A stretch of DNA of 42,169 nucleotides, taken from Deltaproteobacteria bacterium (GTDB lineage Bacteria; Desulfobacterota; Deferrisomatia; Deferrisomatales; BM512). Numbering within the stretch: position 1 is the first letter of the stretch; each line of letters opens with the position of its first letter. The notes under the pieces were generated by a model. That model made no database searches, was not told the origin of the DNA, and was given only the letters and a program-made list of their open reading frames with translations. Positions 1-42,169 of the stretch are shown one piece after another. Made by a program: the position numbers and the translations under genes. The DNA lies in the NCBI GenBank assembly GCA_002869015.1, contig PKTT01000052.1, forward strand, positions 1 to 42,169, given 5' to 3'.

Positions 1-5
1 ATATT

Positions 6-12
6 CTCCTTT
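6..12 (-). promoter_or_regulatory. Ribosome binding site of a gene starting just left of the window
   Basis: On the minus strand the sequence after the iorA stop reads AAAGGAG followed by AATAT at the window edge. This is a strong Shine-Dalgarno sequence with no start codon inside the window. IorA normally pairs with IorB, so iorB is the likely next gene; that identity is inference from operon habit. Confidence 0.6.
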
Positions 13-30
13 AACTTTCCGTTTCTCGCG

Positions 31-1791
31 CTATTTTACGATGGCATCGAACTTACACACCTGGGCGCAAACGGAACAGCCGGTGCAGAAGTTGGGGTCA
101 ATCTCGGCGAACCGCTCCTCACCCTCATTTACCATCGAGAGGGCGATGCAGCCAACGCCGATGCACTTTTTGCAGCCAGTGCATTTTTCGTGGTCAACCT
201 TGTAGGGCTCATCCTTGACCTTGTACTGGAGGACGCAGGGATCCTTGGTTATCACGACGGAGGGAGAGGGCTTCGCCAACTCCTCCTTCATAACCTCCTC
301 AATCTCTTTAAGGTTGTAGGCGCTCACTACGCGTACGTTCTCCGGGCTGACGCCAAGGGCGACGGATAGCTTGACGCAATCAATCTCGGGGGACTCCATG
401 CCATTCAAGGTGTGTCCGGAGCCAGGGTTTTCCTGGCCGCCTGTCATACCCGTTATGCGGTTGTCCTGAATAACGACCACGGCGTTGCCGTCGTTGTAGA
501 TCATATCGATGAGGCCGGTGACGCCAGAGTGGAAGAAGGTGGAGTCGCCTATAACCGCGACCACCTTGTCCTGATTTCGCTCCGGGTTGGGGAGGACCTT
601 GGACATGCCGTGCGCCATCGTTATGGAGCCGCCCATGCAAAGGCAGGTGTGCATCGCCTCAAGGGGGGGAAGCGCCGCGAGGGTGTAGCAGCCGATGTCG
701 CCTGTGACAAAGACCTTAAGCTTTTTCAGGATGGTGAAGACGCCTCGGTGCGAGCAGCCGGGGCAGAGCACGGGAGGACGAACCGGGAGGCCCTCCTTGG
801 GCGCGCCGGCTTTATTCATATCTCCGCCAAGCTTCGAGGAGATTAAGACCGGTGAAAGTTCGCCGCAGATTGGGAAGAAGTCCTTGCCATGGGATACTTT
901 GATCCCCGCGACAATGAAAGCCTCTTCAAGGAATGGGTCCAGCTCCTCCACCACGACAAGCTCGTCGACCTTGCCCGCGAACTCGCGCACCAACTCGACG
1001 GGGGTGGGATAGGGCAGCCCTATCTTAAGGAAGCTCGCGCCGGGCATAGCCTCTTTGGCGTACTGGTAAGCGATGCCGCTGCTCACTATGCCGAGCTTGG
1101 TGTCGCCCATCTCGATTGTGTTTACACCGTTGGATACGGAGTATTCAGCGGCGATCTTTTTGAGCTTCTCTTCGATAATGGGGTGTTTGGGGCGCGCGAA
1201 CGCCGGGAGCATCGTGTACTTCCTGCTGTCGCGCTCAAACTGGGTCACCTTCTCCAGCTCCGTGCGCTCACCCAGCTCTACCACCGATTTCGAGTGGGAG
1301 ATTCTGGTGGTGGTGCGCAGGAAGACGGGGGTATCGTACTTCTCGGAGAGCTCGAAGGCTATACGGACGAAGTCCTTCGCCTCCTGTGAGTTTGTGGGCT
1401 CAAGCATAGGAATCTTTGAGGACTTCGCGTAGTTGCGGTTGTCCTGCTCGTTCTGGCTCGAATGCAGGTTGGGGTCATCCGCGGTGACTATTACGAGCCC
1501 GCCGCCGACGCCGGTGTAGGCCGCCGTAAAGAGGGGGTCCGCGGCGACGTTGACGCCAACATGCTTCATCGTAACCAGCGTCCTCGCCCCTGCGACGGAG
1601 GCGCCGACGCCGACCTCAAGCGCGGCCTTTTCATTTGGAGACCACTGGGCGTAAACGTCATCGCCATAGTGTTTGGCGACGTTCTCCAATATCTCGGTGG
1701 AGGGAGTACCGGGGTAGGCTACGGCGAAGGTCGCGCCCGCCTCCCATGCTCCCCTGGCAATCGCTTCATTTCCCGAAAGGACCTGTTTCAT
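31..1791 (-). CDS. iorA: Indolepyruvate:ferredoxin oxidoreductase, alpha subunit
   Basis: The product (586 aa) is the thiamine-diphosphate subunit of an enzyme that oxidatively decarboxylates aryl pyruvates, from aromatic amino acids, to aryl-acetyl-CoA while reducing ferredoxin in the cytoplasm. The N-terminal pyrimidine-binding domain has the AYPGTPSTEI segment. The C-terminal half carries the TPP region (GDIGCYTLA, then VIGDSTFFHSG and QDNRITGMTGGQ). Two [4Fe-4S] motifs close the protein, CTGCKKCIGVGC and CTGCSVCAQVC, as is usual for full-length IorA. It starts at ATG 1791 and is last in a run with an ACT protein, a KPR-like protein and a CoA ligase. The 64-nt gap before it contains a small GC hairpin (about 1819-1834). 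The aryl-CoA product fits the neighbouring CoA ligases. Substrate preference (indole, phenyl or hydroxyphenyl) cannot be read from sequence. Confidence 0.93.
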   Translation of the reverse strand: MKQVLSGNEAIARGAWEAGATFAVAYPGTPSTEILENVAKHYGDDVYAQWSPNEKAALEVGVGASVAGARTLVTMKHVGVNVAADPLFTAAYTGVGGGLVIVTADDPNLHSSQNEQDNRNYAKSSKIPMLEPTNSQEAKDFVRIAFELSEKYDTPVFLRTTTRISHSKSVVELGERTELEKVTQFERDSRKYTMLPAFARPKHPIIEEKLKKIAAEYSVSNGVNTIEMGDTKLGIVSSGIAYQYAKEAMPGASFLKIGLPYPTPVELVREFAGKVDELVVVEELDPFLEEAFIVAGIKVSHGKDFFPICGELSPVLISSKLGGDMNKAGAPKEGLPVRPPVLCPGCSHRGVFTILKKLKVFVTGDIGCYTLAALPPLEAMHTCLCMGGSITMAHGMSKVLPNPERNQDKVVAVIGDSTFFHSGVTGLIDMIYNDGNAVVVIQDNRITGMTGGQENPGSGHTLNGMESPEIDCVKLSVALGVSPENVRVVSAYNLKEIEEVMKEELAKPSPSVVITKDPCVLQYKVKDEPYKVDHEKCTGCKKCIGVGCIALSMVNEGEERFAEIDPNFCTGCSVCAQVCKFDAIVK

Positions 1792-1855
1792 CTGATTTTC
1801 CCGTTCTTTTCTATTCGGAGGGTCCTGCCCTCCCGTTTATAAACAGACTCTGTCT

Positions 1856-3370
1856 TTATTTTTCCTTAACCGACAACTCCATAGCTCTAAGCTCGCGCTT
1901 TAGAATCTTGCCGGTTGCGTTTTTGGGGAGGTCATCAACGAACCTCACCACCCTCGGCACCTTGTAGTCGGAGAGCTTCTCCTTGACCATCTGCCGAATC
2001 TCATCGCCGGATACTCCATTCGGCTCGACAAGGGAGACGACCGCCATAACAGTCTCACCGTATACGTCGTGGGGCACGCCGATAACCGCGCACTCCCTTA
2101 CCAGCGGGTGGCAATAAATGACCTCTTCAACCTGACGGGGCCATACCTTTAGCCCTGCGTTGTTGATCATATCTTTTATCCTGTCGGCCAAGAAGAGGTA
2201 GCCCTCCTCATCGATGTAGCCGACATCCCCCGTCCTAAGCCAGCCGCCCTCGACCATTACCTCCGCAGTCTCCTCGGGCTTGCCGAAGTATCCGAGCATT
2301 ACGTTCGGCCCACGTATCTGAATCTCACCCATCTCTCCCTTGGGAACCTCATTATCCTCCGGGTCCATAATGCGTATCTCTACGTTCATGATGGGGGTGC
2401 CGACGCTGCCGACCTTGTGGCGTATCTCGTGGTTGTAGGTGGAGAAGGGGCTGGTCTCCGAGAGGCCGTAAGCCTCGTTTATCGTTAGCCCGAACTTCTC
2501 CTTCCACTTCTTCGCCACCTCGCCGGGAAGCGATGAAGCTGCGGAGAAGCAGTAATTTACCGATTCGAGGGCCTTGGCGGCCTCCGGGGTTTCTAGGAGG
2601 AGGATATAGATGGGCGGCACCGCGTAAAAGCGCGTAACCCGCTCAGCCGCCATCGTCTCTAGGGCGGACCCCATCTCAAAAGCTTTAAGGATGATTAGGC
2701 AGCCCCCCGCCTGAATTGTAGAGTTTGAGATGAAGTTCTGCGCGAAGGAGTGCGACATCGGCAAAAAGCAGATGGAGCGGTCCTCGCCCTTCATCCCGCA
2801 CATATATTTGGCGGCGTTGGTGTTGGAGATGAGGTTGCCGTGGGAGAGGACTACACCCTTTGATTTTCCAGTGGTGCCGGAGGTGTATATCATCGTCGCC
2901 GGTGCGTCGGGGGAGAGGTTCGCCGTAGCGAGTGAGTCATCCCTGTCGGCGAGGAGGGTGTCCCAATCCATATTGGCGTCGACCCCGTCGAGGCCGACTA
3001 TGGTTTTGACAGTCGGGATAAGATCTCTTGAGGGTATATTAACCCCCAGCTCTTTCTGTGTTACCAGAACCACCGCGCCGCAATCGTTGACGAGCGACTC
3101 TACCTCATCGGCCTTTATCATCGGCGAGAGAGATACGCATACCGCCCCAATTTTTAGCGCGCCATAAAGGGCAATGAGAAACTCCGGGCGGTTGTGGAGA
3201 TAGAGGCATATGCGATCGCCCTCTCCCACGCCTAGAAACTTAAGGCCCAGCGCAGCCTGGGTCACCGCAGCGCCCAGCTCTTTATAGGTATAGCGTTTAT
3301 CCCCGCACACAATCGCTTCGCGGTCAGGGTGAAAGAGGACCCCGCGGTCCAGTGCGTCAACCATGTTCAT
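1856..3370 (-). CDS. AMP-forming acyl/aryl-CoA ligase (ANL superfamily)
   Basis: A 504-residue adenylate-forming enzyme that activates a carboxylic acid to its CoA thioester through an acyl-AMP. Visible motifs are the P-loop YTSGTTGKSKGV (about 165), the AYGLSETSP motif (about 300), the hinge LFLADRIKDMINNAGLKVWP and the C-terminal catalytic lysine motif NATGKILKREL. Length and motifs fit medium/long-chain acyl-CoA or 4-coumarate/benzoate-CoA ligase relatives. The start at ATG 3370 follows a GGAG 10 nt upstream; a second ATG lies two codons in. It sits 15 nt after the ketopantoate reductase-like gene and before iorA. Substrate is unknown: a benzoate-CoA ligase role (BamY-like) is possible because no other dedicated benzoate ligase is seen, but the co-transcription points as much to aryl-acetates or fatty acids. 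Confidence 0.85.
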   Translation of the reverse strand: MNMVDALDRGVLFHPDREAIVCGDKRYTYKELGAAVTQAALGLKFLGVGEGDRICLYLHNRPEFLIALYGALKIGAVCVSLSPMIKADEVESLVNDCGAVVLVTQKELGVNIPSRDLIPTVKTIVGLDGVDANMDWDTLLADRDDSLATANLSPDAPATMIYTSGTTGKSKGVVLSHGNLISNTNAAKYMCGMKGEDRSICFLPMSHSFAQNFISNSTIQAGGCLIILKAFEMGSALETMAAERVTRFYAVPPIYILLLETPEAAKALESVNYCFSAASSLPGEVAKKWKEKFGLTINEAYGLSETSPFSTYNHEIRHKVGSVGTPIMNVEIRIMDPEDNEVPKGEMGEIQIRGPNVMLGYFGKPEETAEVMVEGGWLRTGDVGYIDEEGYLFLADRIKDMINNAGLKVWPRQVEEVIYCHPLVRECAVIGVPHDVYGETVMAVVSLVEPNGVSGDEIRQMVKEKLSDYKVPRVVRFVDDLPKNATGKILKRELRAMELSVKEK

Positions 3371-3385
3371 ACGGTTGGTTCTCCT

Positions 3386-4321
3386 TTACGGCTCAAGGGC
3401 TTTTACCATCGCCCTTATCATTGAGTTGTAGGGGGAAGGCACGCCCGCCATCTTTGCGTAGAGTACTACCTGCCCATTTATGTACTCGATCTCAGTCATC
3501 CGCTTATTCTCGATATCGACTAGCATCGAGGGCTTGTGGTCGCCAGCGCTCTTTAAATAATTCATAGCCCAGCGGAAGTAGTCCCAGCCGAGGGCGATCT
3601 CGTTGGCGCGGGCGATGGCTATGCCCTCCTTGACGAGGTTTTCAATCTGCTCGTAGAGGAAGGGGTCCTCAAGGGCGCCGCTCATCGTCTTACCCGTTAC
3701 GGCGCATACCGAACTCAGCGCCCCGTTTAGTATGGTCTTCTGCCACACCTTGTCGATCAAGCGATCGGCGTGGCGCGTCTCCAAACCAGATTTGGTCAAG
3801 ACCTCGCACACCTTGTCGGCAGCTTCATAGCCAGCCTCGTCCAGCTCCTGTATCCAGTGGGGAGGATGGTGAAAACCCATGTGCACGTGGCCCGGCTCAG
3901 GGAGGCCGACGCCGAAATTAACGATTGCGCGCATAACCCACTCGCTGCCTAGGTACTCAGCGAGGACTCGCTCGGTGTCTATGCCGTTCTGCCAACTGAC
4001 CACGTAGAGGCCTGGCTTGTGGAAATTCTGAATCGCCGAGGCGATGAGGGGCAGCGCCGTCGCCTTGGAGGTTACGAAAATAAGGTCAGGGACGTTCTCG
4101 GCGAAATCATCCACCGAGGTTATCGTCTCTGCTACCTTCGCGGTCAGCTCAGCGGCGCCGGAGACCTTGATCCCCGGATCGCGGGCGGGCGCGAGGAGCG
4201 CGTCTACTATGTCGCAGAGGACGACCTCATAACCGCCATTTGCAAGGTGCGCGGCAACCACGCAGCCGACGGGCCCCGCTCCGATCACACCAATTCTCTT
4301 CGGCTCATAGGAGTTAGACAT
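3386..4321 (-). CDS. Ketopantoate reductase family protein (PanE/ApbA-like)
   Basis: A 311-residue NAD(P)-dependent reductase. It opens with a Rossmann glycine motif (IGVIGAGPVG, residues 11-20) and has the family's catalytic lysine region DKVWQKTILNGALSS around residue 190, with a C-terminal helical domain of normal size. Classical PanE reduces 2-dehydropantoate to pantoate for CoA synthesis, but this family has many paralogues with other 2-oxo acid substrates. The gene begins 1 nt after the ACT gene with GGAGG upstream, so it is translationally tied to that operon rather than to pantothenate genes. That context suggests a role with 2-oxo acids from amino acids or in CoA supply; both are inference. 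Confidence 0.82.
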   Translation of the reverse strand: MSNSYEPKRIGVIGAGPVGCVVAAHLANGGYEVVLCDIVDALLAPARDPGIKVSGAAELTAKVAETITSVDDFAENVPDLIFVTSKATALPLIASAIQNFHKPGLYVVSWQNGIDTERVLAEYLGSEWVMRAIVNFGVGLPEPGHVHMGFHHPPHWIQELDEAGYEAADKVCEVLTKSGLETRHADRLIDKVWQKTILNGALSSVCAVTGKTMSGALEDPFLYEQIENLVKEGIAIARANEIALGWDYFRWAMNYLKSAGDHKPSMLVDIENKRMTEIEYINGQVVLYAKMAGVPSPYNSMIRAMVKALEP

Positions 4322-4322
4322 A

Positions 4323-4766
4323 TCAGCCCTCCTCTGAGAGTTTGGCGAACTGGCTTGCGTTAAGCAGTTCGGCGCCCGACTCAGCTAGCACCTCTTTCGC
4401 GCGCTTTACGTCTTTAAAGCCGAAGATCATAACCGCCTGATGGGTTGAAAAGCCGGTAAAAGCGTACATGTATTCAACGTCCACCTTGGCTTTGCGCAGC
4501 GGCTCAAGTATCTGGGCGAGGCTGCCGGGAGTATCGGGAATCTTGATTGCGATTACATCATCGACCCTCGCGGGCCAATGCTTCTCCATCGCAACCTTCC
4601 TAGCCGCAGCGGCGTCGGAGACCAGCAGGCGCAAAACGCCAAACCCGGCCGTGTCCGCCAGCGACAGGGCGCGCATGTTGATCCCCGCCTTACCAAGTGC
4701 CTTGGTTACATCCAGGAGCCTCCCCGGGGAGTTCTCCAAAAAGATAGAAATCTGCTTTAGTGCCAT
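4323..4766 (-). CDS. Tandem ACT-domain amino-acid sensing protein
   Basis: A small cytosolic protein (147 aa) made of two ACT domains. The first begins ISIFLENSPGRLLDVTKALG (residues 5-24) and the second IKIPDTPGSLAQILEPLRKA (about 72-91). Stand-alone ACT pairs usually bind an amino acid and control a partner. Such proteins often sit with iorAB and paaK, which supports a link to aromatic amino acid catabolism. I chose ATG 4766, preceded by GAGAGGTG, over the upstream in-frame ATG 4835, because the extra 23 residues lie outside the ACT fold and run towards the sigma54 promoter. It is the first gene of the four-gene operon ending in iorA. Its effector and target are not evident. Confidence 0.85.
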   Translation of the reverse strand: MALKQISIFLENSPGRLLDVTKALGKAGINMRALSLADTAGFGVLRLLVSDAAAARKVAMEKHWPARVDDVIAIKIPDTPGSLAQILEPLRKAKVDVEYMYAFTGFSTHQAVMIFGFKDVKRAKEVLAESGAELLNASQFAKLSEEG

Positions 4767-4790
4767 ATCGTCACCTCTCTTGGCTTCGCC

Positions 4791-4808
4791 GCCCCATGAG
4801 AGCGGGGC
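4791..4808 (-). other. Leader hairpin ahead of the ACT-ior operon
   Basis: GCCCC and GGGGC pair around an 8-nt loop, 25 nt upstream of the ACT start and inside the predicted sigma54 transcript. On the minus strand it has no T-run, so it is not a terminator. A role in RNA stability or translation is possible; the evidence is only the inverted repeat. Confidence 0.3.
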
Positions 4809-4830
4809 TTTTGCGTTAGGCCGCATAACG

Positions 4831-4846
4831 TGCAAGCGGCGTGCCC
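4831..4846 (-). promoter_or_regulatory. Sigma54 (RpoN) promoter of the ACT-KPR-ligase-ior operon
   Basis: The minus strand reads GGGCAC-GCCGC-TTGCA, against the consensus TGGCAC-N5-TTGCA. It differs only in the first base and keeps the essential -24 GG and -12 GC at correct spacing. The predicted start of transcription is near 4820, giving a leader of about 54 nt before ATG 4766. A GGTT-N7-ACCG element lies centred about 86 bp upstream of that start, where enhancer sites of NtrC-type activators usually sit. Confidence 0.75.
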
Positions 4847-4898
4847 CAGCCGCGCGACCTTATTTATAGGGCGCGTCTTTGAGGGAGCGTGGGGTTCC

Positions 4899-4913
4899 GG
4901 TTAATTGCTACCG
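4899..4913. promoter_or_regulatory. GGTT-N7-ACCG element, copy 1 (putative activator site)
   Basis: GGTTAATTGCTACCG, an imperfect palindrome, lies between the paaK stop and the sigma54 promoter of the ACT operon, centred near -86. The same pattern occurs upstream of paaK, twice between the activase operon and the sensor kinase, and upstream of the DCCP-like gene. The binding protein is unknown; the NtrC-type regulator encoded at 28639 is the natural candidate. Confidence 0.55.
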
Positions 4914-4951
4914 CCCAAGGGGGTCAATATCCGCCGGTTCCCCACCGCTTT

Positions 4952-6244
4952 TTAACGCTCGTCGAAGACGCGCTTAGCCTTGCCCTCACTTCTCGGGATA
5001 GTGCCGATTGGGAGAATCTCAATATCCATTCCGATACCGATGACGGAGTTAAGCTTCGCTTTTAGCTTGCCTGCCATCTGGGCTAGCGCGTCCGCGCCGC
5101 CCTCATAGAATTCGGGCTTCGCTTCGACCTCCACCTTAATTTTGTCGAGATAGCCCTTCTTAGTCACGCGGAGCTGGTAAAGAGGCTCGTAATCGCCCAT
5201 ATCCAGAATCACCGACTCTATCTGGCTTGGGAAGATATTGACGCCGGAGATTATGAGCATGTCGTCAGAGCGGCCCAGAATCTTCTCCATCGTGATAAGT
5301 GTGCGGCCACAGGCGCACTTTTCACGGACGAGGCGGGTAATATCACGAGTGCGGTAGCGAAGGAGCGGCATCGCCCTGCGCTGGATGGCGGTAAAGACGA
5401 GCTCGCCCTGCTCGCCAACCGGCAGCTGCTCAAGGGTGTCCGGGTCGACAATCTCCGGCAGTATGTGGTCTTCGTTGATGTGGAGTTTTCCCTCGGAGCA
5501 GGAGAAGGCGACGCCGGGGCCCATCATCTCGGTTAGGCCGTAGGCTTCGTGGGCGACTATGCCCATGCGCCGCTCAATGTCCGCCTTCATCTCTAGGGTC
5601 CAGGGCTCAGCGCCGCAGGAGGCGATCTCAAGGGGGAGTTTTCTGATGTCCACGCCCATCTTCTCGGCCCGTTCAGCTATTGTAAGGGTGTATGAGGGGG
5701 TGGCGAAGAGCGCCTTTGTGTTAAGATCCTGCATAAGCATTATCTGCCTGTCAGTCATGCCGGAGCCGGAGGGGACTACGCAGCAGCCGATATTCTCAGC
5801 GCCGAGCAGAAAGCCGAGGCCGCCGGTGAAGAGGCCCATGCCATAGGCGTTCTGGATGACGTCGCCCTTTCTAACGCCCTGGGCGTAGAGGGTACGAGCC
5901 ATGCACTCCGCCCACTGGTCTCTGTCCTCTTTAGTGTAAGGGCCGGTGATTGGTTTTCCTGTGGTGCCGGAGGAAGCGTGTATTCTGGCAAGTTCGTTGA
6001 CCGGAACCGCGCAGAGCCCCAGCGGGTAGTTGTCGCGAAGATCCGTCTTTACAGTAAAGGGCAGCTTCGAGAGGTCATCGACGCCTTTTATATAAGCGGG
6101 CTTTACACCCTTCTCGTCGAGCGCCTTTGTATAGAATGGAACGCGCTCATAGAGCCATGCCACTGTCGCGGCGAGGTTCTCGTCCTGAAAAGCGCGCATC
6201 TCCTCCACACCCATAGTCTCGAATTTTTCATTCCAGTAATTCAT
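4952..6244 (-). CDS. paaK: Phenylacetate-CoA ligase family protein
   Basis: A 430-residue AMP-forming aryl-CoA ligase of the short PaaK type. It has the nucleotide-binding motif ASSGTTGKPITGPYT (about 90), the AYGLTEMMGPG motif, RYRTRDITRL (about 310) and the C-terminal lysine region PRSEGKAKRVFDER. The likely reaction is phenylacetate (or another aryl acid) plus CoA plus ATP to aryl-CoA. I start it at ATG 6244, with GGAGG 5 nt upstream; the in-frame start at 6274 lacks a good site. It is a single-gene unit behind its own perfect sigma54 promoter with a long leader, next to an ior operon under the same type of promoter. This suggests joint use in aryl-acetate metabolism. Benzoate or hydroxybenzoate as substrate cannot be excluded. 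Confidence 0.88.
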   Translation of the reverse strand: MNYWNEKFETMGVEEMRAFQDENLAATVAWLYERVPFYTKALDEKGVKPAYIKGVDDLSKLPFTVKTDLRDNYPLGLCAVPVNELARIHASSGTTGKPITGPYTKEDRDQWAECMARTLYAQGVRKGDVIQNAYGMGLFTGGLGFLLGAENIGCCVVPSGSGMTDRQIMLMQDLNTKALFATPSYTLTIAERAEKMGVDIRKLPLEIASCGAEPWTLEMKADIERRMGIVAHEAYGLTEMMGPGVAFSCSEGKLHINEDHILPEIVDPDTLEQLPVGEQGELVFTAIQRRAMPLLRYRTRDITRLVREKCACGRTLITMEKILGRSDDMLIISGVNIFPSQIESVILDMGDYEPLYQLRVTKKGYLDKIKVEVEAKPEFYEGGADALAQMAGKLKAKLNSVIGIGMDIEILPIGTIPRSEGKAKRVFDER

Positions 6245-6474
6245 CGAAGCCTCCATCCTGGGCCCATAGGGCATTTAATATAGAAAAACAAATATTTTAA
6301 GCCATCTCTTTGGGGCGAAATTGTTAAAAGCGCCTCCATATCGAGACGCCGTATCAACTCAAATTGCGCAGAGCTAAAATGCGTTAGCCACGGTATTTTG
6401 CTGCACATAGTAAAGAGCGCTTATAAATATACGACCTGCCAATATGCAGCTATTTTATAACTGCGTTTTGTAAT

Positions 6475-6490
6475 TGCAAGCTGCGTGCCA
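6475..6490 (-). promoter_or_regulatory. Sigma54 (RpoN) promoter of paaK
   Basis: The minus strand reads TGGCAC-GCAGC-TTGCA, a perfect match to the sigma54 consensus TGGCAC-N5-TTGCA. The predicted transcription start is near 6464, leaving an unusually long leader of about 220 nt before ATG 6244. Two GGTT-type elements lie centred about 95 and 118 bp upstream of that start. Confidence 0.85.
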
Positions 6491-6551
6491 TCTCCCAGCC
6501 TCCCTGTAACAACCTATTTTACGGGCTTTCTCACTTCACGCCAAGAAAAAG

Positions 6552-6589
6552 CGGTTGTTTTTTACCGCGCAATTGGTGACCCTTAACCG
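6552..6589. promoter_or_regulatory. GGTT-N7-ACCG element, copy 2, with a weaker tandem copy
   Basis: GGTTGTTTTTTACCG (6552-6566) matches the intergenic motif in full. GGTGACCCTTAACCG (6575-6589) matches seven of the eight fixed bases and lies 23 bp away, about two helical turns. Both are upstream of the paaK sigma54 promoter at enhancer distance. The first copy also forms a small hairpin with flanking GC, so a secondary terminator role for the bam transcript is possible. Confidence 0.5.
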
Positions 6590-6594
6590 AAGGC

Positions 6595-6630
6595 AAAAAA
6601 AAGCCCGGCACGCACTTTCGCGTACCGGGC
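6595..6630 (-). terminator. Rho-independent terminator of the bam operon
   Basis: On the minus strand an 11-bp stem (GCCCGGTACGC with GCGTGCCGGGC, one G-U pair) and a 6-nt loop are followed directly by eight T. It lies 26 nt past the bamA stop and ends the long minus-strand operon before the paaK control region. Confidence 0.92.
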
Positions 6631-6655
6631 ATCGGTGAATTATATTAAGTGTTCT

Positions 6656-7786
6656 TTATTCCTTGGGAGAGCCCAGAACCGCCTCGAACATCTCTGCGTT
6701 CATCTCGTGGCCCTCAGCCGTCATCTGCCTGAACTTAATGAAGTCGATGACGTCCTCGCCTGTGTACTTGCGGGTAGTGAAAGCCGTAAAGCCGAGGAAA
6801 GCCTCGCCCATCATATTGGCCGCGAGCCAGTGGCGGTTGGGGAGCTTCGCCTGATCCCAGAAGAATTTCTTCTTGGCGCGCACGGAGTCGATGGACATGA
6901 TGAGGCAGCCGGGGAAGAGGTTGGTGAACTTCCAGATGATCTCGTCAACTGCCTTGTCCAGGAGCTCGAAATCGACCTCGCACTCCTTCATTAGCTCTTT
7001 ACCGGCTTTTGCCTCTTCACCGGTCTTCATGTCGCCGTAAACGATCTCGCCGTCCTCGACATAGTTCTCGGTCTTGACGAGGGGGTTCCTGATGAACTTG
7101 CCGTCCTTCTTGAGTACGGGAACAACCTTGGAGACGAGGTTCTTAGCCTTCATCTTGTAGGCGCTCCAAAGCTCGCAGGAGACGCAGTTCCACATCGCGT
7201 CCTCCATCGTGAGGAACCAGGGGAGGAAGTCGGTGGAGCCGCCGACGGGGGCGCTGCCGTGTTTGGGACCGGCCTGACCGAAGACCGCGAGGTCAGAGGT
7301 GATGGCTATATCGCAAGCCATGCCGATCTCCTGGCCGCCCGCGACGCGCATGCCGTTGACGCGGCAGATGACGGGCTTCTTGCAGTTTAAAATGCCGTCA
7401 ACCATCTGGTTGAAGAGGTCCATGTATTCGCCGTACTCATTGGGGCGCTTGGCGTAATACTGGGAGTACTCTACGGTGTTGCCGCCGGTGCAGAAAGACT
7501 TGTCGCCGGTGCCGGTGAAGACGACGCCTACAACGCTTCTGTCGGAGGAGGCGGCCTGGAAGCCGGCTATGATCCCCTTGACCATCTCAGTGGTGTAGGA
7601 GTTGTACTGGGCGGGGTTATTCAGGATTATCCATGCCGTGTAGAGCCCCTCGACTACATTGCCCTGGGGGTCTTTAAGGGGGCGCTTCTCGTAGACGGTG
7701 CAGGGGGCCTCGGTGCCGTTGTGCTGATCGCCAACGAGGTTGTGGTCTTTAATCTCATTATCTCTTGGTAGCCAATCTAAAGACAT
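6656..7786 (-). CDS. bamA: 6-oxocyclohex-1-ene-1-carbonyl-CoA hydrolase (ring cleavage)
   Basis: The ring-opening enzyme of anaerobic benzoyl-CoA degradation (also called Oah). It adds water to 6-oxocyclohex-1-ene-1-carbonyl-CoA and hydrolytically opens the ring to 3-hydroxypimelyl-CoA. The 376-residue length equals that of known BamA proteins. The crotonase fold shows ILNNPAQYNSY, the oxyanion region CTGGNTVEYSQYYAKRP and RVNGMRVAGGQEIGMACDIA, and the BamA-typical stretch FGQAGPKHGSAPVGGSTDFL. The start is set to ATG 7786, because AAGGAG lies 6 nt upstream; the in-frame TTG at 7792 touches that site. It is the last gene of the operon, directly before a strong terminator. BamA is a standard marker gene for anaerobic aromatic degraders. 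Confidence 0.97.
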   Translation of the reverse strand: MSLDWLPRDNEIKDHNLVGDQHNGTEAPCTVYEKRPLKDPQGNVVEGLYTAWIILNNPAQYNSYTTEMVKGIIAGFQAASSDRSVVGVVFTGTGDKSFCTGGNTVEYSQYYAKRPNEYGEYMDLFNQMVDGILNCKKPVICRVNGMRVAGGQEIGMACDIAITSDLAVFGQAGPKHGSAPVGGSTDFLPWFLTMEDAMWNCVSCELWSAYKMKAKNLVSKVVPVLKKDGKFIRNPLVKTENYVEDGEIVYGDMKTGEEAKAGKELMKECEVDFELLDKAVDEIIWKFTNLFPGCLIMSIDSVRAKKKFFWDQAKLPNRHWLAANMMGEAFLGFTAFTTRKYTGEDVIDFIKFRQMTAEGHEMNAEMFEAVLGSPKE

Positions 7787-7815
7787 CTTCAACTCCTTAT
7801 CTAAAAGTAAAAAAA

Positions 7816-8910
7816 TTAAGAAAAGTCAGGTTCAAGGATTATGCGTTTATCAGTGCGCCTGTCGTGTACCTCTTCCAGCACCTCGACAACGGTAGACATG
7901 GGACGAGTCTCGATAAATGGCGCCAGCTGAATTTTGCCCGCGTTGACTAGGTCAAGGACTGCGGGGTAGTACTTGGGCAGGCAGCCCCAGGTGCCGATGA
8001 TCTCAGCGTCGAAGGCCATAAGTTTGGAGAGCATATACTCCGTTTTAGCCATCGTGTAGCCGACGACGATGAGCTTGCCAACGAAGGAGAGGAGCGCCAA
8101 GGCGAGCTCCTGACCGGGCTTAACGCCGGAGCACTCAAATATCTTCCAACCCCAGTTTGAGGGTACGCCGTGCTCTTTGGCGATCTCTTTAATGCGGCCC
8201 TTGACACCCTTGGCGTCAAGCTCACGTGAGTTGATGACAGCGTCAGCGCCATACTCAAGGTTGCGCTTTAGCCTCTCATCGTCGATATCTATGCCGATGA
8301 CGACCTTGGCGCCGAGCGCCTTGGCTACCTGGCACATATTGGAGCCCACGCCGCCGGAGGCGCCGGTCACGATGACAAGGTCTCCCTCTTTGAGGTCGGC
8401 GCGCATCGCAGCCTGATAGGGCGTTGTGACCGCGTCGGCGATTACGGAGAGGTTGGAGAGTGGAAGGTTGCGCTCTTTGATGTGGCAAAGGTCCTCGGCG
8501 GGAAGGACGATGTGGCTTGAATAGCCGCCGTAAATGCCGATGGAGTTGCCGGGCATCTTCTGGGAGAGGCAGCGGTTGCCGCGGCCGCTCTTACAGATGT
8601 CGCACTGGTTGCAGGGCATAACCGCAGGCACGATGACCTCGCGGCCGACCCACTCAGCATCGCCCGCGATGACTGTTCCGCTTATCTCGTGGCCGAGGGT
8701 CAACGGCGCGGGAACAACTGTCGGTACGCCATCGTAGAAATATCCAAGGTCAGTGTGGCAAACGCCGCAGCCGGCGATCTCGATCAGCACCTCACCGGGC
8801 CCGATCTCGGGGAGATCGTACTCGGTGAGTTCAATCACCCCCTTCTCTCCGGTCTTGGGGTCGCTGGGCTTAACCATCTGCCAAGTCTTTATCTTATCTG
8901 GTATAGACAT
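7816..8910 (-). CDS. bamQ: 6-hydroxycyclohex-1-ene-1-carbonyl-CoA dehydrogenase
   Basis: A 364-residue zinc-dependent medium-chain alcohol dehydrogenase that oxidises the hydrated ring intermediate to 6-oxocyclohex-1-ene-1-carbonyl-CoA with NAD (also called Had). Catalytic zinc ligands are visible in GCGVCHTDLG and LGHEISG. The structural zinc loop is CNQCDICKSGRGNRC. The cofactor fold contains VTGASGGVGSNMCQVA. ATG 8910 is preferred over the TTG at 8922, since GGAG lies 6 nt before the ATG. It lies 29 nt before bamA, the next enzyme of the pathway, which makes the specific assignment strong among the otherwise generic MDR family. Confidence 0.94.
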   Translation of the reverse strand: MSIPDKIKTWQMVKPSDPKTGEKGVIELTEYDLPEIGPGEVLIEIAGCGVCHTDLGYFYDGVPTVVPAPLTLGHEISGTVIAGDAEWVGREVIVPAVMPCNQCDICKSGRGNRCLSQKMPGNSIGIYGGYSSHIVLPAEDLCHIKERNLPLSNLSVIADAVTTPYQAAMRADLKEGDLVIVTGASGGVGSNMCQVAKALGAKVVIGIDIDDERLKRNLEYGADAVINSRELDAKGVKGRIKEIAKEHGVPSNWGWKIFECSGVKPGQELALALLSFVGKLIVVGYTMAKTEYMLSKLMAFDAEIIGTWGCLPKYYPAVLDLVNAGKIQLAPFIETRPMSTVVEVLEEVHDRRTDKRIILEPDFS

Positions 8911-8947
8911 CTCGATCTCCAATCCTTCAGGCCCCGTAGGGATCCGT

Positions 8948-9772
8948 TTAAATTTTTTCCTTCAGCCCCAGAAGTCGCGCTGCGTTGCCTCCAAGGATGT
9001 TATCAACCGCTTCTTCCGACAGCCCGAGGGCGGCTATACGCTTCATGTTTTCAGCTATGCCCGGATTTGCGGGCCAGTCGCTTCCGAAGACAACTTTTTC
9101 CGATATCCGCTCAAGCGCCGGAAAATACTCAAGGAGCTTTTGCGGAGGCAACCCTGAAACCTCCAAGTACACGTTATCGTGAAACTTCGCCAAAAACTCG
9201 GCCCGCTCATACCAAAGCCCCCTTCCCCCGTGGACTATGAGGAAGTTAACCCCCGGAAAGTCCACCGCCACTTCATCAAAGTGAAGAGGGTCGCCAAACT
9301 TCATCTTTGCGCCGGGAAAAATAGAGCTTCCCGTATGGGCCATCACCGGCCAAGAGAGCTCCTCGCATGCTTTGTAGAAAGGCCTTAGCCTCTCATCGCT
9401 CACGTAGAACCACTGGTAGGTCGGGTAGAGCTTTACACCCCTAAACCCAAGCGCCGCCAGCCGGTGTGCCTCCTTGTAGAGGTCCCCCTCAAAGAAGGGG
9501 TTTAGCGAAGCGAACTTTATTACCCTCTCGGTCTCGGCATATGCCTCGGCTACATATTCATTTGTTGTTACCCCTGTAACACCGGGGCTGACCTCCGCCA
9601 GGCCGACCACGTAGTCGACCCGCTCAGCGGCAAGGTACTCATCGAACTTTTTTGCATCGGCGACCAAGGCGCTCCAATCCCCCCTGCCCTCCCAGAAGGA
9701 ATCACAGAATCCGGCCGGAACCGGCTCCATATGCTCCCTGAGGGCAAGGTGGACATGGAAGTCTATCCGCAC
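8948..9772 (-). CDS. Amidohydrolase-family TIM-barrel protein (ACMSD/decarboxylase-like)
   Basis: A 274-residue metal-dependent hydrolase or decarboxylase of the amidohydrolase-2 type. Metal ligands are visible as HVH at residues 6-8, the central MAHTGSS and FLIVHGG histidines, and the terminal VFGSDWP aspartate. The start is a GTG at 9772; a later start would remove the HxH motif, so the GTG is needed although its ribosome site is weak. It sits between bamR and bamQ, inside the ring-degradation operon. No amidohydrolase step belongs to the known benzoyl-CoA pathway, so its substrate is unclear; removal of a side product or decarboxylation of a substituted aromatic acid are possibilities, both speculative. 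Confidence 0.82.
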   Translation of the reverse strand: MRIDFHVHLALREHMEPVPAGFCDSFWEGRGDWSALVADAKKFDEYLAAERVDYVVGLAEVSPGVTGVTTNEYVAEAYAETERVIKFASLNPFFEGDLYKEAHRLAALGFRGVKLYPTYQWFYVSDERLRPFYKACEELSWPVMAHTGSSIFPGAKMKFGDPLHFDEVAVDFPGVNFLIVHGGRGLWYERAEFLAKFHDNVYLEVSGLPPQKLLEYFPALERISEKVVFGSDWPANPGIAENMKRIAALGLSEEAVDNILGGNAARLLGLKEKI

Positions 9773-9786
9773 GCTTTTTTCCGCCG

Positions 9787-10563
9787 CTACTTATCTGTCC
9801 AGACGGGTTTTCTCTTCTCCATGAATGCCGCGAGGCCCTCTTTGGCGTCTTCGGTGGTCATGAGATCGCCCAAGTATAGCTTCTCAGCCGCCTCCATCGC
9901 CTCAGCGAAGGGAAGGCCTTTGGCTGCGCGAAGCGCGCGCTTCGTCATACGCATGACTGAGCCGGAGAGAGCGGTGAATCCTGCGAGATATTTCGCGAAA
10001 TCCTCGTCAAAGCTATCCAGCGGGAAGACCTGATTGACCAAGCCGAGCGCTTTGGCCTCCTCGGCGCGGATCACCGAGCCGCCTACGATTAGCTCAAAAG
10101 CCTTCTTCTCCGGGATGACGCGGGGCATAACCACCGCCGCGAGGGGCGGGAAGACGCCAACCTGAATCTCAGGCTGGCCGATCTTGAGGGTATCGGAGGC
10201 GATGACGATATCGCAGAAGATAGCGACCTCGCAGCCGCCGCCAAGCGCCGCGCCTTTAACCGCGCCGATCAGCGGGATCTCAAGCTCTTCAAGGTTCATG
10301 AAGATGCCGTGGAAGGTTTCGATCATCGAGTCCATCTTGTCTTCGGTGTGGTCTGAAACGTCAACGCCAGCACTGAAAGCCTTCTCGCCCTCTGCGGTAA
10401 TGACGAGGCACTTGTACTCGGCCTCGCGGCTCTTGACCTCGCGGATAGCCTGATTCATCTCCGCCATAGTCGGTATATCGAGGACGTTAAGGGGCGGCCG
10501 GTTTATGGATATCCACGCGCAGCCATCTTTCTCAAAGGCTTTTATGAATTTGTAATCGCTCAT
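9787..10563 (-). CDS. bamR: Cyclohexa-1,5-diene-1-carbonyl-CoA hydratase
   Basis: A 258-residue crotonase-fold enzyme (also called Dch) that adds water to the dienoyl-CoA made by benzoyl-CoA reductase. Visible family features are NRPPLNVLDIPTM near the N-terminus, the oxyanion segment AFSAGVDVSDHTEDKM and KGAALGGGCEVAIFCDIVIA, and QPEIQVGVFPP. Length equals that of known dienoyl-CoA hydratases. It begins 10 nt after the SDR gene stop and is followed 14 nt later by the amidohydrolase gene. The presence of bamB-I, bamQ and bamA in the same run makes the specific function far more likely than a generic enoyl-CoA hydratase. Confidence 0.93.
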   Translation of the reverse strand: MSDYKFIKAFEKDGCAWISINRPPLNVLDIPTMAEMNQAIREVKSREAEYKCLVITAEGEKAFSAGVDVSDHTEDKMDSMIETFHGIFMNLEELEIPLIGAVKGAALGGGCEVAIFCDIVIASDTLKIGQPEIQVGVFPPLAAVVMPRVIPEKKAFELIVGGSVIRAEEAKALGLVNQVFPLDSFDEDFAKYLAGFTALSGSVMRMTKRALRAAKGLPFAEAMEAAEKLYLGDLMTTEDAKEGLAAFMEKRKPVWTDK

Positions 10564-10573
10564 TATAGCTCTC

Positions 10574-11320
10574 CTAGATGTACTGGCCGCCGTCGACCTT
10601 GATGACTTCGCCGGTTATGTGCCTGCCGCACTCGGAAGCAAGGAAGGTGACGAGCCACGCGATATCCTCGGGGAGGCCTGCGCGCTTAACCGCCGTCTCG
10701 TTGATTGCAATCTCTTTGAACTCGGCGGGCATCGACTCGCCCATCTCGGTGAGGATGAAGCCGGGTGCGACGGAGTTGGAGGTTACGCCGAACTTGCCGA
10801 GGTCCTTGGCGGCGGCCTTCGTGAGGCCTATTGCGCCTGCCTTGGCTGCGGAGTAGTTGGTCTGGCCGAACTTGCCGCGAAGGCCGTTGATGGAGGTCAC
10901 TGTGATGAAGCGGCCCCAGTTCTGCCCCTTGAAGATGGGAGCTGCGGCGCGCAGGTAGTTGAAGGTGCCTTTGAGGTCGACGTCGATGACGCGATCCCAC
11001 TGCTCCTCTGTCATCTTCCAGATTACACCGTCCCAGTTCATACCGGCGTTGGTGATGAGTATGTGGAGCCCGCCCAGCTTTTCGACGGTCTCCTCAACCA
11101 TGCGCTGCGCGTCCTCAAAAGAGGATACGTCAGCCTGGACGGCGATCGCTTTTCTGCCCATCGCCTCCAGTTCGGCGACCATCTCTTTGGCCTCGTCGGC
11201 GCTCTTTCTGTAGTTGAGGGCTACATCGCAACCCTGCTTGGCTAGGGTGCGGACAATCTCTGCGCCTATTCCACGGGTGCCGCCGGTGACTATGGCGACT
11301 TTTCCGGTAAGATCAATCAT
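10574..11320 (-). CDS. SDR 3-hydroxyacyl-CoA dehydrogenase / acetoacetyl-CoA reductase-like
   Basis: A 248-residue short-chain dehydrogenase of the PhaB/FabG type. It has the cofactor motif TGGTRGIG (residues 12-19), NAG in ITNAGMNWDG, the catalytic triad Ser of VTSINGLRGKFGQ, and YSAAKAG. ATG 11320 is chosen (GGAG 8 nt upstream) over ATG 11338, which has none. It lies between the thiolase and bamR genes. In this setting it could oxidise 3-hydroxypimelyl-CoA, the product of BamA, to 3-oxopimelyl-CoA, with the neighbouring thiolase cleaving the product. That assignment is inference; a biosynthetic PhaB role is the alternative. No phaC or phaP is seen. Confidence 0.88.
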   Translation of the reverse strand: MIDLTGKVAIVTGGTRGIGAEIVRTLAKQGCDVALNYRKSADEAKEMVAELEAMGRKAIAVQADVSSFEDAQRMVEETVEKLGGLHILITNAGMNWDGVIWKMTEEQWDRVIDVDLKGTFNYLRAAAPIFKGQNWGRFITVTSINGLRGKFGQTNYSAAKAGAIGLTKAAAKDLGKFGVTSNSVAPGFILTEMGESMPAEFKEIAINETAVKRAGLPEDIAWLVTFLASECGRHITGEVIKVDGGQYI

Positions 11321-11347
11321 ATTATCATCTCCATTCATTAAGAGGAT

Positions 11348-12541
11348 TTAGCTTTCGCGCTTGATTACCATCGCCATAGTGGAGCCGCCGCCGCCGCAGA
11401 TGCCGGCAACGCCGAACTCTTTGTCGAGACGCTTAAGGGCGTAGTAGAGGGTCATAACGATGCGTGCGCCGGAGCAGCCGGTGGGGTGACCGAGGGCGAT
11501 GGCGCCGCCATGTACGTTAAGGAGTGAGCGGTCCCACTTCAGCACGCGCTCATTGGCTATTACCTGCGCCGCGAAGGCCTCGTTGACCTCGATAAGGTCC
11601 ATGTCGCCGAGGGACATGCCGCCCTTTTCGAGGGCGCGGGGGATGGAGACGGAGGGGCCGTCGCCCATGAACTTGCCGTCAACGGCGCACTGGTCGTAGG
11701 AGACGACGGAGAAGAGGGGCTTAACGCCGCGCTTGTCGGCCTCCTCGCGGGTCATCGCTACGAGGAAGGCTGCGCCGTCGGTCATGCCACAGGCGTTACC
11801 GGCGGTGATGATGCCGTCCTTTTTGAAGGCAGGGCGGAGGTTAGCCATCTGCTCGGGGGTTGACCCGTAGCGGATCGACTCATCCTTGTCGAAGATGATA
11901 TCAGGGTTTTTACGGCCGCCGGGGACGGTTACGGGGGTGATCTCCTCATCGAACCAGCCATTCTTCTGGGCCGCCTCGGCCTTGTTGTGGGAGTCGGAGG
12001 CGAACTCGTCAAGCTCTGTACGGGAGATATCGTATTTCACCACGAGGTTCTCTGCGGTGAGGCCCATGGAGAGGTCGGCTACCGGGTCGTGCGCATCGGA
12101 CCAGCCATCCTCCAGGGTTACGGGGCCCATGCGGAAGCCCTTCCAGCGGTATCCTTTTACGAGGTGGGGGATTGTCGACATAGACTCCATCCCGCCGCAG
12201 AGCACGACGTTACCCTGCCCGACCTGGATGAGCTGGGTCGCAAGGGAGATAGACTTCATGCCGGCGGGGCAAGCCTTGTTGATGGTAACGCCGGGGACTG
12301 AGACGCCGGCGCCGCCCTTGGCTGCTGCGCTCTTGGCCGGGTTTACGTGGTTGCCTGCCTGGCGGCAGGAGCCGACGATTGCGTCATCGAGATCGTCGCC
12401 GTCTACGTTGGCGCGCTTTAGCGCCTCGCGTATCGGAAACGCCGCGACGTCATAGATTTTCATGTCCTTAAGGGTGCCGCCGAATTTGCCCATGGGCGTT
12501 CTGACAGCGCTGACGAATACCACTTCATTTAGGTTACGCAA
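11348..12541 (-). CDS. Acetyl-CoA C-acyltransferase (thiolase)
   Basis: A 397-residue thiolase that cleaves 3-oxoacyl-CoA with CoA. The nucleophilic Cys is in NKACPAGMKS (about residue 90), the NEAFAAQ motif follows, then GHPTGCSGARIV with the active His and Cys, and the closing CGGGGSTMAMVI. I place the start at TTG 12541, with GGAGG exactly 6 nt before it; an upstream in-frame GTG at 12562 has no such site. It follows bamI after 96 nt and precedes the SDR gene by 27 nt. Together they fit thiolytic cleavage of 3-oxopimelyl-CoA to glutaryl-CoA and acetyl-CoA, or the final acetoacetyl-CoA step; sequence alone does not decide. Confidence 0.9.
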   Translation of the reverse strand: MRNLNEVVFVSAVRTPMGKFGGTLKDMKIYDVAAFPIREALKRANVDGDDLDDAIVGSCRQAGNHVNPAKSAAAKGGAGVSVPGVTINKACPAGMKSISLATQLIQVGQGNVVLCGGMESMSTIPHLVKGYRWKGFRMGPVTLEDGWSDAHDPVADLSMGLTAENLVVKYDISRTELDEFASDSHNKAEAAQKNGWFDEEITPVTVPGGRKNPDIIFDKDESIRYGSTPEQMANLRPAFKKDGIITAGNACGMTDGAAFLVAMTREEADKRGVKPLFSVVSYDQCAVDGKFMGDGPSVSIPRALEKGGMSLGDMDLIEVNEAFAAQVIANERVLKWDRSLLNVHGGAIALGHPTGCSGARIVMTLYYALKRLDKEFGVAGICGGGGSTMAMVIKRES

Positions 12542-12637
12542 TTTTAATCCTCCATCCTTCACCGAAAACCGGCGAAACCATTTGAGCCAAAGGGCCCGTT
12601 TATATTGAAAAACTGCTGATAAACTTTTTAAACGCCC

Positions 12638-13228
12638 CTACGAACGCGGAAACCTGAGCGCCTCCACGAGTACGTAGGCCGCCTGTAGCGCCTCCGTCGG
12701 GCAGAGCGGGAAACACTCCTTGCAATTCCAACACTCCTTGGAAGCTATCTCGGGAATGAAGGAAATCTCCTTACGAGTGCCGCGATCTATGAAGCCCACC
12801 GCGTTTTTCTTCTTCACCTCGGCGCAATACCGTACGCAAAGCCCGCAGTGAATGCAAAAGGAGGCGGCCTTGTCGAAGCGGTCCTTATCCGCGCCGTATT
12901 CCTCGGCGAGCCTCGCGAGGCCCTGCGAATCCGGGGCGTGAGCCAGATAGAGCTCCAGGATAGTCTTCCTCAGCCGGTCTATCTTCTCGGAGCGGGTGTT
13001 TACCTTGAGCCCCTCCTCCACCGTGTAGACACAGGCAACGACAAGCTGGTTCCAGCTACCCTTATCCAACTCGACCGTACAAAGGCGGCAGCTGCCAAAG
13101 GGCTCCAGCTTTTCGTGGTGGCATAGGGTCGGGATATCGATGCCAACGGACTTAGCCGCGTCCAGAAGGGTCATATCCTCCGTTGCGGTAACCTTTTTGC
13201 CGTCTATCGTCAGAGTGATCTCGCTCAT
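12638..13228 (-). CDS. bamI: Class II benzoyl-CoA reductase complex, NuoG-like subunit BamI
   Basis: A 196-residue electron-transfer subunit resembling the N-terminus of NuoG/HoxU. The [2Fe-2S] ferredoxin domain has the ligands in DIPTLCHHEKLEPFGSCRLC, with a further Cys in VVACVYTVEEG. Two [4Fe-4S] motifs follow, CIHCGLCVRYC and CWNCKECFPLCP. In the known complex, BamGHI form the NADH-reactive module that feeds the Hdr-like BamDEF parts. The ATG at 13228 overlaps the bamH stop by 4 nt (ATGA), indicating coupled translation. It is the last of the eight contiguous bam subunit genes. Confidence 0.93.
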   Translation of the reverse strand: MSEITLTIDGKKVTATEDMTLLDAAKSVGIDIPTLCHHEKLEPFGSCRLCTVELDKGSWNQLVVACVYTVEEGLKVNTRSEKIDRLRKTILELYLAHAPDSQGLARLAEEYGADKDRFDKAASFCIHCGLCVRYCAEVKKKNAVGFIDRGTRKEISFIPEIASKECWNCKECFPLCPTEALQAAYVLVEALRFPRS

Positions 13229-15153
13229 TTTTCCTTGCTCTTTCTCTTTACGGCGCGGGCGTCACCCTCAACCGGCGCGGGAACTTCGACGCCGGAGAGC
13301 TTGGTTACCGCGGCAAAGCGGGAGGGGCAAGCCTCTATACAGCTGCCGCACCTTGTGCACTTGTCCTGGTCGATTATGTGGACGAGCTTCTTGCCGCCAT
13401 CGATCGCCTCGACGGGGCACTGCCTGGCGCACGCGCCGCAAGCCTGACACTTTTCCGGGTCGATGTAGTAATTGATGAGCTCTTTACAGTAACGGGCGGG
13501 GCAGCGCTTCTCTTTTATGTGCGCCTCATACTCCTCCCGGAAATATTTGAGGGTCGAGAGGAAGGGGTTGGGAGCCGACTTGCCAAGCGCGCAGAGCGCC
13601 GCCTCCTTCGCCACCTCGGAGAGGTCTTCGAGTTTTTCGATGTCACCCTCTTTGCCCCTGCCCTCGGTGATGTTGGTGAGGATCGTCAGCATCTGCCTGA
13701 GCCCCTCGCGGCAGGGCACGCACTTGCCGCAGGACTCATCGGACAAGAAGTCGATAAAGTAGCGGGAGACGTCCACCATACAGGTGTCCTCGTCCATGAC
13801 GATCATGCCGCCGGAGCCCATCATAGAGCCTACGGCGGAGAGCTCGTCGAAGCCGACTTCAAGGTCTAGCATATTCTCGGGGATGCAGCCGCCGGAGGGG
13901 CCGCCCGTCTGCACCGCCTTGAAGGCCTTGCCGCCGGGGATGCCGCCGCCGATGGTGTAGATTATCTCGCGCAGGGTCGTGCCCATCGGCACCTCGACGA
14001 GGCCGGTGTTGACGATCTTGCCGACGAGGGAGAATATCTTAGTGCCCTTGGAGGTCTCGGTGCCGTACTGGGTGAACCAATCGGCGCCCTTGTTGACGAT
14101 AAGCGGCACATTTGCCCACGTCTCGACGTTGTTTAATACGCTCGGCTTTTCCCACAGGCCCTTTATGTTGGACCTTACATACTTTGGACGGGGCTCGCCG
14201 ACGCGCCCCTCAAGGGCCGTCATAAGCGCTGTGGATTCACCGCAGACGAATGCGCCCGCGCCCATGTGGACTATTACCTTGAAGCTAAAATCGCTGCCGA
14301 GGATGTTGTCTCCGAGGAGACCGTACTCCGTAGCCTTTTCAATTGCCAGGAGAACGTTCTTGACCGCGAGGGGATATTCCTGCCTCACGTAAATGTAGCC
14401 CTCTTTAGCGCCCACGGCGTATGCGCCGAGGGCTAACCCCTCCAATATGGAGTGAGGATTGCCCTCAAGGAGGCTTCGATCCATATAAGCGCCGGGGTCG
14501 CCCTCGTCGGCGTTTACTATTACATATTTAACCGGGTCCTCGGCGTCGCGGGTGCCCCTCCACTTTCGGCCTGCCGGGAAACCGCCGCCCCCTCGCCCCC
14601 TGAGGTTGGCCGCATCTACTTCACCCAACACCTCTTCAGGGGTCATTGTAGAGACCGCCTTGGCGAGGGCGGAGTAACCGTCGATTGCGATGTAGTCGTC
14701 AATCGAGCGGGGGTCGATCTTCATGTTGGCGCCGAAGACCAGCCTCTCCTGATGCTTGTAGAAGGGAATCTCATTTTCTTTGGCTATCTTCTCGCCGGTA
14801 ACCGGGTCCTCGAAGATGAGCCTGTCAACGAGAGCCTTCTCTTTAATAGCCTTTGAGATAAGCTCTGAGACGTCGGCGGGCTTTATCTGAAAATAGCCGA
14901 CCTGCTCAGGTTCGCTGACGATGATTGGACCACGCTCGCAGTAACCGTGACAACCAGTCGTCCGAACCGAGACTTTGTCGGTAAGCCCCTCTTTCTCTAG
15001 CTCATCGGTGAGTGCGTCGAGCACCTCTCCGCTGCCGGAAGCCATGCACGCCGAGCCGGTGCAAAGGGTTATACAGGGCTTTTGAGGGTCTCTCTTGGAG
15101 AGTATCTCTTTACGCAGCTCTTCGAGCTGAGCCGGTGAATTTATGAGCGCCAT
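13225..15153 (-). CDS. bamH: Class II benzoyl-CoA reductase complex, NuoF-like NADH subunit BamH
   Basis: A 642-residue flavoprotein of the NuoF/HoxF type. The N-terminus is a thioredoxin-like [2Fe-2S] domain (CTGSACMASGSG, then TTGCHGYCERGP). The NADH site is GRGGGGFPAGRKW and the FMN site NADEGDPGAYMDRSLLEG. The SLBB domain is followed by the [4Fe-4S] motif SCGKCVPCREG. The C-terminus adds two ferredoxin clusters, CQACGACARQCP and CTRCGSCIEACP. It lies 8 nt after bamG and overlaps bamI. In the complex it should exchange electrons with NADH, as in bifurcating hydrogenases and formate dehydrogenases; that role is from the family, not visible directly. Confidence 0.95.
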   Translation of the reverse strand: MALINSPAQLEELRKEILSKRDPQKPCITLCTGSACMASGSGEVLDALTDELEKEGLTDKVSVRTTGCHGYCERGPIIVSEPEQVGYFQIKPADVSELISKAIKEKALVDRLIFEDPVTGEKIAKENEIPFYKHQERLVFGANMKIDPRSIDDYIAIDGYSALAKAVSTMTPEEVLGEVDAANLRGRGGGGFPAGRKWRGTRDAEDPVKYVIVNADEGDPGAYMDRSLLEGNPHSILEGLALGAYAVGAKEGYIYVRQEYPLAVKNVLLAIEKATEYGLLGDNILGSDFSFKVIVHMGAGAFVCGESTALMTALEGRVGEPRPKYVRSNIKGLWEKPSVLNNVETWANVPLIVNKGADWFTQYGTETSKGTKIFSLVGKIVNTGLVEVPMGTTLREIIYTIGGGIPGGKAFKAVQTGGPSGGCIPENMLDLEVGFDELSAVGSMMGSGGMIVMDEDTCMVDVSRYFIDFLSDESCGKCVPCREGLRQMLTILTNITEGRGKEGDIEKLEDLSEVAKEAALCALGKSAPNPFLSTLKYFREEYEAHIKEKRCPARYCKELINYYIDPEKCQACGACARQCPVEAIDGGKKLVHIIDQDKCTRCGSCIEACPSRFAAVTKLSGVEVPAPVEGDARAVKRKSKEK

Positions 15154-15161
15154 TTTTTTTC

Positions 15162-15614
15162 CTACTCGTAGGTTTTAAGAACTTCCGCGGTCTGCGCCGG
15201 GGTGAGTTTGCCGTGCATCTTACCGTCAATCTCGACTACGGGGCCCAGCGCGCAGCAGCCGAGGCAGTTTACCGTCTCAAGGCTGTAGCGAAGGTCCGCG
15301 TCGGTTTCGCCGGGCTTGATGCCTGTGAGCCCCTCTAAGGTGTCGAGGACTCTTGTCGCACCGCGCACGTGGCAGGCGGTGCCCATGCAGACGTTGACTT
15401 CGTGACGACCCTTTGGCACCAGACTGAACGCTTTGTAGAAGGTCGCGATGTGCTGAATGCGCGTCATCGGAACCTTCAGCCGCTCGGAGACCCGCTCTAG
15501 CGCCTCCTTGGAGAGCCAGCGATTCTCAACCTGTATATCGATGAGCACCTGGATGAGGGTGCTTGGGTCGCCGCCGTATTTATCAACAATTTCATCGATC
15601 CGTTCATTAGTCAT
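15162..15614 (-). CDS. bamG: Class II benzoyl-CoA reductase complex, NuoE-like subunit BamG
   Basis: A 150-residue thioredoxin-fold [2Fe-2S] protein of the NuoE family. The four ligands are in VNVCMGTACHVRGA and TVNCLGCCALGP, with the usual helical N-terminus. NuoE-type subunits bind tightly to NuoF-type partners, here BamH. ATG 15614 is used; its ribosome site is weak, consistent with translation coupled to bamF, whose stop lies 33 nt before it. Length and motifs are typical. Confidence 0.94.
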   Translation of the reverse strand: MTNERIDEIVDKYGGDPSTLIQVLIDIQVENRWLSKEALERVSERLKVPMTRIQHIATFYKAFSLVPKGRHEVNVCMGTACHVRGATRVLDTLEGLTGIKPGETDADLRYSLETVNCLGCCALGPVVEIDGKMHGKLTPAQTAEVLKTYE

Positions 15615-15647
15615 TTGAGTCTCACAGTCCTTATAAAGCGCCTCGCG

Positions 15648-16409
15648 CTAGGCGAGCGCGTAGCTCTTCAGTCCCTCGTCAAACCGTACCAGGCCGTGGC
15701 TTGAGGAAAGCCTTATATACTTTGCCACTTCGGAGGGGCTCATACCCAGCATATCGGCCATCTCAGCCGTTGTGCGCGGGCCTCCCTCCAGGAGCCCTAT
15801 GATCCTGCTCGTCGAGAGCTTCTCTCCGACCGCCTCTTCGAAGAGCGCTTTAAACTCATCGCCGCCGAAGTAGGTCTCGTACTCGGCTCGGGTCTCATAA
15901 GCCAACTTGAAGCGCTCACGCTCGATGAGCTTCATGTAGGGGACAATCCTGTTGGCCGCGGCTATGTTGGCCGCCAGCTGGTCCTTTGAAAGTCCCTCTT
16001 TTTCGCCGAGCGGGCCAAGCTCGGTTACCTCTTCGCTAAAGGAGTTCATAAGCTCGGCAAAACGGTTACCCTCACCGCCGGAGATGAACTCGATGGAGAG
16101 CCGCCCCGGATCGATGCCGATGCTCGCCAGGATATGCTTCGCCAGCGAAGCCATCCTTAGGGCGTAGTAGTTGCCGTGGGTCGTGTAGTTGCACTCGCCC
16201 AGGTGGCAGCCGCCAATGAATACCCCGTCCGCTCCGCGCTCGAAGGCGCGCAGGACGAAGGAGAGGTCGACCCTGCCCGTGCACATAACGCGCATGAGCC
16301 TTATATCCGTACTGTATTGTAGTCTGGAAACTCCAGCCAGGTCAGCAGACCCGTAGCCTCACCAGTGACAGACGAAACCCAGTATCTTTGCCTTGAATTT
16401 CTTGCTCAT
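15648..16409 (-). CDS. bamF: Class II benzoyl-CoA reductase subunit BamF (MvhD-like selenoprotein, UGA = Sec17)
   Basis: A 253-residue MvhD-type electron-transfer subunit if the in-frame TGA at 16361-16359 is read as selenocysteine. The true start is ATG 16409, with GGAGG upstream. The N-terminus then reads FVCHW-U-GYGSADLAGVSR, matching the MvhD motif in which U replaces a Cys. Reading only from the internal ATG at 16295 would lose this [2Fe-2S] ligand region. Further Cys lie in VMCTGRV and GGCHLGECNY. Residues about 190-253 form an extra domain resembling a winged helix (TAEMADMLGMSPSEVAKYIR). A SECIS-like hairpin follows the TGA. BamF is known as a selenoprotein in several strict anaerobes. 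It lies 45 nt after bamE. Confidence 0.93.
16324..16361 (-). promoter_or_regulatory. UGA-selenocysteine codon and SECIS-like hairpin in bamF
   Basis: The TGA occupies 16361-16359. Starting 23 nt downstream, CTGG and CCAG (16336-16324) pair around the loop AGTTT, extended by an A-T closure. Bacterial SECIS elements need a hairpin at this distance with GU in the apical loop, which is present. The hairpin is weaker than the bamE one; folding was judged by eye. Confidence 0.6.
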
Positions 16410-16454
16410 CGGGTCTGTCCTCCGTTTAATGTGTAAAAGTTTTCTTTCATATCA

Positions 16455-19400
16455 TCAGTCGCCCATCGCCGCGTCTATCTGGCCCATGAACTCTTCATCT
16501 GTGAAGTGTTTAAGGGAGATCGCGCCGGTCGGGCATACGCAGTTGCAGAGGCCATCGCCCTTGCAGATAACGGGGTTGACCCCCGCTTTTTTGAGGGAGC
16601 CGACCTCTTTAAGCTCCACCGCGCCGTAGGTGCATGCGCGAACGCATTCGCCGCAGGCTATGCACTTATCCTCATCGACTGTGCAGACGGAACCGGAGGC
16701 TATTACCGTATCGTTGGCGAGGAGCGCCACCGCCCTGCCCGCCGCGCCATAGGACTGGTTAATGGTCTCGGTGATGTACTTTGGATAGTGCGCCGCGCCG
16801 CAGAGGAAGACGCCGTCGGTCCCGAACTCAACCGGGCGGAGCTTGACGTGCGCCTCTTTGTAGAAGTTGTCGGGGCTTAGCGAGACCTGGAAGGTCTGCG
16901 CGAGCGCCTTGTTGTCGCTGCGGGGGAGGACCGCCGCCGAGAGCACAACCTGATCCGCGTCGATGGCGAGCTTGTTACCCATCACCGGGTCGTCCACCTG
17001 AACCTGTAGCGCGCCGCCCATCTCCTTGACCTCCGGGGCGCTCTCCGGGGTGTAGCGGATGAACTTGACCTCGTTTTCGGAGGCCATCCGGTAGAAGTCC
17101 TCTTTGAAGCCGTAGGTGCGCATATCGCGGAAGAGAACGTATACGTCTCCCTCGGGATTCTTCTCTTTTAGCTTGAGCGCATTCTTAACCGCCTGACCGC
17201 AGCATATCCTTGAGCAGTAGTCTCGCTCCTCATTGCGGCACCCGACACACTGTATCATCACCGTTGTCGCCGCGGAGGTAGCAGTCTCGTCACCCGAGGC
17301 AATCTTACCCTCAAGCTCAAGCTGTGTCATAACGCGCTCATCTTCGCCATACATGTACTCGGTGGGCTTGTACTCCACCGCGCCGGTGGCGAGGATCGCT
17401 ACGCCGTGCTTTATCTGCTTTTTATACTTTCCGTTGAAGACATGGGTCTCGAAGTTGCCAACGTAGCCGTAGACGCCCTCAATAGTGGCGTTGGTGGTAA
17501 CGTGGATTAGGGGGTGCTGGTAGACCCGTTTCACAAGCCCCGCGAGGTACTCCTGAACGTCGAGCCCCTCTATGGTGTAGTGGAGGTTTCGCGCCATGCC
17601 GCCGAGGTCATCCTCTTTTTCGAGGAGGTAAACTTCGTGGCCCTGATCCGCTATTGACAACGAGGAGGTCATGCCCGCGATTCCGCCGCCGACGACAAGC
17701 GCCGCTTTGTTTACGGGCAGGTCAAACTCTTGCAGCGGCTCCAAATGGTGCGCGCGCGCCACCGCCATGCGGACAATGTCCTTGGCCTTCTGGGTGGCGT
17801 TCTCCTTCTCCTTGGCGTGTACCCAGGAGCAGTGCTCACGGATATTCGCCATCTCAAGGTAATACTGGTTGATGCCCGCCTCGCGAAGGGTATCGCGAAA
17901 GAGCTTCTCAAGGGTACGGGGTGAACAAGCGGCGATGATTACGCGGTTTAGCCCCTTTTCCTTGGTTATGTCCGTAATCTCCTGAGCGGAGTTGGTCGCG
18001 CAGCTAAAGAGCTGCTCCTGGGCATACTCGACGCCGGGGAGCGTCATAGCGTACTCGGCTACAGACTGTACGCCGACGATTCGGCTGATGTTCGCGCCGC
18101 AGTGACAGACGAAGACGCCAATCTTAGGCAGCTCCTCCGAAACATCCTTTTCAAGGGGATAGCGCCGCTCGGTGGAGAGCTTGCCGCGCCGGTAGTTTAA
18201 TAGCTCGCCGACCTGAGAGCCCGCCGCAGAGGCTGTGAATACCGACTCCGGGATATCCGTCGGGCCCTGGAAGGCGCCGCTGACGAAGACACCTTTACGG
18301 GAAGTCTCCATCGGGTTTGTGGGGGTCGCCTTGTTAAAGCCGTGCTTATTGAGCTCGATATCGAACTTGGCGCTTAGCCCCTTCACATCCTCCGGCGGCG
18401 CGAGGCCCACCGAGAGGACGACCATATCGAACTCCTCCTCCTTGACTCCCTCGTCCGGGGTGGAGTAGCGGATGGTTACGTTGCCCGTCTCCGGGTCCTC
18501 TCGAACGATGGAGACGTAGCTTCTAAAGAAGCGCACGTCGTCAAGGTCCGCGGTCTTTGAGTAGTAGCGCTCGAAGTCCTTGCCGTAGGAGCGGATGTCG
18601 TTGTGGAAGACGGTGCAGGCGGCATCGGCGTCATGCTCTTTGGTGAGGATCACCTGCTTTTGCGTATAGGTGCAGCAGACCGCTGAGCAGTAGCTGTTAG
18701 CGCCCTCCCTCACCGAGCGTGAGCCCACGCACTGAATCCACGCGACCTTCTTGGGATGGTGAAGGTCGGAGGCCCTTAGCACCTCGCCCTGGTAGGGGCC
18801 GGTGGCGCAGAGCAGGCGCTCGTAGTCCATCGACGTTACGACGTTGGCGTACTCGCCATACTTGTATTCGGCGAGCGCCTTGGGGTCGAAGGGCTCGATG
18901 CCTGGCGCAAGGATAACCGCGCCGACGTTAACATCCACCTTCTCTTCAGCCTGCGTGAAGTCTATCGCGCCCGCCTTACAAACCGATTCGCAGATTCCGC
19001 ACTTCTTCTCTTTGAGATAGAGGCAGGAGTCATCGATGTAGGTGACGAGCGGAACCGCCTGGGCAAAGTAGACGTGGACCGCCTTGTTGTTGGAGATGTC
19101 CTGGTTGAACTCGTCCGGGTACTGCACAGGGCAATACTCCACACAGACGGTGCAACCGGTGCACTTGTCCTCTTTGATGTATCTCGGCTTTTTGGTGAGG
19201 GTGACGTTGAAGTCACCCGCCTCGCCGGAGACGCTCTCAACCTCAGTGTATGTCAGAACTTCTATATTTGGCTGCCGGCCGACCTCGACCAGTTTGGGTG
19301 AGAGTATTCACATCGAGCAGTCATTGGTCGGGAATGTCTTATCCAGCTGCGCCATATGGCCGCCGATGGAGGGAGACTTCTCGACCAGGTAGACCTTGAA

Positions 19401-19538
19401 CCCCGCGGAGCTCAGGTCGAGGGCGGTCTGTATGCCGCTTATGCCGCCGCCGACGACCATGACGTCTCCGAACTCGCCCTTTGAAAGGGAGGCCCTGAGC
19501 GCGTCAAATTGCTCGGTTGTTATGAGCTCATTTCCCAT
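16455..19538 (-). CDS. bamE: Class II benzoyl-CoA reductase subunit BamE (HdrA-like flavoprotein, UGA = Sec77)
   Basis: A 1027-residue double HdrA-like flavoprotein if the TGA at 19310-19308 is read as selenocysteine. Residues 24-77 form the first FAD region ([13 protein letters not shown], then [19 protein letters not shown]). U stands where HdrA proteins have a conserved Cys. A 4Fe-4S motif follows ([12 protein letters not shown]), then [16 protein letters not shown] motif lies near 480, and a second Rossmann FAD module ([13 protein letters not shown]) near 615. The C-terminal ferredoxin is [11 protein letters not shown] with CNCVCP. HdrA is the site of flavin-based electron bifurcation, thought to drive low-potential electrons to BamBC. 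The downstream frame continues without frameshift to TGA 16455. Without Sec readthrough only 76 residues would be made. Confidence 0.94.
19275..19310 (-). promoter_or_regulatory. UGA-selenocysteine codon and SECIS-like hairpin in bamE
   Basis: The TGA is at 19310-19308. From 16 nt downstream CTGGTC pairs with GGCCGG (19292-19275, four Watson-Crick and two G-U pairs) around the loop GAGGTC. The loop contains GGUC, like the Escherichia coli fdhF SECIS, with GU 25-26 nt after the UGA. The position and loop fit a bacterial SECIS well. Confidence 0.75.
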
Positions 19539-19592
19539 TTTGCTTGCCTCATTAACTATGCGCCCTCAATGCCGCTCGGGCGCGTTGTTTGA

Positions 19593-20744
19593 CTACAGTA
19601 GTTCAGCCAGTATCTCGGTGATATCCTTGACCTCAAGCGACTCGCTGTCGGCCATACCGAGGCGGCTATCCTCCAACATGGTTATGCAGTAGGGGCAGGA
19701 GGTGGCGAGTATGCTTGCGCCCACCTTTGCCGCCTGCTCGACCCTTATGTCGGAGAAGCGCTCACCTTTGGGGGTGTCCATCCAGACGCGCCCTCCCCCG
19801 CCACCGCAGCAGAGGGAGTTTTCACGGTTCTCGGGCAGCTCGGTGAAGTCGAGGCCGGGGACCGCTTTCAAAAGGTCGCGTGGCTCCTCGTAGATACCGT
19901 TATGGCGGCCTAGGTAGCAGGGGTCGTGGTAGGTGACCCGCTTTTCAAGCTCACCGTTAAGCACCAGGCGCCCGGCATCAACCAGCTCTTTTAAGTACTG
20001 ATTTATATGGACCACCTCGAAGTGGACCATGAACTCCGGGTACTCGTTTTTGAAGGTGTGGTAGCAGTGCGGCGAAGAAACCAGGACGCGCTTTACGCCA
20101 TTGTCGATGAAGGTCTTGATGTTGTCCTTGGCGAGCTTTTTGAAGACCTCTTCGTCGCCGGCCTTTCGAATCGACTCACCGCAGCAGTTCTCCTTGGTGC
20201 CTAGGATGCCGAAGCTGACCCCCGCCGCTTTTAAAAGCTTGGCGGTAGCAGCCGCAACCTTCTGGAGCCTCTTGTCGAAGCTGAGGTAACAGCCTGAGAA
20301 GTAGAGAATCTCCATATCCTCAGTGAACTCAGCCACCCCGGCGGCCTTGCCCCAATCGCCGCGCGTCGCGCGGTCTTCGCCGAGGGGATTGCCTGTGCCG
20401 GAGAGGTTGCCTGCCACCGCGCGTACCGGCTTTACATGCTCAGGGAAGACGCCGTACTCGGTGGCGATTCTCCTCAAGGCGATGCCCGACTGTATCTGGC
20501 TTACGTCGCGGGGACAGCGCTCGGGGCACCTGCCGCATGTTGAGCAGCGCCAGATCTCCTCATTTTCAATCTCCGTCATCCCGAAGGAGGCCTGACGGAC
20601 AATCTTCCTCATGCTGAACTGGCGCACGTTGTTCCAGGGGCAAACGGTGTCGCAAAGCCCGCACTGAAAGCAGCGCTTAAAGCGTTCGCCGCCCGAGTCC
20701 TTTATTATCTCAACAATTTCTTTGTAATCGGCTACGTTATCCAC
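19593..20744 (-). CDS. bamD: Class II benzoyl-CoA reductase subunit BamD (HdrD/HdrB-like)
   Basis: A 383-residue iron-sulfur protein. The N-terminus has two [4Fe-4S] motifs, CFQCGLCDTVCPW and CSTCGRCPERCP. The rest has two CCG domains: SGCYLSFDKR with NCCGESIRKAG, and DPCYLGRHNG with SLCCGGGGGRVW and SCPYC. CCG domains hold non-cubane clusters in heterodisulfide reductases. In the Bam complex this subunit links BamE to the BamBC catalytic module. The start is GTG 20744, with GAGG 7 nt before it. It follows bamC after 48 nt and precedes bamE by 54 nt. Confidence 0.94.
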   Translation of the reverse strand: MDNVADYKEIVEIIKDSGGERFKRCFQCGLCDTVCPWNNVRQFSMRKIVRQASFGMTEIENEEIWRCSTCGRCPERCPRDVSQIQSGIALRRIATEYGVFPEHVKPVRAVAGNLSGTGNPLGEDRATRGDWGKAAGVAEFTEDMEILYFSGCYLSFDKRLQKVAAATAKLLKAAGVSFGILGTKENCCGESIRKAGDEEVFKKLAKDNIKTFIDNGVKRVLVSSPHCYHTFKNEYPEFMVHFEVVHINQYLKELVDAGRLVLNGELEKRVTYHDPCYLGRHNGIYEEPRDLLKAVPGLDFTELPENRENSLCCGGGGGRVWMDTPKGERFSDIRVEQAAKVGASILATSCPYCITMLEDSRLGMADSESLEVKDITEILAELL

Positions 20745-20792
20745 GATTCGACCTCACGGAGCGTGTTTTAAAGGGGCCTCCCTTAGGGGCGG

Positions 20793-21344
20793 CTAATCCT
20801 CTTTCTTGGTAAGCCGCGCGACCGACTCCGCGACCTTGTGGAGGCCAAACTTGTCTACGAGGTGCTCAAGTCCAAGCTCCATCTCGGAGACCTTGGGCTG
20901 CTCCTCCTCTTCATCCACCTCTACTTCACGCTCCTCATACTCAAGGGCGCCGACCATGCACCACTTGACGCAAAGGGGCTCATCAAGCGCGGGGATCGAT
21001 TCGCACATATCGCACTTTAGCGGCAGGCCGGAGTCCGGCTCTTTGAAATCACCGCGAGATGGACAAGATGCACGGCAGAACTCGCACTCCTTGTACTCCT
21101 TGCCGTCTAATATGTAGGAGTTACGGCCCAGGCACTCTGCGGGGGTGTACTCGCCCGCATAGACCGGTACGTAGATGTCCTCCAGAGGACGGCGGATGAC
21201 GCTGATGCGCGAGCGCGCCGGGTTATTGGAGGAGTATTTGGGCTCGGAGTGGAAGGCGGAGCACGCCATCTCGCACGCACGGCACCCGTTACAGAGATCT
21301 GCGTTGACCTTTATCGACTTTACCGTTTTAGTTTTTTTAGCCAT
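20793..21344 (-). CDS. bamC: Class II benzoyl-CoA reductase electron-transfer subunit BamC
   Basis: A 183-residue ferredoxin-like subunit with several [4Fe-4S] motifs. CNGCRACEMAC lies at residues 17-27, CEFCRASCPSR near 92, and CDMCESIP with CVKWC near 115-130. An acidic segment (EVDEEEEQPK, about 146) and a helical tail follow. It is the direct partner of BamB, carrying electrons to the tungsten active site. ATG 21344 follows AAGG; the gap to bamB is 29 nt. Cys count and order fit BamC and related AOR small subunits. Confidence 0.93.
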   Translation of the reverse strand: MAKKTKTVKSIKVNADLCNGCRACEMACSAFHSEPKYSSNNPARSRISVIRRPLEDIYVPVYAGEYTPAECLGRNSYILDGKEYKECEFCRASCPSRGDFKEPDSGLPLKCDMCESIPALDEPLCVKWCMVGALEYEEREVEVDEEEEQPKVSEMELGLEHLVDKFGLHKVAESVARLTKKED

Positions 21345-21373
21345 GGCGAATACCTTTTCGCTTTATGTTCCCG

Positions 21374-23365
21374 TTATTCGGATGCGGATTCCTGGGGTGC
21401 GTCCGCGCCCGCTTTGAGGATACCCTTCGCCAGGAACTCGTCGGCTACGTAGCCGAGGCCAAGGTCCCTTAAGGACTCCTCGGTGGGGATGCCGTCGTCG
21501 TTCCAGCCTTTGAATTTGTAGTATGCGCTGAGCAGCTCCGCCTCGTACTCAGGGAAGCGTTTTTTCCAGTGGTTTTCCGGGGGCTTTTCATCGGCGCGGC
21601 GCATACCGCGGCGGATGTTGTTTGCCCGGACCAGCGTTCTGTAACGTTTGACCGCCTTGGTGAGTTTCTCCTCATCCATCGGGATGCCGGAGCCTGCCTC
21701 AATGAATTTGGGGTAGTTGTGTATATGGTATGGAGGCTTCAGCGGGAAGGAGGAGAGGCCCGCGCACATGCCGAGGGCGTCATCGATGTAGTGCATCATC
21801 TCCATCCAGTCGACTATCTCACAGCACATATCAATGGTGGGATAGTAGGGGTTTGAGAATTCGCCCCTGAACTCCCACTTCATGAGGTAATCCTTGAACT
21901 TGTCGTCGGGGACCTGAATCCAGTCTTTGACGAACGCCTCCCGCTCCTCCACCGTGGCGAAGGGGGCCTGCGGGAACTGCCCCTCGATCTGGGTGATGTT
22001 CATCTTCTCGCCGGTGGAGTACATGAGGAAGTAGACGGGGTTCATCATGCCGAGCTTAAGGGGCAGCTGCTCGATCTTCTTGATGTTGTTGTGGGCATAC
22101 TCCTCGGCCCCGTTGCCGATCTCCTTCGCCGCCCAGTAGGTGCCGTTGGCGAGGATGTTGCCGATGCCCTTCCTGTTGACGATCATGTCGAGGAGGTAAT
22201 AGAAGCGCCCCTCGTTCTCCTCCGGCAAGCCGGGGAAGTCTTCGGGTTTCAGAATTCCCGCCTCAAGGAGTTCCAGCGCGAAGGCCATCACCTGCGGCGC
22301 AGAGAAGCCGTCAACGCCATGCTCGGTGGCCGCCTGCGCGATGCCGAGGCCAAACTCCAGGTCGGAGAAAGCGGCCATCGTGTAGGTGAGCTTGGAGAAG
22401 CACTTCATCATGTAGGTATCCATGCCGGGGGGCTGGATAGTGGCGCCGCAGGTCATCGGGCAGTTGTAGCAGCTTATGAGACGACGCTGCATAGAGTTCA
22501 TCGTCTCTTCCCAATCCTTTGCGATCTCCTCATTCCAGAAGTCGCGGCGGCGCACCCTTGAGTTACCCCACATGAAGTTCTCGGTGTGCCACTTCTCGTC
22601 GTGGACCTTCATCTCCTGGGGGGAGCCTAGGCCGGCGAGGATTGGCATGACATTGGGGATGGGGTTTTCATTTCTAAAGCGTATGTAGTCCATCACCTCG
22701 TAGCAGAGGTCGAAGTAGCGGTCGGGCTCTGCGAGGTTGATATCCTTGGTGCCGCGAACGACAATAGCCTTTACGCCCTTATCGCCCATCACCGCGCCGA
22801 TACCGCCGCGGCTTGCGCTTGAGCGGCCCTGCTCGATTGAGGCGAAGTAGACCCTGTTCTCTCCGGCGGCGCCTATGGCGGCGACCTGGGCTTTGGGCTC
22901 GTTAAGCTCTTCGCAGATTATTTTGGAGGTTTCGATTGCGCCCTTGCCCTTGAGGTGTGAGGCGTCGCGAATCTCTACCTTGTCGTTGTTGATCCAGATG
23001 TAGACGAGGTCCTTTGACTTGCCGCTCAGGATGATCTTGTCGTAACCGGCGTACTTGATCTCCGGCGCGAGAAAGCCGCCCATCATAGAGAAGCACATAA
23101 GCTCCGTCTGGGGGGAAAGCGTCGTTATGATCGTGCGGTTACAACCCGTCGCGGGGGTACCGCAGAGGAGCCCGGCGCTGAAGATAAGGAGGTTGTCTTC
23201 GGAGAATGGCTCAGTCTCCGGCGGGACACGATCCCACATTATTTTGGCGTTGGTGCCGAGCCCGCCGAGGTAGAGCTCGGTATCTACAACGTCACTCTCC
23301 ACCCGGTCGTAGCTGCCCCGGGTGAGGTCGATTTCGAGGTTGTACCCTGTCTCTGCGTACCTCAT
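21374..23365 (-). CDS. bamB: Class II benzoyl-CoA reductase catalytic subunit BamB (tungsten AOR family)
   Basis: A 663-residue aldehyde:ferredoxin oxidoreductase-family protein. It is the active-site subunit that reduces benzoyl-CoA to cyclohexa-1,5-diene-1-carbonyl-CoA at a tungsten-bis-pterin. Visible features are GGLGTNAKIMWDRVPPETEP and GTPATGCNRTI at the N-terminal pterin-binding domain, SRGGIGAVMGDKGVKAIVVRG (about 185-205), the cluster/pterin segment SCYNCPMTCGA (about 302), and CAGLSSFPLKPP (about 548). The full AOR length is present. ATG 23365 has GAGAGG upstream. Its membership in the contiguous bamBCDEFGHI set, rather than similarity alone, supports the benzoyl-CoA assignment over other AORs. 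Confidence 0.96.
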   Translation of the reverse strand: MRYAETGYNLEIDLTRGSYDRVESDVVDTELYLGGLGTNAKIMWDRVPPETEPFSEDNLLIFSAGLLCGTPATGCNRTIITTLSPQTELMCFSMMGGFLAPEIKYAGYDKIILSGKSKDLVYIWINNDKVEIRDASHLKGKGAIETSKIICEELNEPKAQVAAIGAAGENRVYFASIEQGRSSASRGGIGAVMGDKGVKAIVVRGTKDINLAEPDRYFDLCYEVMDYIRFRNENPIPNVMPILAGLGSPQEMKVHDEKWHTENFMWGNSRVRRRDFWNEEIAKDWEETMNSMQRRLISCYNCPMTCGATIQPPGMDTYMMKCFSKLTYTMAAFSDLEFGLGIAQAATEHGVDGFSAPQVMAFALELLEAGILKPEDFPGLPEENEGRFYYLLDMIVNRKGIGNILANGTYWAAKEIGNGAEEYAHNNIKKIEQLPLKLGMMNPVYFLMYSTGEKMNITQIEGQFPQAPFATVEEREAFVKDWIQVPDDKFKDYLMKWEFRGEFSNPYYPTIDMCCEIVDWMEMMHYIDDALGMCAGLSSFPLKPPYHIHNYPKFIEAGSGIPMDEEKLTKAVKRYRTLVRANNIRRGMRRADEKPPENHWKKRFPEYEAELLSAYYKFKGWNDDGIPTEESLRDLGLGYVADEFLAKGILKAGADAPQESASE

Positions 23366-23406
23366 CTCATTTCCTCTCCGTAAAACCCCTGCCTGTTATT
23401 TTCCGC

Positions 23407-23450
23407 CGGGCAGAGGGTTGCCCGTTAAAGCTCATGCGCTAATTTGGCGC
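23407..23450 (-). other. Two hairpins in the bamB leader
   Basis: The 85-nt gap between the GNAT gene and bamB contains CGGGCA-GAGGGT-TGCCCG (23407-23424, perfect 6-bp stem) and GCGC-TAATTTG-GCGC (23436-23450). Neither is followed by a T-run on the minus strand, so they are more likely mRNA stability or processing elements than terminators. No sigma54 box was found here. Confidence 0.4.
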
Positions 23451-23879
23451 TTACAGTTTATAGATAAGATTAATAAAGCTCGATCTGTCGAAGCCGACAG
23501 CTTTAAAGAAGGAGAGCATATCTACCGCGTCCCACTTGACCGAGGTATATATGTTGGTTATTCCCCTCTCCTTGAAGACCTCGAAGAGCCTCTTTATCAT
23601 CGCCTTGCCGACGCCGCCGCCCATCATCTTGGGGTCCACGCCGACCATATCCAGCCAGCCGCTGCGGGGCATTCCGAACCCCTCACCCTTCTCCTCGCCG
23701 ATGATGAAACCTACAACCTTGCCGCCCTTTAACGCGACAAAACCGGGCCGCCTCACATCACCGACGTGCTCCTCCATCATCTTGCTCCACTCGGCGGAGA
23801 CCTTGCCCTTGGTGATGACCTTCTGTATCGCTACTATAGAGGGGATATCGGTTTGCGTGAGCTCTCTGACTTCAACCAT
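23451..23879 (-). CDS. GNAT-family N-acetyltransferase
   Basis: A 142-residue GCN5-related acetyltransferase. The acetyl-CoA region is DMVGVDPKMMGGGVGKAMIKR (residues 78-97 and on), a variant of the V-x(2)-x-x-G-x-G-x-G/A pyrophosphate motif. The fold ends with the FFKAVGFDRS strand. The start is ATG 23879 with AGGAG 6 nt upstream. It lies 9 nt after the small DUF2080-like gene and 85 nt before bamB, so it probably shares the bam transcript. Its substrate is unknown: RimI-like protein acetylation, control of the CoA ligases by lysine acetylation, or a toxin role with the small neighbour are all open. Confidence 0.85.
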   Translation of the reverse strand: MVEVRELTQTDIPSIVAIQKVITKGKVSAEWSKMMEEHVGDVRRPGFVALKGGKVVGFIIGEEKGEGFGMPRSGWLDMVGVDPKMMGGGVGKAMIKRLFEVFKERGITNIYTSVKWDAVDMLSFFKAVGFDRSSFINLIYKL

Positions 23880-23888
23880 TGGAGACTC

Positions 23889-24086
23889 CTAATCTATCCT
23901 GATAATCTTAACGTGCTTACCGATCCACTCCGGGGGCAGATAGACGCGCCCGCTGTTGCCGCTCTGGCGCACCTCTTTCTCTATCATCTCCTCACCCCAC
24001 ACCTCGAACTTGGAGGCAGGTATCTGAGGACGCCCCTCTGTCTCCTGGAGATCGACCCCGTTACCAGTTTTCTTGCGTTGATCCAT
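23889..24086 (-). CDS. Small DUF2080-like / AbrB-like protein
   Basis: A 65-residue protein. The core IEKEVRQSGNSGRVYLPPEW and the ending IGKHVKIIRID resemble the DUF2080 family (labelled transposon-encoded) and the swapped-hairpin AbrB fold of antitoxin-type DNA-binding proteins. I place the start at ATG 24086, with AGAGGAG 6 nt upstream, rather than the in-frame GTG at 24119. It is the first gene of the run leading into GNAT and bamB, just after a promoter-like stretch and a 15-bp palindrome that it might bind. No transposase is nearby. DNA binding is inference from the fold-like pattern. Confidence 0.65.
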   Translation of the reverse strand: MDQRKKTGNGVDLQETEGRPQIPASKFEVWGEEMIEKEVRQSGNSGRVYLPPEWIGKHVKIIRID

Positions 24087-24142
24087 AGGGATCTCCTCTT
24101 TGCACCTGGATTTTTCCACGCCTTGTAGAGGGATAGTCGTAC

Positions 24143-24195
24143 AGCTACTTAGTAGCTATACGGTAACCATAACAAGGCTACCATAAAGCCGTCAA
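24143..24195 (-). promoter_or_regulatory. Putative promoter and 15-bp palindrome ahead of the bam run
   Basis: The minus strand has TTGACG (24195-24190) and TATGGT (24171-24166) 18 nt apart, a fair sigma70-like pair. Just past the expected start lies AGCTACT-T-AGTAGCT (24143-24157), a perfect 7-bp inverted repeat with a 1-nt centre, shaped like a repressor operator. It would control the DUF2080-GNAT-bam transcript. No sigma54 consensus and no GGTT-N7-ACCG element is present here. Confidence 0.4.
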
Positions 24196-24304
24196 GGGTC
24201 AAGATGCCTCAACGGCGTTATCTAAAAAGATGTTTTGAAAATAATTTTCTCTGTAATGCGGGATGGCATGGAGGAAGAGTGGCTCTGCGCCTTGAGAATT
24301 TAAA

Positions 24305-24538
24305 TCAGCATTTCTTCGTGTAGATGATTTTAAAGCGGGAGGGGTCTTCGTCGGCGTCTATGCAGCTGGTGCAGGGGTATAGGGAATCCGCGCAGATCTT
24401 CTTGAATTCTTCGAGCCTGACTTCAAATCCAGCTTCGCGGTAGGCTTCAACAAGTTCGCTTAAACGAGGTTCTGTTGCGACGGTTCTGCGCTCCCACCCC
24501 TCTTGCTCCGGTAATCCATTCTTTTTACAACCGCTCAT
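24305..24538 (-). CDS. Small Cys-containing protein of unknown function
   Basis: A 77-residue protein with no family I recognise. Cysteines are at CKKNG near the start, KICADSLYPCTSCIDADED in the second half and the last residue. The CTSC pair could bind metal. The middle (LSELVEAYREAGFEVRLEEF) looks like a helix followed by a strand. Its ATG is 4 nt past the ferredoxin stop with GGTGA overlapping, so it belongs to the activase operon as its last gene. Its conservation beside such activases would be the quickest route to a role. Confidence 0.7.
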   Translation of the reverse strand: MSGCKKNGLPEQEGWERRTVATEPRLSELVEAYREAGFEVRLEEFKKICADSLYPCTSCIDADEDPSRFKIIYTKKC

Positions 24539-24542
24539 AACT

Positions 24543-24824
24543 TCACCAGCTATGGCTTATCGAGCCGAAGGGGCAGGCGGCTACGCAGGGCAAGGTTTCA
24601 AAGTCCTCCCCTGCCTTGCAGGGCGCGCACTCATAGCGCAGCTTCTTGCGCTTTAACTCGTCAACCGCTATTGCGATATCTCCATAGGGGTCCTCCTCCT
24701 CGACGAGGAGCGAGGCGGGGCATGCTTTTACGCAGGGGCGCGCCTCGCAGGTGGCGCAGGGGGCCGTATCTACTGTTATGTAGAACTCGCCCTCTCCATC
24801 AGCGTAACCGTAGTTGGCGATCAT
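24543..24824 (-). CDS. Small 2x[4Fe-4S] ferredoxin-like protein of the activase operon
   Basis: A 93-residue protein with exactly eight cysteines in two sets: C23, C26, C31, C35 (CATCEARPCVKAC) and C66, C69, C80, C84 (CAPC then PCVAAC). Each can hold a [4Fe-4S] cluster, though the spacing differs from ordinary bacterial ferredoxins and is closer to FeS subunits of oxidoreductases. ATG 24824 overlaps the stop of the upstream ATPase gene (ATGA), implying coupled translation. Class I benzoyl-CoA reductases use a ferredoxin to reduce their ATPase module; here it may reduce the adjacent ATPase pair. That is inference from order and cluster content. Confidence 0.8.
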   Translation of the reverse strand: MIANYGYADGEGEFYITVDTAPCATCEARPCVKACPASLLVEEEDPYGDIAIAVDELKRKKLRYECAPCKAGEDFETLPCVAACPFGSISHSW

Positions 24825-25699
24825 CCCGACCGCTCCCTCCGTAGGAGATTATCAGCGAAGAGCGCAGCGCCAAGTGCGCCCGCTATTTGAGTATCGTACT
24901 CGCTATTCAGGGCCTTGACGCCGAGGATATCCTCTATGCGCCTTACTATTCCGATATTTTTTGAGATACCCCCGGTTATAAAGAACTCCCGTTCCACACC
25001 GATGCGCATCAGGAGCGCCGACACACGCTCGCTCATGGCGCGGCAGTAGGAGGCTATTACCCGGTTCTTTGACCACCCCTCCTTCAGCCTCGCCATAGCT
25101 TCGCTTTTGGCGAAGACGACGCATACGTCGGAGACTGCTGGCGGCTCCTCCTCTATCTCAAAGGAGCGCTCACCTATCTCTGTTACCGGCACCTCCAAGA
25201 GGTCTGCTATCACCTCCATGCCGCGCCCGGTGCCCGCCGCGCACTTGTCGTTCATAAGGAAGTTTGTCACCTTGCCGCGCTCGTCTATATGTATCCCCTT
25301 GCAGTCCTGCCCACCCATATCGAGGATGGTACGAACCGAGGGGCCCCCCATGTAGTGCGCGCCAAGTCCGTGGCAAGCGATCTCTGTTACCGCCTTTTGA
25401 GCGAAGGGAACATTTACCCGCCCATATCCGGTGCCGACAGTGTAGGCGATCTCTTTTTCGGTGAGGCCGGTCAGCTTAAGGAGCCCCTCCCTGGCCGCTA
25501 GGGCCGAGGCGGGGGAGTTGGCTCCGGTGCGAATCGTATTGTACGCAGCCAGCTTACCATCAACGCAGAGCACCGCCTCCGAGCTGACCGAGCCCACGTC
25601 GATGCCAAGCGTAATTCGCTCAGCGCCTCGCCAGTCAACCCCCTCAAGGACTTTGCCGCCCTCCGTCCATCGCCAATATTCCACCTGTCTATCAGGCAC
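24821..25699 (-). CDS. BadF/BadG/BcrA/BcrD-type ATPase (BzdQ-like activase subunit)
   Basis: A 292-residue ASKHA-fold ATPase of the acyl-CoA dehydratase activase/benzoyl-CoA reductase group, which couples ATP hydrolysis to low-potential electron transfer. It has TLGIDVGSVSSEAVL (phosphate 1), ILDMGGQDCKGI (phosphate 2), and the two cluster cysteines in NDKCAAGTG and SDVCVVFAKSE that bridge a [4Fe-4S] cluster between subunits. The N-terminal EYWRWTEGG extension recalls BzdQ-type subunits. GTG 25699, with GGAGG 6 nt before it, is the likely start and overlaps the upstream gene by 8 nt; starts further up lack a site. With the next ATPase it would form a heterodimer. No BcrB/BcrC-type catalytic subunits are adjacent. 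Confidence 0.85.
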   Translation of the reverse strand: MPDRQVEYWRWTEGGKVLEGVDWRGAERITLGIDVGSVSSEAVLCVDGKLAAYNTIRTGANSPASALAAREGLLKLTGLTEKEIAYTVGTGYGRVNVPFAQKAVTEIACHGLGAHYMGGPSVRTILDMGGQDCKGIHIDERGKVTNFLMNDKCAAGTGRGMEVIADLLEVPVTEIGERSFEIEEEPPAVSDVCVVFAKSEAMARLKEGWSKNRVIASYCRAMSERVSALLMRIGVEREFFITGGISKNIGIVRRIEDILGVKALNSEYDTQIAGALGAALFADNLLRRERSG

Positions 25700-26486
25700 C
25701 CTTCGCCTCCCTCGCTGCGCGGTCGGCCGCCACAAGAGCAGCGCCGAGGGCATCGGCAAACTCAGGTTCTTCGGGAATCAGGAGCTTATCCAACCCCAGC
25801 GCCTCTGCAAGGGATTTAACGAAACCAGGATTCTTCGCCATTCCCCCGAAGAGGGCAACCGACTCAGCGGCCCCCACACGCCTTGCCTGGGAAGATACTC
25901 GGCTTGCGATGGCGTCATGCACTGCGCGGGCGATATCGCTCTCCTTAACGGAGTTGTGTATAAGCGAAACCACCTCACTCTCCGCGAAGACCGTGCACTG
26001 CGCGTTCATCTCTATCCTCTCCGTGGAATCCAGAGATACCAAACCGAACTCCTCAAGGGTGAGACCAAGCGCTCTCGCCATCGACTCGGTGAAGGAGCCT
26101 GACCCCGCGGCGCACTTTTCATTAACTGAGGAGTCGAGCACCCGCCCCGCGCCATCGGTCATCACTGCGCGGCTCTCCTCGGCGCCAACCTCAACGATTA
26201 CATCCACGCCAGGCATAAGGTACGCCCCTGCGCGTGCGGCGGCGGTTACGTCGGTAACCTGCGAGTCCGCGAAATCTAGCAACTCCCGCCCCATGCCAGT
26301 CGCGGTGATGTGGTTGACCTCCTCCCTCTTTACGCCCGCTCCGCTCAAGAGCTCCTCCAAAAGGGAGAGCGCCGAGTCCTTTAAAGCATATCCACCTAAG
26401 GAGGAGGCCATCGAGATCACTCCACCCTCTCTCAACAGGAGCGCTTTTATCTTCTTGTTACCTGCATCTATACCCACGGTGACCAT
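25692..26486 (-). CDS. BadF/BadG/BcrA/BcrD-type ATPase (BzdP/BcrD-like activase subunit)
   Basis: A 264-residue ASKHA ATPase, the partner of the following gene. It begins TVGIDAGNKKIKALL and has cluster cysteines in NEKCAAGSGSFTE and NAQCTVFAESE. The second phosphate segment reads EVGAEESRAV instead of the usual DIGGQD(S/N)K, so it differs from single-subunit activases. This asymmetry between two paralogues resembles the BcrA/BcrD and BzdP/BzdQ pairs of class I benzoyl-CoA reductase. Start ATG 26486 has GGAGG 11 nt upstream; a TTG three codons earlier is possible. It is first in its operon, divergent from the sensor kinase gene. Confidence 0.83.
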   Translation of the reverse strand: MVTVGIDAGNKKIKALLLREGGVISMASSLGGYALKDSALSLLEELLSGAGVKREEVNHITATGMGRELLDFADSQVTDVTAAARAGAYLMPGVDVIVEVGAEESRAVMTDGAGRVLDSSVNEKCAAGSGSFTESMARALGLTLEEFGLVSLDSTERIEMNAQCTVFAESEVVSLIHNSVKESDIARAVHDAIASRVSSQARRVGAAESVALFGGMAKNPGFVKSLAEALGLDKLLIPEEPEFADALGAALVAADRAAREAKGA

Positions 26487-26638
26487 ATACCGCAACACCT
26501 CCAATTAAGCTTAACAACACAGGGCGTAATGATAACTACCCTTTCAACCGGAAGCCACCCCCGGCTCGCGTTTATCTCTACTTGATAAATATGACAACGA
26601 GATTAATGGGCGTTTCGGTCAAAAGCTACACCATATAC

Positions 26639-26653
26639 GGTTATATTTTACCG
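26639..26653. promoter_or_regulatory. GGTT-N7-ACCG element, copy 3
   Basis: GGTTATATTTTACCG in the divergent region between the activase operon and the sensor kinase. It is 43 bp, about four helical turns, from copy 4, so both would face the same side of the DNA. Confidence 0.6.
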
Positions 26654-26669
26654 CTTGCGCCCCTATATT

Positions 26670-26696
26670 TTGACATGATAAGGTTATTTTTAACCG
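26670..26696. promoter_or_regulatory. GGTT-N7-ACCG element, copy 4, next to a -35-like TTGACA
   Basis: GGTTATTTTTAACCG (26682-26696) is the most symmetrical copy, GGTTA and TAACC around five T. A TTGACA lies at 26670-26675 on the plus strand, so the element would fall in the spacer of a promoter for the kinase gene; no good -10 box was found. Binding here could give autoregulation. Confidence 0.5.
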
Positions 26697-26730
26697 AATA
26701 ACTCAAATCATCAACCATCCCGGCGGTAAA

Positions 26731-28638
26731 ATGGCTCAAACAAAGCAGGAACCAAGGTCATTGCTCTCAATGCTGGAAGGCTTCTCCGCCCTTGCGGGGA
26801 GTTCTCCCCTGCCCATAAACCGCGCCTTTGCCCGCATGCACCTTGAACTTGGGGTAAAAGCCTCGCGATTGACCCAGAGGGAGGAGGAGGGCGGGGATAT
26901 CCTACTCTTCGAGGCGGGGTGGAGCGGGCTGACGGGTGAGGAGGAGATACTCTCCCTGCCCTGCAATTCTGCGGAGCTGGAACGAGGAACCATTGAGGTC
27001 GCGGCAAACTCCTTCGGGGCCGATACCCTTTCAGCGCTGGAAGCAGTTGCCTCCCGTATTGGCGTTGAGCTTGACAACCGGCGCCTCAGGGAGGAGCTGG
27101 CTGAAGCGCGCTTTGAGTCGGAGGCGATACAGTCCTTCAGCCACGAGCTGACGTGGAGCCGAGATATAAAGACCCTCTGCGACGTCGTCTTAAAGGAGGC
27201 TCTTCACCTCGTTCAGGCCGAGGGCGGGGCGTTATACCTTGGCGAGCCGAGGGACGACCATATTTATCTCAGGGCGACGGCGGGTGAGCTATATTCTCCA
27301 TTGCCCGAGCGGATCCTCCCAGGTAGCGAGGGATCCTTCATAGCTTTAGCCGCGCTTGGTGAACGCCCCTTGAGAAACAGGGAGGCGGAAGTTGCCAAGG
27401 AGGATGGCGCAGAGGTTAACCGCATAGCGGTGCCCTTCAAGTCCACCGGGGGCGTTCTTGGCGTGCTTACCCTTGAAGCCTTGGCCGGCAACCCATTTGA
27501 CATATCTCAGGAGAGGGTCCTCTCGGTCTTCACGGCGCAGGCCTCAAAGGCCCTTGAGGTTGCTATCCTCATCGGCGACCTTCGCCTTGAGCGGGACACA
27601 AGGGAGAACATCCTCGCGGGCAGCCCCAACGGCATCATTGCCGTGAATGAACTTCGCAAAGTTACGCTGATGAACAGCGCTGCGCGCGATTACCTCGCCG
27701 TTCGAGAGGAGCCCGTTGGCAACCCCATAGAGCGTTACATACCGCTCAAAAAGCCCCTCGCCCTGCTCGACCGCGTGATGAGCGACAGGTCTCAACTGGA
27801 GGCTGTGGAGCTGCCCATCTTAAGAAACGGGGAGACCCGCTACTACTACACAAATATATGCAGCCTCGGGCGCTCCTCGACCCCCGGCGCGACCCTGATA
27901 ATTCAGGACGTAACCGAGAAGAAGAAAATCGACGCAAGGATGCAGTTCATGGAGCGCGTAGCCTCCATCGGTCATCTGGCGGCGGGCATCGCCCATGAGA
28001 TAAGAAACCCCCTAACCGGGATCGGCATAACCCTCGACAACCTTGTGGCGGAGGAGGATATCTCCGAGGGTGGACGCGAGCTGATACGCGACATTCTAAA
28101 AGAGGTCGAGCGGCTTGAGCACCTGATAAAGGAGCTCCTCGACTTCGCCCGCCCGCAGCCCGCCAAGATTCAACCGATGGAGCTATCGACAGCCTTCGAG
28201 TGGTCAAGGGCCTTCACCAAGCAGTGCAGGAAGAAGGGCATTGAGTGCGAGGTATCAATGGAGGAGAACCCCACCCTCGTCGGCGACCCGGAGAAGCTAA
28301 AGCAGCTATTTTTAAACCTCGCCATCAACGCCCTTGAGGCCACTGCGCCGGGTGGACGAATAGCAATCCGCTCATATTTAAAGGGGCCCGGCAACGGTCG
28401 GGTGACGGTTGAGATATCGGACACCGGCTCCGGCATAGATGAAAAGACGCAGAGCCAGGTGTTCACCCCCTTCTTCACAACAAAAAACGAGGGGACGGGG
28501 CTCGGCCTCTCTATAGTCCACTCAATTTGCGAGCAGCACGGCGGCGAGGTTGAGATCGACTCCACCCCCGGCGTAGGCACTACCTTCATGGTAAACCTCC
28601 CCCTCTCAGGGGCCAGGGAACCATCAAAGGAGATATAA
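26731..28638 (+). CDS. Soluble sensor histidine kinase (GAF-PAS-HisKA-HATPase)
   Basis: A 635-residue cytosolic kinase without membrane segments. The N-terminal 125 residues are of unclear fold. A GAF-like sensor follows (about 140-285), then a PAS domain (about 290-410, ILAGSPNGIIAVNE), the phosphoacceptor H-box GIAHEIRNPLTGIG (about 425), and the ATPase boxes NLAINALEAT, SDTGSGIDE and GTGLGLSIV. It is followed with no gap by the NtrC-type regulator, the cognate partner. Two GGTT-N7-ACCG elements lie just upstream. A soluble sensor fits detection of an intracellular signal such as an aromatic acid or CoA thioester. In Geobacter a comparable two-component pair (BamVW) is linked to benzoate genes; equivalence is inference. 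Confidence 0.92.
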   Translation: MAQTKQEPRSLLSMLEGFSALAGSSPLPINRAFARMHLELGVKASRLTQREEEGGDILLFEAGWSGLTGEEEILSLPCNSAELERGTIEVAANSFGADTLSALEAVASRIGVELDNRRLREELAEARFESEAIQSFSHELTWSRDIKTLCDVVLKEALHLVQAEGGALYLGEPRDDHIYLRATAGELYSPLPERILPGSEGSFIALAALGERPLRNREAEVAKEDGAEVNRIAVPFKSTGGVLGVLTLEALAGNPFDISQERVLSVFTAQASKALEVAILIGDLRLERDTRENILAGSPNGIIAVNELRKVTLMNSAARDYLAVREEPVGNPIERYIPLKKPLALLDRVMSDRSQLEAVELPILRNGETRYYYTNICSLGRSSTPGATLIIQDVTEKKKIDARMQFMERVASIGHLAAGIAHEIRNPLTGIGITLDNLVAEEDISEGGRELIRDILKEVERLEHLIKELLDFARPQPAKIQPMELSTAFEWSRAFTKQCRKKGIECEVSMEENPTLVGDPEKLKQLFLNLAINALEATAPGGRIAIRSYLKGPGNGRVTVEISDTGSGIDEKTQSQVFTPFFTTKNEGTGLGLSIVHSICEQHGGEVEIDSTPGVGTTFMVNLPLSGAREPSKEI

Positions 28639-30027
28639 TTGTCCGCACGAATACTTATCGTCGATGACGAGGCGTTGATTAGAAAGTCCCTAAGCCACGG
28701 CCTCATCCGAAAAGGTTACGAGGTAGAGACAGCCGCCTCCGGGGCTGAGGCGAGGGCCCTCTTCGCCCCCGGCGAGTTCGACCTGATACTCCTCGACCTT
28801 AGACTTCCGGATACCTCGGGGATCGACCTCTTAAGGGAGTTCAAGGAGGCGCAGGAGGATATCCTCGTCATTATGATGACCGCCTATGGCACCCCTGAAT
28901 CCGCCGAGGAGGCCACTTTGCTTGGGGCCTACGACTACGTCAACAAGCCCTTCAAGTCGCGGGAGATTGAGGTAATAATCCGCCTGGCAATAGAGGCGGG
29001 GAGCCTTAAGCGTGAAGTCAAAGCGCTCCATGAGGACGCCGCATCACCCTATTCACTGGACAATATGAAGAGCGAAGACCCCTCAATGCTCAAGGTCTTC
29101 GACATGGTTCGAAAGGTTGTCACAACCCCTGAGGTGCCGGTCCTCATACAGGGTGAGAGCGGCACAGGCAAGGAGATGGTGGCGCGGGCGATCCACGCCG
29201 AATCTGACCGGCATGATAAACCCTTCATCGCCATAAACTGCGCCGCCATCCCGGATCATCTTATGGAGAGCGAGTTCTTCGGCCACGAGAAGGGCTCCTT
29301 TACCGATGCCAAGGGTCGCAAGATTGGGCTCATGGAGCGCGGCGAGGGCGGAACAGTCTTTTTGGATGAGATCGGCGAGATGAGCCTGCCGCTACAGGCA
29401 AAGCTTCTCCGGGTCCTTGAAGAGCGGACCTTGAGGCGGATCGGCGGAGCACGCGACATCCCCCTCGACATAAGGATAATAGCGGCGACCAACCGCTCTC
29501 TTGAGGAGGCGATAAAGGAGGGCTCTTTCCGCGAGGATATCTACTACCGGCTGAAACTTATAAACATAACCCTACCCCCCTTAAGGCTGCGGCGCGGGGA
29601 CATACTCCCCTTAGCCCGTCACTTTATCGAGCTTTCCAACGTACGTTTTCATAAGCAGGTCAAAGGTTTGACAGAGGAGGCGGCAAGGGAGCTTGGCGAG
29701 TACCACTGGCCGGGAAATATCCGCGAACTTAAAAATACCATTGAGCGAATCCTCATTCTTGAGGAGACTGAGTACATAGACGCCGAACACCTCCCCCCGG
29801 AGATAAGAGGCCGGGAGGGCGCGAACCTCTCAGGCATGATCCTCCCACAGGGCGAAGAGATTGAGGGCGGCATCGACTATGAAGCGTTTCTCACAGAGGT
29901 TGGACGCCACCTCATTTCGGAGGCGCTCCGCATCGCCGGGGGCAATAAGGCAAAGGCTGCGCGCCTCCTCTACATGGACAGGGGAACGCTGCGCTACAAC
30001 ATAAAGAGGATGGAAATAGAGGCATGA
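28639..30027 (+). CDS. NtrC-type sigma54-dependent response regulator
   Basis: A 462-residue activator. The receiver domain has the phosphorylated Asp53 (LLDLRLPD), a switch Thr (MMTAYG) and Lys (YVNKPF). The AAA+ domain has Walker A GESGTGKE, Walker B GTVFLDEIGEM, and arginine fingers near FREDIYYRL. The C-terminal Fis-type HTH is GGNKAKAARLLYMDRGTLRY. The sigma54-contact loop is GSFTDA in place of GAFTGA, an uncommon variant. The start is TTG 28639 with AGGAG 6 nt upstream, immediately after the kinase stop. It is the best candidate to act at the sigma54 promoters of the ior and paaK units and at the GGTT-N7-ACCG elements. Confidence 0.93.
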   Translation: MSARILIVDDEALIRKSLSHGLIRKGYEVETAASGAEARALFAPGEFDLILLDLRLPDTSGIDLLREFKEAQEDILVIMMTAYGTPESAEEATLLGAYDYVNKPFKSREIEVIIRLAIEAGSLKREVKALHEDAASPYSLDNMKSEDPSMLKVFDMVRKVVTTPEVPVLIQGESGTGKEMVARAIHAESDRHDKPFIAINCAAIPDHLMESEFFGHEKGSFTDAKGRKIGLMERGEGGTVFLDEIGEMSLPLQAKLLRVLEERTLRRIGGARDIPLDIRIIAATNRSLEEAIKEGSFREDIYYRLKLINITLPPLRLRRGDILPLARHFIELSNVRFHKQVKGLTEEAARELGEYHWPGNIRELKNTIERILILEETEYIDAEHLPPEIRGREGANLSGMILPQGEEIEGGIDYEAFLTEVGRHLISEALRIAGGNKAKAARLLYMDRGTLRYNIKRMEIEA

Positions 30028-30704
30028 CCGCTGTTAATGAGCCAGATAAAACACTCGCGCCGACTCCATATTTAGACTTCGACAAAGAGGTTGTGCGCGC
30101 CTTCGCCGAAGAGGCTGCCGGCAGGGCAAAAACCCCTCGGGATAGGGCAGTGGCGCTCTTTTACGCCGTGCGTGACGGAATCCACTACGACCCTTACCAT
30201 GTTTCGACTGACCCGGCGCACCTCACCGCAAGCCGCGTCGCCGAGGAGCTTGTAGGCTACTGTGTACCAAAAGCCACCCTGCTCGCGGCTGCCGCCAGAT
30301 ATTTCGGAATCCCGGCGATGGTGGGATTTGCCGACGTAAAGAACCACCTGACCACCGAGAAGCTCAAAAAACGCCTCGGCACAGATGTATTTTACCATCA
30401 CGGCTACACCGTTCTATCTCTAGATAAAAAGTGGCATAAAGTAACCCCGACCTTCAACAAAAGCCTCTGCGAGAGGTTCGGTGTCAAAACCCTTGAATGG
30501 TCCGGCGAGGGCAACTCAATGATGCACCCCTTCGACGCAGAGGGAAAAAAACACATGGAGTATCTGGTGGACTGGGGCGCTTACGACGAGCTGCCCGCCG
30601 ATGAGCTGATAAAGATTTGGGTGGATAAATACCCGCGCATGTTTGTATCGCCCAAAGCTGGCGACGCCGCAGAGGGCGGCGACGAAAAGTGGCTCGACAA
30701 ATAA
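30024..30704 (+). CDS. Transglutaminase-like cysteine protease-fold protein
   Basis: A 226-residue protein with the transglutaminase core triad: Cys in GYCVPKATLLAAAARYFGIP (about residue 80), His in YHHGYTVL (about 125) and Asp/Asn in KVTPTFNKS. The order and spacing match bacterial transglutaminase-like peptidases. No signal peptide is seen, so it acts in the cytoplasm. Its ATG overlaps the regulator stop (ATGA), which ties it to the two-component operon. Its substrate is unknown; some family members hydrolyse or transfer peptide or amide bonds. A link with aromatic amides or conjugates would be speculation. Confidence 0.82.
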   Translation: MTAVNEPDKTLAPTPYLDFDKEVVRAFAEEAAGRAKTPRDRAVALFYAVRDGIHYDPYHVSTDPAHLTASRVAEELVGYCVPKATLLAAAARYFGIPAMVGFADVKNHLTTEKLKKRLGTDVFYHHGYTVLSLDKKWHKVTPTFNKSLCERFGVKTLEWSGEGNSMMHPFDAEGKKHMEYLVDWGAYDELPADELIKIWVDKYPRMFVSPKAGDAAEGGDEKWLDK

Positions 30705-30722
30705 ACTTCAAAGAGGGATGCC

Positions 30723-31130
30723 ATGAACTTTCCGGTCATCTACGAGAGAAAAGTCCGCTACTCAGACACCGACGCCCAGGGCCACGTCTTCAACGTCAAC
30801 TACTTTCGCTACTTCGACGACGCAATCACCGACTACATGGATGTAGCTTTGGGCCCCGGCGAACCGGAGGGTTACGACATGCTCCTCGCCCACGCGGAGG
30901 CGGACTTTAAATCCTCAGCCCAGCTGGGAGAAGAGATGAGCTGCGGCGTGCGTGTAGAGCGCATCGGCAACACCTCAATCACCTTTTACCTTGAAATCAC
31001 CAACAAAAAAACCGGCGCACTTATCTGCACCGGCAAAGAAATTTACGTAATCGTCGAAAAAGTGGGAATGCCCCCCATGCCCGTCCCCGACGCAATCAAA
31101 GAAGCCATTGCGAGGTTGCAAGAGACCTAG
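30723..31130 (+). CDS. Acyl-CoA thioesterase, 4HBT/YbgC family
   Basis: A 135-residue hot-dog-fold thioesterase. The active-site signature is YSDTDAQGHVFNVNYFRYFD (residues 13-32), with the catalytic Asp as in 4-hydroxybenzoyl-CoA thioesterase and YbgC. It hydrolyses a CoA thioester to acid and CoA, which in this setting could release trapped CoA from an aromatic or acyl-CoA. It follows the transglutaminase gene by 18 nt with GAGGG before ATG 30723 and ends the plus-strand run. A 6-bp inverted repeat at its stop (31125-31143) lies before the convergent HTH gene. Confidence 0.87.
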   Translation: MNFPVIYERKVRYSDTDAQGHVFNVNYFRYFDDAITDYMDVALGPGEPEGYDMLLAHAEADFKSSAQLGEEMSCGVRVERIGNTSITFYLEITNKKTGALICTGKEIYVIVEKVGMPPMPVPDAIKEAIARLQET

Positions 31131-31147
31131 AGCTTGGCTAGGTAAAT

Positions 31148-31465
31148 CTATCTACAGCCCGATACCGTAAGCTTCATTTGTTCGAAGCCAAGGCAGGTCT
31201 TTATAATGTTCATGTAATTAGTCAGGGTCGGATTGCCCCTTGGGCCTAGCATCCTGCGTATGCTCTTTTCATCCTTACCCAACTCCGCAGCTACACTTGA
31301 AAAGGCATCGGTTGCATTAAGATAATCTTTTATAAGGCTCTTGCCCGTCAGCACATCGCCTTGAAAGAGCGCATTAGCCGCCTCTACTATAAGCGCCTCA
31401 CGAAATACTTTCTCCTCTTTTGCGCGTGCCCTAACAGTATCTTGAAAATCTTTGGCAAGGCGCAT
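31148..31465 (-). CDS. HTH addiction-module antidote-like protein (orphan)
   Basis: A 105-residue protein resembling the HigA/addiction-module antidote group of small HTH regulators. Typical pieces are FREALIVEAANALFQGDVLTGK, DYLNATDAFSSVAAELG, and the HTH end KSIRRMLGPRGNPTLTNY. Such genes normally follow a RelE/HigB toxin gene, but none is found on either side: upstream (31466-31651) is an AT-rich promoter region and downstream is the thioesterase. It is therefore an orphan antitoxin or a stand-alone regulator. The start, ATG 31465, has only a weak ribosome site. Confidence 0.72.
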   Translation of the reverse strand: MRLAKDFQDTVRARAKEEKVFREALIVEAANALFQGDVLTGKSLIKDYLNATDAFSSVAAELGKDEKSIRRMLGPRGNPTLTNYMNIIKTCLGFEQMKLTVSGCR

Positions 31466-31651
31466 TAATCAACCTTTCAATGTGAAGAGAAAAGCACTTC
31501 TTCCCTGTTAATGGTGAGCAAGCGGCCCGCAAGAAAAGCTTTCACATATACTACTTTTATATATTTAATATTAAAGGATTTTCCGCTTTGGGTAGGTGCG
31601 GCGTCGGCTTATAATTTCCACTGCCTTTATCTTCACACTCAAGGGGAGCAA

Positions 31652-32581
31652 ATGGGCTCTGAAAATAAGCACGGTTCGACGAGGGCCATTTTCTATGCGC
31701 TGGGGGCAAACCTCGGCATAGCCGCCGCGAAGACCGCCGGTGCGATAATAACGAACTCGGGGGCGATGCTCGCAGAAGCTGTTCACTCCTTCGCCGATTG
31801 CGCCAACCAGCTGCTCCTCTTTATCGGCATCTCCCGCGCGAAGCGCCCGCCGGACTCCCGCCATCCCTTAGGCTATGGCAAGACCATCTACTTTTGGTCC
31901 TTCATCGTCGCGCTTATGCTCTTTAGCATGGGCGGGCTCTTTTCGCTTTATGAGGGCGCGCACAAGCTGGCCGCCATTCAGCGCGGGGGCGACCACTCAA
32001 TTGAGAGCCCATGGGTGGCGATCGTTATCCTTCTCTTCGGGGTGGCACTTGAGGGGTCCTCGCTCCTTGGCGCGCTCAAAGAGAGCCGCGAGCTCAGGAG
32101 GGGCAAGACGCTTTGGCGCTGGTTCAAAAGCAGCCGCGAGAGCACCTATCTAGTGGTCATCGGGGAGGACTTCGCGGCGCTCATCGGCCTCACCCTCGCG
32201 CTAATGGCGGTTGGGCTATCAGTGGTCACCGGCAACCCTCTCTACGATGCGCTTGGGAGCATGGCGGTGGGCGCGCTGCTCATCGTCGTCGCCATAGTGG
32301 TCGGCATCGAGATTAAGAGCCTCCTCATAGGAGAGAGCGCAGGCAGCGAGGTTGAGGAGGCTATCCGCGTTTTTTTGAATGAGCACAGTGCCGTTGATAA
32401 GCTCCTCAACCTTAAAACGCTCCAGATGGGCGACGAGGTTATGGTGGCGGTCAAGGCGCTGATGTCCAAACAGGAATCAGTGGATATGCTTATAAGCGAG
32501 ATTAACCGCTGCGAGCGGGAGCTAAAGAGCGCCTTCCCGCAGGTGCGGTGGATATTTTTCGAGCCGGACAACTGCGATTAG
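31652..32581 (+). CDS. Cation diffusion facilitator family metal transporter
   Basis: A 309-residue membrane protein exporting divalent metals (zinc, iron or manganese) in exchange for protons. About five or six hydrophobic segments are visible (FYALGANLGIAAAKTAGAII, YFWSFIVALMLFSMGGLFSL, WVAIVILLFGVALEGSSLLG, LIGLTLALMAVGLSVV, AVGALLIVVAIVVGIEI). The metal site in segment 2 is HSFADCANQ; the matching site is GEDFAAL, so an E-D pair replaces the usual HxxxD and may change metal preference. The hydrophilic C-terminal domain follows. I start at ATG 31652 with GGGGAG upstream, since the 47 residues before it look like leader DNA. It stands alone and converges with corA. Confidence 0.87.
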   Translation: MGSENKHGSTRAIFYALGANLGIAAAKTAGAIITNSGAMLAEAVHSFADCANQLLLFIGISRAKRPPDSRHPLGYGKTIYFWSFIVALMLFSMGGLFSLYEGAHKLAAIQRGGDHSIESPWVAIVILLFGVALEGSSLLGALKESRELRRGKTLWRWFKSSRESTYLVVIGEDFAALIGLTLALMAVGLSVVTGNPLYDALGSMAVGALLIVVAIVVGIEIKSLLIGESAGSEVEEAIRVFLNEHSAVDKLLNLKTLQMGDEVMVAVKALMSKQESVDMLISEINRCERELKSAFPQVRWIFFEPDNCD

Positions 32582-32635
32582 CCGTTAGCTGTAGCGACAC
32601 CTTGCAAGGCGATATAAAGAGAAACTACAAAATTA

Positions 32636-33727
32636 TCATAGCCACTTCTTGCGCCTGAAAAATAAATACATCCCGACGCCTATGGCGCACATTCCAGCCC
32701 AGGCACCCGCATACCCCCACCTCCATTTGAGTTCGGGCATATACTCAAAGTTCATTCCGTAGATTCCCGCTACGAAGGTTAAGGGTATGAAGATGGTCGC
32801 GACTATGGTCAGCACCTTCATCACCTCATTCATCCGCTGGCTTATGCTGGAGAGGTAAAGCTCCACGTAGCCGGAGAGAGTTTCGCGCTGTATCTCAATT
32901 GTGTCGACCACTTGAACGACGTGGTCATAGAGGTCCATCAGGTATGGTTTTGTGTCATCGGAGATGAGCGGCGAATCCTCGCGGCTCAGCTTTTGAACGG
33001 TCTCCCGGAGGGGCCATGCAGCGCGGCGCAGCCCGGCCGCGTAGCGGCGCAAGCGATGAAGCTTCTCGATCGTCTCGGGGCCGGGCTCCATGAGTATCTC
33101 ATCCTCGATTAATTCTATCTCCTCGGAGAGCTTCTCAAGTGCCAGGAAATAATGGTCAACTATGATGTCGACCAACGCGTAGCAGAGGTAGTCGGAGCCG
33201 CTTTGTCGTATGCGCCCCCTGCCCGCATCGAGCCTTCCCCGAACAGCCTCAAAGACGTCGCCAGGGCGCTCCTGAAAGGAGATAAGGTAATTATCCCCCA
33301 ACACAAAGCTGACCTGCTCGGTATCAAGGCCCTCTACCATGCCTTCATAGCTAACCATCTTTAGGACTATAAAGAGGTAGTCCTTGTAGGTCTCCTCATT
33401 GGGCCGCTGGTGGGTGTTGGCTACATCTTCAAGCACTAGGTGGTGCAGCCCGAAAAAATCGCCGACTTTCCTCACCGTCTCAACATCATGAACCCCTGTC
33501 ACATCGAGCCAAGCCACATTTTTACGCTCATTAAGCTCGGCAAGGTCGACACCGGTTTTGAGCAGAAGCTTCTCAATCTCCTTGGCGTCATACCTTATCA
33601 GCTCAAGCTCAACCGCATCGGTCCTGTGTTCACCAACATGAACTATACTGCCTGGCGGCAGCCCCAGCTTATCCGATGGCAAATCGAAGGTATCTTTTTC
33701 ACTGCGTAGCTGACGTTTCTGCGTCAT
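32636..33727 (-). CDS. corA: CorA-type magnesium/cobalt transporter
   Basis: A 363-residue channel for Mg2+ and related ions. The long N-terminal cytoplasmic funnel ends in the coiled stalk helix, then two C-terminal transmembrane segments (VLTIVATIFIPLTFVAGIYG and WAGMCAIGVGMYLFF). The selectivity signature GMNFEYMPE follows the first, as in all CorA proteins, and a basic end RRKKWL closes it. It lies 3 nt after the mscS gene in a three-gene ion-homeostasis operon, DUF432-MscS-CorA. No metal-sensing riboswitch was seen before it. Confidence 0.94.
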   Translation of the reverse strand: MTQKRQLRSEKDTFDLPSDKLGLPPGSIVHVGEHRTDAVELELIRYDAKEIEKLLLKTGVDLAELNERKNVAWLDVTGVHDVETVRKVGDFFGLHHLVLEDVANTHQRPNEETYKDYLFIVLKMVSYEGMVEGLDTEQVSFVLGDNYLISFQERPGDVFEAVRGRLDAGRGRIRQSGSDYLCYALVDIIVDHYFLALEKLSEEIELIEDEILMEPGPETIEKLHRLRRYAAGLRRAAWPLRETVQKLSREDSPLISDDTKPYLMDLYDHVVQVVDTIEIQRETLSGYVELYLSSISQRMNEVMKVLTIVATIFIPLTFVAGIYGMNFEYMPELKWRWGYAGAWAGMCAIGVGMYLFFRRKKWL

Positions 33728-33730
33728 CGA

Positions 33731-34663
33731 CTAACTCTCCTCGACTATTGCGCTGGATTTGGGCGGCCTGTAATGACCGGACGCCTGAGGCGGGTCGGGA
33801 TACTCAGGCTTCGGCGGCGCCTCATCGCCAACCATCCTAACGGGGAAGGGCTCGGTCACGCTGCCGGTGTAGAGTGAGCGGTGCGGGAATGGTATCTCGA
33901 CGCCGTAGCGGTCGAAGGCCTCTTTTATCTCAAGGTAGATTGTGTTTCTAAATTCGATAAAGTTCTCCCTCAATGTCCACACTGAAAACTGCATCTCCAG
34001 GGAGGAGTCGCCATACCCCCTGAAGATAAAGAGCGGTCGAGGCTCTTCGAGGCTGCGGGGGTTTTTCCTCGCTACTTCAAGGAGGATATCCCTGACGCGC
34101 CCAATATCCTCCTTGTAGGCGACCCCTACATGAATATCGGCGCGCCTTATTGGGAACCGGGTCAGGTTTGTGACCTCGGTCTTGATCATCGTCTCGTTTG
34201 GAATGCGCACAAACAAATTATCAAAGGTGCGGAGCTTAACTGAAAGGAGGTCAATGCTAAGCACCTCACCAAGGGTTTCACCTACCTTGATGAGGTCTCC
34301 AACGGCGAAGGGCTCCTCTACCATCAGGAAGATGCCGCTTATAAGATTCGATGCTGAGGTCTGCGAGGCGAATGCCAGCGCCACCGTAAACACTCCCGCC
34401 GCCCCCAGGAGCACTGTAAACTCAAAGCCGAATTGCCTTAGCACGGATATAAGCACCAGCACCGCGATGGTATAGTAGACTACCCGACCGGCTATGAAAC
34501 CACGCTGTACGCTTAAATACTTGCGGAAGGTTCTATCAACCATCTTGCCTGATATCTTCGCGACGGCTATTCCGGCAACAAGCATCAGCGCAGCCCTTAC
34601 CAGGATCGTAATCCGTTCAGGGTTGGCGAATTCGGAGATAAATTTTGTTATGGAATCCACCAT
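33731..34663 (-). CDS. Small-conductance mechanosensitive channel (MscS family)
   Basis: A 310-residue membrane channel that opens on hypo-osmotic stress. Three transmembrane segments are seen (ILVRAALMLVAGIAVAKISG, VVYYTIAVLVLISVLRQFG and the pore-lining TVLLGAAGVFTVALAFASQT with its Ala/Gly packing). The beta domain starts with FAVGDLIKVGETLGEVLSID. The Pro-rich C-terminal tail (about 280-305) is longer than in E. coli MscS. ATG 34663 has GGAGG only 2 nt away, so GTG at the next codon is an alternative start. It follows the DUF432 gene by 6 nt. Confidence 0.93.
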   Translation of the reverse strand: MVDSITKFISEFANPERITILVRAALMLVAGIAVAKISGKMVDRTFRKYLSVQRGFIAGRVVYYTIAVLVLISVLRQFGFEFTVLLGAAGVFTVALAFASQTSASNLISGIFLMVEEPFAVGDLIKVGETLGEVLSIDLLSVKLRTFDNLFVRIPNETMIKTEVTNLTRFPIRRADIHVGVAYKEDIGRVRDILLEVARKNPRSLEEPRPLFIFRGYGDSSLEMQFSVWTLRENFIEFRNTIYLEIKEAFDRYGVEIPFPHRSLYTGSVTEPFPVRMVGDEAPPKPEYPDPPQASGHYRPPKSSAIVEES

Positions 34664-34669
34664 CGCCTC

Positions 34670-35479
34670 CTATTTGCCGATCAGCGCGGACAAGGACTTT
34701 GAGAGCATTGATTTTGCGTCCTTCTTCCTCGCTTCCGCCAAAAGCGTAGTCTTACCCGCCTCCAGGGGCGGCTTTTTGCCAATATTCACCTCTACGTTTT
34801 TGCTGTCCTTATTTAGCACGATGGTCACATGTTGGGTCCAAAGGCCGCCCTTCTCATCGATAAACAAAGATAGGTTCGGAGCAGGTATGTGAATACGCTC
34901 AACGGTAAGGGTCTCATCGGTGCTGTTTTTAATGTACACCGGGGTTATGACCCCATGGGGCCAGGGAGGGAAATCCTCAAGGGAGGTGCGGCAAACAGTG
35001 GTCGACGCGTAGCATAGCTCCCCAACCATCTGGTCCGGGCCGAACCAGGTGTCGGACATCCTGTAGACCGGCAACTCAAAGAGCTGCTGCTTACGCTTTG
35101 TTGAGACAACTCCAACCCAGATGGGGGTTCGCACGTATATGCGCACCTTCTCAGAGGCCAGCACGCTATAGGGCGTCTCCGGCAGGGAAACCACATCCCT
35201 GTTGGGGAGCATTGGCGTGAGCGTTATCGATGGGCTGGTGCCATCCACCGCGTAGCGCTGATCCACCGCCTCTTCAGGTATTTCAGGGGGAGTTTTCGAC
35301 ACCACCGTAGAGACACGGTTCTCGGCGATATTGTCACTTTGCCAGTGGATAAGCCGCCACTCCGAAGCCTTCCGCTCAGTTACAAGAGTAAGTGGGCCCA
35401 CCTCCCACTTGGCGAAACCGTCAACAGGAATCTCATACTCGCCCCACCAGGACACCGGGGCCTTCGTTTTTTTCACCAT
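34670..35479 (-). CDS. DUF432 domain-containing protein
   Basis: A 269-residue, mostly beta-rich soluble protein matching the DUF432 family, of unknown function. Conserved-looking pieces are SWWGEYEIPVDGFAKWEVGP at the start, VRIYVRTPIWVGV and MSDTWFGPDQMVGELCYAS in the middle. DUF432 genes commonly sit beside mscS, which is also so here. ATG 35479 with GGAG 6 nt upstream is preferred over the start at 35506. It is first in the MscS-CorA operon. A role in channel regulation is inference from neighbourhood only. Confidence 0.82.
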   Translation of the reverse strand: MVKKTKAPVSWWGEYEIPVDGFAKWEVGPLTLVTERKASEWRLIHWQSDNIAENRVSTVVSKTPPEIPEEAVDQRYAVDGTSPSITLTPMLPNRDVVSLPETPYSVLASEKVRIYVRTPIWVGVVSTKRKQQLFELPVYRMSDTWFGPDQMVGELCYASTTVCRTSLEDFPPWPHGVITPVYIKNSTDETLTVERIHIPAPNLSLFIDEKGGLWTQHVTIVLNKDSKNVEVNIGKKPPLEAGKTTLLAEARKKDAKSMLSKSLSALIGK

Positions 35480-35595
35480 GCCCGCTCCGAAAAAACCATT
35501 TGGCATATAAACTTACCGCATCCTCAGCCAACCACCAGCATTCTACCAAAGAATGCAACAACATCATTTGCATAGACAAGCAAAAGGATGAAATG

Positions 35596-35620
35596 AAAAA
35601 AGCAGCGCCAAGAGGGCTGC
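35596..35620 (-). terminator. Rho-independent terminator after the alpha/beta hydrolase
   Basis: On the minus strand GCAGC pairs with GCTGC around a partly paired 9-nt centre, followed by six T. It is 5 nt past the hydrolase stop and separates it from the DUF432-MscS-CorA operon. The rest of the 145-bp gap holds nothing else that I see. Confidence 0.55.
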
Positions 35621-35624
35621 CAGT

Positions 35625-36434
35625 TCACAAACCTAGGATAAACTTCTGAATCGCAGCTAGGGTTTCCTCCTGCTTCTCCTTGTGCGGGGAGTGTCCGCAC
35701 TCCGGGAGGAGCAGAGTCTCGACTTCCACAGGCGCGCCATTGATTATCGCCTCTATCTGCGCAAGGGTGCCGTACTCGTCATTATAGCCCTGCACCGCTA
35801 AAAGGGGCACTGTCACACCTTGGAGAAAGCGCTCGACATTCCACTCCTTAAAATCCGGGTGGAGCCACGCAAGGTTCCAGCCCCAGAAGGCGCAGTCGAC
35901 ATTTTCCCCATGGTACTTTCTGAGGCCCTCTTTGAGGTCCCCAAAGAGGTAGTTACCCCTGGCTTGACGGATTGATGAGAGCCCCTCCTCCTCCGCGAAG
36001 AGGTGAGCGGCGAAAGTTACGACACCTAGGAGCCCTCCGGCCTCTGTGCCCCCGGCATAGACGAGCGAGATAGTGCCGCCATCGGAGTGGCCTAAAAGGA
36101 TGTGCTCGCCTATACCCGCCCTTTTAATAACTTCCGGCACCTCGTTTAGCCCCGCCTCCTCCATGTAATCAAGGGGGCGCGGCACTTCGCAGGGGTCGGA
36201 AGCGCCGTATCCGGCGCGGCTGTAGGCAAACACCTCCAGGCCGGTGGCCTCGGCGAGGCGCTCAGGGAAATCTCTCCACATCGACACGCAACCGAGCCCC
36301 TCATGTAGGAGGAGGATGGTGACCTTTGAGCTTGCGCCCCGCTTCGGCATGAAGCGAGCGCACTCAAGGCGTTTCCCATTTATCTCGATGTATCCAAGCT
36401 GCATTTGAAAAGAATTCCCCTCATATCTCGTCAT
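35625..36434 (-). CDS. Alpha/beta-fold hydrolase
   Basis: A 269-residue serine hydrolase. The oxyanion region is LLLHEGLGCVSMW (HEG rather than HGG/HGF), the nucleophile elbow GHSDGGT (Ser about 117), the acid QGYNDEYG and the base CGHSPH near the C-terminus. Size and motifs fit carbon-carbon bond or ester hydrolases of the MhpC/3-oxoadipate enol-lactonase type. It is a single-gene unit with its own terminator; ATG 36434 has GGGTGA upstream. The substrate cannot be told from sequence. Confidence 0.87.
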   Translation of the reverse strand: MTRYEGNSFQMQLGYIEINGKRLECARFMPKRGASSKVTILLLHEGLGCVSMWRDFPERLAEATGLEVFAYSRAGYGASDPCEVPRPLDYMEEAGLNEVPEVIKRAGIGEHILLGHSDGGTISLVYAGGTEAGGLLGVVTFAAHLFAEEEGLSSIRQARGNYLFGDLKEGLRKYHGENVDCAFWGWNLAWLHPDFKEWNVERFLQGVTVPLLAVQGYNDEYGTLAQIEAIINGAPVEVETLLLPECGHSPHKEKQEETLAAIQKFILGL

Positions 36435-36865
36435 CGGTCACCCATCTGGCAGATAGAGAGGGACCGGATATGGCCTGTTTATTGCACACCTTTAGTGGCT
36501 TGAAGTCAACGGTTGAGGGCGCTATGCCGTGTGCTCTTAAAGAAAAGTTCCCGGCAGAAGCTGTATTTTTGAATCCGGGGCGATTGCCTCTTTTATGGCC
36601 AGTTCAAAGTAATCATCTTGGGGTGTTTAATTTCTCAATCCTAACCGGTTAATTTTCACCGGAAATTATCTCCCTAGCCAACCGCCGGACCAACCCTCTT
36701 GCCTTCACATAAAAATATTCGCGGCTTTTTTCACGGCCAAAGAAGAAAAGATTCCCACCTCAACTATTGGAGATGGAACTTTCAAACCCTATTAATATAT
36801 CCTCTTACGAGGGCAAAGTTGAAAGATTGACTTCCCTGCCCTCGACAACCTGAAGACAAGGGAGC
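36435..36865. other. 431-bp AT-rich intergenic control region before the DCCP-like genes
   Basis: No convincing gene. Near its middle lies the palindrome TAACCGGTTA (36642-36651), overlapping GGTT-N7-ACCG copy 5. A weak sigma70-like pair, TTGGAG and TATTAA 17 nt apart, lies around 36767-36795. No sigma54 consensus was found. A 60-codon open frame at 36470-36652 lacks features and spans the palindrome. Confidence 0.5.
36647..36661. promoter_or_regulatory. GGTT-N7-ACCG element, copy 5
   Basis: GGTTAATTTTCACCG lies about 205 bp upstream of the DCCP-like gene. It matches all eight fixed bases of the motif and has the same T-rich centre as the copies near the sensor kinase. It may place the DCCP-like operon under the same regulator. 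Confidence 0.5.
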
Positions 36866-38095
36866 ATGGCAGTGCCAAAACTTGAATCTCTAAAAAAGAT
36901 GAAGGAACTCGTCGCAGGTCACTTCACAGGGCTCGACGCAGCCGCGAAGGACCCGGCGCGAAAGGTTGCATGGTGCACCAGCGTAGGCCCCGTCGAACTC
37001 TTGAGAACATTTGGCTTTGAGGTCTACTTTCCCGAAAATCACGGGGCGGTGCTCGGCGCTTCGAGAAAAGCCAACGACTATATCCCAAGGGCGAACGCCG
37101 CAGGCTATAGCCCTGATATCTGTAGCTACCTGACGGCTGATGTGGGCGCTTTCCTGGCGGGAGAGACACCCCTCACCCACGGCTATGGACTTCAGAGCGT
37201 ACCCACCCCCGACATCCTCGTCTACAATACAAACCAGTGCCGCGACGTTGAAGATTGGTTCGCCTTCTACGCCCGCCATTTCGACATACCCCTCGTAGGG
37301 ATCAACTCTCCCGTACAGGTCGGCGACGTCACCGATGAGCTGGTCAAAACGCTGGTGCCGCAATATGAGGAGCTGATTCCCGTCTTCGAGAGGGTGAGCG
37401 GCATAAAGTTCGACATCGACCGCCTCCGCGAGGTCATGACCGACTCGGCGGAAACTTCACGCCTATGGGGTGAGGTCCTTGGGACTATGGCGCACCGCCC
37501 AAGCCCTATGACCTTCTTCGACACCTCAGTGCACATGGCTCCGGCGGTCATCCTTCGCGGTTTGCCCGAGGCTTCGGATTATTACAGAATGCTCCTAAAA
37601 GAGCTCTCTACCCTAACCGAGGCAAACGTCAGCGCGGTAAAGAATGAGCGCTTCCGCATCTACTGGGACGGCATGCCGGTATGGGGAAAATTGCGCGAGC
37701 TCTCGACCTTCTTTAACGATGTAGATGCATCACTCGTGGTCTCCACCTACTGCAACTCCTGGGTCTTCGAGGCCTTCGACCCGTCAGACCCTTTCAACTC
37801 GATGGCGCGCGCATTCCTTGAGCTATTCATAGCCCGCTCAGACAAGGCCAAAGAGGTTATCATGGCGGAGCTCTGCGAGAAGTTCTCCGTGGACGGCGTC
37901 ATATACCACGACGCCAAAACTTGCCCCAATAACTCCAACACCCGCTATGGCTTGCCGCAGAGGCTAAGGGAGAGAACGGGGCTGCCCTTCACCATCGTCT
38001 ACGGCGACTTAAACGACCTGCGCTGCTTCTCCGAGGAGCAGGCGAAGACGAGCATCGAGGCTTTTCTAGAGCAGATTGAGGGAGGGCGAGGTTAA
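36866..38095 (+). CDS. HgdB-like 2-hydroxyacyl-CoA dehydratase family protein (double-cubane cluster protein candidate)
   Basis: A 409-residue protein of the 2-hydroxyacyl-CoA dehydratase/benzoyl-CoA reductase B-C superfamily. It is encoded singly with one activase, unlike dehydratases and BcrBC, which need two different subunits. Seven cysteines exist. Six lie in conserved-looking settings: C37 (AWCTSVGP), C86 (DICSYLTADVG), C125 (NTNQCRD), C296 (STYCNSW), C353 (AKTCPNNSN) and C387 (LRCFSEEQ). Six Cys suit an [Fe8S9] double-cubane cluster as in DCCP of Carboxydothermus, the YjiM-like group. GGGAG is only 1 nt before ATG 36866 but 7 nt before GTG 36872, so the start may be the GTG. The substrate is unknown. 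Confidence 0.8.
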   Translation: MAVPKLESLKKMKELVAGHFTGLDAAAKDPARKVAWCTSVGPVELLRTFGFEVYFPENHGAVLGASRKANDYIPRANAAGYSPDICSYLTADVGAFLAGETPLTHGYGLQSVPTPDILVYNTNQCRDVEDWFAFYARHFDIPLVGINSPVQVGDVTDELVKTLVPQYEELIPVFERVSGIKFDIDRLREVMTDSAETSRLWGEVLGTMAHRPSPMTFFDTSVHMAPAVILRGLPEASDYYRMLLKELSTLTEANVSAVKNERFRIYWDGMPVWGKLRELSTFFNDVDASLVVSTYCNSWVFEAFDPSDPFNSMARAFLELFIARSDKAKEVIMAELCEKFSVDGVIYHDAKTCPNNSNTRYGLPQRLRERTGLPFTIVYGDLNDLRCFSEEQAKTSIEAFLEQIEGGRG

Positions 38096-38868
38096 TGTCA
38101 TTTTACTGCGGCGTGGATATCGGCTCCACCTGGACCAAGGCGGTGATACTGGGTGAGGAAGAAAAGAGCGACTACACCCGCGCCCTGGTCAGGACCGGCA
38201 TCAGCTTCGAGGCCGCTGCGCTCTCAGCCCGCGATGAAGCCTTAGCTAGGGCCAAGCTTGCGCCGGAGGATATAACCCGCACCTTCTCCACCGGCTATGG
38301 AAGGATGAACGCCGAGTTCGCCGATGGTCGCAGAACCGAGATCGCCTGCCACGCTAAAGGGGCCTTCCACTCATTTCCCCACCCTTGCCACGTAGTCGAT
38401 ATTGGCGGGCAGGATAACAAGATAATTCAGCTCAACGCGAGCGGCGCGGTAGAGCACTTTCTGATGAACAGAAAGTGCGCGGCGGGTACAGGCTCCTTCA
38501 TAGAAGAGATTTCCCGCCGCCTTGACATTGATATGAAGCGGCTGGAAGAGCTGGCGGAGAACGCAACAAAGGAGATCACCCTCTCCTCCTTCTGCACGGT
38601 CTTTTCAGCTACAGAGGTGATAAAGCTGATTCGTGAAGGCGAGAACCCGGAGAACATCGCCAAAGGAGTTTTCAACGCCGTAGTCGCAAGGGTCACCGAG
38701 ATGGGAACCCTCGGCGGCAAGGTTGTCCTAACCGGGGGAGTGGCGGCGGCCTTCCCCATAGTCGCCCAGATCCTCTCTAAAGCAACAGGCCAAGAGGTCT
38801 TCATCCCTGAACACGCTCAATTCACCGGCGCGTTGGGCGCCGCGCTTGAAGCAAAAACAAGCAGTTAA
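38095..38868 (+). CDS. Homodimeric ATPase activase (DCCP reductase/HgdC-like)
   Basis: A 257-residue ASKHA ATPase with a [4Fe-4S] cluster at its dimer interface, which injects electrons into its partner at the cost of ATP. It has GVDIGSTWTKAVI, STGYGRMNAEF, VVDIGGQDNKII, and cluster cysteines in NRKCAAGTGSF and SSFCTVFSATE. The full DIGGQD motif and single copy fit a homodimer, in contrast to the asymmetric pair at 24821-26486. Its ATG overlaps the stop of the HgdB-like gene by one base (TAATG), so both products are surely made together. The unit ends at a strong terminator. Confidence 0.9.
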   Translation: MSFYCGVDIGSTWTKAVILGEEEKSDYTRALVRTGISFEAAALSARDEALARAKLAPEDITRTFSTGYGRMNAEFADGRRTEIACHAKGAFHSFPHPCHVVDIGGQDNKIIQLNASGAVEHFLMNRKCAAGTGSFIEEISRRLDIDMKRLEELAENATKEITLSSFCTVFSATEVIKLIREGENPENIAKGVFNAVVARVTEMGTLGGKVVLTGGVAAAFPIVAQILSKATGQEVFIPEHAQFTGALGAALEAKTSS

Positions 38869-38890
38869 CAGCATCTTCACACACCGATAA

Positions 38891-38917
38891 AAGCGTTGCC
38901 GTGGCAACGCTTTTTTT
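38891..38917 (+). terminator. Rho-independent terminator after the activase gene
   Basis: AAGCGTTGCC and GGCAACGCTT form a near-perfect stem with a tight loop, followed by seven T in the plus strand. It lies 22 nt past the stop of the DCCP-type operon and isolates it from the fad-type locus. Confidence 0.92.
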
Positions 38918-38966
38918 ACGCCTCAAATTGCCGTAACAACTCTTTGCAGTAAAATAATATTACCCC

Positions 38967-39019
38967 TTGACGGGAGCAGCGGGTCGGTCTAACATAAAAA
39001 ATGAATGAGTATTCATTCG
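38967..39019 (+). promoter_or_regulatory. Sigma70-like promoter with FadR-type operator at the start point
   Basis: TTGACG (38967-38972) and TAACAT (38990-38995) are 17 nt apart. Exactly at the expected start lies TGAATGAGTATTCATTCG (39002-39019), with GAATGA and TCATTC as inverted arms. It agrees with the Bacillus subtilis FadR box TGAATGA-N-TA-N-TCATTCA at all but the last base. Repressor bound here would block transcription of the TetR gene and the fad genes behind it. Confidence 0.75.
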
Positions 39020-39057
39020 GCTTGTTTCCCATCCTATATTCCTATGGAAGGTGGCAG

Positions 39058-39654
39058 ATGTCAGCCAAAGCGGCGCAGAAGAAAGAGCGGCAGGAAAAGA
39101 TACTGGAGGCGGCGATAAAAGCCTTCTCAATCAACGGGTACCACAACTCGACGGTAGCCACCATTGCCAGAGAGGCGGGTATCGCCGACGGGACGATGTA
39201 CCTCTACTTCAAGGGCAAGGAGGAGCTTCTGATAAGCGCGTTCACCTTCATCATGGACAACTTCCTTGAAAAGCTTGAGGTGAAGCTCGCGGAGGCTAAA
39301 AACCCACTTGAGAAGCTAAAGTGCATCGTCACCTACCACCTCACCGAGCTTTCGAAGGACCCAGACAGGGCAAAGTTCCTACAGCTTGAGTTGAGGCAGC
39401 CCGCGGAGTCCGTAAGGCGGGGCATAGCCAAGCCGCTCTCGCTATACATGAGGAAGATTGACTCATTGGTCGAGGAGGGCAAGGAGTCCGGCATGGTCCG
39501 CAAAGACCTCCCGACCAAGGTCATACGGCGCGTCATCTTTGGCGCTGTCGATGAGACGATATCCTCTTGGATAAGAAGAAAGGACGCAGCCCCGATAGGC
39601 AGCGAAGCGGAAGCCGTTTTTGAGGTGCTTCTCGGAGGCATGGCGGCAAGATAG
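39058..39654 (+). CDS. TetR-family regulator, FadR-like
   Basis: A 198-residue repressor. The N-terminal HTH region is ILEAAIKAFSINGYHNSTVA, IAREAGIADGTMYLYFKGKE, the signature of the fatty-acid-responsive FadR group of TetR proteins. The C-terminal helical domain has the usual size for a ligand-binding dimer, probably acyl-CoA. ATG 39058, with AAGGTG upstream, is chosen; the longer frame from 39001 would run through the operator. It lies directly behind a near-perfect FadR box, so autoregulation is likely, and 55 nt before the FadN-like gene. Confidence 0.88.
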   Translation: MSAKAAQKKERQEKILEAAIKAFSINGYHNSTVATIAREAGIADGTMYLYFKGKEELLISAFTFIMDNFLEKLEVKLAEAKNPLEKLKCIVTYHLTELSKDPDRAKFLQLELRQPAESVRRGIAKPLSLYMRKIDSLVEEGKESGMVRKDLPTKVIRRVIFGAVDETISSWIRRKDAAPIGSEAEAVFEVLLGGMAAR

Positions 39655-39709
39655 CTACCAAATTTGATTATTCACTTAACGCTAAATCAAGCACTAAGCA
39701 GGAGTGAAA

Positions 39710-42118
39710 ATGGGCAAGATAAGAAAGGCAGCAGTTCTGGGCGCGGGCGTCATGGGCGCGGCGATCGCCGCGCATCTGGCCAACGCCAATATCCCGACGC
39801 TTCTCCTGGATATCGTTCCGGGAGAGCCGAACGAGGACGAGAAGAAGAAGGGTCTCGACCTCGACAGCCCTGCGGTCAGAAACCGTTTCGCCGCAGGAGG
39901 CATAGCCAAGGCTTTAAAGGCGCAGCCTGCCGCGTTCAGCCATAAGAAGAACGCAAAGCTCGTCACCCCCGGCAACTTTGAGGACGACCTCGACAAGCTC
40001 GCGGAGGTCGACTGGGTCGTGGAGGCGGTTGTGGAGAGGATGGATATCAAGATATCCCTCTTCGAGAGGGTGGCTACCCATCTTAAACCGGGAGCCCTCC
40101 TCACCACCAACACCTCAGGCCTCTCGGTTAACGAGATGGCGGCGGCGATCCCCGAAGAGCTTAAAGGTCGCTTCTTCGGCACCCACTTTTTCAACCCTCC
40201 CCGCTATATGCACTTGCTTGAAATTATTCCCGCTGAGACGACTGACCCGGCGGCGATGGAGGAGTTTGCTGAATTTGCCGAGTTCTCCCTCGGCAAGGGC
40301 ATTGTCTACGCCAAGGACACCATAAACTTCATAGCAAATCGCATAGGCGTCTTCTCGATGCTTTACACAGGCGTAGCGATGGAGCAGCACGGGCTTAACA
40401 TTGAAGCGGTCGACGCTCTCACCGGAAAACCCTTTGCCCGCCCCAAGAGCGCGACCTACCGCACCGCCGACCTCGTCGGCCTCGATGTACTCGCCCACGT
40501 CGCCAAAAACCAGTATGACGGCGCCCCGGACGATGAACATCGCGAAGTCTTCAAGCTCCCCGCATACCTGGACAAGCTCCTCGAAGCTGGTCAGCTCGGC
40601 ATGAAGACGGGCGGCGGCTTTTACAAGCGCGCCAAGGATGAGTCGGGCAAAAAGGTGACTCTTGTCCTCGACACCGCAACCGGTGAATACCGCCCCAAGG
40701 AGAAGGTTAAATTCCCTGTCCTTGAAGAGCTAAAGCAGATTGAGGAGCCCACAAAGCGTGTGGCGGCCCTGATACGCGACAAATCAGCGGCGGGCAAGTT
40801 CAGCTGGGACGTAATCGCGGAGACACTACTCTACGCAGCGAGGCGCATCCCCTCCGTATCCGCCGACGTGGTCTCCATCGACCGGGCGCTGCGCTGGGGT
40901 TTTGGTTGGGAGGTCGGCCCCTTTGAGATATGGGACGGCATCGGGGTGAAGAAATCGGTTGAGAAGATGCTCGCCGAGGGGCGCGACGTGCCGGAGGGAG
41001 TAAAAGCCCTCGCCGACTCCGACAACCCCACTTTCTACCTGAAGAACGGGGTAGAGATAAAGGTTTGGAATATGGTGGAGAAGAAGCATGAGCCCCTCCC
41101 CGCCAGAAAGAATGTGACTGTCCTCTCCGACCTTAAAGCGGCGAAGCGAGTCCTCTACTCCAACGCGGAGGCCTCAATAATCGACCTTGGAGACAGGGTG
41201 GCGTGCCTTGAGTTCCACTCCAAGATGAACGCCATCGGCGGCGGCATAATGACCGCAATCCAGAAGGCCACCTCCGACAACGGCGCAAATTACGATGCCC
41301 TCGTCGTCGGCAACCAGGGTGAGAATTTCTCCGTAGGCGCGAACCTCATGCTCATCCTCTTCGAGGCGCTTGAGGGCGAGCTTGACGCTATAAACGCAAT
41401 GGTAGCCGCCTTCCAGAAGGGGACCATGGCCCTTAAATACTCTCCGGTTCCGGTAGTTGCCGCGCCCTTCGGGAGAGTCCTCGGCGGCGGCGCTGAGGTC
41501 TGCCTCCACTCCCACCGCGTACAGGCGAGCCTTGAATCCTACATGGGCCTCGTAGAGGTCGGCGTAGGGCTCGTACCCGGCGGCGGCGGCACTAAGGAAT
41601 TCGCCCTACGCTCGATGGTCGGTTATCCCGGCAGCGGCGCGGACCCCTTCCCCTTCATCAGAAACGCCTTTGAGAGCATCGCTATGGCAAAGGTCTCCTT
41701 CTCGGCGCATGAAGCTCAGGACCTTGGCTTTTTGCGCCCCGGCGACCGCATCTCTATGAACGCCGAGCACCTCATAGACGACGCGAAGAGAAGCGCGATA
41801 GACCTGCTTGAGTCCGGCTGGACTCCGCTGGTCAAGGAGACCGCGACCATCAAAGCGCTTGGCCGCGACGGCCTGGGGAACTTCCGCTCCGTCCTCCACA
41901 ATATGAAGTCGGGCAAGTTCATAAGCGAGCACGATGAGCTCGTGGCGACAAAGGTTGCGACGATCCTCTGCGGAGGCGACATAGAGGCGGGCACAGAGGT
42001 TACTGAGCAGTACCTGCTTGACCTCGAAAGGCGCGCTTTCATTGAGCTTTGCGCCGAGCGTAAGACCCTTGAGCGTATCCAGCACATACTAAAGACAGGC
42101 AAGCCCCTCCGGAACTAG
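39710..42118 (+). CDS. fadN: Bifunctional 3-hydroxyacyl-CoA dehydrogenase/enoyl-CoA hydratase (FadN-like)
   Basis: An 802-residue beta-oxidation protein that hydrates 2-enoyl-CoA and oxidises the 3-hydroxyacyl-CoA with NAD. The dehydrogenase is N-terminal: AAVLGAGVMGAAIAAHLA (Rossmann), NTSGLSVNEMA and the catalytic THFFNPPRYMHLLE. The hydratase is C-terminal: NQGENFSVGANL, GRVLGGGAEVCLHSHRV and EVGVGLVPGGGGT with the catalytic Glu. This order is that of B. subtilis FadN and the reverse of E. coli FadB/FadJ. ATG 39710 has GGAG 5 nt upstream; the GTG at 39704 overlaps that site. It is followed by a thiolase gene, matching fadN-fadA. It could serve fatty acids or the late steps of aromatic catabolism. 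Confidence 0.92.
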   Translation: MGKIRKAAVLGAGVMGAAIAAHLANANIPTLLLDIVPGEPNEDEKKKGLDLDSPAVRNRFAAGGIAKALKAQPAAFSHKKNAKLVTPGNFEDDLDKLAEVDWVVEAVVERMDIKISLFERVATHLKPGALLTTNTSGLSVNEMAAAIPEELKGRFFGTHFFNPPRYMHLLEIIPAETTDPAAMEEFAEFAEFSLGKGIVYAKDTINFIANRIGVFSMLYTGVAMEQHGLNIEAVDALTGKPFARPKSATYRTADLVGLDVLAHVAKNQYDGAPDDEHREVFKLPAYLDKLLEAGQLGMKTGGGFYKRAKDESGKKVTLVLDTATGEYRPKEKVKFPVLEELKQIEEPTKRVAALIRDKSAAGKFSWDVIAETLLYAARRIPSVSADVVSIDRALRWGFGWEVGPFEIWDGIGVKKSVEKMLAEGRDVPEGVKALADSDNPTFYLKNGVEIKVWNMVEKKHEPLPARKNVTVLSDLKAAKRVLYSNAEASIIDLGDRVACLEFHSKMNAIGGGIMTAIQKATSDNGANYDALVVGNQGENFSVGANLMLILFEALEGELDAINAMVAAFQKGTMALKYSPVPVVAAPFGRVLGGGAEVCLHSHRVQASLESYMGLVEVGVGLVPGGGGTKEFALRSMVGYPGSGADPFPFIRNAFESIAMAKVSFSAHEAQDLGFLRPGDRISMNAEHLIDDAKRSAIDLLESGWTPLVKETATIKALGRDGLGNFRSVLHNMKSGKFISEHDELVATKVATILCGGDIEAGTEVTEQYLLDLERRAFIELCAERKTLERIQHILKTGKPLRN

Positions 42119-42145
42119 GCGGTAGGCTTCAAAAGGAGATATATG

Positions 42146-42169
42146 ATGCAAGATGCCGTTATAGTAGCC
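42146..42169 (+). CDS. fadA: Start of a thiolase gene (partial, runs off the window)
   Basis: After AGGAG (42134-42138) two ATG codons stand in tandem at 42143 and 42146. The second, 7 nt from the site, gives MQDAVIVA, the usual beginning of FadA-type acetyl-CoA acyltransferases. Position directly after a FadN-like gene supports the call. Only eight codons are visible, so it rests mainly on context. Confidence 0.65.

Follow-up and report, generated by a model that had tools for sequence, protein, structure and literature searches.

The gene pair P1/P2 is encoded toward the end of the analysed stretch of DNA, a contig of 42,169 nucleotides from a Deltaproteobacteria bacterium that is referred to as the window. 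P1 groups with the catalytic subunits of the HadB/BzdO/MbdO type within the dehydratase/benzoyl-CoA reductase family, and its orthologs constitute a widespread, solitary branch of this family that is apparently unstudied so far. In analogy to characterized relatives, P1 and its activase P2 may form a one-gene, ATP-activated radical 2-hydroxyacyl-CoA dehydratase, with an aryl-lactoyl-CoA as likeliest substrate and a product that would be passed on to benzoyl-CoA; the case for this assignment is regarded as about evenly balanced. The features of the window on which the analysis relies are collected in Table 1.

Table 1. Features of the window bearing on P1/P2, with coordinates, strand and basis of assignment.
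Feature	Coordinates	Strand	Basis and remarks
IorA, indolepyruvate:ferredoxin oxidoreductase alpha	31..1791	-	TIGR03336 702 bits, cut-off 651
AMP-forming acyl-CoA ligase, ApbA-IorA operon	1856..3370	-	part of ACT-ApbA-ligase-IorA
ApbA/PanE-like 2-oxoacid reductase candidate	3386..4321	-	TIGR00745 over cut-off
ACT-domain protein	4323..4835	-	GGTT-N7-ACCG site at 4899 just upstream
PaaK-like phenylacetate-CoA ligase	4952..6274	-	TIGR02155 524 bits, below cut-off 646
Histidine kinase and sigma-54 response regulator	26731..30027	+	profile matches; two GGTT-N7-ACCG sites upstream (26639, 26682)
GGTT-N7-ACCG element upstream of P1	36647..36661	+	conserved in sister genome as CGGTTAATTTTAACCG
P1 (409 aa), solitary catalytic HGD-D protein of HadB type	36866..38095	+	Pfam/NCBIfam, PDB, tree, AlphaFold2
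P2, activase, CoA_E_activ domain, 257 aa	38095..38868	+	TIGR00241; PDB matches
TetR/FadR-like regulator downstream of P2	39001..39654	+	profile matches; order same in sister genome
FadB-like 3-hydroxyacyl-CoA dehydrogenase/crotonase	39704..42118	+	profile matches

The ORFs of P1 and P2 overlap by one base, as described in the earlier note, the shared base lying within a TAATG, and the note's statement that a single HGD-D gene is combined with a single activase gene stands as well, since no second HGD-D gene besides P1 was found in the 95%-complete genome of the organism. P1 matches PF06050 (HGD-D) with 211 bits. As an activase of the BcrAD/BadFG type, P2 matches PF01869 and TIGR00241 (210 bits, cut-off 125), carries cysteines in the motifs NRKCAAGTG and SSFCTVF and has MbdQ, HadI, HgdC and DCCP-R as PDB matches. 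The FadB-like protein encoded further downstream possibly catalyzes the next steps for an enoyl-CoA product; in a related locus (L037/L056) another FadB-type gene is located immediately 5' of P1. An alpha/beta hydrolase gene (35625..36434, minus strand) is divergent from P1, and its place next to P1 is retained in both the sister genome and L037/L056.

No curated NCBIfam subfamily cut-off is reached by P1, that of HadB included: it scores 221.9 bits against the HadB equivalog NF052455 (cut-off 750), 165 bits against the BcrB model TIGR02260 (cut-off 487), 64 bits against the BzdO model TIGR03191 (cut-off 449) and 50.9 bits against the DCCP model NF040772 (cut-off 350), for which a true DCCP from the sister genome of the same genus, taken as positive control, yielded 491.5 bits. 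The best sequence relative of P1 in the PDB is HadB (E 4e-51; about 30% identity), and the P1 family profile returns HadB (4e-67), MbdO (5e-45), BzdO (2e-31) and DCCP (3e-6). The AlphaFold2 model of P1 (pLDDT 92.9) has HadB as its top fold match with a TM score of 0.92, followed by BzdO/MbdO (0.85-0.87), DCCP (0.76-0.78) and BzdN/MbdN/HadC (0.64-0.73). A maximum-likelihood tree was computed from 81 proteins. In it, the orthologs cluster with P1 at 100/100 support among the catalytic subunits, together with HadB, BzdO and MbdO, and a 100/100 split separates them from DCCP and YjiM (99/93) and from the BzdN/HadC/MbdN side; several long branches were flagged in this tree, so that the closest neighbour of the P1 clade is provisional. 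The designation of P1 as HgdB-like is correct at the level of the superfamily (PF06050) and fails at the level of type, as the nearest relatives of P1 are of the alpha, catalytic (HadB) type and not of the HgdB/HadC beta type.

In BzdN the [8Fe-9S] cluster is coordinated by C36/C73/C100/C263/C293/C327, and in BzdO the [4Fe-4S]-OH2 cluster by C95/C128/C380 (PMC11971306). The ligands were compared in an alignment of 98 proteins and conservation was counted over 62 sequences. Instead of the six well-placed cysteines described earlier, P1 holds seven, five of which are conserved: cysteine is present at C86, C125, C296 and C353 in 62/62 and at C37 in 61/62 sequences, and neither C387 (48/62) nor C337 (9/62) is conserved. 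C86/C125/C353 align with BzdO C95/C128/C380 and with the HadB ligands; as judged from this alignment, P1 keeps the three cysteines holding the catalytic [4Fe-4S] cluster. A valine occupies the position of BzdO His131. C296 aligns with BzdN C263, which by elimination is assigned to the distal cubane, and C37 is located in the loop of BzdN C36 with an offset of about one residue; MbdO also has a cysteine in this column. An equivalent of BzdN C293 is absent from P1 in the 98-protein alignment, so that five of the six double-cubane ligand positions hold cysteine, C37 being only approximately aligned. C387 was ruled out as sixth ligand, as the position is leucine in 13/62 sequences. None of the other catalytic subunits of the panel has a cysteine in the C296 column, and the site of P1 accordingly resembles that of HadB, supplemented by two conserved thiols, C37 and C296.

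A gene for a second subunit was not found in the closed relatives G007 and Desulfonema magnum. The single contig of G007 encodes one DCCP, P1 and one HGD-D protein of ~339 aa, and on the complete chromosome of D. magnum the HGD-D set consists of one DCCP-scoring protein and P1 only. Near P1, a BzdN/HadC/MbdN-like gene is present in 1/90 loci (L089), the other matches being P1 itself. A short HGD-D protein (about 330-360 aa, 98-142 bits; e.g., L033, L034, L035) is common in relatives and missing from the genome of the window; the ~330-aa protein was ruled out as partner of P1 by this absence. P1 would thus act as a homodimer. Several of the nearest P1 paralogs (36-41% identity) adjoin a BzdN-like partner with all six ligand positions; the paralogs L153, L155, L156, L159, L160, L162 and L163 are HadB-like subunits paired with such partners, and heterodimers of the L153 type, to judge by their ligand residues, likely hold an [8Fe-9S] cluster.

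In a genome scan at least 562 relatives of P1 were identified, the best 80 of which span 53-95% identity and are distributed over Desulfobacterota, Geobacter argillaceus, Zixibacteria, Aminicenantes, Planctomycetota, Thermoplasmata and others. Among 90 P1 loci, 77 contain an activase, 34 an ADP-forming acyl-CoA synthetase, 23 an AMP ligase and 17 a thiolase, and genes for IorA, PaaK, ACT-domain and PanE-like (ApbA) proteins as well as had, dch-like and oah genes are recurrent. The order ACT-ApbA-activase-P1-ADP-forming acyl-CoA synthetase is found in D. magnum and others, G056 encodes P1-P2-synthetase-ligase-thiolase-IorA as a single gene run, and L122 shows the order BamE, BamH, oah, had, dch-like, activase, P1, synthetase, thiolase, PaaK, IorA. 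In a phylum sample of 118 drawn genomes plus that of the window, P1 is present in 19 genomes, BamA in 30 and both in 16 (Fisher 3e-9), ApbA orthologs (at least 54% identity) occur in 12 genomes, all 12 of which have P1 (Fisher 5e-12), and within the BamA genomes an ApbA ortholog is found in 10/16 with P1 versus 0/14 without (p = 3e-4), whereby shared ancestry among the genomes lets these p-values overstate independence.

The link to aromatic metabolism suggested in the earlier note is supported by these neighbours and by the co-occurrence with BamA and ApbA, and the GGTT-N7-ACCG element that it had reported as common to P1 and aryl-acid genes was recovered. The element occurs six times in the window versus 1.1 expected, a number reached in 0/100 shuffles; five sites are intergenic and one lies inside bamD. 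Apart from P1, sites precede the ACT-ApbA-ligase-IorA operon, PaaK and, twice, the histidine kinase gene, and the sister genome keeps those before P1, the operon and the histidine kinase. In G003 the element is found before bzdP. The sigma-54 response regulator would be a candidate regulator acting on it. A sigma-54-like site, TGGCACGCAGCTTGCA (6490, minus strand), is located between oah and PaaK and is also kept in the sister genome.

For the proposed dehydratase, the computed features are the fold, the cluster ligands, the single activase and the linkage to a 2-oxoacid-reductase-like gene and to CoA ligases, and HadBC serves as model for the transfer of the electron, for the ketyl radical and for the substrate. 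Two P1 chains would form the enzyme, P2 would use ATP hydrolysis to supply the open-iron [4Fe-4S] cluster of P1 with a single electron of low potential, and an (R)-2-hydroxyacyl-CoA would lose its 2-hydroxyl group by a HadBC-like ketyl-radical mechanism to yield the enoyl-CoA. An aryl-pyruvate would be reduced by the PanE-like enzyme and activated by a CoA ligase to an aryl-lactoyl-CoA such as phenyllactoyl-CoA, P1/P2 would form the aryl-acryloyl-CoA, and the cinnamoyl-type product would enter the Bam pathway as benzoyl-CoA after one round of beta-oxidation; by way of IorAB and PaaK, phenylacetate or aromatic amino acids would be channelled to the aryl-pyruvate, the directions and substrates of IorAB and ApbA being presumed. 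The choice of an aryl-lactoyl substrate is based on IorA, PaaK and the benzoyl-CoA setting, and the pathway is supported by the ApbA co-occurrence, by the gene runs of D. magnum and G056 and by the element common to P1 and the ACT-ApbA-ligase-IorA operon. The single activase fits dehydratases, as the reference class I reductases have two different ones. Against a dehydratase count the scores of P1 below the HadB and all other curated subfamily cut-offs, the conserved C37 and C296, which a plain HadB-type site leaves unexplained, and the many P1 genes near dch, had and oah, which would suit a reductase too. To our knowledge, the known dehydratases of the HadBC/HgdAB family consist of two different subunits, which also counts against a one-subunit enzyme. 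Against the pathway count six P1 genomes with BamA that have no close ApbA ortholog, three P1 genomes of the phylum sample without BamA and the 32 kb between P1 and ApbA in the window.

In the genome of the window no phenylglyoxylate dehydrogenase PadG over cut-off was found (240 of 700), and 1/20 genomes (G006) has one. It was reported that the sulfate reducer Desulfococcus multivorans is devoid of PadB and PadEFGHI, grows on phenyllactate and, with phenylacetate/phenylpyruvate as substrate, forms IorAB along with a hydratase, a dehydrogenase and a thiolase, and its route from phenylacetate to benzoyl-CoA was termed unclear (PMC5109826). A cinnamoyl-CoA route would employ these beta-oxidation enzymes; the D. 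multivorans gene arrangement was looked for in G063 and was not found. A 2026 benzene study postulates a phenyllactyl-CoA dehydratase forming cinnamoyl-CoA, to which no gene was assigned (PMC13416013). Literature searches yielded no direct report of a single-subunit dehydratase or of a phenyllactoyl-CoA route to benzoyl-CoA. Tentatively, and with considerable doubt, a complete, hitherto undescribed Pad-independent route can be drawn, in which PaaK would turn phenylacetate into phenylacetyl-CoA, reductive carboxylation by IorAB would lead to phenylpyruvate, the PanE-like enzyme to phenyllactate, and CoA activation, P1/P2 and beta-oxidation via cinnamoyl-CoA to benzoyl-CoA; in a P1 homodimer C37 and C296 would assume tasks of the lost electron-transfer subunit and perhaps hold an unusual second metal site. 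In strict anaerobes without the Pad pathway, P1/P2 may contribute a missing reaction on the way from phenylacetate or phenylpyruvate to benzoyl-CoA, and it offers a concrete, expressible and assayable candidate for such a step in the D. multivorans-type and benzene routes. A family member that has a single subunit and retains two cysteines of the double-cubane site would also bear on the evolution of [8Fe-9S] and [4Fe-4S] sites in this radical enzyme family.

It is unlikely that P1/P2 is instead an ATP-dependent aryl-CoA/enoyl-CoA reductase, related to class I benzoyl-CoA reductase, built from one subunit and active in the benzoyl-CoA pathway. The dch/had/oah neighbours in L068, L087, L098, L122, L125 and L133, the catalytic branch common to P1, BzdO and MbdO and the C37-column cysteine of MbdO speak for such a role, but a separate ring-reductase candidate is present in 12/12 named P1 genomes checked, namely a BamB homolog in seven and a paired HGD-D system in the other five, with 12-14 kb between pair and P1 in one Zixibacterium and one Thermoplasmatales genome; because of these, a role of P1 as ring reductase is improbable. 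Moreover, the scores for BcrB and BzdO are far under the cut-offs, P1 is linked with a PanE-like reductase, and in place of the two HGD-D and two activase genes of a class I operon, such as those with MbdPQ or BzdPQ, the locus has one of each, the BzdPQ-like pair of the window being encoded elsewhere. P1 as obligate partner of this pair was ruled out, since G002, G004 and G021 have an over-cut-off BzdQ without P1. A one-subunit dehydratase of non-aromatic 2-hydroxyacyl-CoA, e.g., 2-hydroxyglutaryl-CoA or branched-chain substrates, is likewise improbable. The closest solved relative, HadB, is an enzyme of the leucine pathway, and dicarboxylic CoA esters arise from benzoyl-CoA breakdown, making a link to glutaconyl-CoA conceivable; the repeated association of P1 with genes for IorA, PaaK and the ring pathway and the element common to P1 and the ACT-ApbA-ligase-IorA operon argue against a non-aromatic substrate.

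That P1/P2 is a double-cubane cluster protein with its reductase (DCCP/DCCP-R), as the earlier note had put forward, is highly improbable. The combination of a single HGD-D gene with a single activase gene and the cysteines at five of the six ligand positions would agree with it, but the curated model, the ligand comparison, the tree and the fold search all led to its rejection: the NF040772 score stays far from that of the positive control, one ligand position is absent, and the phylogeny and structure prediction named as checks place P1 nearest to the HadB fold and on the catalytic HadB/BzdO/MbdO side of the 100/100 split, with DCCP, YjiM and the subunits of BzdN/HadC type on the other; this placement speaks against the proposal by the note's own criterion. 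True DCCPs are encoded by separate genes in the same genomes as P1.

Among known systems, the (R)-2-hydroxyisocaproyl-CoA dehydratase HadBC/HadI (PDB 3o3m, 4eht) shares with P1/P2 the HGD-D fold, the three-cysteine site and a single type of activase; in contrast to P1, HadB needs HadC and is without the two extra conserved cysteines. The phenyllactoyl-CoA dehydratase FldBC/FldI of Clostridium sporogenes, cited in PMC13416013, has the reaction proposed for P1/P2 in common with it and differs as a two-subunit enzyme with a CoA transferase. The class I benzoyl-CoA reductases BzdNO/MbdNO (PDB 8s02, 9g87) have BzdO/MbdO on the side of P1 and equivalent [4Fe-4S] cysteines, whereas P1/P2 lacks a BzdN-like partner, a second activase and the His131 equivalent. 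DCCP/DCCP-R (PDB 6eno, 7yyl) and E. coli YjiM/YjiL resemble P1/P2 in gene number and differ in branch, ligand set and curated score. In a benzene-degrading enrichment, the singular FldB-like gene BzS1_13720 (30% identity to FldB) is solitary like P1 and its protein was not detected (PMC13416013); it could be a P1 ortholog.

The window also contains a full class II benzoyl-CoA reductase-like cluster in bamB to bamI order (12641..23365, minus strand), downstream of which thiolase, SDR, ECH, had and oah genes are located. Class II benzoyl-CoA reductase is thought to be ATP-independent, which makes it odd that BzdQ-like (430 bits, cut-off 380) and BzdP-like activases (24821..26504, minus strand) adjoin bamB, beside a small ferredoxin-like ORF (about 24530..24823, minus strand). 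No BzdNO was found in this genome despite the BzdPQ-like pair, and in 12/12 genomes of the relatives set having both, an over-cut-off BzdQ and a BamB homolog lie within about 15 kb. On contig C11 of the same genome, an open frame of ~780 aa (about 530..2263; L004/L006) encodes two activase domains and is perhaps part of a long fused activase, which comprises ~1400 aa in relatives.
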